NCBI GenBank assembly: GCA_903813345.2
Contig: CAIIXF020000006.1
Span: 7,056,989 to 7,120,988, forward strand
Direction of reading: 5' to 3'
Origin: Owenia fusiformis
Lineage: Eukaryota > Annelida > Polychaeta > Sabellida > Oweniidae
DNA: 64,000 nucleotides
The notes beneath the pieces are model-generated. The model was given only the letters and a program-made list of their open reading frames with translations, was not told the DNA's origin and did not search any database. Below are positions 1 through 64,000 of this stretch, one piece after another. The stretch's first letter is position 1, and each line of letters begins with the position of its first letter. A program made the translations under genes and the position numbers.

Positions 1-670
1 TGTAGATAACCATCTTATATGTCATTGAATTAATATGTGTCAATGTGACCTTCATTTTGAGTTGGTATTCTGTTCTAATGTCTCATTTTATAATAGAATA
101 ATAATATATGTTCAAAATTTGTGTAAAAGTTTGTACAACTTTTATCATGAAACAATTAGATACTTTTGACATATAATTAAATGAAACATGAACTGTTGGA
201 ACATTCTGTAGCTATACTGAAAAATAGGCCAGTTCTTTTGATCAACTCACTCATCCCTCAGTCACAATTGATTTACAGCTAGCGTACGGCGGCTGCTTCC
301 CAAAATCGAGAGAAATATGCAGCATAAAAATAAGAATAATCAGTTCGATTTTCTATGTCAATTTTGTGAATCTGCGCCAGCCGTACGGTTGCCATAGAGC
401 AAATGTGAACGAGGCTTAATTCACCAGCGCTGTAAATACCATTTCTCTCCATTATTGGTATATTACATTTCAGATCCCCATGATTCATTAATTTAGCTAC
501 CAATTCCCCCTTCTATCTGGTAGAACCCTCTCAGGATCATCAATTAAATATCAGAGACTAACTGGAAGTGAAAGCTTGAAATAAACAAGGAAAATTGAAG
601 AGTGGTTGACATTACCACCTGGTCAATATACAACTGACTGCCCTGTAATATGATTTTCTTTTTCTTTCAG
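1..670. other. Intron, 5' edge of window
   Basis: No coding exon was recognised before the acceptor at 669-670. This AT-rich stretch is most simply an intron of the TBC gene, because the first exon seen (671-766) begins in mid-codon. The upstream part of that gene, where a PH domain would be expected for this family, is outside the window. Confidence 0.6.
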
Positions 671-3600
671 TTCCCTATCAGGCCAGTCTGCCTCCAGTGA
701 TTCTGCCCTTGAAAAGAGTGAAAGTGACTTGATCAACCGCCTGGCTGAGATGGAGCAGGAACTTATGTAAGGTCATCTCCAAATATTCCTACATGTATCA
801 GATATATAGAGGATATCCTATGCCCGGGATCCTATGATTTATGAGTGACACAATTTTTATCCACAAATGGATATGATATCAATATCCATGGTTGAATTAA
901 AATCATATCATCAAAATCATATCATGAGTAAATCATAGGATATGCTCTTTATTTCATAGTTAAACTGTGCTTGTCTTGTTCTTCAACTTTAATTATTCAC
1001 AAGAAATAAATAACAATGTATTAAAACTTTTATTAAAGCAGTAGTATGGTAACATACAATAGTTTACAACTAAGGAAAAATAGCCTTGGCGGTGAAGCTT
1101 TGGGGTGAAAGCCTGGGTGGAAAAGCCTTTGCGACAAAGATTCAATATTCGATACAGTATACAAATATATATGCGCATCCAATGGCTAATGTACAGTCTA
1201 AAACAGAGCTTTCCACAATGTGGTCTCTCATGGTTTTTACATTTTGAACTATTTTAGAGCTGTGAAATGTGAACTGGCCAAGTCCATGAACAGGGAGGCT
1301 TGCTACAAAGAGGTCCTGGAAAAGAGGGATGCAAGGATCATGGAACTTGATGATAAAATAGAGAAACTTTCACAAAAGCAACAAAATATTAAAAAGTAAA
1401 GTAGATTTCAATTTAGGTTAGATTAATCAAAAAAAATGCAAAGCATCTTCTGCATATATTACACTGTAAGAAAACAATATCCGCATGCCATTCTACGAGT
1501 AAAGTGTATATGGCATAATAGAATGTAGAACCATATGTCTAGGAGATTATATCTAGATTGAATGTTTGTGTTTCATTATACATAATTAGTCTCATATACG
1601 TGTACATGCACTTATTTTTTAAGAAACCTAACACAGGTTTTTATTTGTTCATTTGGCTTTTGATAATCACTATTAAACAGGGCACATGTAAAAATTCTGT
1701 CATCTGCTTTAAAAATGGTTTTGAAACTTTCTGAAGGGGAATTACCAGGTATCCTGGTATTTATTTCTTTTTAACATTCCAATTGTAATATATGATGCTA
1801 TTATTTCACCAGCATTCACTAAACTACCGTTAAGGAGCTCAATTTTATGATCAAATGCAAATATGAACTTCATTTGTTCATATAGCCTGCATTGTTTCGA
1901 TTTTAATGTTAAAACCCAGTTTAGTAAGTACCAGCAGATCATCAGGAGACAATAATGCAGTGCTAGTCTTCAACATATCACTGCGGCAGGCATATCGTTT
2001 ATTGTAAGCATGGCAACTTTGTAATAAACAACTGACGTGATTGGTTCTCGTCTCATGCTCTCACGTGATTGTAAAATCTAGACACTTGGACAAGTTCATT
2101 GGTTTGATTGCGCGTATTAACTAATAAACACGCGTGCGGTGAAACATTATCAACAAATCTTTAAACTCTAAATCCTACTGCGCATATTTCTTCCTATATA
2201 TCATGATTTTCGAAACATTTTGACAAAACAATGATTGGGGAAAGTAAAAGAATATATATTTTATAAGTTCTGTGAAAATTGAGTATATCTGTGATGAAAA
2301 CTTTTGGTGATTTCTTCATCTGCCCGCCGCAGTGTCTATCCGAGACACTGCATGGGAGTTTGATTAAATTGCTATTGGCATATTAAATTGTTAATTTCCA
2401 ATATTTTACAGCCCAGTATCGCCAGATAAAAAGATAGCTGAGCAGTGCCGGGTACTCTCAAACCAAAACCAATTCCTGAACAAAGAGGTGCAAAAATTAG
2501 CCAGACTTCGACAGCAGGAGCAGAATAGATTTACAGACCAAGAAAAGTGAGTTATTTGAACTATAGGACTATTGTTGTTTTTACTTAGTACCATTATTTC
2601 AATTAGCTCCATTGTTTCAACTATAGCACTATTTTATTTGCTATCATACTATTGTTTCAACTGTACCACCATTGTTCAACTATTGCACCATTGTTTTAAT
2701 CATAGCATTGTATTTCAACTACATAACAATATCATTGTTTTGACTTAAGCACAATTGTTTTAGTTATAGCATATTTCGTCTATAACACCATTATTTAAAC
2801 TAACGCACCATTTTCTAATGAAATAGTATTGTTAAACCAAAGCCCCATTATAGCACCATTATTTCAGATATAGCGCCATTTTTGTATTGTTCCATTTTTA
2901 ATGTTACAGGCAGATGACCCAGCTACATGCTGAAGTGGACAACTGGAAGCGAGATTATGTCTTCCTGCTACAGTCAAGCATCACTGTCCCCACTGGAGAT
3001 GTGTCCGATGGCATTGAGATGAACTTGTATGGCGGAAATCGGGTGAGGATGAGAAATACGCAAGACTACCAGGCCCGTAGCCAGGATTTGCCAAGGGGGG
3101 TTCACATTTTCAAAATTCCAGGGGGGTTCAATTTTAACAATTCTGGTCCAAAAATGGCCAAAATCACTTGAAAAGTGCTCAGAATGGTGAAAAACTTCAT
3201 GATTTTGAAATAATTTTTGGCCAGGGAACCCATCGAATCCCCCTGGCTACGGGCCTGACTAGTCTTCATTTTAATATCACCTCAATAAAGTGGTGACATA
3301 TGGTTATAGCTACCATTTCTTATGACCAGCATTCAATGTTGGCGTTGGCACTAGTACTGGCATTCAGCATATAATGTAACAAATGTTGACACTTGTAATC
3401 GCAACCAGGTGGTGACATCTTGTCATGTTCTTTGTTTATATCTTTTTATTTATCTGCTCAGTTGAGAATTTGGAAATGCATAATTGCTTGTGATATTCTA
3501 AAGGAAATGTATTTTTTTGGAAATATTTTATTCAAAATTGATTGACTAGTGTAATTCTTATCTGGTTATAAAATCTAGAGTAGGACACAACAACTTTTCT

Positions 3601-4621
3601 TCATAGTTATGACAATGTGTCTGTTTGCTTTATTTATATGAAGGAAGTAACAAATATATGCATGCATTGATAAATACAAAGTCAAAATTATAATTAATAA
3701 CTACATTACAGCACAAGGTGCGTATCCAGCAACTTCTTGAAGAGGCAAGACAAACAAATCCTGGCCTTCCAACATGTGAGAAGTAAGTCTGAAATTGAGA
3801 AGAGTAGCTCACAGTTTATGATGTGAATGTATGAATTTGTTGAATTCTACTCAATGGACCACCCCTTTTATGTGGGGAGAATATGTTTCATGGCCAGTTT
3901 TGTTTCGCCCTTTGTTCAACAGTTACATTGTGTTACATCTTAAAAGTTATTCTTATTTTGTATTTTCCATGTTGGAGTTTAGCTTTGTACATGTACACCA
4001 TCGTGCATTTTCTCTGTCCTGTTCATCTAAACCCGTAAAGTGGAACATCTCCAGTATTTCCAAGTTCCATTACCAATTATCATAATGTAAAATGAACCTC
4101 TGAAAGTGGAACTCCTCCTAAGTGGAAGACTATTTAAAGATACCTATTGTATTCCAGTAACACATGTTTTACTGTATTTTTTTCTAAAATAGCCTATCCA
4201 GTGAATATGGGAATATATGCAGTTTTCACAAATTCAGAATTTTATAATTCTTTACACATTATGTTTGATGACTCAGTATCAAAAGGTCTTAAGTATTATG
4301 AATAATATTTATCTTGGAAGATTTTTGATTAGTTGTGTTTGGACCTGTGTCGAACTTTTCCCCCACCTATTGACAGTCCTCATCACCATTGTAAGTAAAC
4401 AGTACATGTATATAGAAACCCATTGTTTCAGACTAGCTTCATCAGAGGTACACGTTGATACATATGGGTTCAAACACAGCCATACAAATGAGAGTCTGCT
4501 TCTCCATTATATATGTCACCAATTACACCAACACTACACGATGCGAATGGAGTCATACGAGGAACACCAACTTAAATGGAAGAATTATCTACGTGAAAAC
4601 CGTACCTCTATGGAGAAAAAT
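671..4621 (+). CDS. Exon block: coiled-coil region leading into the TBC domain
   Basis: Six exons encode in-window residues 1-254. The first five are rich in Glu, Lys, Gln and Leu with heptad character (for example DLINRLAEMEQEL, then ELDDKIEKLSQKQ, then NKEVQKLARLRQQEQ) and read as a coiled coil, which in Armus/TBC1D2 binds Rac1 or other partners. The sixth exon carries YGF and WKNYL motifs that in TBC1D2 come just before the TBC core. The exon at 2910-3042 stops at CGG/GTGAGG, 27 bp before a hAT-like MITE. That MITE extends a reading frame past the true splice site, so a longer open reading frame there is artefactual. Confidence 0.85.
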
Positions 4622-7600
4622 GTAAGATATAAACAATTTTTTTTTGTGTAATGGGAGTTAGCTAATATGTTAAACTAATCTTATATGAAATGTAAATGAA
4701 CAGGCTTAGGAATAAGGGTATATTTTGTTTCATTTTTAATGTTGTCATATTTTTCCTGAGCTTACATGTGTGTAATCTTTACAATATGTTCAACTAAAGT
4801 TTGGTGTATCTACATTTCTGGGTGTGGGAGATGTTGGTTTTAGGGATATGGTGGCTTTCTTGATCTGTAAAATATTTGTCATCAATTTTATTCTTTTGAG
4901 TCTTGCATCAAGTCCTTCTGTCATTTCCCCCTGACCTGCCCTCTTCTCTCCCCTGACCTGCCCTCTTGTCTCCCCTGACTTGCCTTCTTCTCTCCCCTGA
5001 CTTGCCTTCTTCTCTCCCCTGACTTGCCTTCTTCTCTCCCCTGACCTGCCTTCTTCTCTCCCCTGACCTCCCCTCTTTCCCCCTGACCTCTCTTCTTTCC
5101 CCCTGACCTCCCCTTTTCTTTTCCCCTCACTTCCTCTCTTCCTCAAACCATTGATTTCAAGTCTGTACTCAAACACACACAGTGTGAATCAGAGACTTAT
5201 CGCAAGACTCATTTATGACTTTTAAACTTAATATCATCACATATGTAGAAGGCTATATAGAATAGAATAGTAATATTTCATTTTTACAAACTTTGGTAGG
5301 TATGCTTCAATATGTCAGTCCTTTCAGTTGTTCTGAAGAGAGCTTACTATTTTGCCATTGGGCTGTTTGATCATCAATCATCAGCAGCCATCAGTGGGAA
5401 ATAGCAAGCAGACTGATTAGAGTACCATCTATCTGTTATCAGAAAAACATACACAGTTTATTAAATTGTTCAGTAGCTGTCATGGCAGTTAGGCCCTGAC
5501 ATCTATTTATTACTTTATATTCTTATATTTAGACTGATGTGTTTTCCGATTTCTTTAGACACTTCAGTCCTTAGGATTAGAATTACCCAGAAGCCCTGTA
5601 CACTTTACAATACCCACAATGCATCAGCACGTTACCATATTTAGAATTACGGTAAATACACACTGTACTTAATACTTGAGAAACAATTGTAGATTTATTT
5701 TGCACTGTGATTCATGAATATGTTTATTTATTTATTTTTATTTTTTGATTTATTTTCATTCTGTTTTTGTGTGTTATTGCATGAATATGTTATAAATGTC
5801 TATATGTTGTTATTTTTCTTTTTTGGGTCATTTTTTTGTTTCATATACCAACATATCTGCAACATACATCATCGATTGTTGTTTTGTAAACTACACTGTA
5901 ATATTTTTATCTTATAACCATGAAATATCTGTTAATGTGTTTTTTGTCTTAACTTTACTGTTTCTGTTAAATTATATTAATTTCATTTTGCAGATCAAAA
6001 TATATACTTTTATTGAGATGTATTTGATGTTTTCCCAAGTACAGTGAAACCTGTAAAGTTGAACACCTCTGTTAGTAGAACACTTTTCAGAGTCCAAACA
6101 TCATCTTACTTAATGTCAAATAAACCTCCATTATTGGAACACCTCCCAAGTGGAACATTTTTAGAGGTACCAACAGTGTTCAACTTGGACAGGTTTTACT
6201 TTATTCATAACATTTTGTTCTACTAGCATTCAATTTCTTAAACTTTTAGTTTTAAGCATGAAAACAAAGTGCAACTGAAACATAAAATAAACAAATCAAT
6301 AAGTTTCAGGCCGATATATTATAAGTTTTAATATTTGTTAAGCTTGAGCTCTAAAAATAGATTACTATATAAATATCACTTACAGAAAGAATTGAAGGCA
6401 TTGTGCAGGGGTGGGATTCCTCCGCAACATCGAAATGAGGTCTGGAAGCAGCTAGTTTACAACCATGTGCGTGATCTAGCTGAAGAGAAGGGACCCCATT
6501 ATTACGCATACCTTTGTAGTATGGCGTCAGATTCCCAATGCGCTGGACAGTATAGGAAGCAGATCTCGCTGGACTTACTGCGTACCATGCCTCAGAACGT
6601 TCATTTCAACAAACAGAAAGCTGATGGGGTATGCTTGTTTTGTTTATATTTTTTTTGTGTGTATCTTTCTTTGCAAATGCATTGCCTCACTGTTTCTGAG
6701 AGAGGAAGTATTTTTGTATCTTTATGATTATTTCTTCACATCATGATCAGTGTGCTCTAAAATGATAACAAACAAAAAAAACAAAGAAAGAAATAAACAA
6801 ACAAAATGAAATAAATAAATAAATAAAGAAACAAACAAATACACAGAATGATGAAACTAGAATTCACTTTAATACCAGTATGAAGAGAATTTCAACTCCC
6901 TCTACATTAACTCTTTATTATGCACCAGCGGATCTAGACGGGGGCGTGGGGGGTGCATGCCCCCCCTAAAAAGTCGGAAAATTCGTGTTTTGCCTCATAG
7001 CTTTTTATAAAATTTGACTCTTTTTTAATTCGCTCACAGTTATTATCACACGCCCCCCCCCCCCCCTAACACAAAATCCTGGATCCGCCCCTGTTATGTG
7101 CTTAATCCCAGGCTAAATTTCAGAGAACTTTAATGTGTGAATAATGGGTTAATAATTGCCTTTATATTTGAACTTCAAAACAAACCTTTACACATAATGC
7201 CCAGTCAATGTTATATCTGAAATTAATACATATGATTTACTCTCAGATCCAAAAGATGCAAGAGGTGCTCCTGGCCTTCTGTATGCATAATCCTACCATA
7301 GGCTACTGCCAGGGCATGAACTTTATAGTGGGAATGTGTCTGCTCTTCATGGAGCCAGAGGACTCGTTCTGGTGAGTGTCACCTTACTTAATTTCAGTCT
7401 TATTGGTTGAATCTTATTAAGCATTGGGTTATGTTGTATTGTATTGCATTGTCTTGTCAGTTTACCTCCATACAAAGCGAGTATATATTTAGATACTTGC
7501 GTACAATTCAGACTTTCAGCTTCTTTTGGTCAAATATGATCACTCAAACCTAAACCCGAGCAGTTCTCATTGGTCAGATTTGGTCCCATGACTGAAACTT

Positions 7601-10600
7601 GCTAAATGTATTGGTTGGAATTATATTTCAGGACCCTGATAGCAATCACAGAGAAGATCTTCATACCTAACTACTTTGACCTAAACTTGGTTGGGGCCCA
7701 GGCTGACCAGGAGGTCCTCAAAGATCTTATCAAGGTTAGTGCCCATAGTGACAATAAACTGTATAAGTAAGCACTGAGACTAACATAAAATACCCAAAAG
7801 GGGAACCAAAAGAAACATGGTAGAAAATATTCAAATGTTCTGAATGAAATTTAATGATATGATGTTCTTGCTTATATATTCCATAAGCAAGCTACCAGAG
7901 TTACATACACATCAGCCTATCAAAAGCCACAGAATTCCACATGGATATGACAATCTTAATTATTTTCTATTCCAGGAGAAGCTACCAGAGCTCCATGCAC
8001 ATCTAGATGAGATAGAGATTGAGATTTCCACCATCACCCTTAACTGGTTCTTGGCTGTCTTCTTTGATTCAGTGCCCTTTGAGGTAAGCATCCATTTAAT
8101 ATTTTATGAATTGCTTTACATATTCCACTGACCCTAAATACATTTAAGAAACATTCATATATTTTATGAACTTTTAAGGTAGGCACAGAAGGATGAATTT
8201 TTTACCAATTTGCTCATGTAACATTTAAGGTAAGCTTAGTAAGATGATTTTTGAATCTGATGTCAAAATCATAAGCATATGGAATTGTGTAGTCAGAAGT
8301 GATTACTGATTTACATCTTCTACACAATTTGTGAAAGCTTTAATATATTCACCACACTTTGCAAACTTCATTTTATTTTACAAATATATTGAGTAAGCCA
8401 CAATCAACCAAGACAAAAATTGGTGTTTGATATATATTTTTATTATCATAATATTGTTTTATATACTTGTATTATCTTCTTCATTTTTAAATGGTCATAG
8501 TCTTACTGTATAACAGACTCTTTAGTTCAGTAATAAACACAGGTACTAACCCCATAATACCATGAGCTTGCTCAGTGGTATCATGGCTACAGCATGGAGC
8601 TATTATTATTGTATATTATTATATCTTTTATTGACATATTATATCAGTTACATGATACATTGGTCATTAAATCACTACAAACTACTACTACAACTATTGT
8701 AACTATAAAAATAATTATTATTCAGTGTGATGCACACTACTAAACATATTAATCTAAATTCTGAAACCATGATATGTAAATTTTCCGATGTGTAATTGAA
8801 CAGTTAAGTGTTCAGTTGCCATTAACCTTTTAAAAATATGACTCATCACAATCAAAACTAGGAATAATACTATATGTATTAGCAAGCTCGGCAGGATGAT
8901 AAACTTGTGGATCCTTAAATGCTCATGGTATCATGGGGTCAGGTTAGTACCCGTGAAAAAAGAACATACCATCCAATATCTCCTCAGAATGCTCTCAACA
9001 GTCACAACAAGTGATTATGTTTTGTAATGTAAAAATAAATTCTATGAATATTAAAATAGAATAATAAACAGCCAAACAGACAATCTCATTGGTCAAAAGC
9101 ATCTATCAGCTAGTTGCCATATTTGGATTTTTATTAACATAAATGCCATTAACATTGTTTTGTTTTTTGAGTTATAATATTTGTTATTTTGCCTTTTTAC
9201 GACGTAACTTGGTAACCCTGACCAGCATGGCAGTTTATAAATGTTTCCTGAGATTTTAATAGTTTTGTATTGTATATAATGTTCAATCATATTGTATGTG
9301 GGGTCATATTATTATGATCTTAGAATTCATAACACAATGTTGGATTATATTGTATATTTGATGATATTCCGGAAGCTAAGAACACATTGTATAATCTTGG
9401 AATTTACTGTATAATGTTGGATAGTATCATACATGGGATTTTATTGTATAATGTTGGTTCATATTGTACATGGGAACATATTATGTAAGTTTGTAGCATA
9501 TTATACAATATTAGATCATATTCTATAATCATAATCATCTTCATAGTCTTCATCTTCTAATGGTTTGATTTTCATAACTGTTTCCTTTAATTCTATCCAA
9601 TCATCAGTGTCTTGATTAAACCACACGATTCCGACACCATAGCGTCCATTTAAGTTAACATAATGGCAATGTTTGTACCACCATCCAGCTGTGTAGAACT
9701 TAGCGCAATGTGTGCTGCTTGCGTCATTATCAACATCAGAGGTACTAAACATGGTGCCGTCTGAGTATGTGAATGATTCGGTTGCATTACCTAGGTAACC
9801 ATCGATCGTAAGGGTGTAATTTGATTTGCCAGAACCAATGTTGAATTCGTTGTAATCCGCGAAATAGTAGTCGCCGAAGACATCCCACATGTCGATTCGG
9901 AGGTTGTATTTTCGTTCTGTTGTTAATAGATGGAGATTTTCTAATCCTACCCAGAATTCAGTCGCAGCTGTTCCAAAACCATTTGTGTATTCTGCGAATG
10001 TTTTATTGAAGTCCACTGAACCATCATGCCTGTAAGATGTGATATATGCTTGAAATGTTATATGCCTCATACTACAGTTAAAGAAAGAAGTTAAAGAAAT
10101 GTCAAAAAGCTTTGAAAAATGTTGAGCAAGTAATATGATAATAGACAAATGACTATCAATTGTTATAGTTATATTATTTGTTGGTGTATTGGAACCTACA
10201 TTAAACAGTTAAAAGGCAAATTGCGTTTATTCCACTCACCTATGCTGTATTACTGTCCATGGGCCATCTATCTCAAACTCACAAAGGACTTGCACTGACT
10301 TTGTACTGTTCTTTGGTTTAATCAGATAGATACCACTCTTGCTGAACCCAGATGCAAACACATCAGAGCAATCTAGATTATAAAAAGGTACAACTTTAAA
10401 AAATGATCTCACAAGGATGAAATATCAATGACATAGGATCTTTATGAAATGATCATTGAAGAACATTGAAGGAAAAAATTAACCACCATCTGGGGTGTAC
10501 TATTCAAAGACATTACTTAATCCATTGTTTTAACCATGGAAATCCTGTTGTAATAATAAGAGAGCAATGAACATAAAAAGTCGTACTGTTTCCAAAAAAT

Positions 10601-13600
10601 CAACCCCTGTCTTATGATAAAATAATTCAAAATTCATTAAAGTTATTTATTCAAAAGCAAATAATTTACCTTGAGGCAGCTGGGTTACAAAATTCTTCAC
10701 TTCTTTTTCGATGACCTTGAGTTTTGGAATGACCTTGGCACACTCAGCTGTCTGCGTTTGAAGAGATTTTATCTCAGCCGCACGTCTGTTTTCATTTTCA
10801 TGGACCATCTGTAACCCTTTGTCAAACTTTGACACAGCATCTGGAGAAAGGATTAATAGATTAAAGTGTTTAATTTTGTACTTATTTTTATTAAGCTCAT
10901 AAATGAAAGATAAATATAAAAGTAAAAGAGGAACATCAGAAAAAAGGTTTAGTCACATGTACTTTACAATTGGAATGAGAAAGGGGCAACACTTGAAGAA
11001 CAAAAACACATGAATACCAGTACATGAACATAAAAACAGATTCTTTAAGACTTTCAGTGTACAATACACAATATTTTGTACATGGTATATGCACTTTCTA
11101 ACATGTACCTGGTATATACACGAGTGAAGAAACCCTGTAAAAAGTAGTAACTGATCCATAATAAAATATTAATACTTACTTCTAGCGTCTTTCCCAAGAG
11201 ATTCCAGTTTTGTGATGCTCTTTGTTATAGATGTAAATTTTAGGTCCTGTATTAGGTCTTTGTTGTTTTCCATGCAGTAGGTCAAACTAGCATTCAGATA
11301 ATTCACCTCTAAGTGAGCAATCTTATCCTTGTTACGATTATAATTTTCCGCTGCTTTTGTGAATTTATAATCGACTCCATTGAACAAACGCTGGAATCGC
11401 TGATAGTGATTTTGGACTCTTGTTCCGACTACTTCTACTGTTTTATTCAATTGGTTATATTTTCGTTGTATTAGTTCAAGTTTCCTGTTTGTTTCTTTAG
11501 AGTCTTTGTACACTATTGTTTCTAGATTTGTTATTTTGGCAATGTTGTCTTTGACATAAATGACCATATCTTCTATGTCTTTACGGTTTTCGTAAGTGAT
11601 GTTCACATGTTTTTTCGATTTCATCCTCCAATTGTCCAAAGTGAAGACTTGTTCAGTAAAGTTCATCATAATATTTTTGAATGTTTCCAGTTCTTCTTCT
11701 AAAGTTCTCTGGTTTTGTTCCTGAAGTGTCTCTTCCAGTGTTTCAATGTGATCAGTAAGACTTAAAATCTTTCGATTAAGTTCTACCAGTTTCCCATCTT
11801 TGTTGGTTATATCTTGTTCAATCTTACCAACCTTGTTGCTCAGAGTGTCCTTTTCTTTAAGGAGCTCTTTGATCTCATGCTGTATTGTGTTATCCCTTTC
11901 TTCAAGACCAGAGAGAATGTGTTCCCATTGTGACCCACTATCCCCATCTACCTCGCCAGAGCCTTCTACTTCTTCAGGGAATCTTGAAATTTTATTTTCA
12001 AGGTGAGCAACTCTATGTTGTGGGATGTTTTGTTGATTATGTGGTTGTTTTTTGGCCCTGTTTTGTATAATTTTCATATTTGTTTTTCCATCTACATCAG
12101 TTGGAATCAGATCCTCATCAATTACTGCTTCAAGCCCATTATCTTGTTGCAATGCTTTGTCATCATCTACATTTTTGTTATTAGTGTTATAATGATGGTT
12201 ATCAGTCTTCGTTTTATGATGTCGTACAGCATGTACTTTAGCAAGATCCTCCTGGAGTCGAACTAAGGCTGCTCTAGTGTGACCTCTCTCAGATTTTACT
12301 GTGTCAGTAAGATTGTTCAGTTCATTTTGAATCTGTTCAACAACATTATTTTCCTCGTCATGTATATTATTATGCTCCTTAAGCTTTGTCTGCATCCCTT
12401 CTAAAATGGCTTCAAGTACGCTTCCTTGCTGGTCTACAAGAACCTTAACTCTGTTTGTATCATCATTTAGTATTTCAATGGTGTCATTCTGAGTCCTCTG
12501 GGCTGTTTTAATGATTTGCATATCAGATCTCAATTTTCTGTTTGTCGCTTTAAAGTCATCAAAAGTCCATTTCTGGATGATCTTCATATTCTTTAAATCA
12601 GAATGAACAGTTGAAATATCCATATTGTGTATACTCAATGTTGTATTATGTGTATTGAGTGTGTTCTTCATAGATCGTACATCAGTTTTAATTAAATTAT
12701 TCACAGATTTGATATCCTTGAAGGCCCATTCATAATTAGCCACCATTTGTTCTAGCTGTTCAATTCTTGCAAGACTATTGTCTTGTTGTTGTTTTAGTGT
12801 TGTAAGCTCATCCTTTAGAATTGTCTCATCATTTTGTTGTGTAGTTATCTGGTTTTGCAGCATAGCAATGATGTACCTGAAATAAAAAAAATAATTTGAG
12901 TATCTTTTTAGCATTGAATCAGCCAGGCACTAGATCTATTTGAATTGGTTGCACCCATTTAAACAAGCTATGTGAACATATTTGGGTAACTAGAGTTATA
13001 AAAATGAGAATTCTGCACAAGATGGCTGGCATGTGTTGCAAAATGTCATGTTCTTTATAGTAATTCGATAAATTAGCTGACAGATGTTATAATTTTGAAC
13101 ATGCTTCTGTGTTCAAAATTTGGGCCCAATTTTTGGTTTTAGGGGCAAGTGATATAATAATTAATAAACATATGTGAGGATATCTTCTTGTGAAGATATC
13201 AACATGTAAGGATAGCAGTAATGGATCATGGAAAACTCTAGATGTAAGTTTCAACAAATTATTAACAGATGACATATCAGAAAAGGAAAATAAACCAACA
13301 AAAACACGTAAAGATACAGGCCTCTTCTGATACACAATATGTCTGCAGTTTTAAGAACAATCAGACCACCATGTGCTCCTATAACCTGATCCAGGCTTAC
13401 ATTTTGTCAGACTTTATCACAATAGACTTGTTGTCTTAATTAGCACATAATGAAATCTAAGAAACAATGCTGGTCTGACCTACAATTTGAAATTATTTCA
13501 ATATATCACAATTCTTGAAAAACTAACATTATTATCTTTTTATTTGCTACTTTTGATTACAGAAAATTGCATCTATATAAATAAACAATATGAAGACAAA

Positions 13601-16600
13601 CATTTTCGTTTGTTTAGAATATTAAGACATTTTAATTTCAAAAACAGACCCAGTAACTTAACATTATAATATTGGAAGGTACATGAATCATTCCCTTGAA
13701 ATTAAACCAGACCCAGTGAGAACAAGAAGTTTATATAATTGTTGATTATTAAAGTTGCTCAATGAATTATGTTCACTACCACATAATGTTGTTCTTTGCT
13801 CTTCTACTATTTTTGAAAGAAATTCATTGACGCCCAAATCAATATTTTATTTATTCATTAACAAAGGTAAAAATGTTGCAACTTTTGATGATATATTGGC
13901 GCTTTAACAGGTTTAGAGTCTGTCAAAATTTATCAGTGAATCTGAGTATCAACAAAAACATCTGTGTTGTTCCACAGCAGTTTATGTTACACTTATGTTT
14001 ATGAAAATGGTTCCAAGAAAGTTTGATCCGTTTGACCTTGGCATCTCAAAACAGTTATTCGAGTCAGAAAATTAAGTTAATGGATTATGCGTGTTGCTTC
14101 ATAGTAAGTTGTAGATGCTTTATGTTAACTGTATTTTGAAGTATGCAATGTTGAGTGAAATTCTGCAACAGATTTTGTGTTAAGTCTCTTCTTCAGTGAT
14201 CTCTTTGCCAACTGTGAACTTACTATTTGTTAATACATATAGTATAAATGCCATGAGATGGAAGAAAGAGAAAGAAAGGGGGGGGGGAGTGAGGGCCATA
14301 CAGGTAGAGTTCAGGGAGATGGAAAATTTCAAGGGGGGCGCTTCTCCTTCTGGAGATAGTGGGATATAGCTGATGTGGCTACCAATATAGCATGTGTAAA
14401 GGCCTGTAAAAATAAAAGAGGTTTTCACTTAGTGAAAACTAAGACATCGACTAAGGTACGGTAGCGAGAACAACTTTACAGTCACATATGGCCCAGTCTT
14501 GCCATATTTTATACACAACAGGGGAATGTTTTGAAACTGTCAGTGTGCTTGTAGTAGTAATAACAGGTGAGGACTTTGCAACTAGACAATTTTTTAATAT
14601 CTTATTTAACATAGAACTGTTATATTTGAGTGCCTATGAATGCTTGATCACACCCTTGAATCCATTCTGATAATTCAAGATATTTACTTGTTGCTTAAAG
14701 ACCATGAAAATACTGATCATCCATAATCATCTAACAAAAGTGCCAATCATTATTTAGGGCCATGGGTGATTGTGGTGAATTTATTTAGAACTATCACCTG
14801 ATTATTTTTTCATTAGAAAAAGCTTCTTGGGCATGATGATTGTGCCATTGTATATACACCTCAGTTATGTATTTTCTCTTTTAGGGCCTCAGTTTTGCCT
14901 CATGGGATCCTTCCCTATATGAATGTACTGTATCCCAGGCCCATTGAGAGACATAATCCCCCATATAAATCCACCTTATAGGTCATTCCCCGTATAGTAC
15001 AAGTCCCATATGATGCAACCATCATGTAAATGCATCCCCCTTTCAAGCATGTTTCCAATAAATATTTTAGTATGTTTCCCATGTTAATGCATCCCCTTTT
15101 CAAGCATGTCTCCCATATTAGTACATTTTCTTTATAAATGCATGTATGTCATGTGAATGTATCCCCAAATGAATGCATCTTCCATGTAAACACCTCTAAA
15201 ATAAACACCCCTTTAGTGAACACCACTCTATTGCAAATAACTCAGAAATGGATGTATTTATAGCCAGAGAAACAGTTCTTGTTATGTCCTCAGGTTTGAA
15301 GATCTCAGGACATGATGATGAATTACTGCCCCTTCACATGTTAACATGTTAAATATTTTTAAAAGTGGATTAAAGCATAATACGGAGAAATAAGAATGAA
15401 ATTGAATCTGTAATCTTGAAGTTGAAATTCTCAGTAATATAGAAATGTAAAATTCTCCGACATTTTATTCAAATTTTGAAATTTTGAAGAGAAAATGAGA
15501 GGAATAAGCATGAGCAGACGGATATTTTGCAACAAGAGTGAAATATCCTCAATGTGTAAGGTTGCACTTCCTGCATCTAGTTCAAGATGAACTCATTCTT
15601 CATTTGTGGATCTCCCCTTGCTAAAAGTGCCCTTGGTCATGGTAATATCTCAAGTTTTCTATGTAACTGATTGAACCAATGATGAAAAGGCGAATCTATA
15701 CATGATCATGTTATGAGACTGCCTCATTAATTTTTGGCTTATTCGATTCAGTTTTCTACAATTTTATTTGAAAACCTGGTTTGTTTATGACTTATAATTT
15801 ACAGGGAAGGAAAGAATTTTTGTGGTCATTTTTCTCTTTAGGAAATATAATATTTCTCTTCAAAACCAAGTTTGGAAATATGATGAACCTGCTCTGTTAG
15901 AAATGCTGCTGATCCAGGTGCGCTTATTATGTGAGAGTGAGATTTTGAGAATCATACTACGATGGTTTTACTCCAAATAGTGAGGCTTTTAGAATCATAC
16001 TCCTAGGGTTTTACTCCACAATAATGAGGTTTTGAGAATAAAACAACTAGGGTTTTACTCCAAATAGTGAGATTTTGAGAATCACACTAGGATGGTTTTA
16101 CTCCAAATAGTGAGGTTTTGAGAATCACAACTGGTTTTTTTCCACCAAATAGTGAGATTAGTGAATTTAGAGATTCATACTTCAAAGATTTTCTACATAC
16201 TAAACAAAAAATGGAGTTCTTTGAGGTATACTTTTTCAATCATCAATAATGCCACATGTTACATTTTTCCTTTATATTAATTGCAAAACAATGGTCCTAT
16301 ATATGGATTGATTATGGGACAATAGCCAAATTGTTTTTTATTTGACTGTGTGCTATGGTAATATTTATGTAAAGCATACTGTATTTTTCTCGAATATTGA
16401 GTTTGCTTTGAATACAAATAAACATGTTTTTAAAGTGATAATTTGCTGTAAATTTTTTATGACTTTTGTTCTGTTTAAGATGTTTTATTTAAACTAATTG
16501 TCTTCCTACCTGTTTTCTTTTTGATTGAGTTGATTTTCATCCACCTGTTTTTGAAGTTGTAAAAGTTTTGCATCGAAATTGGCTGTGACATCACTCACTA

Positions 16601-19600
16601 TTTGTGGTTGTTCATTCATATCCTTTGAAGGGGCCTCATTGATTGGTGTTTCAGTACTATGATCTCCACTTCCTTCTTGCCTTTGATATATTTGTTCATT
16701 GTTTCTTCTTGAATTTATATGGTTTTCAGGATTTTCCATTTTATTTCCATTTTTGCTGTGTTTTGTTATTTTTGTTTTAATTTCATGATCACTTTTTGAA
16801 ATTTTTTGTTGTTCATCTAAAACGACCTCAATAGATTCATCACTGTCATCATTGACATCATTACTGTCATCTTTGACTTCATCACTATCATCATTGACAT
16901 CAGCTCTGTCATCATTGATAGTTTCTCCAAAATTTACCATTTCAGTCTGAATTGGAACTTGAACAACTTGTCCTTCAATTAAACTTGAAAATTTTTCTCC
17001 AATTTCACCATCTTGTGTCATTCCAGCTTTCATTACTCCTGCATCAACAATGATAAAAAACCCAAAGGCAACACACAGAAAAAATTTGAGTTGTACACAT
17101 TTGGTCTCCATGTTTTTGTAGAATGATGACAAATTCTAGAACCAGGCTTATATAATCTACTTCAATGTACTATAATCCCTCTATAATCCCTAAATGGAAT
17201 ACTTATGTTGCGTGTGTGAAATAAAAATGTGGCTTCTTTTAGCTCTAGGTGTCAGTTAGCCCCCAGTTCATCTAAATTCTACTCCTGAACTATATACTTC
17301 AAGTAGAAGCTTGGAGATCTGAATGATTGCTTGTGTGTTTTACAATGTTCAGTAGAATATAGTATATAGTACTACCTGATTTACTGAAGTCCCAGAGATC
17401 TTCTTTTTGCTTTTTATGATCTGCTTACTTGCTTTATCAGCTGTTCTCCAGATTTAAGAAATCTTCAAAAATCTTAAGTACTTTTTTATTTTACACTATC
17501 GCCCTTGTGCTAAAACCGACTGATTGATTTAGATTTTCCCTTTGTTTTGGTCTTCCGTATTTTCTTTTCTTTTCAGTCCTGGATCTCATAAAGAAATGTC
17601 ACAGTTGCAGCCATATGAGATTTGTATTTTTAAAGAGGTTGTTCTGACCTCCAGATGTTTAGGCAAGTTTCAGATTTGGTGTGATTAGCGACTGTTATGT
17701 AAATCTTTTTTCGTAAATGACAAGTTTTGAAACATCTTTCTTTAATAACCGTTTGATCCAATGTGGTCAAATGTGTTGGAGGTTTCCAAAGGAGTTATCT
17801 TGTAGATATCAGGTACCATAATGGTCAGTCATCACTAGGATATATCAAACATTTATTGGTTGATACTGTATCACATGACATACAAGAGGAAACTGGGTAA
17901 TATCCAGCTCTGATAAGTAGTTTAGAAGGGTATATTTGCAATCTCTAAAGAATGATATGTTTAAGTGGCCAAACTTAATTAATTTTGGTAAAAAAATTGT
18001 TTCCTTATATTCCATTGTTTCATGAATATAATGTCCTCATAATAGATAGTAACATGACACTGTATGATGGAAGTGTCTCATTATTTGACACCTTGTGATA
18101 ATGACACTGTATGAGGGAAGTGTCTCCTTATTTGACACCTTGTGATCATGACACTTTATGATGGAGGTGTCTCCTTATTTGACACCATGGGATCATGACA
18201 CTGTTTGATGGAAGTGCCTCCTTATTTGACACCATGTGATCGAAGTGTCTTTATTTCATTATTTCTCTCAATTTTGAATGATTTAACTATATATCTTGCA
18301 TTTCTACCTGTTTCAGTATGCTGGTAATCTGTTTTGTCTGATCAATTTTATATTTTATGCTTTTTAAATATGAACATGTTGATGTATTAATGGGACATAT
18401 AAGATTCACTCTGAATTATTAAAAACTTTCAAACTTATATCAGTCTTGCTTTAAACTATTCACTTCAGATAAATTAAAATTCAATTTAATCAAATTCAAT
18501 ATGCCAAAACTTGACCAGTGTCGTATTTTGTTTCAAAGGACCACCAGGCAAGGTTCAACATAAAAGAGGATGTATCTTAAGTATCAATTATAAATTCCTT
18601 TGTTACTAGATCCTTCATTTAGAAGGTCTAGTCTAGTTTAATTGGCTTGTGATTTGTTATCACATGATTTCATTTCAATCTCTTAGGAGGCTTAGGAGTG
18701 ATTTCATGATGTATGATGGGTTGGTAGAGGGGGGAGAGGGGTGTTGCGAGGAAGTAACAACATATTTTGATGATTGAATGTCATATTTTGTTTTAAGCAG
18801 ATGTCATACCATATTTTCAGGCAGTGTCATGTCATATTATGAGATTGTGTCCTGTCATATTATGAGGCAGTTTCATGTTATATTATGAGGCAGTGTTATG
18901 TCATATTATGAGGCAGTTTCCAGTCATATTATGAAACTGTGTCATGTCATATTATGAGGCAGTTTCATGTCATAATATGAGATTGTGTCATGTCATATTA
19001 TGAGGCAGTTTCATGTCATATTATGAGATTGTGTTATGTCATATTATGAGGCAGTTTCATGTCATATTATGAGATTGTGTTATGTCATATTATGAGGCAG
19101 TTTCATGTCATATTATGAGATTGTGTTATGTCATATTATGAGGCAGTTTCATGTCATATTATGAGATTGTGTTATGTCATATTATGAGGCAGTTTCCAGT
19201 CATATTATGAAACTGTGTCATGTCATATTATGAGGCAGTTTCATGTCATAATATGAGATTGTGTCATGTCATATTATGAGGCAGTTTCATGTCATATTAT
19301 GAGATTGTGTTATGTCATATAATGAGGCAGTTTCATGTCATATTATGAGGCAGTGTCGTGTCATATTATGAGGCAGTGTCGTGCCATATAATGAAGCAGT
19401 GTCAAGTCTTATTATGAGCAGGTAATATGTCTTATAAAGGTGGTGTCATATCAAAATTGTTCAGCATTTTCATGGCTTAAAGAGATCTGTCCTCATGTAA
19501 GTCTAGAACATGAGATGTTCAGAGGATGTTACCTTTTGATGAAGCCACTGATCCATGCATGATATAATCCAGGCTATACTTGAGATTTGACTTATTTTTG

Positions 19601-22600
19601 GAATTTCAACAAACTTTCACTGGGACCTTCTTTTGCAGCCTGACTTATTTTTGAGAATGACCACAAAGATATGATGATAAATGACAAAAATCAAATCATG
19701 CATACCAAATTGTTGGTAATGGGTGTATGAAGGAGTTGGCATATAATAAGGAATCACCATGTGACTGTGAGCCAACTGAATGGTTTCATCCTTACTATTT
19801 TCTAGTCCAAATTCTGAATTTCATTCATTTGAAATATACACGACAAATCTGAACAACAAGGCATCAAAACGAGGTCTTAGAAGGATTAGTTTTGGAAAAG
19901 ATTGAAGAGCAATAGTATAGAAAAATTTCTTTGGATGTCCCAGATGATGGCCAGATCCAAAAATGCAGTTTTTGTTCATTAATATATTCTTGAAAGTAAG
20001 TAAGTGTTGTAGGAAATCAGCTCAATTATTATAAGAGGATGCAGTGTCTAAGGCAACAATCTGATAAAGACTCAAGTAGTTAACAAACTGCATGTTCCCA
20101 AAGATAAAAACTGTGACCCATTTTTACATTTTACATTTCCAAATTAGTTCAAGAGAGTCAAGAGGCAATACTCTAAAAATGAAGACTTAATTGACCCACA
20201 TCCTCAAAACTAGAGAGTTTTTGAGAAAACAACAAAGCAGAGGCAATCACTTTATATCACCAGTTAATGATACCTCTCTTAGTAGAAATACAGGGTGACA
20301 CAAACATCGCATGCAACTGTCTGATTTAGCATGAGAGACCTAGGAGGAAATCATGGTTTCTCTCAAGTTGTCGATGCTTCATATACAGGGTGAGCCAATA
20401 GAAATGGGACACTTACATATATTCTAGTTTAAAGGGTGTAAATGAGCTAAATGTCATTTTTATGGCCCACCCTGTATATACATACACGAATGTTTCACTT
20501 ATTGAACACATTGAGATGGAAGAAAATGCTTACATTTTTAAAAAAGGGTTTCATTTTTTGCATGACCCTCAGGCCCATAGCCAGCTTTTGCCAAGTGGGG
20601 TTACTTTTTAATAGGGGGGTTGACTTCCTGGGGGGTTCACTCTAAAAAATTTGGGTAGGCATGTGCAGCAGGGGCAATTTTGGCTTAGGGCATAAACCAT
20701 GGAAGCTTGCCAATCTGAGAGGAAAAAAACATGGAAAATTTGTCGAAGAGAGAGCCTTTTTAAGTAAAAAAATCAGCTTTTCTACAAATAATGGTAATAA
20801 ATTGGTAAAATCAGTTGGCGAGGTCTGGGATAAATCACCTAAAAAGTGGATTTTATAATTATACACCAATATTTCAGGAAATTTACTCCCTTTTACAAGT
20901 CCGAGAGGAAGTATACTTGGAAACTTTCAATCTTGAGAGGAAATTGACATGGAAAAAATGCTCAAAAGAGGGGTCTTTGGTGCGGCATATAGGTATTGAG
21001 AGGTATATTGGAGTGAACCCCCGGGGTTGACTTTTGACAATTTTGGTCCAAAAATGGCCAAAATCAATTTAAAAAAATGCTCAGAATGGTGACAAATAGT
21101 GCATGATTTTGAAAGAATTTTTGACTCATTGACCCCCCTGGCTTCGGCCAATTAACATATGTTAATTAGGTTACAACCATAAAATTAGCTGACTATATTG
21201 AATTAAACTCTTGTCATCTAGGATTAACTTTCAATACCTCTATGGTTTCTTTAATCTCACTTTCAAAGGTATTATCTTAATTAATTAAGGAATTACTTCA
21301 TATTGTCTCACAGATTTATAGTTAGACTCTATGTCTATGAACAGACCATGTTTAGAATGCAATTTGTATTTATAAACATCCATATAACTTTGAATATAAG
21401 CATGGATAGAAATTCATTGTATTAAGTACAAAATAATACATTTGTATTTTCAAAGTTATATTTTTCCATTCTCTTAAATATAGATACATATTTGTGTCAA
21501 AAAAATGTATATAATGTTTTGTTTGTAAGATTTTAACAAACTTCTGTAGTCTAGATGCCATAAAATGATAATTTTTTTTAACATTAGTATGGACATGGCT
21601 TTATTCAATTAAAGCCCATGGTATGGGAAATACATATTAAAATACTGGGTGATCAAGCATATTGGAACCCTTGATTAAATTATATATCTTTTAGGTTTAA
21701 AGTTTTTTTTAATATCGTAACATATCTTCTACAGGATATTTTGCACAATCTGCCCCAATTAACATTTTCAACTTAGCATAGATGTATATAGCGGACATAG
21801 CTACACTGATTTAAAAATTTGGACACATCTCATGAAAGTCATTTTCCCTGTATGAGCACATGTACTCTACTGTCAAGGCATTATCAACACAATTTTTTAA
21901 TATCAACCAGATACATTTTTTCTGGTCACACTTACTTTAATGTCTTTAAATAGCCAGAGATTATTGTTTGATAATAATTTTCTAAACTTTTAGCTATAGT
22001 CAATGCTAGTCGGGAGCTGGCCCAGGCTCATGGCCCCCGAAATGGGTTTATTGTTTTTTTAGAAATTGTTGAGCATGTAATACACACATGGTGAAAATAC
22101 AACAATTATATAACTAAGTATGATCATGAACAGTACTTGTACATTGTATTTTGTCATGTGGCACCATAAACTCCTGAGAATACCAAAGGCCTTTGATTCA
22201 GCTTGCTCTGGTATTTTGGGTTCAGGAATTCTATCAAACATGACTTTGTTCCATAGTTTTAACTGTCTGGATTTGCTCTTGCCATAGAAGGACTGAGTCA
22301 TTGTTCTCAGTTCATTGTGACAGGTGATCATATCCTTGAAGTGATCTCTCATAGCAACAATGGATACACTCATCGGTACATTGATGAGTGCGTTTGCTGT
22401 GAGTTTTCTCATTATCTTGTTGTATTGTACTGTATACCACACAGCTAGTTCACGATTCCTTCCGCGGCCATAGAAGTCACTGTGATTTGTTAAGAAAGTT
22501 GCCATGATGCGGTAATGTTCAGCAACTTTGACTGGGCCCTCTTCCAGGGCCGTCAGATGGGGGGGTGCGATGGGTGCGACCGCACCCCCCTTTGTCACCC

Positions 22601-25600
22601 CACAAAAAAAAATTTGAAAAAAATGTTTTTTTTGAAAAATATTTTTTTGTAATTTTTTTTTCATTGACTCATACACTTTGAAAGTACCCAGAAAGCACCA
22701 AATAGCATCTTAAATTGAAAAATTTTCTAGGGGTATTGGCCACCCCTCACACCCCCCACAAAACAATGGAAAGTTCTTTTATTTTAGTGTTTTGTCTCAG
22801 ACACTTTTAAAGTGCCCAGACATCATCAAATAGCTCCTTGATATAGTTAGTGTTTCTGGGGGACTTGCTCCCCCTCTTGCATCTTGCACTTGCCCCCCCC
22901 CACTCTGGCGCCCCCCCCCCCTCTGGCGCCCCCCCCCCCCCTTGACCCCCCCCCAAAAAAAAAATTGTGATTTTCTCAAATTCTTTAATTGACTCATACA
23001 CTTTGAAAGTGCCCAGAAAGCACCAAAAAGCGTCGTAAAATTGTAAAATTTTCTAGGGGGAGTGGGCCACCCCTCACACCCCAAACAAAACAATTGAAAG
23101 TTCTAAATTTATTTTAGTGTTTTGTCTCAGACACTTTTAAATTGCCCAGACATCATCAAATAGCTCGATCCTTGATAAAGTTAATGATTCTGGAAGACTA
23201 ACACTTACTCGTCCTCTGGCATCCCCACTCCACCTCCCCCTCTGGCAGCCCCCCCCCCCCCTTAACACCCCAAAAAGTGCCCAGAAAGCACCAAATAGCA
23301 TCTTAAAATTGTAAAATTTTCTTGGGAAATAGGCACTTTTAGGCACAGACACTTTTAAAGTGCCCAAACTTCATCGATTAGCACCTTGATATTGTAAATT
23401 TTGATATTGGGGACAAACACTTGCTCCCCCTCTGGCACCCCAGCCCCACCTCCCCCTCTGGCACCCCTCCCCCCTTTGACACCCCCAAAATTTGAAAAAA
23501 ATTGTGATTGTTTTTCAATGTTTTTATTGACTAATACACTTTAAAAGTGCCCAAAAGCACCAAATACCATCTTTAAATTGTAAAATTTTCTAGGAGAGTT
23601 AGCCACCCCTCACATCCCCCACAAAACAAAAGAAAATATTCTGAATTTCATGTATTGTCTCAGACATTTTTTAAGTGCCCAGACATCATCAAATAACACC
23701 TTGATATGGTCAATGTTTCTGGGGGACAACCCCTTGCGCCCCTACTGGCACCCCACCCCACTTCACCCTCTCATCCTCTTTGACACCCCTAAAAGAATTT
23801 GAAAAAAAAATTCACATTTTTCTTATTGACTCATATCGCACAGGCGTACCAGATGGTTGCAAATTCGCTCCAAATACAACCAAATTTCAAAATTTTCCTG
23901 GGGGGAGAACCCCCAGACCCCCTAGGCCCTGAATGCTCAGTTTTTTATTCACTCAACTCTTATTCCCGTGGTGGTGGCGTACTACTTAGAAACTTACACA
24001 TTGAAAGTGCCCAGAAAGCACCAAATAGCATCTCAAAACTGTAAAATTTTCTAGGGGGAGTGGACCACTCCTCATACCCCCCACGAAACAATTGGAACGT
24101 TTGGAAGTTGCATTTGTTAATTCCAAACCAATATAGGGAGTAACTGACCCCCCCCCCCTCTGTCTTACGCGATTTGATTACGCGGCAAAAAAATGACAAT
24201 TTTATATTCTCTTTAGTAAGCTAAAAACCGCACCCCCCTTGGAAAAAAGTGTCTTACGGGCCTGTCTTCACATATTGTACTGGACTTGTTTAAGACAGTT
24301 TTTAATACATTGTCACGTAGACTGATCCATAGATGGGGCCACTGTTGATAAAGCATGTCTGTGTATCTGTGGTGGAATGCATAACAGAGCACAGCACATG
24401 TAGATTCCTTGATAGACGTCAATGCTTTGATATTTATCTCCCTCCCTACAGCAGACATATCATGTAGCACATTATGTTCTTGTATGAAGTAATGAGGCAG
24501 GACCCCATTCTTGAGATACCCTAACAGCTTGTCTATAAGTTTCATAAAACACTTCGCTTCATTCTCTCTCATCCATTCAGATTGTTCTACTTCTTCACAA
24601 AGCCAAAACATGGTACATTTCATGTGAAATGACTCCAATGCATCCTTGTATTCTAAGTCCTTCATAACTGAATAACATTTTTCTGAATACTTGTACAAAT
24701 ATTTCAGGAAAAGAAAGCATCTTATTTGTGTTCTATTTAAGCTCCATACAAGCTGTTTCTCGGCTACTGAAAATGACCAGCTCCACTCAACACATCCTGA
24801 TGCTCTATGAAACATAGACAAATACATTTTGAATTTGGTTTCGGGTACAGGAAGAGATCCTCGAGGAACCACATGACATCCAGATGAAACAATCTTTTGT
24901 AATAGTTTCTTACATGGCCATCCGCTCGATGTTTTACGGAAAAAAAATTCTAATCCATCCACTGGCCATAGATAGACAGAAATTGCTGGCACATGATCAA
25001 TGTAAACGGATGCTTTTCCTAGAGTTGTGTAAAGCCCATGGGCATTCTTAGATTTATTAGTTTCCAAATTATTCTCAATAAATACAGCTTCATTTACAGC
25101 AGGTCCGTGTATACGTCTCTGATCTGTCCAACAACGGGTTGTAATGTCATTCTCTGAAAACTTTACATCACTGTTATTTTTGCAACAACGGCAAAGATCG
25201 CCATAACGATTATGTCCATGCTCAAAGTGGCAAAAACATTTTTCAGGAATCACGGAAAGTTTCTCCAAAAATTTTGCCAAATAATAATGGGAATTCTTGG
25301 GGACTGCCATAAGATTTTCTGTCGATCTTGTAAAGTCAAATGGTTCCAACTTTTGGAATTCAATAAGCTTTTGCCCATCAAATTTCATTTTACCATTTGT
25401 GATCTTAAAAAATATTTTCTGGGATACAGCCATATTGATGTATACGATCATTAGGTTTTCTTGAGATTTTTGTCTGAAAAATAGTGGCACCAAGCCTATA
25501 TCACGAAAAGACTCCTTAGGTTTACCGATCATAATATCATCCAGAACAACATATGTCATGTCCTCATACATAATGTCCATGTCAAATGTTCTTCTGCGAT

Positions 25601-28600
25601 TAAGTCCATCATAATTGATTTCTATATCAAGGGGCTCATCTTGCATAAATGCTATTCCCTCAGCAAGGCTTCCTGAAAAGATAACCTTTCCTTGGTCTTG
25701 CTTAACAAAATTGTGCAGTTTATCACCAAATACATCCTCAGTTTTTGTAGAATTGTTTATATCTTGGGTAAAGATAATGGAGTTCATTACAATGTTTAAT
25801 TTATCCATTTTCTATTCAGTACAGTAGATGTGTATGAAGTACCTAAAGTATCATGGTATGCATCTATCGCTCATATGTTCATGTTTGATTTTATAAGTTG
25901 AAATGCCATTCTCAACACTCCAATGACGAGGGAGTCGTGGGACAACTGCAGTTGATACTCAAGATAACTGTGGCCTCCCAGTCCAAAGTACTTCGACAGC
26001 ATACATTGAACTGTCAACATTCGTTTTATCAATACAATATAATAAAACATACCATCATGATACCATTAATAAATTATTAAATTACAGTCCTAATTATAAT
26101 TGAATTTAACTGATAAGTAATATACAATGTACATGTATATATTTACTCACTTACTTGCGAATATACTAATCTTATAGTCATCTTCTTTCAGTCAAATAAA
26201 CAGAATACCGGTAACTGAAAATTAAGATCTCTCATACCTATTCCACCCATTCTCAAATAAGTTTTAAAACATTATCTATAAGGGGTGCTACAGGATTTCT
26301 GATCACTTCCTTTTTCCAGGATGGTTTGTGAAATGCATCATGCTTCTCCAATGCAAATTTGGGCTGTTGATATTGCAAAAGAAAAGTTTTGGAGCAAATT
26401 ACAGTAGCTTTACTTACATTGAACAACCTCTATTTTCAGGTCTAATTATTAAGTGCTGTGAAGACAATGTTTTGGAACTTTCAGAGAGTGATGGTTATCA
26501 ATTTTGATGTACAGTATACATATTTCCATGCCCTAGGTGGAAGAAGACATTGTTGGATTGTGGCATCCGGATGATTTATAGGAACAATATATCAATTTTA
26601 CAGAGTTCACAATTTATACAAGCTTGCTGTTGTCGAAATCTCAAAACTAAATATCTACAGCAAAGTGGTTTAATTCAATGAAAACTAAAAATAGAAATTG
26701 ACATTTGCCATCCCTCATTTTGAATGAGAATGTAACATCTGTTACATGACCACTGACATAGGGTAAATTTTGAACTCCTATGATTTGTAGGTAATTGTGC
26801 CAGCACTTTTGAATGTTGCCACTTGTGTTTTTCAAACCTGTGGACATCCTGTATTTGCAGACTCTGTTGAGGATCTGGGACTGTTTTCTACTGGAAGGTC
26901 CCAAAGTTTTGTTCAGATTCTCCCTGGCAATGTTACGTATGCATCAACAGAGTATACTGTATAAGAAGGACACCATTAGCATCATGCGCCATCTAAAGTC
27001 ATGTGCAAAACTAACTTTCGATGTGGAAGGTTTGATGAAGGTAAATAGTGCACTTTTTGATAAAACTCAGTGAGCATTGAATTTCAGCAAAATAAATTAT
27101 ATTTTTTAAATGTTTTATTTTCAAGATGTCAACATTTTGGTAAATCATGGGAAAATTGGCTACTGACTAGATTGGAGATCCAATTTTAATGAATTATGAT
27201 ATTGGAATTTTAAACATGTTTTAGACTAGATAAGAGGTTGTGTCAAATCATCAATCATCATCTCATACCATGTTATATCATGCTTGGTAAGAGGGAGTTA
27301 AATGGCCATTTTTTATGTAACACCTTCAAATTCTTCTCATCATTAGTTTTTTGAAGTATTCATTGATATTTTATGAGCTAGGGTATTTAATCAAAAAATG
27401 TTATGATATTTGTTTGATATCAATATTTTGATTTGAAACTATAGGATGTCTATGTTTTATTTAGATTGCATTTGAGGACCTGAAACCATTTCCCCACAGG
27501 AATGAGATCTCCTCCAAACAGACATGTTACATGAATGCCCTGAAGGAGAAGGTTCGCAAGAGGGAGCAGGAGAGGAGAGTCTACGCAGAAAGAGAACAAA
27601 TGGTAATTACATGTACTATTGTACATGTATTTTCATATGTATTATTGAGATGTCTCACATATGTTTCTTTACACTTGCCATGATATTTGAAAATTAAAAG
27701 CCATTAATAAGTAATCATGCTGATAATGTCTCCTTGGATCAATTTGCATCTGTTCTTGAAAAACAATATTATTTTATGGAATTAAAGAATAGTTATTCTG
27801 TATTAAAGGCATTCTGACAAAAACAAGTAGATAAATCCAAGCCTTGCTATTAAATGTTGCCCTTTGTTCTTCCTTATTCCAGTTCAGGGACTTAGAACTT
27901 ATGCCCAGCAATGCTCTGGTGATTGAGTGTGCGACATTGCTGGCTAATGGAAACCTGTGGGTGTGCCATGCTGAACAGAACTCTGCAAAGCTCTGGGGCG
28001 TGTCATGTGATGAGGCTGTCATGATTGACCTAGGAATAGAGGTGAATACATTATAATTGAATGTGAAATATGATATATTTGTGTGGCCTTTCTGAAAATC
28101 TTTTTTGAGGGAATGGTTGGAACACCTTTGAATTTATTTAAATAAGTTTGCAATTTTTCAGTTCATTATTTGTTTTAAAATATCAACCCTGTTTTGTTTA
28201 TAGTTTGATTCACGTGTGATGTGCATCGTTGCACTAAATGACGAAGTTGTCATTATCGGCACTCTTTCTTGGAACCTCTATGCATTCAGCATATTAACAA
28301 GGTAGGACTTAAAAGGATCATGTCTACTTAAAAACTTATGTGGAAATGACACATCTAGTCAGAGTGGTCATTGGTTTGACACCTGCAAAAATTTGGTCAT
28401 TTCCCTAAAATGATTACTCTATGAGGAATCAGATGAAAATTGACAAAATACAATGTATATGATACATAATACACTGTATAATGTATATGAAACAACACTC
28501 TAAGTGCTATGTTAATACAGTCATTGTTTTATTTTATGTTTTAAGACAATACAAGAACTAAGAAAATATAATATTTTCAGGGAAGAAATGTGGAGGATAC

Positions 28601-31600
28601 GCTTGCATGATGCGGTTCTTGGTTTGTGCTGCCATCTGGAGGACATCAACTCAAACAAGGTGTTTGCAGCATTAGCAGACGGAACTGTCTGCGTGATTGA
28701 GGTATGTGAAGTAATTGATTAGAGAGGGCTTAATAGAATGATATTCTATACAAGGGTATAACAAAGCAATGGGGCAGCCTGCAAATGGGCAAAATTTGAC
28801 AGAAAAATATTCACTAACATCATTTGTCAAATAAAAATGGAAATTGTCCAATAGACTCAAAGGGAATAATGTTTAATTACTGGCCTGAATTTGACTCATC
28901 TATTTTAACCCCTGGACTGGCATACTGTTTATAGAAATCATCATATCATATGGATTTTTGTATAATATGTTTTGGTCAAACTAGATCATTAGCTTCTATT
29001 GAGGGAGTCTTTTTTAAATTGGATTTAGCACTTCCATTTAAGAGCTCTCATATATATGTGTAATATTCCTTATCAATATTGAGCCCATTTTAAATGAAAT
29101 GTTTTAATAAAATGAAATGATTTTCAGGATGTGAGTGAGAAGGAACCTGACCATAATATTTTCTACATTCCTATTGGTCGATCACCTGTGACATCACTAG
29201 TCATTATAGAACAGCAACTCTGGTGTGCTTGCGGGAATTCAGTTCATATTCTACATGCAAGGTGACGCCTCTAATTAATAGAAGAAAAAATGTAACAGAT
29301 TTGTCTGAACATTTGTTGAAGATTTGTTTCAAATAACAAATTAGTCACCTTAAATCTGAGATGATCTCCATCCTAAATGTACAAGATTAAGTAGAATTGA
29401 AGGAAATCTAGTTTGAGAATCATATATATATTTTAGACCATGCATATTGATGGTAGCTGAGGATTTAAAACCACCCACCTCATATAAATAAAGTTTGTGA
29501 GACACCACAGGGTAAACATCTGTTGTAACTCCACCAACAATGATTGCTTTATTTTCTTGATTTATTTTAGGACCCTTGACAACATGGACAGTTTCGTGAT
29601 CTCTCCAAATCTGTTTGACCATGTCCTAACACTAGCCCATGCACCATATGGAGTTTGGATATCTGTTAAGGGGTCTTCAGTTATTGAATTGTGGGACCAG
29701 AAGCTATTGACGTGCAAACTGTTGTATGATGTCAGAGAGAACAAATATCCAAATCTTAGAAAGGTTTGTAAAAATGAAAAAAGATAACTCCCTCTCTTTC
29801 TAAATTTGAAAGGGAGGGTAAATATAAAATTTCAAATTCCGATTCACCAAATCATATTGTCATAAATCACATACAGTAAAACCTGTCTTAGTGAACATCT
29901 CCCTCTAGTGAACACCTGTGTATAGTGAACAGCACTTGACTCTGGTATAAAATCCCCTCTCTGTAGTGAACACCTACCGACAGTGAACACTTTTCTTCAG
30001 GTGTTCACTATATACAGTTTTTTTTTGTATTTAGGAATTTATTGTATGTTTAGGAGGATGAGGGTTACCTGAACAAGGCCCGGATCACTGCTCTGTTACC
30101 CTACCAGAATTCTATATGGATAGGGACGGGTGAGGGCAATGTCCTGATATATGACATCCTGGATAAACCATCTGCAGCGGCCAGCAGGTAGTTCCAATTA
30201 TATAACCTAGCTAATATATTCTGTTGAAAATATAAGACTTGTCCATTTGCCACAGTTAGTTTGATCATGGCACACATATTTACAATTTTCCTGAGGTTTG
30301 GTTCTGCAGTACATGTTTTACTTCATTTATACAAAGTGTGTGGGTGTTGGGACATATGGGAAGGTTCATGACTTGCTTATTGGAAAAATAATGGTAGTTA
30401 TGTTTTGAAATGCAAAATATTGTGTAGTGCTGTGTCATTATCAAGAAATAAATAAACAGGCATTCTGTCAATACTCATTATTATGTCACCACCAAAAGTG
30501 GTGACATATTGTTATGGTCTCCGTTTTTTTGCGACGGCGGTTGGTGGTTGGTGGTTGGCGTCCGGCGTCCGGCGTCTGTAACAATTTCTTACAACTTCCT
30601 ATAACTTAACAAATACTGTTTAGACTGACTTCAATTTTTTTCTAAATCATCTACATGTTCTCAGAAGTTCAAATCTGACTTTAGATTAGACATTTGACCT
30701 TCAATGACCTTCTCAAGGTCAAAAAGGTCTTTTTTCAACTTGCTTCACATTGACTAAAATTTTTTTCAAAATCATCTACATGTTCTCAGAAATTCAAATC
30801 TGACTTTAGATTTGACTTTAGATTTGACATTTGACCTTCAAATCTGACTTTAGATTTGACATTTGACCTTCAATGACCTTCTCAAGGTCAAAAAAGGTCA
30901 AAAAGGGTCTGTTTTCAACTTGCTTCAAATTGACTAATTTTTTTTTCAAAATCATCTATCGTGTTCTCAGAAATTCAAATCTGACTTTAGATTTGACTTT
31001 AGATTTGACATTTGACCTTCAATGACCTTCTCAAAGTCAAAAAAGGTCAAAAAGGTCTTTTTTCAACCTGCTTCAAATTGACTAAATTTTTTTTTCAAAA
31101 TCATCTACATGTTCTCAGAAATTCAAATCTGACTTTAGATTTGACATTTGACCTTCAATGACCTTCTCAATGTCAGAAAAAGGTCAAAAAGGTATTTTTT
31201 CATCTTGCTTCAAATTGACTAAATTTTTTTTCAAAATCATCTACATGTTCTCAGAAATTCAAATATGACTTTAGATTTGACTTTAGATTTGACATTTGAC
31301 CTTCAATGACCTTCTCAAGGTCAAAAAGGTCAAAAAGGTATTTTTTCAACTTGCTTCAAATTCACTAATTTTTTTTTTCTAAATCATCTACATGTTCTCA
31401 GAAATTCAAATCTGACTTTAGATTTGACATTTGACCTTTAATGACCTTCTCAAGGTCAAAAAAGGTCAAAAAGGTCTGTTTTCAACTTGCTTCAAATTGA
31501 CCAAATTTTTTTTTCAAAATCATCTACATCTTTTCAGAAGTTCAAATTTGACTTTACAAGTTCTCAGAAGTTCAAATCTGACTTTAGATTTGACATTTGA

Positions 31601-34600
31601 CCTTCAATGACCTTCTCAAGGTCAAAAAGGTCTTTTTTCAACTTGCTTCAAATTGACTAAAAAAAATTTTCAAAATCATCTACGTGTTCTCAGAAGTTCA
31701 AATCTGACTTTAGATTTGACTTAAGATTTGACATTTGACCTTCAATGACCTAACTAGGTGGTGACATTTTGTCATGTTAATGCCTTGTTTTATTGTATTG
31801 TATTGGAATATCAAAGAAGGAATCGGATTGTTCAGTCATATTTTAGAGACATTTTAGATATGAATGAGAACATTTTCAGTTTGAGTTTCAATCAATATTT
31901 TTATACCAGTCAGAGTTTAATGAGATATGTAAGTGAAATAAAGATCCTTGATGTTTCATTTCCAGGTTATCCACACGGCTGTCATCTTCCAATGGCAGTC
32001 TGTCCAGCTCTCCAACTCCACACGGGGATCAGCATCTCAAGAAAATTGCATCCATGGACAAAATCGAGGAAAAAATCCACGAGCTCTATTTCCAAAGACT
32101 TCAAGAGCAGAAACCAGTTTTCTCGATAGAAGGAATTGAAAATGTTGAAGTTAACGAAGAGAAAAAGAGAAGTCTTCCGATAGATTCAAAGAAAATAGAG
32201 TCCCCTGGAGATGAGAAATCCAGTACTTCTGTTGAAACATTAAAAAATATCAGCGGGGAAAATACAGAGGGTGATAATACACCAAGGGTGATGTCACCTA
32301 CTGCCATTATGACATCATCAATGATGTCATCAATTTCCAATGCTGAGAGTTTTGAGAGCGATTGCACGCCAAGGGTAATGTCACCTGCAACTGTGCTTCC
32401 AAACAAAAGTGCCAAAAATGGGCAAGAGGCCTTAGAAAATAATAAAAATTTCAGCATTCATGACAGTGCAAAGAATCAACATGATTCCCATGGTAATCAA
32501 GAGCAAAAACTCACGAATGAATCAGTATCTAAACAAAATAATATCTCATCAGATTCAGTGAGCATAACAGATGACATAATTAAGATGGATTCTCCCCCAC
32601 CAACATCTACAACAGAGGAGGTCACTGATCCCCAAAATGCAACAGAAGAAGCTAAAACTCAGGAAACTGATGCATTCCATAGTCTGAAGAAGAGTCTGAG
32701 GAAAAAAGATTCGGTGAACAATAATACAGAGATCTGGGTTGCGAAATCATTAGAATATATTGAGAATAATCTAGCGAGTGATATCCCTGTCAACAGTTGT
32801 GAACCACAATTTGAATCTCAACAACTACTTGCAGCTAAAATTGAGCTTCAGCAATCTCAGGAAATGGAGGAAAATAAAACAAAATTAGAAATATCTATGT
32901 CACAAACAGATAATGGTGTGTCACAAATGGAAAATGCTATGTCACAAGAAAATAATGAGTCACAAATTGACACTGCTAAGACTCATAACAAATCAGAATC
33001 TGGCATTGATTCTGAATATTCTGATCGCAAAACTTCAACTTCCACAACTGGGACAGAGGTATTTGATGATTTAAAACCTGATAACGATACTACCACTAAA
33101 ACAAGTGATGATGCTAAAATAGAACCTAATGATTATGATACCAAAGTAAAACTTAAAGCAAAAGCAATGAGCAAGCAGAATACAGTACCCTCGGTTAAGA
33201 TAATACCTGAACCTTTGCCTACTGATGGGTCTATTACTCAAGATAGTGGCTTTGAACAGACTCTGAGCCCAATATCTGAGACTCATGAAGCAGTCTTTGA
33301 AGACATTGAGCCAAGTCCTGTTGATCATCAACAGAACTTTGTGCATACTAGTCAGCCATCATTAGATGTCACTCAGGAGTATCGGCAAAAGTTAAGTCCG
33401 ATTTCTGAGGCTGTTGAAATGTTTCCATTTGGGGAAAAGGAAAAATGTGAATCGGGAAGTGCCCAATGTTCCAATAATAAAAGTCCCAGAAGTTTAAGTC
33501 CTCATAGAGATTCTAGTCCTTGTTTATCATCCACATCACAACCTGTTGATATTACAATAACTGACACGTCTTCCCATTCCATAACAATGGCCAATCACAT
33601 GCACAGCAAACCACCCACACTTGATGATAAACTGACCAATGAGAGCATTCAAAAATGTTCCAGTGCAGAAAATATTCAGAGCAATGTCTCATGGTCCAGT
33701 TACGATGAATTAACCTTATCAACATCCCCCTATGATTCATCGACACATGAGCTAGATCGAGATCTTAACATGGCACTTAATCTTGAGGGGAGGGGAAGAA
33801 TTCAGAGTGCAGCTTCTGTCGGGAGTCTTATGAGTCCATCAATGGGTGGAACGGACGCCCTCTATGTTTATGAGATGCAACTCCAGGCAAAAGTCAAAAT
33901 CACTGATAAGCCAATCAGATGCCTTATAGAAACAAAGTGAGTTGAATATATGCATTTTATTTGAAAATGCACTTTTAGAAGGGTAAATAATTCACAACTT
34001 TTTTCTCAAAAACTAAGCAATCTTCTTTCTTTAGTGGAGGGGACTCTTCACAGTTATGGGAATAAAGTTTTCCATATCCTTGAATATGATTTATCATTCT
34101 TTTTGTTTCAATGAAAGAAAGAGTTGACCATACTAAGATGTAATGGTTGCCATGGTGTTTAATTGAGATTATTTATGTTCTTACTATATTTCTTCTTAAT
34201 CCAAGGAGGATTGGCTCCCAGGAACGCAATTAGATATTTTCCAACAATGAAAATGTCAGAATGTTGTTATTTTCTGACATTATAGCTGACTATAAATTCA
34301 TAATCAACAATCCAAAAGATTTGAATCAATATCTCAATCACTTCTTGTGTGTTCTGAAATTTTTTCGAAAAAGCCCAAATCTCGCTATTCCAGTTCTGAA
34401 GTGAACAAAAATGGTGGCTGTTTGAGTTCGAATTTTATAATCGCGACAACACCAAATGGCAGAAAATTGAGTTGGAACCCTGGGAGCCAATCCTCCTTGT
34501 TTTTATAATCTGTATATGTGTCCCATCTAGTTGCTATGGTAATGAATTAATGTTTGTTCTAGATGTAAGGAGGAACCAATCATAGTGAGTTGTGCTGGTT

Positions 34601-35171
34601 GCTATGGTGATGATGAATCAATTTTAAAATGGACCAGAGAACCAAATGAGGTACAAAATATTCAATTAGAGACTAAATATTTAAATAGCTAGGCAAGTTG
34701 TGTCCGATTTCAGCCAATCAAAACACTGCATTTCATATAACTGCACTGCATTATATAACTAACTAACCACCCAAGGTCATTTGGTGAATGGTTGTCAAAG
34801 TGACAAAATAATTCATTGAAAATATAAATATAACTAGGTTATATGTAAGGAAAAAGAACTTACTGTAGGTACATTATTGCCAATTGGAAAGAAGATGTAT
34901 CTCCAGTAAAATTAAATCCAAGCTAAAATTTGAGAATACTCATTCAGTAAAATATCAACTGATGCACATGAAATATATTTTTCAGAAGTTATGGACAAAT
35001 GAACCAATAGTTGAGATTTCCCCCGATACACATGAGCCGATAAATGCGTCCTCACGTACACGTCACAGATTCTCCAGCAGTTCCTCTATGAAAAGTAACG
35101 AGAGCATTGACAGTGTTAAGTCTATCACAAAATTAACCAATTTTTTCAAAAGCAGCACTGATAATGGATGA
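671..35171 (+). CDS. TBC1D2/Armus-like Rab GTPase-activating protein with C-terminal propeller (5' partial, 21 exons)
   Basis: Exons: 671-766, 1258-1395, 2412-2546, 2910-3042, 3712-3782, 4432-4621, 6386-6628, 7247-7371, 7632-7734, 7976-8083, 26861-27040, 27465-27602, 27883-28041, 28204-28301, 28581-28701, 29128-29261, 29571-29763, 30054-30187, 31966-33936, 34563-34650, 34986-35171 (stop TGA). All have GT-AG borders and continuous phase, giving about 1580 residues in the window. The TBC part aligns residue by residue with vertebrate TBC1D2/TBC1D2B, so the expected role is GTPase activation of an endosomal or junctional Rab. The start lies upstream of the window. In order: coiled coil, TBC domain, propeller-like region, Ser-rich low-complexity region, short conserved tail. 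One intron (8084-26860) is 18.8 kb and carries two opposite-strand genes. A poly(A) signal AATAAA lies at 35945-35950. The family call is firm; the function of the C-terminal half is not. Confidence 0.92.
808..948. repeat. Short inverted-repeat element (MITE-like)
   Basis: The ends AGAGGATATCCTATG and CATAGGATATGCTCT are inverted copies enclosing about 140 bp that is itself partly palindromic (AAATCATAGGAT arms). It lies in a TBC-gene intron. A related fragment sits near 38085-38150 (GAGAATATCCTATGATTTTTGAG, then ATTTTTATCCATGGGTGGATAT). Confidence 0.6.
1978..2337. repeat. Inverted-repeat element in intron
   Basis: CACTGCGGCAGGCATAT at the left and its inverted near-copy (CATCTGCCCGCCGCAGTG) at the right bound about 360 bp of non-coding intron sequence. 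There is no coding capacity. Edges are approximate. Confidence 0.5.
2550..2890. repeat. Degenerate minisatellite, about 20-25 bp unit
   Basis: Around a dozen imperfect copies of a unit such as ATAGCACCATTGTTTCAACT run through this intron. Unit length and sequence drift, so copy number is approximate. Confidence 0.75.
3070..3257. mobile_element. hAT-like non-autonomous element (188 bp)
   Basis: The terminal inverted repeat is CAGGCCCGTAGCCAGG at the left and CCTGGCTACGGGCCTG at the right. The flanks ACTAC (3065-3069) and ACTAG (3258-3262) match in 4 of 5 bases, fitting a 5-bp target duplication. The body shares TTCTGGTCCAAAAATGGCCAA and GCTCAGAATGGTGA blocks with the copy at 20572-21147, and its ends resemble those of the element splitting the Mab-21 gene. 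Confidence 0.8.
3276..3432. repeat. Short copy of the GTGGTGACAT-ended repeat family
   Basis: It begins AAAGTGGTGACATATGGTTAT and ends AGGTGGTGACATCTTGTCAT. The same two boundary sequences, nearly identical, bound the 1.3 kb half-site array at 30481-31776, so this looks like a deletion derivative of that family. Confidence 0.6.
4028..4176. repeat. MITE of the ACAGTAAAACCTGT/GTGGAACACC family
   Basis: The left end AAACCCGTAAAGTGGAACAT and right end ACACATGTTTTACTGTA are inverted, diverged copies. Other members are at 6040, 29872, 36550, 55080 and 62447. It is about 150 bp with no coding capacity, in a TBC-gene intron. Confidence 0.65.
4918..5135. repeat. Pyrimidine-rich minisatellite
   Basis: About seven to nine copies of a roughly 24-30 bp unit (CTCCCCTGACTTGCCTTCTT) make the + strand almost pure C/T. 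It lies in the intron between 4621 and 6386. Reading frames through it give Gly/Arg/Glu-rich low-complexity peptides on the other strand and are not genes. Confidence 0.9.
6040..6202. mobile_element. TA-flanked MITE, ACAGTGAAACCTGT family
   Basis: TACAGTGAAACCTGTAAAGT at the left pairs with CTTGGACAGGTTTTACTTTA at the right. The inverted termini with TA at the ends fit a Tc1/mariner-type non-autonomous element of about 160 bp. Confidence 0.75.
6386..27602 (+). CDS. Exon block: TBC (Rab-GAP) domain
   Basis: Exons 6386-6628, 7247-7371, 7632-7734, 7976-8083, 26861-27040 and 27465-27602 encode in-window residues about 255-553. Seen directly: the GIPPQHRNEVWK start motif of TBC domains; ISLDLLR, which holds the catalytic arginine finger (IxxDxxR); GYCQGMN, which holds the glutamine finger (YCQG); TLNWFLAVFFDSVP; and RIWDCFLLEGPKVLFRF. 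With both catalytic fingers present the domain should be an active GAP rather than a pseudo-TBC. The domain is interrupted between VPFE and TLLRIWD by the 18.8 kb gene-bearing intron. The last exon (FEDLKPFPHRNE, then a Lys/Arg/Glu-rich helix) matches the segment after the TBC core of TBC1D2. Confidence 0.95.
6926..7093. mobile_element. hAT-like MITE with 8-bp target duplication
   Basis: CAGCGGATCTAGACGGGGG at the left and CCTGGATCCGCCCCTG at the right are terminal inverted repeats of the common hAT MITE type. The flanks TTATGCAC (6918-6925) and TTATGTGC (7094-7101) match in 6 of 8 bases. It includes a run of 15 or so C near 7050. Confidence 0.8.
8540..8952. mobile_element. Inverted-repeat element of about 410 bp
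   Basis: CAGGTACTAACCCCATAATA at 8540 and the inverted copy ATGGGGTCAGGTTAGTACC ending at 8952 extend inward through CCATGAGC/GCTCATGG. There is no open reading frame. Probably a non-autonomous DNA transposon. Confidence 0.7.
9291..9515. repeat. Degenerate short tandem repeat at the 3' end of the fibrinogen gene
   Basis: Imperfect units around TCATATTGTATATGGGATTTTATTGTATAATGTTGG (about 35-45 bp) fill the region just past the stop codon. TTTATT at 9440-9445 reads AATAAA on the - strand and may be the poly(A) signal. Confidence 0.6.
9516..17111 (-). CDS. Secreted fibrinogen-related protein with long coiled coil (five exons)
   Basis: Exons on the - strand: 17111-16510, 12876-11180, 10840-10670, 10372-10240, 10029-9516, with in-phase GT-AG borders, giving 1038 residues. 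A hydrophobic signal peptide (LKFFLCVAFGFFIIVDAG) is followed by an acidic Asp/Asn/Ser-rich region, then about 560 residues of heptad-rich helix encoded by one 1.7 kb exon. Next come a second coiled-coil exon and a fibrinogen C-terminal domain (residues about 824-1028) starting DCSDVFASGFSKSGIY. Domain hallmarks seen are EFWVGLENLHLLT, LRIDMWD, DVDNDASSTHCAKF (calcium-site and Cys region), GGWWY-like AGWWYKHCHYVNLNG, and MKIKP, ending in a Tyr/Asp tail. An upstream ATG at 17132 is in frame (1045 aa), but the TATA position favours 17111. Such proteins act outside the cell as oligomeric lectin-like recognition or matrix proteins; which applies here is unknown. Confidence 0.93.
11952..11966 (-). 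other. Glycosaminoglycan-attachment-type motif (EGSGE) in the fibrinogen protein
   Basis: The - strand encodes PEEVEGSGEVDGDSGSQ inside the coiled-coil exon. A Ser-Gly dipeptide flanked by acidic residues and Gly is the known context for xylosylation by proteoglycan-initiating enzymes. A second copy (QEGSGD) is encoded at 16662-16676 in exon 1. Attachment itself is inference. Confidence 0.5.
12877..16509 (-). other. Intron 1 of the fibrinogen-related gene
   Basis: Donor AACAG/GTAGGA (16510/16509) and acceptor TTATTTCAG (12877) are in phase and split an Arg codon. Contents: a G-rich run near 14278-14290, a degenerate stretch of CATGTAAATGCATCCCC-like units (14920-15200), and the 43 bp tandem repeat at 15937-16160. 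I saw no coding sequence. Confidence 0.85.
15937..16160. repeat. Tandem repeat, five units of about 43 bp
   Basis: The unit is GTGAGATTTTGAGAATCATA followed by CTAGGGTTTTACTCCAAATA. Five imperfect copies lie within intron 1 of the fibrinogen gene. Confidence 0.85.
17148..17156 (-). promoter_or_regulatory. TATA box of the fibrinogen-related gene
   Basis: Read on the - strand this is GATTATATAAG, a good TATA match. Transcription starting about 30 bp downstream would fall near 17120. That lies between the two in-frame ATGs (17132 and 17111) and supports the second, whose signal peptide is also cleaner at its N-terminus. Confidence 0.55.
18054..18242. repeat. Tandem repeat, four units of 48 bp
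   Basis: Four near-identical units run ATGACACTGTATGATGGAAG, TGTCTCCTTATTTGACACC, TTGTGATC. Each contains the inverted pair GTGTC/GACAC. Confidence 0.9.
18791..19420. repeat. Minisatellite array with higher-order alternation
   Basis: About 25 copies of a 23-25 bp unit, TGTCATATTATGAGGCAGTT or its variant ending GAGATTGTG. The two variants alternate, and a block of about 250 bp, including rarer units (CCAGTCATATTATGAAACTG, CATAATATGAG), appears twice, giving a higher-order repeat. Confidence 0.92.
20386..20474. mobile_element. 89 bp TA-flanked MITE
   Basis: CAGGGTGAGCCAATAGAAAT at the left and TTTATGGCCCACCCTG at the right are inverted, and TA lies on both sides. It is a minimal mariner-type derivative. 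A lone related end (ACAGGGTGACAC) sits at about 20290. Confidence 0.75.
20572..21147. mobile_element. hAT-like element related to 3070-3257
   Basis: It begins CAGGCCCATAGCCAGC and ends CCCCTGGCTTCGGCC, a degraded inverted end. The interior shares ATTTTGGTCCAAAAATGGCC and CTCAGAATGGTGAC blocks with 3070-3257 but is longer. Confidence 0.7.
22059..25808 (-). CDS. Mab-21/cGAS-like nucleotidyltransferase-fold protein, coding sequence split by a transposon
   Basis: ATG at 25808. Residues 1-513 are encoded by 25808-24270 and the C-terminal 160 or so by 22539-22059 (TAA). Seen: GSLAEG (46-51), the GS loop of the fold; acidic pairs DIEI (61-64) and DMDIM (76-80); a possible third acid in YIDHVPAI (Asp271); a Cys/His-rich patch (191-209); WTDQRRIHGPA; and EWSWSFSVAEKQLVWSLN (341-358), the classic Mab-21 C-lobe signature. 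The C-terminal part ends with a hydrophobic helix (QVLFMIILSYIIVVFSPCVY). A 1720 bp element lies between the parts. Without it and one 5-bp duplicate the frame is continuous (674 aa). This family includes cyclic-dinucleotide-producing innate immune sensors (cGAS-like receptors) and inactive members; the residues allow activity but do not prove it. TTTATT at 22047-22052 may be the poly(A) signal. Confidence 0.88.
22545..24264. mobile_element. 1.72 kb hAT-like element inserted in the Mab-21-like coding sequence
   Basis: The left end CAGGGCCGTCAGATGG and right end GTGTCTTACGGGCCTG are imperfect terminal inverted repeats. The flanks are a perfect 5-bp duplication, TCTTC (22540-22544 and 24265-24269). 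The interior has no transposase. It consists of four to five diverged tandem units of about 300 bp. Each holds a CACTTTGAAAGTGCCCAGAAAGCACC half, a related ACACTTTTAAAGTGCCCAGA half, and C-runs interrupted by TCTGGC. Reading frames inside (Gly-rich or GAFWALS-type) are repeat artefacts. Confidence 0.85.
25809..26860. other. Spacer upstream of the Mab-21-like gene
   Basis: AT-rich sequence between the Mab-21-like start and the acceptor of the TBC exon at 26861. It should contain the Mab-21 promoter and any 5' non-coding exon, but I see no convincing TATA box or exon. Confidence 0.5.
27883..30187 (+). CDS. Exon block: beta-propeller-like region
   Basis: Six exons (27883-28041 to 30054-30187) encode in-window residues about 553-833. 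The text shows repeating beta-strand patterns typical of degenerate propeller blades: GNLWVCHAEQNSAKLW, VFAALADGTVCVIE, LWCACGNSVHILHA, GVWISVKGSSVIELWD, and SIWIGTGEGNVLIYDI. The WIGTGEGNVLIYD signature is the kind found in the C-terminal propellers of ARHGEF10/17, JIP3/4 and LRRK proteins. Human TBC1D2 and TBC1D2B, as I know them, end soon after the TBC domain, so this is an added module. The number of blades cannot be decided by eye. It probably acts as a protein or membrane-partner platform (inference). Confidence 0.75.
29872..30018. mobile_element. MITE of the ACAGTAAAACCTGT family
   Basis: It starts TACAGTAAAACCTGTCTTAG and contains repeated TAGTGAACACCT units in both orientations. The right end is truncated at TATATACAG. 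It lies 35 bp upstream of the exon at 30054. Confidence 0.7.
30481..31776. repeat. 1.3 kb tandem array of about 150 bp units rich in AGGTCA half-sites
   Basis: It begins with the palindrome GTCACCACCAAAAGTGGTGAC and ends AGGTGGTGACATTTTGTCAT. In between are about eight units containing ACTTGCTTCAAATTGACTAA, AATCATCTACATGTTCTCAG, GACTTTAGATTTGACATTTG and ACCTTCAATGACCTTCTCAAGGTCA. It lies in the intron before the long Ser-rich exon, ending about 190 bp from the acceptor. No protein is encoded. Confidence 0.9.
31966..33936 (+). CDS. Exon block: long Ser-rich low-complexity exon
   Basis: A single 1971 bp exon starts after TTTCCAG and ends at AAA/GTGAGT, in phase with 30054-30187 and 34563-34650. 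It encodes about 657 residues rich in Ser, Glu, Asn, Thr and Asp with no recognisable fold. Short motifs recur: TPRVMSP occurs twice (about 32281 and 32368) and LSPISE twice (about 33264 and 33391), and there is a run of MSQ/VSQ/AMSQ units near 32900. The many Ser-Pro and Ser-Glu sites suggest a phosphorylated disordered linker. The last stretch (YVYEMQLQAKVKITDKPIRC) is more ordered and leads into the conserved C-terminal exons. Confidence 0.85.
34202..34499. mobile_element. 298 bp MITE with long terminal inverted repeats
   Basis: CAAGGAGGATTGGCTCCCAG at the left and CTGGGAGCCAATCCTCCTTG at the right are perfectly inverted over 20 bp, and similarity continues inward. It sits in the intron just before the exon at 34563. 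Confidence 0.85.
34563..35171 (+). CDS. Exon block: conserved C-terminal tail and stop codon
   Basis: Exons 34563-34650 and 34986-35171 encode KCKEEPIIVSCAGCYGDDES followed by ILKWTREPNE, which looks like a final propeller strand pair closing the region begun at 27883. A Ser-rich tail of about 45 residues ends at TGA 35169-35171. If correct, the propeller would be closed by strands lying after the 650-residue insertion, which is unusual but not unique. Both exons have clean acceptors (TTGTTCTAG and TATTTTTCAG). Confidence 0.75.
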
Positions 35172-36549
35172 ACAGTCAATAGCATCTTTTACAGAGATAA
35201 GGGTTGTCTTTTGGAACACAAGTCCTAAACAGCTATTTATGATTCTGTCATGATTTCTATCAATAGTATTGATTATAGATAATCAGGTTGGACACCATGC
35301 AGAAATAACTTTGATTCAACAGCTGAACACAGTTAGGATCTCCTGCTGGAGATAACAGTTCTCCTGGGGGAGACAAGGAAGTATATTACTAACTCTCAAG
35401 TTATATGTTGATACAGCTACGTAATTGTTGCAATTTAACTTGTTGTCACCAAAGACTATTATCATATAGGGTACTAAGTAGGACTCTGTTTTATATGTAA
35501 AACAATGGGGGTCATTATGTCTAGATGACTGGTTTGAGAAAAGGGTGTTACAATAAATGTACCTGTAATTTATGATCACCCTGTAAGGGAACATGAGTAA
35601 TTGAAGAATTTTTGCATTCCTTGAAAGGCAATGAGTGCTTTTTCATTATCCATTATTTTGTTATTAGAGCATGAATGGTGAACTCTATTTATTAATGCCG
35701 TTGCCATTTACATTTTTAAGGAAATATTCCAGAAAATGTTTGATGCATTTAAAATTATCAGATATACTGTATATATTTTTTTTAATATGGAGAACTGATT
35801 TAGTCTTAAGGGTAATATTCCTTGTGCTGAAAAACTGTACAGTAAAACCTGTTAGGTTAAAATCAACAACTGAATCAATTTATACATAGTATGTGACATT
35901 TAGCTTTAAAGTTTAAGTTATTCAAAGTAAAATGCATAATATGTAATAAACTTTTTACTTCATGATTTGTGAATTTCAGTTTCACAATGCAGCTTTGATT
36001 CGTTTTAAAACTTGCAATTAAACTTTTTGATTTTAATTATGATTATAACTGTTTTTGATCCTTTCTCTTATCTTGAACCTTTTACATGGATGCTTGCGAC
36101 ACTGCTGTCATGTATACAAGTCAAAGAATCAACTCATTACATTGCACATGGCCCACCTTAATGGGACACAATGATTATATTAAATATGCTGTCATGAAGA
36201 ACAGCTTTTTGTTATGTATTTATATTGGGTTTTGATTTTCACTCCCCTGTAAAAGTTTGGCAACAGAAATTCCACCTTGTATCACATTAGATCTGGTCAT
36301 GGTTGGTGATTTAACAAATTCAAAAGTGTATTTGAACCTATTGTAATTGACTTTAACATGCCATCCAATGGGGAATTCCAGTTGCCTAACTTTTGGAAGG
36401 GAACGTACAGTGTAATTAGAAGTGCAATGATTGAGTCAAAATGTATGTTAACATACGTGGTCAGTTTTGATTTGTTTTCACAAAATCAAAATGCATTCTT
36501 TTTATCATATTATAATGCTGAAATTGAGAGTGTGGAAAACAAGTTAATG

Positions 36550-36751
36550 TACAGTAAAACCTGTCTAAAGTGAATTCTGCTTTAGAGAGCTAAACTGTAT
36601 TCTCATTAATATATTTTCACATAGAAATCATTTCCAACTGATATAATCTAAATTCAAATTGAAACAAAGTGACAAAAATGGAAATGTATTGTTCATATTT
36701 AATGTATTCACTTTAGAGAGAGATGTTCACATATACAGGTTTTATATTGTA
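36550..36751. mobile_element. MITE of the ACAGTAAAACCTGT family
   Basis: TACAGTAAAACCTGTCTAAA at the left and ACAGGTTTTATATTGTA at the right are inverted ends with terminal TA. A lone copy of the same end (ACAGTAAAACCTGT) lies at about 35840. Confidence 0.75.
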
Positions 36752-36864
36752 CAATGTGAACACATATTGTCCAGTACGGGTAGACTAATCAGATAGCATT
36801 GGAGTCAATGGATAAATATATTTTGTGTAAATACCCATTGTACAGTCATGGTGGTGGAATGTCC

Positions 36865-37145
36865 ATATATTAAAAAATATAAGAGAGATTTTGCAACTCA
36901 CTTATAGCATGTATATTATTCCTGTATAACATATAACTAATTAAGTGTTTGATCATGTCATCATTTATTGCGCAGCTCTATACGTTCATGAGTGTGATAT
37001 TCTTATGTATAGACAATGATTAATAATATCACACTTATGGACATATAGTGCTGCGCAATAAATGATGACGTAATCAAACGCTACATAAGTTACACGGGAA
37101 TAATGAACATGCTATAAGTGAGTTGTGAAATCTCTTTATTAATAC
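36865..37145. repeat. Long near-perfect inverted repeat (hairpin element)
   Basis: Left arm about 36875-37005 and right arm about 37025-37140 pair through AAGAGAGATTTTGCAACTCA, TTATAGCATG, GATCATGTCATCATTTATTG and GCGCAGC. The loop is only about 20 bp. The whole unit would fold into a hairpin of over 100 bp. Confidence 0.85.
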
Positions 37146-38416
37146 ATTTATTTACTTATTCAATTGTTATATCATATAATATTAAATGTGATATTCATAG
37201 TTTATATTTTGCTAGTAGTTTATAAAGTATGTTATTATTATGATTATGTGCAAGAAATTGGGTATATTTTGTAAATGTTGATCGATATAAATGCTTATAT
37301 TTATTAAAATTATTAATATAAATAAAAATGATTGTGGTAAAATAACCAGATAGCAGTATCAGATTTAGACATATATTTTCACAGATTTCCAAAAAGACAA
37401 ACAGAAATAGGGAAGTCTTTATTTGAGTTCAAATGATTAAACACAAATATACTTTGTATTAAACTTGTTATTTTATTTTTTGACAGTAATAATCCAAGTG
37501 ATGTACTATAAACTTCTAAGTGGTAAAACAATGTAAAAGTGTTTTAAAAGATACAATGTATTCATGCTGTTAAGATAATACAGTACTACACCTGCCTGGA
37601 AACATTTTTAGAAATTATTTCAAATTTAGTTTGCCTGATTTTGTGGCATGACTACTTATTGTAGCTTCTACTGGTAGTTCTGCTAGGATGGAGATGGGAG
37701 ATATAAGAGTGTGCCCCTTGTGCCATTTGAAGTGTCAGAGTTAATCACATTCTATAACTTGTCATTACATACTATAATGAGCCATCACACAATGAAGTGT
37801 GTCATCACATGTGTCATGAAATGTTATAATATGTCATAACACGTTATAATGTCATAACATGTTATAATGTCATTACGTGTTATATAATATGGTTCATTGA
37901 TTTTTATGCCCACTCTGATACGATTCCATCCCTGCATCAAGTATCCTCTTTCATATTTCCTACCTGTTAATCTGTTGATTCTTTAAGGAACATGCGATCA
38001 AAATGATATTATGGACCAGTTACAATGTTATTTTTCTACAGTGAACAAATAACCTGGTTCATATTATATCACAAGTTATAGAGAATATCCTATGATTTTT
38101 GAGGGATACCATTTTTATCCATGGGTGGATATCGCCCATCTACATGTACACGAGTGAGCACAGAAAATGAGTGGAGATTGGCTATATCCAAGTGATTATC
38201 ACAATTTTTGTTCAAAATTTGATTTCCAAAAGTTATTTTTCAATTTTTATTTTCTTTTCTTTTCAAATTTTTCAAGACTTTTTTTCACAATATTTTTCAG
38301 TATGTTTTTTAAATAGCATCTGTTGGATACAATTGGATATCACCTAATATTGATCGGATACGAATTTAGTGCCACGTACGATAATTATCTTGTGTTGTTA
38401 TCCCCATACACATTTA

Positions 38417-39412
38417 CAGGGTGTCCAAAAAAAACCAGGACCGTAAGAAAGTTGAATAACTCGGTCAATTTTGCATATTTTGCCTTGAAATTTGAGAATT
38501 ATTTAGTTCATTCAATGTGAATTTTGTTCTGAAACTTTGATGATAATCTGTTGATTGTGTCAAAAAATACAGTCCTTTACAAAACATGCTCAAAGTGGGC
38601 ACTTCTTCTCTCTATGCACAAACGAATCCTACGAACAAAGTTGTTAATGACCCTTACCTATACACATTAATGTGAATGGTAAACATTGGGGTAGGTATTG
38701 CCCTCTTAAGATTGTTAGGGGCCTGTCAGTATACACATTGGCTTTGAGAAATCCTCAAAGATGAAAACTTAGGGGATTTAGATTTTGAATGAGCTGCCCA
38801 TATGGTTTGCATTCTGCAACTGATGAGCTGACCACCAAAGCATTGCCTAAACCATTTCAGCATATCATTTGCAGTGTTGGGGTGGGATTGGCTTGTTGAA
38901 ACCACTGCTTAATTATCTTCTTAAATGACCCTTCCGGTGCTTAGTGACCTCCAAAACTTGGTGAGAACTTACTGGTCCTTGTTCATGGTGATAGCAAGTC
39001 CCCAGTCACATTCGAACCAAAAGGGACTGATGATTCCATGTTTCCTCATTACCACCCAGGGAGTGCATTGTTCAGAATGCAATGGATGATGTAACACTTC
39101 ATCAGGAAGATGTAAGCCCCAGTAGCAATTGTTCTTGGAACAAACTTGTCCATTCAGAAAGACATGTGTGTAGGAGGATCATCAACAGCTTTGTTTGCCG
39201 GATTGAATTGTGCATAGAGATGAGATTTGCACATTTGGGGCATGTTTTGTAAGGAGCTGTAGTTTTTGACTCAATTGGTAGATTATTATCAAACTTTCAT
39301 AACAAAATTCACATTGAATGGACTAAATAATTCTGAAATCTCAAGGAAAAATATGCAAAATTGACCGAGTTATTTAATTTTCTTACGGTCCTGTTTTTTT
39401 TTGGACACCCTG
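38417..39412 (-). mobile_element. Decayed Tc1/mariner (IS630-type) transposon
   Basis: The termini CAGGGTGTCCAAAAAAAACC and GGACACCCTG are inverted, with TA on both sides, and similarity extends inward (ACCGTAAGAAAGTTGAATAA and CTCGGTCAATTTTGCATAT, inverted at the right end). On the - strand the interior still shows transposase traces: a WFQQ motif, an HTAN-like stretch in another frame, and SPFWFE. These are broken by many stops and frameshifts. It is an inactive relic. Confidence 0.8.
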
Positions 39413-40171
39413 TAGTATCCATTGGATAACTACATGTAGCAATAACAAGTGAAGCAGTCACATTGGATCAAGAATAGGGGTAGGGAGCAGAGAGGCTTGA
39501 TGCATGGTTTGATTTCTTCATTAAGAAAATGAGAGTAGATGAGAGTGATAATGGGCCACTCTTAGCAATTGTTGATTGCAGTAGTATATATAATCAAATC
39601 ACTTCTTCCCTATTATACCATATTTCCAGGCCAGATCTTTTGTAATATCATGTCTCAGTTAATTTTTTACATCCCAACCTAACCAAGAGGTTGTTAGGTC
39701 CATTTTTGTGTCTAGCATTTGGCCATTGGTAATTCATGTAATTGGCAACTGTAACAGAATTGTTACAATTGTGTACCCATTTGCAGTATGATACCAAGTG
39801 ATGACATTTTGTCACGTTAAAGGGACAGTAGCTGTAATTTTGTTCAAATTTGGCTTGAACATGTAATTAATGTGAAAAATCAGGTTTACTTTCATTGCCA
39901 TCTTCTAATGTAAATTACATGTAATTCAAATCAAAATGTAAAACATGTCAAAAATATAATAAAGAAATATATTTATTTTGTGAGACTATATAATCATTTC
40001 TTTTGTTCATTCATATTAATTTCAGTGAAACATGTACAATGTAGTTAATGAGGGTACATGTAGTTGGAAGACTTTAGAGCACAACAAAGTATATCTCAAG
40101 TTTATAAGAGATTCCAAATCTGAATATAAATCTGTAAACTGTTAATTCCAATTTTAAATTTGAGCAAAGTA

Positions 40172-42158
40172 TTAAGTCACTATTTGCATATCAACAATTC
40201 CACTATCGTCAATTCCAAATGTCACATGACCCTTTGGCTTTACACGTGAAGTCTGAAGGACTCTAAATATATAACTTCTAGAATTTATCTTCTGGACTTG
40301 TTTCATTTCATGGCGTGAAAATATCCAACGATCTGATACCAATGTCTGCCATTGTTTACACATGAACTCACAATGATCAATTTCATCATAATTTGTGCTG
40401 CCACCTTTTGGTGTGTGATAACCACCAGGTGTTGAATCATTATCCTGATCTTGTTTTTGCCGTTTCACAAATATCATCTGTTTAGTTGCAAATAAAACAA
40501 GATTATATTCATTGATTAGTTTATCCAAAGCTCTCACTAGATGTCTCTGGTTGTTTTCTTGAGTAGCGACGTTATCTCCACCAGAATTTCGATCTATCCA
40601 ATAAAATGCACTAACACTATCGAGCATTAAAACTCCAATATCTGGATGGTTTCCGAGTAGAGATTCAAGTGAGTGTACAGTCACCACTAACTGGGTGCTA
40701 GTATTACATCTTATTACATGTAACCGTTGAAAGCACGATTTAACAAATGTTTCAATCTGTTCTTCCGTCAACCCAGTTTGATTGGTGATACCAGTAATTT
40801 TATCACCATTGGCATCGTGAAGGTTCTCATTCTCTTGGTTTGTGTTGAATTTGATGGTATCATTTTTCAAAGTGTTATTTTCACATTTCATAGCATTGTT
40901 TTGCTGCACAGCTTTGGTAAGATGCGTTTCTAAAATGGTTGCCAGGCGCAGGATGGAGAAATGATAATCAGTGTCAAGGAAAACCACACCTGAAAATGAA
41001 TGACATCAATAAATATTAGAATTTCATCAAACGAACAATTATCTCTAAAAATGAGGATTATTGTTTTGGTATAATTTTGTATACATATGAGATAAGACAT
41101 TCACCTTGGCAAGTTGGCATAGTTTTATTTAATTTAAATTCACCTTTGATAGATGCTTATATGATGTTCACAGAATATGGAAGATCCCAAGAGATGGGTG
41201 CCCTTATAAATTGTTCGTTTCTGTGAGGTGCTTATTTTATATTTGAGAAGGATTTACATGAGTCTCAGATGAGTTATGAAAACATACACCCTACCTATGC
41301 CTAGTCCACCTATGTGCAGTCCATTCCATGTTTTTGGAAGTATACAACGGACTATTAAATACATCAGCATCTCTGTTTTACCTGTCCCCTCACCTCCAAA
41401 CAATTCAATGACTTGTCTCTGAGATAGGCCATCGGGGAACAAGATGGTGTCAAGTCTACTGATGTCAGGTCTAGCACCAAGTCTTGCAAGAACCTGTAAA
41501 GTAATAATAATGCAGTAAGAGTAACGATTTTAGGTTCAGTCAATCATGCAAACGCATGGTATGTTATATCAGTAAAAAATCGTAAGTCTTCTATCATATT
41601 TATCGTGCATTTGGGAAGTTTTAGGGTCATTTACAGGATGATTATAATATTCTGAGCATGAACCAAAACATTTGGTTCATAGGGGTGTCCCATCTCGTCC
41701 TGTCCTGAGACCAAAGTCCCAAAGGACAGGACGGACAATATCTGGAAACTGTGACATCCCTACTAAATGCCACCTTTCTGTCACACTAAAGCAACATTCC
41801 ATATGCACCAAAATGGAGAATCATGAAGACGCACTCCTGATGACTTGATGACATATCACACAAATACACATATTGATAAATACCACCATCAACCTAAATA
41901 AGTACCAAAAATAATATTCCCCGGGGATTTAGATGTCACTGTCAGTCAGTGTCTTTCTTCAGCTTCAAAAATATTCGGAAAATTGTATTCTCTATATACA
42001 AGAAATGTAGTCAAATCTAGATTACTGGAGTCTGTTAGAAAATATTGTTAGTGAAGCTGCCCAGTCAAAGACATGTTCGTGTAACTGAGACAAATCAATG
42101 GTAAATCGACAAAATGTACCTGAAATCCACTTTCACTCTTCCTTGCCATTTCGTTCAT
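40172..42158 (-). CDS. XRCC2: XRCC2, RAD51-paralogue DNA repair protein (three exons)
   Basis: Exons on the - strand: 42158-42120, 41493-41295, 40989-40172 (stop), giving 351 residues versus 280 in human. XRCC2 is the smallest member of the RAD51B-RAD51C-RAD51D-XRCC2 complex, which supports homologous recombination in the nucleus. Seen: a short first exon (MNEMARKSESGFQ); VIELFGGEGTGKTE with a full Walker A (residues about 46-53); VVFLDTDYHFSILRL; Walker B LMLD (about 200-203) in GVLMLDSVSAFYWIDRNSGG; and LVLFATKQMIF. The extra length lies mainly in an Asn/Glu/Lys-rich insert at residues about 108-155, which looks disordered. The start ATG is 255 bp from the COP1 start. A second in-frame Met three codons later could also serve. 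Confidence 0.95.
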
Positions 42159-42412
42159 TGCGGTATTGCATTATGGGAGGAAGACGCATGCGCCATCCGC
42201 GGTCAGAACTTGAACGTAAACATTAGTACACTAGCAATAATATTGTCTTTTTAGCAACAAGATGGGAACGTAAACAACTGAAATGAAGTGCATACTACTC
42301 AGAGAATACTCCGGTTACAATATAACTAAAACAATTACGTTGAATACCCGTAGACATGTAATGAACAGTAGTGAAACTTTAGCCTTCAAATAGATAAAAA
42401 AAATCTTGAAAG
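42159..42412. promoter_or_regulatory. Bidirectional promoter between XRCC2 and COP1
   Basis: Only 254 bp separate the two start codons on opposite strands. The interval contains CpG-rich sequence with GCATGCGC at 42186-42193, the core of an NRF1 site, followed by CATCCGCGG. No TATA box is evident. This is the arrangement usual for TATA-less shared promoters of housekeeping genes. Confidence 0.7.
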
Positions 42413-45400
42413 ATGGCAGGAAGAAATATTGCTCCTGGAAAAAGGCGTAAAAGAAATCAACCACCGCCAGTATATAATGGTGTTAGTAGTTCATATGAAG
42501 ACAAGGACAACGATTTTGTTTGGTAGGTCTTTTACTTTCCTAAATTATTTCAATTTCTTTTGTGAGCATCCGAAAACACAGCCGGAAGTTGCAAAAATTT
42601 CAAACAAAAGCAGGTGATCAAATATTTCACATTCCAGGAATATCTTTCATGTTTTTAACCACCATTAGAATAACAACGTTATTCATGCATTTTTCAACAT
42701 GTAAGACTGTGTACTTATAGACTTATGCTTAGATCTGTATATATGAATTTGTAAATTCACTGAATCAATCTCGAAATACTGAACACTTCATTTTATTGTA
42801 GGCTTTCATTGACATCATTCGCCCTTAAATCGCCATAGAACAGCAGTTTCTTTCAATATTTTGCATCAAAAGAAGTTCATTCTTTTCACTCCTTCTCATT
42901 GAAGAGTTTTGAAGAGCTTTTCGCTACCAAATAGACCTAGACAGTCAACTCATTTTAATCTAATACACACATTCACTCTGTTCCGAACCGTTCTGAAATT
43001 GTTCCGTTCCAAAGCAAAATGTTCCAAACGAAACCGTTACAATTTTTTGTTCCGTGACATCTCTAAAAAGAACTGAAGAAACTATTCCAGACATCGACTG
43101 ACTTTTCCTGATTAGGCTAATTGAGTCTGGATTTTAATGGTGACTTGATTTGTAGATTCCATGGAATTTGGAACCTTTTATTCCATACCTCTGAATCACT
43201 ATGCAATTTTATTCAGTACATCAGATGTATTTAGCAAGTATTTTTCATTCTATGGAGGGCAATGCCTGTTCATCTTTCAATGATTTTTGCAGTATGTATT
43301 GCCTGCAGCCCATAGGGCGAGATGAATACATTCTGCAAAAATCATTGAAAGTGCAACAGGTATTGCCCTCCATAGAATGAAATATTTCTTTTATTATAAT
43401 CAATAATTGTATCATAAACCCATATGTTAACATAACTATAGTACATTTTTATTTTCGTTGAGTGCAGAATTCCCGGGCAGGCAATATGTCTTTTCTTATC
43501 CAAAAATTGAGGGAGCTGTGAAATACGCTATGGTATTTTTGATCACACGGTACCGAAACAGCCAATCAAATCACAAGATTTCTAGCAATGAAATTTTGTT
43601 TTTGTTCCTTCATTTAAAGACAACTTTCACTTACTGATTGACAAGTATCAAAGAATCAAAGTCCATCGGTTTAATATGAAATAATTTGAGCTAATATAAT
43701 TAGGGAGAATTAATTATTGGGAATCACAGAGAACAAGTGACTGTCGCCAGATTAACAGCAATCAATTTCATTTCCAGTAATAAATTCTCAAGGATTACAC
43801 TTCATTTATGTCTAATCCTGCATCACAAGAGTGGAGTGATGAATATAAAGCAATGCTCTCAGACAAGCTGTCAGAAACATGCTTATGGAATTCGTATATT
43901 ATTTAAACAAATTGCAAGATAAACTTTTATCTTGTATCGAGCTATATGAACCGTTTCAATCCACTAATCACCTCCCAGTGCCCTCAAGGATTTTATATGT
44001 GGAAAATTTTTTAACACAACATTTTAGGATTTATAATTTTTGTGTGACATTTTTGAGATTTTTGTTGTAACATTACAAGAGGCACATCAAATATTAGAGG
44101 CAACCCTTGGTGTTATGAATCTATTAGGTTAGAGGAGGTGCTATGATGCAGATATTTAAATGTTGGAAAACGTATGTTTCCTGATTCATTTGGAAGTCAG
44201 TGGTTGAAGGCTCCTCCAAAAAAGTAATCACTGTTATAGAGGGGTGCAGTATTGATTATAGGGATAAGTGAAGACATTTGATATTTTACAATTTTTGTTT
44301 TACCTTTGAACATGGGTGTTTACAATTTAAAGTTCTTAATCTTTTTCGTGAATAGTCATCAAACTAAGGAGTGTGGGTGGGTGTGCCAATGTTATCAATA
44401 TTCAGTACTTCTGTTGTTAGTCTACAGCATTGTACAAAGGTCTCACTGACTACATGTACATTGTACACCTATGATTGAACTTCTGTGCATTGCATTTTAT
44501 GTTCTTACCTGTTTTGTAGTATTTATAGTGTTAAGTTTTTTTCCAACAAATTTTCAGGAAACACTTAGACACAGATTTTTCCTTTGATGGGGTGCAAAGT
44601 TCTTTTTCCTAATTTTGGTCAAAATATGCCAAATTATCACAAATTCTTTTCATTTTCAAGTGTCACTTGCATCTTATAATTCAAGTGGGTACACACTTGC
44701 TTCAGTAGTGGAGAGATCAATCATTTTCAGTATATAGGAAGTTAATACTAGGTACAAGGTATATTTTGACTCATGTACATGTACATATTTTGTACTATTA
44801 TCTCCTAGGTGTAAGACTAAGCTTGTTTTATCTACAAAGTTTTAGGCCTTCAAGATCTGAGATTTCTAATGATTTAAAGCACCATGATAAAATGTAATGC
44901 TATGTGTATAAGGACCAGTATTTTGATGTTGTCACACAAAGTAATAAAATCAACCTCCTCCCTTTTCCAAAAATTGTTTACAGGTATATAGTTTTTCGAT
45001 CAAAAATGTCATATTGATTTGCCCCCCAAAATAATAGTATATCGATCTATTTACCTTATATATGTTTTATTTTTCAGTCCGATATGCTTTGAGATGATGG
45101 AAGAGGCTTATATGACAAAGTGTGGTCACAGCTTTTGGTGAGAAACACATTTTGTTATATTTATATAATTATTCCACTGAACATAGTTCAGGAGAGATGT
45201 AAAGAATGGGAATGAGACAAATACTGGCTGATGGATTGGATTCAAATTTTATTGGCTGATGTCATAAGTGCATAGGAATTTCCAATATGGCCACTTTATT
45301 CAAAATGGCTATCATATTGCATGAAAAATATAATCTGATAACTGGTAATTTGATAACTCAAATACAAGTTGATGCATTTTGTGCAAATTATATATGCTAA

Positions 45401-48400
45401 TGCAATAAGATCTCCATTGTGAGAAGGAATTTATATTATGGCATCACTTCAGGGGTGTATATTTTGCCAACAGTAGACAATGCTTCTACAGGGGTTTCTT
45501 TAGAATTTCTCACAACAGTCTAAATAAATGAAAACAACAGGCAAAACTAATGGAAATCGTGAATTTAACATGGAAAAGTTGAAAAGTCCCTTAAAGCAAC
45601 AGGCGATTTTATGATAACAACTGGTGAAAATTGCCTGTTGCCTGCTGCTAATGAAACCCCTGCTTCTCCCTGGTTATTTTTCAATCATATAATGATCAAA
45701 TCCATGAGTGATTCAAATAAATATATTTTGTTCAATAAGATTTGTATTGCTACTCCTTTGAGGTGTCATATGTGGTATCATTGGGGGTATTATACGAGTA
45801 TGATTTTCAGTGATCTTTTACATTACAGAGTATAAGTATCTGTATTGTAAAGATTGCAAGGAGCAATGAAATGATAAAGATCATGATCTTGTGTTTAATA
45901 AATAAAATATTAAATGTTAGTAGATTTATTTTCATGAAATCTTCAAACAAAAATGTTTTAAAAAATTACTGTATACTCAATTGCATTTCTTTGGGGACAA
46001 ATAAGCCAAGATGTCAACATGCAATGACTCTCACATGTTACACGTAATATCAATATGCAGTTCTGTTTATGAAAGCCAGATTTTTTTCCCCTGTCTTATT
46101 ATATTCAAAAGCATGACATTAAAACGGACCATTTTAGTCTCACATCAGAACATGTATTTGCCAGTAGCTTATTTTGACATTATATTAGATGTCATGGCAA
46201 CACAACTTGATGTCATGGTGACATATTAATAAAACAGACATTGATTCTTAGATCAGTTTAAATGCTCACATGTATGTTTGTACCAAGCAAACTTATGTCA
46301 TTTGATATGTAAATAACCTTTACTCTTATAATTCTAAATATATTTTTTTGCCATAAAACTCTGTTCTTTTTTGTTATAAGCATTTTAATGTTGAATTATA
46401 AGTGTGTTTACTAGTTAACTGGTTTGAATTAAGATTTTACATCAATTTTGTGCTTCACAAATTTTGAATCTTCAAAATTACCAAAGATTTAAATCATTGA
46501 CCATCACCCTATACCAACAGAGCAAATATTTAGGGACACTTCCCCTTTAAAACCATTGCTTTTATCATTAGAATTTAACAGATATAACTGTTGAAAGTTG
46601 CCCTTTGAGCCCTAGTAGACATGCAAACAGTATTAGTAATGAACCATACTTATATCTTACAGCACTGCAAAAATCATATAAAAAAATAAAGAAATAGTAT
46701 TCACATCCGGGATGGATAATAGCATACAGTTGTACTAGCCAATACATGCAGTATAGCAGCCAGGCAACAGATAATAGAGCCTATGTACCTAATGTACCCA
46801 ATAACCACATTCTCATACATTTCTTTCATTGCTTTACATCCTTGGCATTTTCCATCGTGTTTAATTCTCAAAAATTTGGATGATATATCTGATTTCTTGG
46901 TATTTCTATATAATTTTGAATGTTGGTTTTTATCCCCCTGTGTTTGAATTTTATTCTTATTTCACCGTATTACTCTATTTTGCTTTTTGAATCATGACAT
47001 CCGCAATGACCTTTTCACGAAGTGCATTATATTGAATTATTCAAATGTTCAATTGAATGTAGATTTGTTTCATACAATGGCAAAAGTTGTCAACTAAGCT
47101 CTATTGTTACATTTTAATCACACTTTATTAGTTAACTCGAGAGTATGAAGCCGGATATTGCTTCCTTTAGAATTTATCTCTCGCTAATATATTGTCACTT
47201 GATTTTATCGAATCATGCCAAGCTGTAATTTGCAGAAATCCTTTGAGATCAAATCATCAACCTTTTATATTTGTATTTATTCCTTTGAAGCCAAATGACT
47301 TGATTATATTGAGAAAGAAACAAATATGAAGAAGAAAACCCTTTCTGACTTGTCATGTGTAACCTTGTTAACGCTGTATTGTAAAATGATTAGAAAAACA
47401 AGTTTTTTGGGAGGGGGGTCATACTGACTTCTTGCAATAGACCATCAAGGAGAAAGGCATGTACTAACACATGAAATCTAATATATAACAGTACATTATA
47501 TTAAGATTTTATTATGCCCCTGGATTATTTTTCTATTAAAGGAGTGTTATCTAGGAATACCTCAGCTTAGCCTTGGGTGAATAAATAAAAATGCCTCAGA
47601 TTATTGTTGTTCGTCATTAACACAGTATTTACACAAAATAATAAATTATGATTCTAACATTATGACTTGTTTTGACTAAACATATATTTTATCACAATTC
47701 AGCCATTTCTGAGTGTATATAACAAAAAATAACTTACAAAAATTACACTGACTAAAGATAAGATTTTTCTACTCTAACATTAGCAAAACTTTCTTGTTCT
47801 GTTTCCCATTTTGATGATCGAGTCTACTTTAGCTGCGAATCTCATTGATTTGCTCTTGGAGTTGAAAGTTTATCAGAATTCTCATGTAACCCAAAAGCAC
47901 CTTTGATATTTTAAATCAAATATTTATTCCAGAAAATAAGAAGTTGTGAATAATTAATTGATATTCTGTGACCTTTTCTTTTTTCAGCCACAAATGTATT
48001 AAACTGAGTTTGGAGCAAAATAACCGTTGCCCAAAATGTAACTTCAATGTAGAGAAGTCGGACCAAATATTCCCAAATTTTGCACGTAAGTTCAGAAAAA
48101 TGTTTTCATTTGCTATATCAACAGATTCTAACTTTGCTTTGTTATATCTAGACTACATTTTAAGGGAAGCACTTACATTATATTAATATTTACAATTTTT
48201 GAAGATGATGTACAGTGCTAAAAAATACAAAACTTACATTAATCAATGTAATGGGGCCTTTATATGGTACAAATCAAAGCAATATATTGATATTTTATGT
48301 ATATAATATGATGGTGAAGTTGTATTGTGAAGAAACGTTTACATGTTAATTGCTCTAAAATATTATCTATTATGTCTTCCAGTCACAGAACTAATACTGA

Positions 48401-51400
48401 AACATCGACAAAGAAATGCAGAGAAAAAAATTAATATTCAACCACATTTACAAGTAAGTTATAAGGCAAAATAACACAGTGTTAAATAAAGTAGAATCAT
48501 TGAATTAAGATAGTGGTTGTACATGTACTGGATTTCAGTTACAATGTACTTTATGTTTTGATTTAATATTTTTATATACAAGTAATGCATAAATTAGTCA
48601 AACTATGTAAAATGTATCTTGTATTGTCATTTATATTCCAATGCAAATCTCTCCCATGTTAGTTACCCTTCAAGCAGCAATGGCCTGCTGGTGGCGAGTA
48701 GTGAAACCTGAAATCTAGAAAAGGGTCGCTTGATTAATCAATTTTTATTGTAGCAAAATGGTAGCATACTGCCAGACTTAAGTGACGGTATAGACTTGAA
48801 CAGTGTTGACCACATGCTTGAACTGCTTATACAGAAAAAACAACAGCTAGAAGAGGTGAATATTATCTTAAATGCAATTGGTTCAAATTATAAACCAGTA
48901 AAGTATAAATCTTGTTCATCAATTGAAATGAAAATAAACATATCTAAATGTACATATTATATTTCATCTATTTTGAACTACATGTACCGTATTCTCTGTA
49001 ATTAGCGCCCAGGGCGTTTAGAAAATTGAAAATACATTATTTAGACCATTCTAATAAGCGCCCATGTATGAAAGAAATCAGAAATCCCGAGGAATTTCAT
49101 GTATGGCAATTTTTCTTGACAATAATGCATTTTCTTCAACATATTTTTATAATAATATGACAAGTGCTGTTATTGGAGAGAATACGGTAAAGATCGCTTA
49201 GACAATATTGACAGTGGTTGAAGACCCGTCTATGTCTAATTTATTTCCGGCATGCCCACTTTGTCATTATCGCCGATTACCTTCAATATTTCCACTAGAG
49301 ACTGCTGGATATCGATCTAAAGTTATACATTATTTCTAATTTGATGAGATATCATCATTATTCGTGCAAAAGTCGTGTAAAAGTCGAGAAACATTAAAAA
49401 GAAACCAGAAAGTTCACGACCTTGACATGCGCAGAACATCTGCGCAGTAGCTTTTGAAATTTCTGAATGCCGATAAAGAACAATTCCTTCATTCATTATG
49501 GACTATTTGGAGACAATATTAGCATGGTATGGTGTGGGAAGCACCCATCGATAGATATGTATCGAGAGGATGCATAGAATTACAAAACGCGTCATGTTTA
49601 CAGCAGTTTTAGGGTAAGTACTCTATTATCGCCCGCTCCTGGATTTTGAGAAATATTTTTTTCCTGATATATTCTTCAATTCTTGTTGATTCCTCGATGT
49701 TTCTTGAACTTTGTGAAGCGGGGTGGGCGCTTATTAGAGAGTGGGCGGTAATTACAGAGAATACGGTATGTGTTTTATTAGACATAAATGAGAATGAAAG
49801 AAATATAAATATGTTTTTCATTCTTAAACAGATTAATACTGAACATAATGACAGTAATGTTTATCTCTCGCCTAATGGATTTAGAATAATTCAGAAAACT
49901 ATAAAGCAATTTTCACGGAGAAATAAAATGCAAATTAGAGTGGAAAAGGCAATAGTAATGAACAATAAGTGGGTCAATTATTTCCACGATGATGTGTTAA
50001 TAAACGAAAGGAAGCAATGTAGACATTCATTCAAATTGTCTGATACTAAAAATGGAATAATCGTGTTATTGAAATGTTCACGTATGCCGGTTGTGCTATT
50101 TTACAGGATACAACTGCGATACATAATCAAATAATGAAAGAATTCCTGCAGCAAGTCAGACTGAAGAAAAAAGCAGTAAGTGTTGTTTGAATGTCAAGAC
50201 TTAGTGATAAAAATTGTCCATTTAATGATGTAATGATGTACAATAACAAAATATTTTAGATTTGCAATATTTCGATTTATTTTATAAATTTTTTTCAATC
50301 ATTAACAGATTACTGTTTTTGCATATACTGTACATGTACAGTGCAGTTGTGATAGAATAAATCAAAATATTGCAAATCTAAAACATTTTCTTATTATAAC
50401 ATAAAAATAACTACTAGATGATGTATGATATAATTTTTTTAACTTAATTCAAATATATGAAGCAGCAATACCCAGAAAATATTCTAGAGTTTAATACAGC
50501 ATTCAAATTTCTAACAAAGGCAAAAGTATTGAAAACAATAGGCAAAGTTGTTGGGAATTATCATTTTAACATGATGAAAAATCTTGAAAATTACACGCAA
50601 TGTTTGTTAATGCTATGAAACTATGAAACCACTTATGATGGATGATGTCACAGTCAATGTAAATGAAAAGTCCATTCAGTACCCCTATATTATGATTTGT
50701 AAAGTAAATTTTATTGTTTTTTTAACAGCAACTTGAAGACTTACAAAGAGACATGGAAATAATTGACACAGATCTCCGTAAAGTTGAGTCGTACATAGCT
50801 GAACAACGGAGAGCTAATCCACACTTAGTAAGTAGTATGTGGTGTCTATTTGTATAGAGCAAGCAACTGTACTGGGAAATGTTATTTTAAACAGAACACA
50901 GCTCACCTAGGTACACGTTCCAAGTGTGAAGCTGGGGGTCATTAACAGAAACTTTATTATTCGTAAATCAATTGTAACCATGAACAAATGACATTACAGT
51001 TAGAGAACAATGTATTTTTGGAATTCATAACTTTACAAAGTTTTTGTCAACTGCCCCCTGTAGGATAAATAATAAACTACTTTTGAAGCCAAAACTGATC
51101 AACTTGATAAAATTCAAGAATAAGAAATGTTCCATCAAACTACACAAATAGGTTATAATCCATTGAGGTTGTGTTTCAGGACCTACATTTACCTAATGGA
51201 ATAGAGCCCTCCCTCAGTGGGGGTGTTGGCACAGACCAGGGCCAAACTGGATTCAATGGCAGCAAAACAGTAAGATAGATATGTCTATGTAAAAATGTCA
51301 GTTTAGTTGGGATAGATGTTCATATATGAAGACAGAAATAAATATAGATCAGTGTTGATAAAACAATATTTGTCAACTCAACATATAGATACATGTTAAC

Positions 51401-54400
51401 ATATAGATTGATGTAATTATAAAGATAGGTGTCAACATGTAGATAGATGTCAGTATAGATATGAAGACAGATGTCAACAAATAGAAAGATGTCAATATAA
51501 AGATAGATGTCAACATATGTATAGATATGGTATAGATGTAAAATAGAGAAATATTGAATCTAAAACAATCAGAGTTAGAGTTTAAATTGAGTTGGTTTTT
51601 ATTCCAGGTTGGAAGGCAATGGCTGAACAAAACAATGGCCAGTAGGAGGAAAAGGGTACATCAGCACTTTGACGATCTTGAGCAATGGTACTTTGACCTT
51701 CGACAGAAAGAAATAAGTATGCTTTGGAAATGTCCATATTTTATTTATCAGTGAATTACACATATAACATCAGATACAAATTATTTCACTTAATATTGCT
51801 TCAGCTCAATAAAACTTACTCAGATTAACAGATTACTGTTTTTGCATATGCTGTTCACGTACAGTGTATTACAAAATGGCACACTATGAGTACAGTACAG
51901 TAAAGGTGCAAGATTTGAACAAGAGAATTAATCGTATGAAAATGTGGTATTCTATTCAAGAACATCAGTGTTATATACTATCAAATGAAGGTTTTCAAAT
52001 TACACCAAATAGAGTATTTTTCTGATAATTTATCTTTTACTACTTTTCATTGTTAAGCACATGACAAGAATATCGCGGCTACATAATAAATTGTTTGTTT
52101 TACCTTGCAGACAATTCTAAAAATACTAGCAAAGAACTAGACATTGTGTCCCCAAACTCAGAAAAAACAATCGACAATGAGTCTGCTTGGCCGAGTTCTT
52201 CACATGATGGTCTTGGAGAATTTACAGACAATTTATCCAAGTTCATTCGCTTCAATTCGTGCCGTCCACTTGCCACACTTAACTATGCTAGTGACATCTA
52301 TAACACTTCTAGTATCGTCTCAAGGTATGAGTTATTTTATTAGGTTAAAATCTATATACATTGGTATGCTGATTCATTGGTAGACATGATTCAAAGAGGA
52401 GTCTTACTGTATGAAACCATTGGTGTAAATACAGTAAAGTAAATTTTGCCTATTAATGGATGATACGGTATTTAAAGCACGAACCGTTAATTGACCCACG
52501 ATCGGTTAATTAACGGATGAGTAAAAAAATTAAAAATAACGGTTTTTCTTTTCATAAACGGCAGTAAGGTCGGTGTCACAGAGGACATATGGGTAAGATA
52601 TGATTTAAACAATTTATTTTAACGGAATTTGTCAGCAAAATACATGGAACATGTAATTTTATATATAGGCTATCTACTTTTCAACTACTTTAGATTATAC
52701 GTCAAAAAAGCCTAAACAAATTAAATTTCATCTAAACGCAACGCTCTAATGATTTTCATGCCCCTTGTTGGAGATTTTATTACAAAAGTTGGATGGAAAA
52801 AGCACGTTATGCTTGTAGCATATCACCTTATAAATTGTATGTGGCAATTTGAATTTCTATGTGGCGATTTCGAGATACATTGTACAAGTGAATTAGTACG
52901 ACTCATCAAATAAATCCAAAAATCAGTCACTATTTCCAAGTACATTTAACAATAGAAAAACGACGAAGCTCGAAGTCATATATGTAGCCTAAACCCTAGT
53001 ACATTGTGGTTTAGGGCTGAAACGAATAGTAAATTCTCATACCGAATATTCGGCCAGCAAATCCCTGTTCGGCCCCGAATATTCGTTAAAAACACGGAAG
53101 TAAATATAAGTTGTTTTATTTCTAAGAGCATGTGAAGTAAATACGCCAAGTTTGAATAGAATGCTGGCTGTGTTATGTATATCATTTGTTTGTTTGTAAT
53201 ATTATTACATTTATTTAACATCAATAAAGCATTTTATTTACCTATTTATTTGTTAATTTCACAAATACGGACCTGCTTTGACGTATTATATTATTATCAA
53301 ATTCTGAACTTATTTTATATGTGATCGGAAAACACCAAATATACGATGGTTCTAAAACACATACCATACGTAATTACGTAAAGAAACGATTGCCGATTAT
53401 TGTAGAACTTTTTTTGTTGTATTCAAATTCACAATAAATAGTGAAGTTGTTGACGATAAGACAATGCAAAGGTTGTGTTATGAATAATTATAAATACTTA
53501 TTCCAAGTGCATGTGCTAAAAACCGAACCTAAAAACGAACCTTGCGCAGATTGCCTCTCGTCAAACGAATGTTCTTAACTTTATATTCAAGTATTTTACT
53601 CTTATGGATGCCACTGGATTAATCAGCAGTGCTCAGAGGTTACAAGTAAGAGCCATCTACGTATTTTATGAAGATTTTCCCATTTGTGATCTGACACAGT
53701 TCACTTGCTGACTTGAACAGCCCCCTCCTTCTCTCATATTTCTTAGAGCGGGACCTTTTCTTTTTATCTGGTTCATACTGGACCGACCTCGGGCCAGTAT
53801 GGTGCCTCCATTTACTGTTCCTAAGTCAGAACACTCAATATTTAATATCAAACAAACTCTACAATTACTTTGGATAAGGTAGTCAAAATGTGGAGTGGGG
53901 ATGTCGGGGGAGGGGTGAAATTCGAGCTCGATAGCCCATTTTGTCCCTAGAAATTCTCAAAATTCCGTAACAACAATCGGCAGCAATAAATATAGACATT
54001 AATAGACATGACACATCGCTAAGAATTCACGGTAAACTAAAAAAAACTTACGCGCTGGGACCTTTTCTGCTCATTGTGATGGCCGATAATAGAGTAATTT
54101 GAATTTCCCGCCAATTGAACTATCAACCGTCAATTGACGGACCACCCGTTAAACTAGTTGACATGCGGGGTTATCGCCATGCGTTAATTGATGCGTTTAG
54201 TTAAGGTATCGTCCGTTAATGGGCAAAATGCGTTAATTGACGGATGGACTGTTAGTTAAGGTATCATCCGTTAATAGGCAAAATTTACTCTACTAGATTT
54301 GCCATTGAACTGCCATTTGAAAATACACATGCCTTAAGTTTACTGTGACAGGGCATGGATGCCATATAGATCAGTGATCTCTCCAGTATTGGAGCAAGTC

Positions 54401-57400
54401 TGTTTTGGAGCCACGTGAGATTCTGATAATCGACTAGCACCCACTTGAAGGCCTATTTGCACATACCTGAAAATGAGAAAAATCATAATTTTTGAAATGA
54501 GAATTTTGTACCCAATAAAGAAACTCTTGGGGAAAACACTGTGGATTGATAGTATGATGTTTCATGCCCTATCATGTTGAAAAATGTTCCTCGACTAGAG
54601 ATAATGATTCCTGTCCTTTTTCATGAAATATAAGCTTAGGTATGTTCCAATATATTGTCAAACTGGATATATTTATAGCTATTTAAGATTTTTCTTTACA
54701 ACAGTTTAATAGATGTGATTTATTAAACAGTTTTGCAAAAAATTATAATATTTTTATTTCTTCTATTTTCAGTATTGAATTTGACAGGGACTGTGATTTC
54801 TTTGCCATAGCAGGGGTAACCAAGAAAATAAAGGTTAGAAATAAAAATTGTATTCTGAAAAACAGATCTAATATAAAGTAACAATTTTGTGACTGAAGTC
54901 AATGGAAAAAAATTGGTTAAAAAAATGAAGTATCATGAAGCACAATTCTCTCGTCATGAATGTTTACTTCCAGTTAATCGAAATAAAGATGAGATGTGCA
55001 CACACTTTCATTGAATGCATTTTCATGCCCATTTGAAAAATCCATTAAAACATATCCATGTATATCCAAAGAGCTCACTAATCCAAACACCTCCTAATGT
55101 GAACACTTTCTTCTGGTCCCATTTTTTCTTCCATTGAAGCCAATGTTACAAAACCTTGAAATGTGAACACCTTCCAGTTTGAACAGTGAACAATCATATT
55201 TAAAATTTAACCTGTCTTATTATGAAATATGACATGTTTGATTCAAAATCAATCAGATATTTTATATTGATCACTGTTTTTATGATGTCTATACTTTTGA
55301 AAAAACATTGAATGGTTTCAGTCATAATGTATTGAAAATGTGTTCACTTCTCTTCAAAATCAAAAATCTTGCAAACGCAAAAACATCAAAATGTGAACAC
55401 CTAATATGATCATTTTAGCTGGTAGTAATGATGTTCGGATAAGACAGGTTTTACTGTAGAATCACTGGACATGTTAGACCAAGCAATCATCTAAAAAAAA
55501 CAGTTTTTCATTGATTCAGTGTTTGTTATCCCAACGAACAAAGTTCGGTAGGGATATAGTGAAGCCCTCCGTCCGTCCGTCAGTCCGTCAGTCAGTCAGT
55601 CCGTCCGTCCGGAAGATAACTCAAATATTAGTTGACGGATTTTCTTCATATTTGGTGGAAAGATGTATATTGATAAATAGTGTTACGCATTTTTTCAAGA
55701 TGGTCGCCGCTTTAAAAATGACGGGACTTTTTCGCAAAAATTATTCATTCTAAACCAAAGCAATTAATATTATTGTTTGAAATTTTGGTAGTATATTTGC
55801 AACATCTATCTATTTCACATATGTTCCGTGTTTTTCATCCTGACCCCCAGGGGTCGTGTATGGGGGGTCAGGAAAACAGAAATTTTCGCTAATTTCTAGA
55901 ACTTTCTGAAGTATAGCTTTATTATACTCAAATGAAAGGCAATTAAGAGTAGATTGCAAATATTGTATCTTTTTTTCTGATTCGAGCCTCGTAAAATTCA
56001 AAATGGCCGTCTAATGTACGATTTCACAATAATTTTTCGATCCCTTCAAAGTATGGCTATATTATACTCAAATTGAAGGAATCTTTAAGTAGATCACAAT
56101 TATGGTATTATTTTTCAGATTTGTACCTCAGAAAATTCAAAATGGCTGCTTTGCAGGAATTCGCAATTCTAAAATCTAAATTCTTTTTCAATTTTTACCA
56201 AAGTAATGTCAAATGAGTATAATTGATTGGAATTCGGTAATTTATATTTTGTTCGTTGGGATTTGCTACTCCGCGGAGTTGCCCTTATTTGATTCTCCAT
56301 AACTCAAACTTTGAGTGTGAGGACCCTATATTAATATGATTTTAACAAGTTAATGCTATAAGTGCTATGTGTTGTAGGTCTTTGAGTATTCAACAGTCAT
56401 ACAAGATGCAGTAGACATGCATTATCCTGTTGGGGAAATGGTGTGTAATTCAAAAATAAGGTAAGACAAGTCTGTTAGGAACAAGGTCAATATATTGACA
56501 TATGGCCATGAAGATAATGCATTGCATGATTTCACTCAATTGATTGTATTTTGGGAGGAGGTAAAGTGATATCTGAAAGGAACATTTTTCAGTAACACTT
56601 TTGGCTTTTTTTTTTGGGTTTCAGTTGCGTGATGTGGAGCTCTTACCACAAGAACATCCTGGCGAGTTCAGACTACGAGGGCACAGTGACACTCTGGGAT
56701 GCATTTGTTGCAACTAAAACTAAAACCTTCCAGGTACTTCATAGTAATAACACATCTCAAATTTCACTAATAACAGCGCAACAATTGAACCCATAAAGGC
56801 TCAAGTTATATTGCACATTTAGAAAATGTGCCTGGTAGTTTTCAAATGATTAATGACTTAAATTGGCTCAACCTCTAATTCCAAATCACACTGACCCCCC
56901 CCCCCCCAAAAAAAAAAAGTCATGACAATCTGTACTCACATAGCTAATTATCCCATTCTGAACTTCAATGAGAAATAACAACTTCATAGATTTTCATTTA
57001 TACTTTATATTTTTTTTAGATCTGATTATTTTTATTTGTATCACAATATTTGTAGCTAATAATCTATACTTTTACCTAATAGGAACATGAAAAAAGGTGC
57101 TGGAGTGTTGACTTCAATCGCATGGATCCAAAGCTTATAGCCTCAGGCTCAGACGATGCAAAAGTGAAGCTTTGGTCAATCAATGCTGAACACAGTATCG
57201 CAAGTCTTGAAGCTAAGGCCAACGTTTGCTGTGTCAAGTTCAATCCTGAAAGCAGATACCATCTGGCTTTCGGATCTGCAGGTATGGTTTCTTTAACATG
57301 ATGCATTTGATGTTTTGCCATATGTCTTTGGTTTGAGCTTTCATATACTGTGGTCATTTTCATATTTGTAATACATGAGTTTGTTATCCCATCGAACGAA

Positions 57401-60266
57401 GTTCGGAGGGATATAGGGAACGCCTCCGTCTGTCCGTCCGTTTGTCCGTACGTACGTCCGTCTGTCCGTCCGTCCGGGCAATAACTCAAATACCGTTGGC
57501 CCAATTTTGTTCATATTTTGTACACATATACCCTATGGGGGTAGAAGTTCTCCTCGAAAGCCGATTTTCAAAATGGCCGCTCATTTAAAAATGGCGGCCA
57601 TTTTAGTGCCGATTTTACTGTAATTTAGGTGCAATATGTAAAACTGTAATTGCAATATGTTTTAAATGTAAAAAAATTATATAGGACATTGATAAAGCTA
57701 GAAATGTAGATATTAAAGAAGCACATGGCAGCCATCTTGAAAAATGGCAGCCTTTTATTCGTTATTTTAAGATTTTTGCTGTAACTCAAGAAGTAGTAGA
57801 GCGATTTTGTTCATATTTGGTATGTGAATACTATAAGCATGGCTCACTGTCTAATGACACTTTTGGTAGGAGGCGGCCATTTTGAAAAATGGCCACCATT
57901 TTGAAAAATGGCCGCCATTTTAACATATTTTACTATAACTCAAAAAGTAGTGGAGCGATTTTGTTCATATTTGGTTTGTGAATACTATAAGCATGGCACA
58001 CTGTCTAATAATACTTTTGGTAGAAGGCGGCCATTTTGAAAAATGGCCGCCATTTTAACGTATTTTACTTTAACTCAAAAAGTAGTGGAGCGATTTTGTT
58101 CATATTTGGTATGTGAATAATATAAGCATGGCACACTGTCTAATGACACTTTTGGTAGAAGGTGGCCATTTTGAAAAATGGCTGCCATTTTAACGTTTTT
58201 TACTATAACTTGAAAAGTGGTGGAGCGATTTTGTTCATATTTGGTATGTGAATATTATAAGCATGGTACACTGTCTAATGACACTTTTGGTAGAAGGTGA
58301 CCATTTTAAAAAATGGCCGCCATTTAAACGTATTTTACTGGGCCTTTACTTGTTATTTTACAATTTTTGCTGTAACTTGAAAAGTAATGGAGCGATTTTG
58401 TTCATATTTGGTATGTGAATACTATAAGCATGGCACACTGTCTAATGACACTTTTGGTAGAAGGCGGCCATTTTGAAAAATGGCCACCATTTTAAAGTAT
58501 TTTACTATAACTCGAAAAGTAGTGGAGCGATTTTGTTCATATTTGGTTGCGAATGCTAGAAAAAAAGCATATTACTTCTGATGACAACTTGGCTAGTGAG
58601 CAACCATTTTGAAAATGGTGGCCTTTCTTGTGTGTTATTTTATGATATTTGCTATATATTTCGTTTGTAAAAATGCCAGCCATTTCTGTTCGATGGGATT
58701 CGCTACGCTTTGGCGTTGCCGTTGTTCTGGTTACAGCCAGTCGAATTCCAGAAGTAAATTAATCAAATTGTTTCATTTTCCAAAGGTCAATTTAGTAAAT
58801 TGTTCACCTCTTTTTGAACAATCAGAATTGAATATTTTTACTGAGTTTCTGACAGTGTAAAATGTCTTCGCCTCTCGTCTGAACAAATGCTGTAAATATC
58901 TATCATGACACACCCCGTATCCTTTTCAGATCACTGTGTTCATTATTATGATCTACGACACACCAAACAAGCGCTCACTGTATTCAAGGGCCATAGAAAA
59001 GCAGTATCATACACTAAGTTTGCTAACCGTACAGAACTTGTATCAGCGTAAGTAAATCTTTCTCTTCCTCAAATTCTTTATAAATTCATTTTGATTTGGT
59101 GAGTTTCTTATTGTTGTACATTAAAGCGAAACTTTATTTTGGATGCTAATGAATACTTTAATTGTTTCCATCCTGGAAATTCTGAAATTCATTTATATGA
59201 GTTCTAGATTTATCTGTTAGATTTTTTACAATATGATCAAAAAGTTGTATATTTTTATATGATGGTCAAAACTGTTGAATATGAGAAATGATCAAATAAG
59301 TTCAATATGTTTCCAGTTCCACAGACAGCCAACTGAAGTTATGGAATGTTAACTCTCCACAATGTATAAGGACATTCAAGGGACATACAAACGAGAAAAA
59401 CTTTGTGGGCCTCGCATCAGATGGAGATTATTTAGCGTGTGGCAGTGAGAATAACTCCCTCTATATTTATTACAAAGGACTATCAAAGCATCTGCTTACC
59501 TATAAGTTTGATACTGTAAGGAGTGTCCTGGTAAGTAAGGGTAAAGCTGATATTCTAAACCCCTTCATTTCCGCGATGAATATCATGCTCTTAAATACTT
59601 ATGGTCATTTTTAAAAAAGTAAAGTCAAAAATTCTTAACTGGTTTGGTCATACTTTTAAAAAGGCCCAAAGTTTCAAAGAATTGGCCTCTCTATTCAAAG
59701 TTCCTACACTGGGTGCAGAGTCAATAAAATGCTCTAATTTTTAAAGTATAGCCAATACATATAAACTACATGTATATCTAAGTATCCAGAGGGTATTATG
59801 ATTAAATGATTTGGAATTTGATTTATTTACAGGAGAAAGAGAAGAAAGAGGAAGATTCTAATGAGTTTGTCAGTGCAGTATGTTGGAGACCCGTGAGTAC
59901 AAATAGAATGCACATTTAGAAATATAAAGTGTATGTAGTAAATTGCACTTTAAGAAATATACACAGTGTATGTAGCAAGTACATGTATATTACAAATGGC
60001 TAGATCCAAAAATTTTGTTAACTTCTTTTAGATATTAAGATTTTTTTTTGCTTCATTGAGTTTGTTTTATACTAAACAATTGCTAATAGTGCTTACTGTA
60101 AAATGTGCTTTTTCAGAGCTCTAATGTTATTTCTCGGAGCTCTAATGTATCTGTATGTTATTTTTTGGGGCTCAGTTTAATAATATATGTGTATGTTTTT
60201 CAGGGCTCTAATGTATGTGTAGCAGCCAACAGCCAGGGAGTCATTAAGGTTCTGGAGCTGATTTGA
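42413..60266 (+). CDS. COP1: COP1 (RFWD2) E3 ubiquitin ligase, eighteen exons
   Basis: Exons: 42413-42522, 45078-45137, 47988-48085, 48383-48453, 48754-48855, 50107-50175, 50729-50827, 51180-51269, 51608-51716, 52111-52324, 54773-54833, 56378-56460, 56625-56733, 57083-57281, 58930-59047, 59317-59530, 59833-59892, 60204-60266. The sum is 1929 bp, or 642 residues (human about 730, with a longer Ser/Gly N-terminus). Order: basic KRRKR patch, C3HC4 RING (CPICFEMM, CGHSFCHKC, CPKC; residues 37-76), coiled coil (about 113-203, [20 protein letters not shown]), then a seven-blade WD40 domain (about 341-642) with [25 protein letters not shown] and [13 protein letters not shown]1 is the substrate receptor and RING ligase of DET1/CUL4-linked complexes that degrade transcription factors such as JUN, ETS proteins and p53 in vertebrates. 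The WD40 face binds VP motifs. AATAAA at 60913-60918 is a likely poly(A) signal. Confidence 0.96.
42523..47987 (+). other. COP1 introns 1 and 2 (long, interrupted only by exon 45078-45137)
   Basis: Intron 1 (2.6 kb) contains the hairpin element at 43239-43390. Intron 2 (2.85 kb) is AT-rich with no repeat or coding signal that I can support. The first RING cysteines are split by these introns (TG/T and TG/C codon breaks). Confidence 0.8.
43239..43390. repeat. Hairpin element of about 150 bp
   Basis: Left arm CATTCTATGGAGGGCAATGC and right arm GCAACAGGTATTGCCCTCCA, then TAGAATG, pair over about 47 bp, including TTTCAATGATTTTTGCAG with CTGCAAAAATCATTGAAA. The loop is about 38 bp. It lies in COP1 intron 1. 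Confidence 0.85.
48985..49768. mobile_element. TA-flanked inverted-repeat element of 780 bp in COP1 intron 5
   Basis: TACCGTATTCTCTGTAATTA at 48985 is perfectly inverted as TAATTACAGAGAATACGGTA ending at 49768. GCGCCCA/GGGCGC motifs sit just inside both ends. TA dinucleotides at the extremes fit mariner-type insertion. There is an internal copy of the end (GAGAATACGGTA) near 49178. No transposase is seen. Confidence 0.85.
50247..50389. repeat. Inverted-repeat MITE in COP1 intron 6
   Basis: ACAAAATATTTTAGATTTGC at the left pairs with GCAAATCTAAAACATTTT at the right. The centre, AACAGATTACTGTTTTTGCA and TATACTGTACATGTACAGTG, recurs at 51827-51866. Confidence 0.7.
51340..51545. repeat. Imperfect AGATAGATGTCAACATAT tandem repeat
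   Basis: About ten irregular copies of an 18-30 bp unit in COP1 intron 8. Reading frames across it (Thr/Ile/Leu-rich on the - strand) are artefacts. Confidence 0.75.
52438..54289. mobile_element. 1.85 kb terminal-inverted-repeat element in COP1 intron 10
   Basis: AGTAAATTTTGCCTATTAAT then GGATGATAC at the left pairs with GTATCATCCGTTAATAGGCA then AAATTTACT at the right. Subterminal copies of GTTAATTGACGGA and GTATCGTCCGTTAATGGGCA occur near both ends. The interior includes GCCGAATATTCGG-type palindromes (53040-53090) and no intact transposase. Probably a non-autonomous or decayed DNA transposon of unknown superfamily. Confidence 0.75.
55080..55458. mobile_element. Long member of the ACAGTAAAACCTGT MITE family
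   Basis: The right end AAGACAGGTTTTACTGTA is typical of the family. The body is full of ATGTGAACACCT units. The left edge is unclear (around TCACTAATCCAAACACCTCC). It lies in COP1 intron 11. Confidence 0.55.
55522..56290 (+). repeat. GTTATCCCAACGAAC element, copy 1
   Basis: It starts TTGTTATCCCAACGAACAAA then GTTCGGTAGGGATATAG, followed by a CCGT/CAGT microsatellite and AGATAACTCAAATATTAGTT, and ends TTCGTTGGGATTTGCTACTC then CGCGGAGTTGCCCTT. The outer ends are short inverted repeats (CCCAACGAAC/GTTCGTTGGG). It is in COP1 intron 11, in the same orientation as the second copy at 57381. Confidence 0.75.
57381..58729 (+). repeat. GTTATCCCATCGAACGAAG element, copy 2, with internal tandem units
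   Basis: Same head (then CCGT repeats and AATAACTCAAATACC) and same tail (TGTTCGATGGGATTCGCTAC) as copy 1. The middle holds about six tandem units of 130-190 bp: AGTAGTGGAGCGATTTTGTT, CATATTTGGTATGTGAATAC, TATAAGCATGGCACACTGTC, TAATGACACTTTTGGTAGAA, GGCGGCCATTTTGAAAAATG, GCCGCCATTTTAACG. It lies in COP1 intron 14. Asp-Gly-Arg-Thr-rich reading frames come from the CCGT repeat. Confidence 0.85.
60113..60203 (+). repeat. Tandem near-copies of the acceptor and start of COP1 exon 18
   Basis: TTTTTCAGAGCTCTAATGTT, TTCTCGGAGCTCTAATGTAT and the true TTTTTCAGGGCTCTAATGTA are three successive versions of the same acceptor-plus-exon-start. The first retains a usable AG. Confidence 0.75.
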
Positions 60267-62446
60267 AAAAATCATTGCAACACAGAGTGACTTGAATATG
60301 GGTTTAACTTGAGTACAAATTGTACTTAGAGTTTGGCAGATATGATCTAACTCGGGTACAGTACCTTGGTTACAAATTTACCAGTTACCAAAACAGAGAC
60401 TCATACTTCAATGGTCAATTTGCCCTGAATAGAAGACTAATGAGTGTGTTGCAACAATATGGATACATCATCCCTCAGGTATTAAATGAACTGAGCCATA
60501 ACCAGTAATTGGACTAGTCCAACTTGGGGAGTGAATCTGGGTCATCTGCATACATCACCCCTTGAAGCAAATTGACTAATCCACAATGACAAATAGGAAG
60601 AGTTCATTATTATTTGATAGTGCAGGGATGATAATTTTGAGTGGTCTTCACAAGATGGTATCATTGATGTGGAATTACCATTTTTATCGCAGTTTCTCTC
60701 TGTCTCAAGGCAAAGGAAGAGATAGAAAATGGAGATATTTAGATATGTTTGAAAATTAAGTTTAAGCTTGATGGTGAAAATATGCACCCCAAAACAACTG
60801 CTACAACTAGTGTCATATCTATTGGGCATCATAAGGTTTTGAATGTGCATTGAAAAGCTACATCATGCATAGGACGAGTCATGAACCATGAGACCTATTG
60901 GTTAATGGTAATAATAAAGGACCAGATGCCATTTTACTGTCTTTACATATACATGCTGAAAAATAGGCTGGGTCAGAACAAATGTGACTTGCTTTGTTCT
61001 TCTTAGCTGGCACCTTTGTAACACTCCTGATCTGAAATGATTCATTGAATTTGAAAGTGTCTTAATCTATCACTGATGCCACACTTTCTCTGATTTATTT
61101 AAACATATTAAATGTCACTTGAAGGATATCTGAATGGTGAATATGTTATATGAATATTTTCATATTGAATAAGGCACTACAGGGAAATACCCCCTTCTCA
61201 TTTGATTGTTCTGAATTTACAAGCAGCTAATTTATACATGAATCGAGTGTTGTTTTTAATAGAAGACCATGGGCTTATAAAGAAATATGGCCCTTAAGTC
61301 AAATAATAGTTACAGTTATTGAGTGCATTGTATTTAAATTATTTATATAACTTAAAATTCATGTGCCTTTTATATTAAATACATGTATTCAGAATAGTGT
61401 AACATAGACATTTGACAATGTTTTAATTTATTTATTTATTGGTAGCCCTAATTGGCTATATCATATGTTCAAAATTGAACTAAAGAAATCTCATACTCTA
61501 AGAGAAATGATTTTCTTTTGAAAAAGTGTATGTAATAGATACAATTGTATACATTTTGGGTCCAATAAATGAAGGGATTTAGAGCTACATATGAGCCCAT
61601 GGTCTTTAATAAGGTATTTATTTATTTATAAATAGTACGACTCACAAGACTGATGGTTTACACTGTACTGGTACAAATTGTATCTGATCTTTTTGGCTAA
61701 CAAATAAATAACAATATTGTACATGTGTATAATATGTTCATTGGGGTCTCATTCAAGTTTTAAAGCTTTTTGGTGTTCAAACTACATTGATGTAAGGCTG
61801 ATATTTTGGAAGTGTAGTTTAAATACAGAGTGACATTCTGCATTAAATGTACCAAAAATGCACTCTCTGGTGTTACAAGAAAGATTTCTTATTTTTGTAT
61901 CATACTTATTTAACCTTTAGGATTTTTATAGCAGCCTTTGGGGGCTATATTGTATTCAGTTTTTTTTCAATGAAAGGTAATACTACTTCAGCTATAGACA
62001 ACAGTATTTCACATCTCTTTCCTATTACTGTATTTATAGAAGTTCAGAGAATTTAGACCCTGCTTTATAATTGGGTATGTATGGGAGGGTGCAGAATATT
62101 CATTCACATTTCTGTACGTTTTCCTAGAATGGGCACTGAAAGCATGTGACATCTTCGCATGCCCTGAGCTCACTTCAGAGTGTGCTGCATAGCAAAGATG
62201 TCCTTGTCACTCAGATAATTTATTTACACCCTTTGTATGATAAAATGTACATTTGTTATTTGTTGATTATATTTTCATCATAACAGAATTAATATTATGT
62301 GTTGATTAATATGTAAATATAGAAGGGTGTACAGTATGTACAAAATGTCAAATAGAAGAATAAATATTGATCATTTAAAATGATAATTTGGTATTATTTG
62401 TAAATGTTTATCTGACATGTATCTGAGTGTTATCTTTTGATTTATA

Positions 62447-62611
62447 TACAGTAAAACCCATCTAAGTGGAACACCTTTGGTACCTCTATAAGGTGTTCCA
62501 CTTGGGAGGTTTTCCAATTATGGGGTTCATTTAACATTAAGTCATTTAGTTTTTGGACTCTGAAAAGTGTTCCACTATCAGAGGTGTTCCAATTTACATG
62601 TTTCACTGTTA
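62447..62611. mobile_element. MITE of the ACAGTAAAACCTGT family
   Basis: TACAGTAAAACCCATCTAAG and TTTACATGTTTCACTGTTA are inverted ends around GTGGAACACCT and AGGTGTTCCACT arms. About 165 bp. Confidence 0.75.
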
Positions 62612-62640
62612 TATATTTTAACATCAAGCAAGAAAGTTAA

Positions 62641-63243
62641 AGGGGCATTCCTGGCCAAATCATTTCTATCCAGATATGCTAGCTATAATCATATATATAT
62701 ATATACTTTCCATATTTGGCGAAACGTAGGAAAATGTTTTAATATAGTCAATATTGACCATTTGAAAATGTAGTGCTCATTTCCAGTAAGCTGTCATCTT
62801 TTAAGATTTCACTCAGGAAGTGATGTCATTGTCTCTCAACTTTTATAACCTTGCCTATAACAGTATAGGAAAGAAGCACTCAATCTCTTCTAAACAGGTA
62901 GTCCTTACTTTATGTGCAAAATATTTTCAGAGATTGTCAGCTAAGGATAAAAGAAGAGACTTAGAAGGATTGAATCATAAGAAGAATATTCAGCTGGTTC
63001 TGTAATTCTTAATAGCTCCTTACCTACTGCTATATGTAAAATTGAGAGTTGATGACATCACTTCCTGAGTGAAATCCCTGGTGAAATCTTAAAAGATGGC
63101 AGCCTACTGGAATTAAACACTCCATTTTAAATGATCAATATTGGTCATATGAAACATTTTCCATGTTCTGCTAAACATGGGAAGTGTATATATGGTTATT
63201 GCTACCATATTAGGAGAGAAATGGTCTGGTAAGGAATATACCT
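62641..63243. mobile_element. TTAA-flanked element with long inverted repeats (piggyBac-type MITE)
   Basis: TTAA lies at 62637-62640 and 63244-63247. The ends AGGGGCATTCCTGGCCAAAT and GGTAAGGAATATACCT are inverted. The arms remain similar for about 190 bp inward, through CATCTTTTAAGATTTCACTC/AGGAAGTGATGTCA and TGACATCACTTCCTGAGTGA. The centre (62830-63040) is unique. TTAA target use is the hallmark of piggyBac elements. Confidence 0.8.
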
Positions 63244-64000
63244 TTAACAAACAAACAAGCCATGATTGCAAATTTTCTGAAGTACATTATACCAATAAGT
63301 GTATTATAATGGCACATGGAATTCTAAAGTTTATTTGATAGATGAATATCAATTATTAGGGATCCTACAATACAACTTTTTTTAAAGTTTTTTAAATTTT
63401 ATTCATATCTCGATGTACAAAAAATGATTTGATTTGATATATGACCCCTTTAATACTATGGAATCCTTTGCCATTAAAATTAGACTAGTTGTCGGTTATC
63501 CTGATATACTTCCTGCTATAAATCGAGCATTAGGGTCAACATGACCTGTAATAATACTTATAGGTGACGTTATCATAACAAAATATTATTTTAGTAAAGT
63601 TAGATTGGGTATATTTAAAAAACACCATTTATGATAGTGTCAACTAATTACAGACCATGCAGACTTGATTTATTTCTAATGAAAAGTTGAACCTTTGTGC
63701 ACTGGTGACATTTTGACTTTCTCGACAGGTCTTGTACCATAGAATTTAAGCAATGCAAAAATATTCAGACAAGCTTAACACATTTTACAATACAGAATAG
63801 AATATTCATCTTGCAACTTTTTTGAGAAATAGTCATAATCCCTTGCAAATTTGTTGTTTTTTATTGTATTTTGTGGGCACGTAAATGACATATCAACAGG
63901 AGGTGTATTGACTAATTTGCAAATTAAATCCACATGAATTATTAATTAGTGGAAATGAAGGACTTCTGGGAGTTATTCACATCTTTTGTTTGACCTTGAC

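Follow-up and report, generated by a model that had tools for sequence, protein, structure and literature searches.

Architecture of the Locus

The window, by which we mean the whole 64,000-nt stretch of Owenia fusiformis DNA that was analyzed, holds a Mab-21/cGAS-like coding sequence on the minus strand that is split by a terminal inverted repeat (TIR) DNA transposon. The 5′ part of the coding sequence (24270–25808, minus strand) comprises codons 1–513, and the 3′ part (22059–22539, minus strand) begins with the final base of codon 515 and ends with the stop codon. Between them lies an element of 1720 bp (22545–24264), bordered by the two copies of a TCTTC target site duplication (TSD) read directly from the sequence, the left at 22540–22544 and the right at 24265–24269. 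These boundaries, proposed in an earlier sequence-only reading of the window, are exact to the base.

The Mab-21-like gene appears to sit antisense within an 18,777-bp phase-0 intron (8084–26860) of a plus-strand TBC-domain gene. Parts of this gene were recognized as open reading frames (ORFs) that align with RabGAP-TBC profile positions 2–68 (6332–6727), 69–112 (7172–7372), and 180–216 (26813–27070), and intervening pieces near 7632–7734 and 7976–8083 were located by motif. We infer the intron because the pieces that flank it match directly adjoining residues of PDB entry 4p17 (7976–8089 with residues 210–244, E = 0.0064; 26861–27070 with residues 245–296, E = 3.8e-07) and because phase-0 splice signals are present, with donor GAG/GTAAGC and acceptor TTTGCAG/ACT. 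The same putative intron also holds, antisense, a fibrinogen-domain exon and two neighboring long ORFs. A provisional label, ARHGEF10-like, for the ORFs near 27835–29787 was not borne out by searches.

The Element and Its Target Site

Comparison of the element ends and a CA...TG scan of the window delineate 13-bp inverted repeats, CAGGGCCGTCAGA at the left end (22545–22557, plus strand) and CAGGCCCGTAAGA, given as the reverse complement, at the right end (24252–24264, minus strand); as written, they are identical at 11 of 13 positions, with two mismatches. The target site duplication is exactly 5 bp and cannot be extended, as the bases flanking the two TCTTC copies differ. Internally, the element consists mostly of degenerate repeats of the GTGCCCAGAAAGCACCAAATAGC type. 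The four ORFs that lie wholly within it (80–100 aa as searched) show no transposase domain, and it is probably non-autonomous.

The scan, which called for 13-bp ends with at most two mismatches and an exact duplication of 4–10 bp over lengths of about 80–5000 bp, returned nine hits in the window including this element (five with 4-bp and four with 5-bp duplications) and a single hit in the reversed window that served as control. With nine hits against one, the ends and duplication of the element are by themselves weak rather than compelling evidence of insertion.

Two superfamilies come into question for a 5-bp duplication. Elements of the hAT5 type have short inverted ends of the form CAG...CTG, and Transib elements, the other superfamily with 5-bp target site duplications, have CACWRTG ends and a GC-rich target. 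The present element ends in CAGGSCCGT and its target is TCTTC, neither of which is of the Transib type. Its short CAG...CTG inverted ends and its 5-bp duplication are like those of hAT5, for which a duplication of this length is described (PMC12730594). Unlike hAT5 elements, the copy lacks a recognized transposase and a known relative: neither a hAT transposase gene, among the four ORFs, nor ends held in common with an element having such a gene, in the non-eukaryotic collections searched, was found. We accordingly describe the element as resembling hAT5 and do not file it as a member.

The kind of element was judged by its ends, since no relative was found among the collections of phages, viral contigs, and genome contigs, all of them non-eukaryotic. 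Exact patterns of the TIRs and internal repeats gave one, four, and two loci in successive searches, with no related copy among them, and a direct search of the phage collection gave no match to the element. The seven loci were rejected as chance occurrences; of the three top matches listed per locus, the leading blastn alignment with the element covered 16–27 bp, that is, the motif itself. Scans of the remainder of the 64,000-nt window did not find a second copy, and a literature search with the 9-letter end sequence of the element returned, judged by title, unrelated papers only.

The Interrupted Reading Frame

The evidence that carries the insertion beyond chance is the coincidence of the duplication and the inverted ends with the reading frame. 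The minus-strand frame 25808–24270 has 1539 nt, or 513 codons. With the 5-bp site counted once and the 481 nt of 22539–22059 included, the total comes to 2025 nt, or 675 codons, of which the last is the only stop, so that the arithmetic of the sequence-only reading was reproduced. Phase is thus restored on removal of the element and one copy of the target site (a chance of 1 in 3), and the tail that follows is free of stops in the joined frame only, the remaining two frames having 13 and 9. Together with the Pfam domains described below, the exact duplication and the inverted ends bear out the earlier proposal of a Mab-21/cGAS-like coding sequence divided by a transposon.

That the two parts are instead separate genes or exons whose fit is accidental would agree with the tail having no database match and with its undistinctive codon usage (526 of 4633 random stretches equal or exceed its score). 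It would, however, require an exact target site duplication to fall precisely where the two frames meet in phase. Stop-free placements of 480 nt account for only 260 of 20,000 random draws from the window (1.3%, real ORFs included), a frequency to be multiplied by the 1 in 3 for phase, and we regard a chance fit as very improbable.

The Mab-21/cGAS-like Protein

In the joined protein, Pfam identifies a Mab-21 domain at residues 226–353 (27.4 bits, 4.2e-06) and a Mab-21_C domain at residues 376–453 (56.2 bits, 4.1e-15), both above the cut-off of 24.1 and both encoded by the 5′ part; on this basis the protein falls in the Mab-21/cGAS-like family. The best PDB matches of the 513-residue part are likewise within this group, namely cGAS-like receptor 1 (8gjy, E = 1.3e-10), MB21D2 (7lt1, E = 5.7e-07), and cGAS (E = 3.6e-06 at best). 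A search for relatives of this part in the same non-eukaryotic collections gave 13 pattern stretches in the genome contigs, none of which was confirmed, no pattern match in the viral contigs, and no tblastn match in the phages. A cysteine/histidine-rich stretch is present at residues 191–209.

The published active-site motif of cGAS-like receptors (cGLRs) is h[QT]GS-X8-20-[DE]h[DE]h-X50-90-h[DE]h (PMC9980059), and the protein contains no strict match to it. Candidate catalytic motifs are FSGS (44–47) and DIEI (61–64) or DMDI (76–79), and in the 8gjy alignment D271 is paired with an aspartate; carboxylates thus exist, but the residue and the spacing differ from the motif. The protein therefore shares the two domains and its closest structural matches with the cGAS-like receptors and the Mab-21 family, and differs from the receptors in failing the strict motif and in its long C-terminal tail, the end of which is hydrophobic. 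From this comparison the protein is best called Mab-21/cGAS-like; more tentatively, it may be catalytically active as a cGLR, or may act as a receptor in immunity.

Position of the Break and the Lost Tail

In the present allele, the frame continues from the native sequence through 17 codons of the element (DRPVRHFFPRGVRFLAY) before reaching a stop, giving a reading frame of 531 residues plus stop (24213–25808, minus strand) that consists of 514 native and 17 element-derived residues. The break after residue 514 lies about 60 residues beyond the end of Mab-21_C (the domains end by residues 453–454), and a Pfam search of the 531-residue frame recovers both Mab-21 (2.3e-06) and Mab-21_C (6.8e-15). 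What is cut off is a tail of 160 of the 674 residues. A search with a 159-residue piece of the tail matched nothing in Pfam or the PDB. Near its end, residues 650–668 of the joined frame (22080–22136, minus strand) form a hydrophobic segment that is a candidate tail anchor, with a mean Kyte-Doolittle hydropathy of 2.45, compared with at most 1.25 for windows that begin before residue 630. AlphaFold2 models computed without an alignment had mean pLDDT values of 32.4 for the 531-residue frame and 40.3 for the tail and were not used; because the predicted structures were of no help, the case that the core can stand without its tail is made from the domain boundaries.

The sequence-only reading had suggested that the insertion could be a natural knock-out allele. 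This suggestion is weakened: both Mab-21 domains lie upstream of the break and a 531-residue protein can still be encoded, so that, as judged from the sequence, truncation after the conserved core appears to fit better than knock-out. Full loss of function, in which loss of the tail or decay of the mRNA abolishes the protein, is nonetheless a possibility of some substance, if clearly the less probable one. Of the 674 residues, 160 are gone, with the hydrophobic segment among them, and the element carries AATAAA hexamers on the strand of the gene (23949, 23528, 23113, and 22783) that could bring about an early transcript end, although the coding part also contains one (25058). Against it stand the retention of both domains and the position of the stop, as junction-dependent decay is not necessarily set off by a stop codon when the coding exon is the last or only one. 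Since both domains end before the break, a tail-less product that keeps its core would be no less likely than a null.

Candidate Splice Signals at the Element Ends

A near-normal, full-length protein would be rescued if the element were removed as a new intron. On the strand of the gene, a weak donor-like match, CCC/GTAAGA, adjoins the boundary 7 nt inside the right TIR (G at 24257), and pairing it with an acceptor formed by the duplication and exon, GAAGAG/GG, would add 6 nt, or two codons in frame. We scored the GT and AG sites of the region with textbook human matrices that were not fitted to this species. By these, the donor ranks 22nd of 218 GT sites (0.43) and the in-frame acceptor 161st of 231 (−8.42). 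Another AG, 2 nt further upstream, scores higher (rank 77, −4.01) but lies out of frame, and the presence of one in-frame AG is to be expected when several occur close to the end. The highest-scoring acceptor in the region is inside the element, at 23790 (7.92).

On the same crude scale, the inferred sites of the TBC-domain gene score 1.2, 6.4, 4.4, 6.4, and 4.7 as donors and 2.6, 1.1, 7.4, and 0.8 as acceptors. A GT site at 7767 (2.51) was dropped as a donor, since the exon is inferred to end before it, at 7734, and another six AG sites in the vicinity of the first three exons were not taken as acceptors. The donor at 6629 (1.21) is nearly as weak as that of the element, a comparison that raised our estimate for splicing by a very small amount. 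It remains low: removal of the element by splicing seems unlikely, mainly because its end offers no good acceptor, the donor being just below the weakest one inferred in the surrounding gene.

There are precedents for elements that supply splice sites. Exonic Ds1 of maize is reported to provide donors and acceptors near its own ends (PMC5432752), and Introners with TIRs or target site duplications are described as deriving splice sites both from the duplication and from their own termini, with one site carried by the element and the other supplied by the target, and in some cases as adding codons (PMC9860276). The present element resembles these in being a TIR element within coding sequence with a GTAAG-type donor match near its end, and differs in that its end lacks an acceptor of usable strength. 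At 1720 bp, it is also long compared with the family median lengths of 30–654 nt given in the Introner survey (PMC9860276).

Age of the Insertion

The open frame bounds the divergence since insertion at about 0.7–1.5% (95%) if the whole 2022-nt frame has been unconstrained, and at about 3–6.5% if this applies only to the 480 nt that were cut off; both bounds use assumed indel-to-substitution ratios of 0.15–0.05. The earlier suggestion of a recent insertion is therefore conditional on the absence of constraint, and we consider recency likely on that condition. Under persisting selection, open frames cannot date the insertion, and an old, fixed element whose flanking frames are kept open by continuing selection on both sides, or by another isoform, would look the same in this respect. 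We hold such an origin to be improbable, though not negligibly so, given that we see no means for the tail still to be translated and that the splicing route looks weak.

It is plausible that the insertion is polymorphic between individuals. Widespread hemizygous regions and presence-absence variation are described for the Mediterranean mussel (PMC7653742), which would provide the population setting for a polymorphic insertion in a bivalve; that variation concerns the presence or absence of whole genes, whereas the case here is an exonic transposon.

Discussion

Taken as a whole, the explanation that we favor, and consider quite probable, is that a hAT5-like, probably non-autonomous transposon inserted into a Mab-21/cGAS-like gene and truncated its protein after the conserved core. 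In this scheme, a cut-and-paste transposon would have inserted once, by way of a staggered 5-bp cut, into what appears to be a single long coding exon. Translation of the present allele would then proceed 17 codons into the element and stop, yielding a 531-residue protein that would keep the nucleotidyltransferase and helical domains and lack the 160-residue tail with its possible membrane anchor. The likely effect of losing the tail would be an altered location, stability, or regulation of the protein and not with certainty a null.

Allelic variation commonly arises from exonic transposon insertions. More than 200 cGLR proteins are reported in some bivalve genomes (PMC9980059). With so many members in some genomes and exonic insertions so common, the loss or change of one cGLR would be unsurprising.

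A further, rather doubtful proposal is that the insertion segregates in the population and so switches one cGAS-like protein between a membrane-tethered form and a soluble form whose last 17 residues are encoded by the transposon. If this were true, the insertion would be a natural allele that reveals the purpose of the C-terminal anchor in such proteins. The 531- and 674-residue forms would offer a natural test of the part played by the C-terminal tail in determining where a cGAS-like protein is located.

Flanking ORFs and tandem arrays

Downstream of the last piece of the TBC-domain gene, a plus-strand gene assembled from ORFs matching RabGAP-TBC and from intervening pieces located by motif, lies a group of plus-strand ORFs (27506–33940) that possibly belongs to the same gene or to a neighboring one. 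In the Pfam search, no family was matched by the ORFs at 27506, 27835, and 29488 or by the 662-codon ORF at 31952–33940, and the ORF at 28516–28719 gave a weak match to the LRRK2 beta propeller (E = 0.027), which is under the cut-off. The minus-strand ORF at 40175–41005, which may be XRCC2-like, matches Rad51 at 20.7 bits, slightly below the Pfam cut-off of 22 bits. The window also contains three arrays of tandem copies (18761–19474, 30626–31751, and 57725–58615), with self-match offsets of ~95, ~150, and ~145 bp, respectively, and identities of ~72–95%.

Genes in a putative intron of the TBC-domain gene

The TBC-domain gene appears to be interrupted by a phase-0 intron of 18,777 bp (8084–26860, plus strand), which would hold, both antisense, an exon encoding a fibrinogen domain and the transposon-split Mab-21-like gene. 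The former is a minus-strand ORF at 9519–10208 with Fibrinogen_C (Pfam E = 9.3e-44). Two further minus-strand ORFs, a long coiled-coil-like one (11172–12929; ATG16 match below threshold only) and one whose start resembles a signal peptide (16509–17135; no family matched in Pfam), may perhaps form with it a single secreted fibrinogen-related gene spanning 9519–17135. In the Mab-21-like protein, a cysteine/histidine-rich stretch, CFCHFEHGHNRYGDLCRCC (residues 191–209 of the joined frame; 25182–25238, minus strand), might bind metal. A single intron of the TBC-domain gene thus seems to nest two genes from immune-type families.
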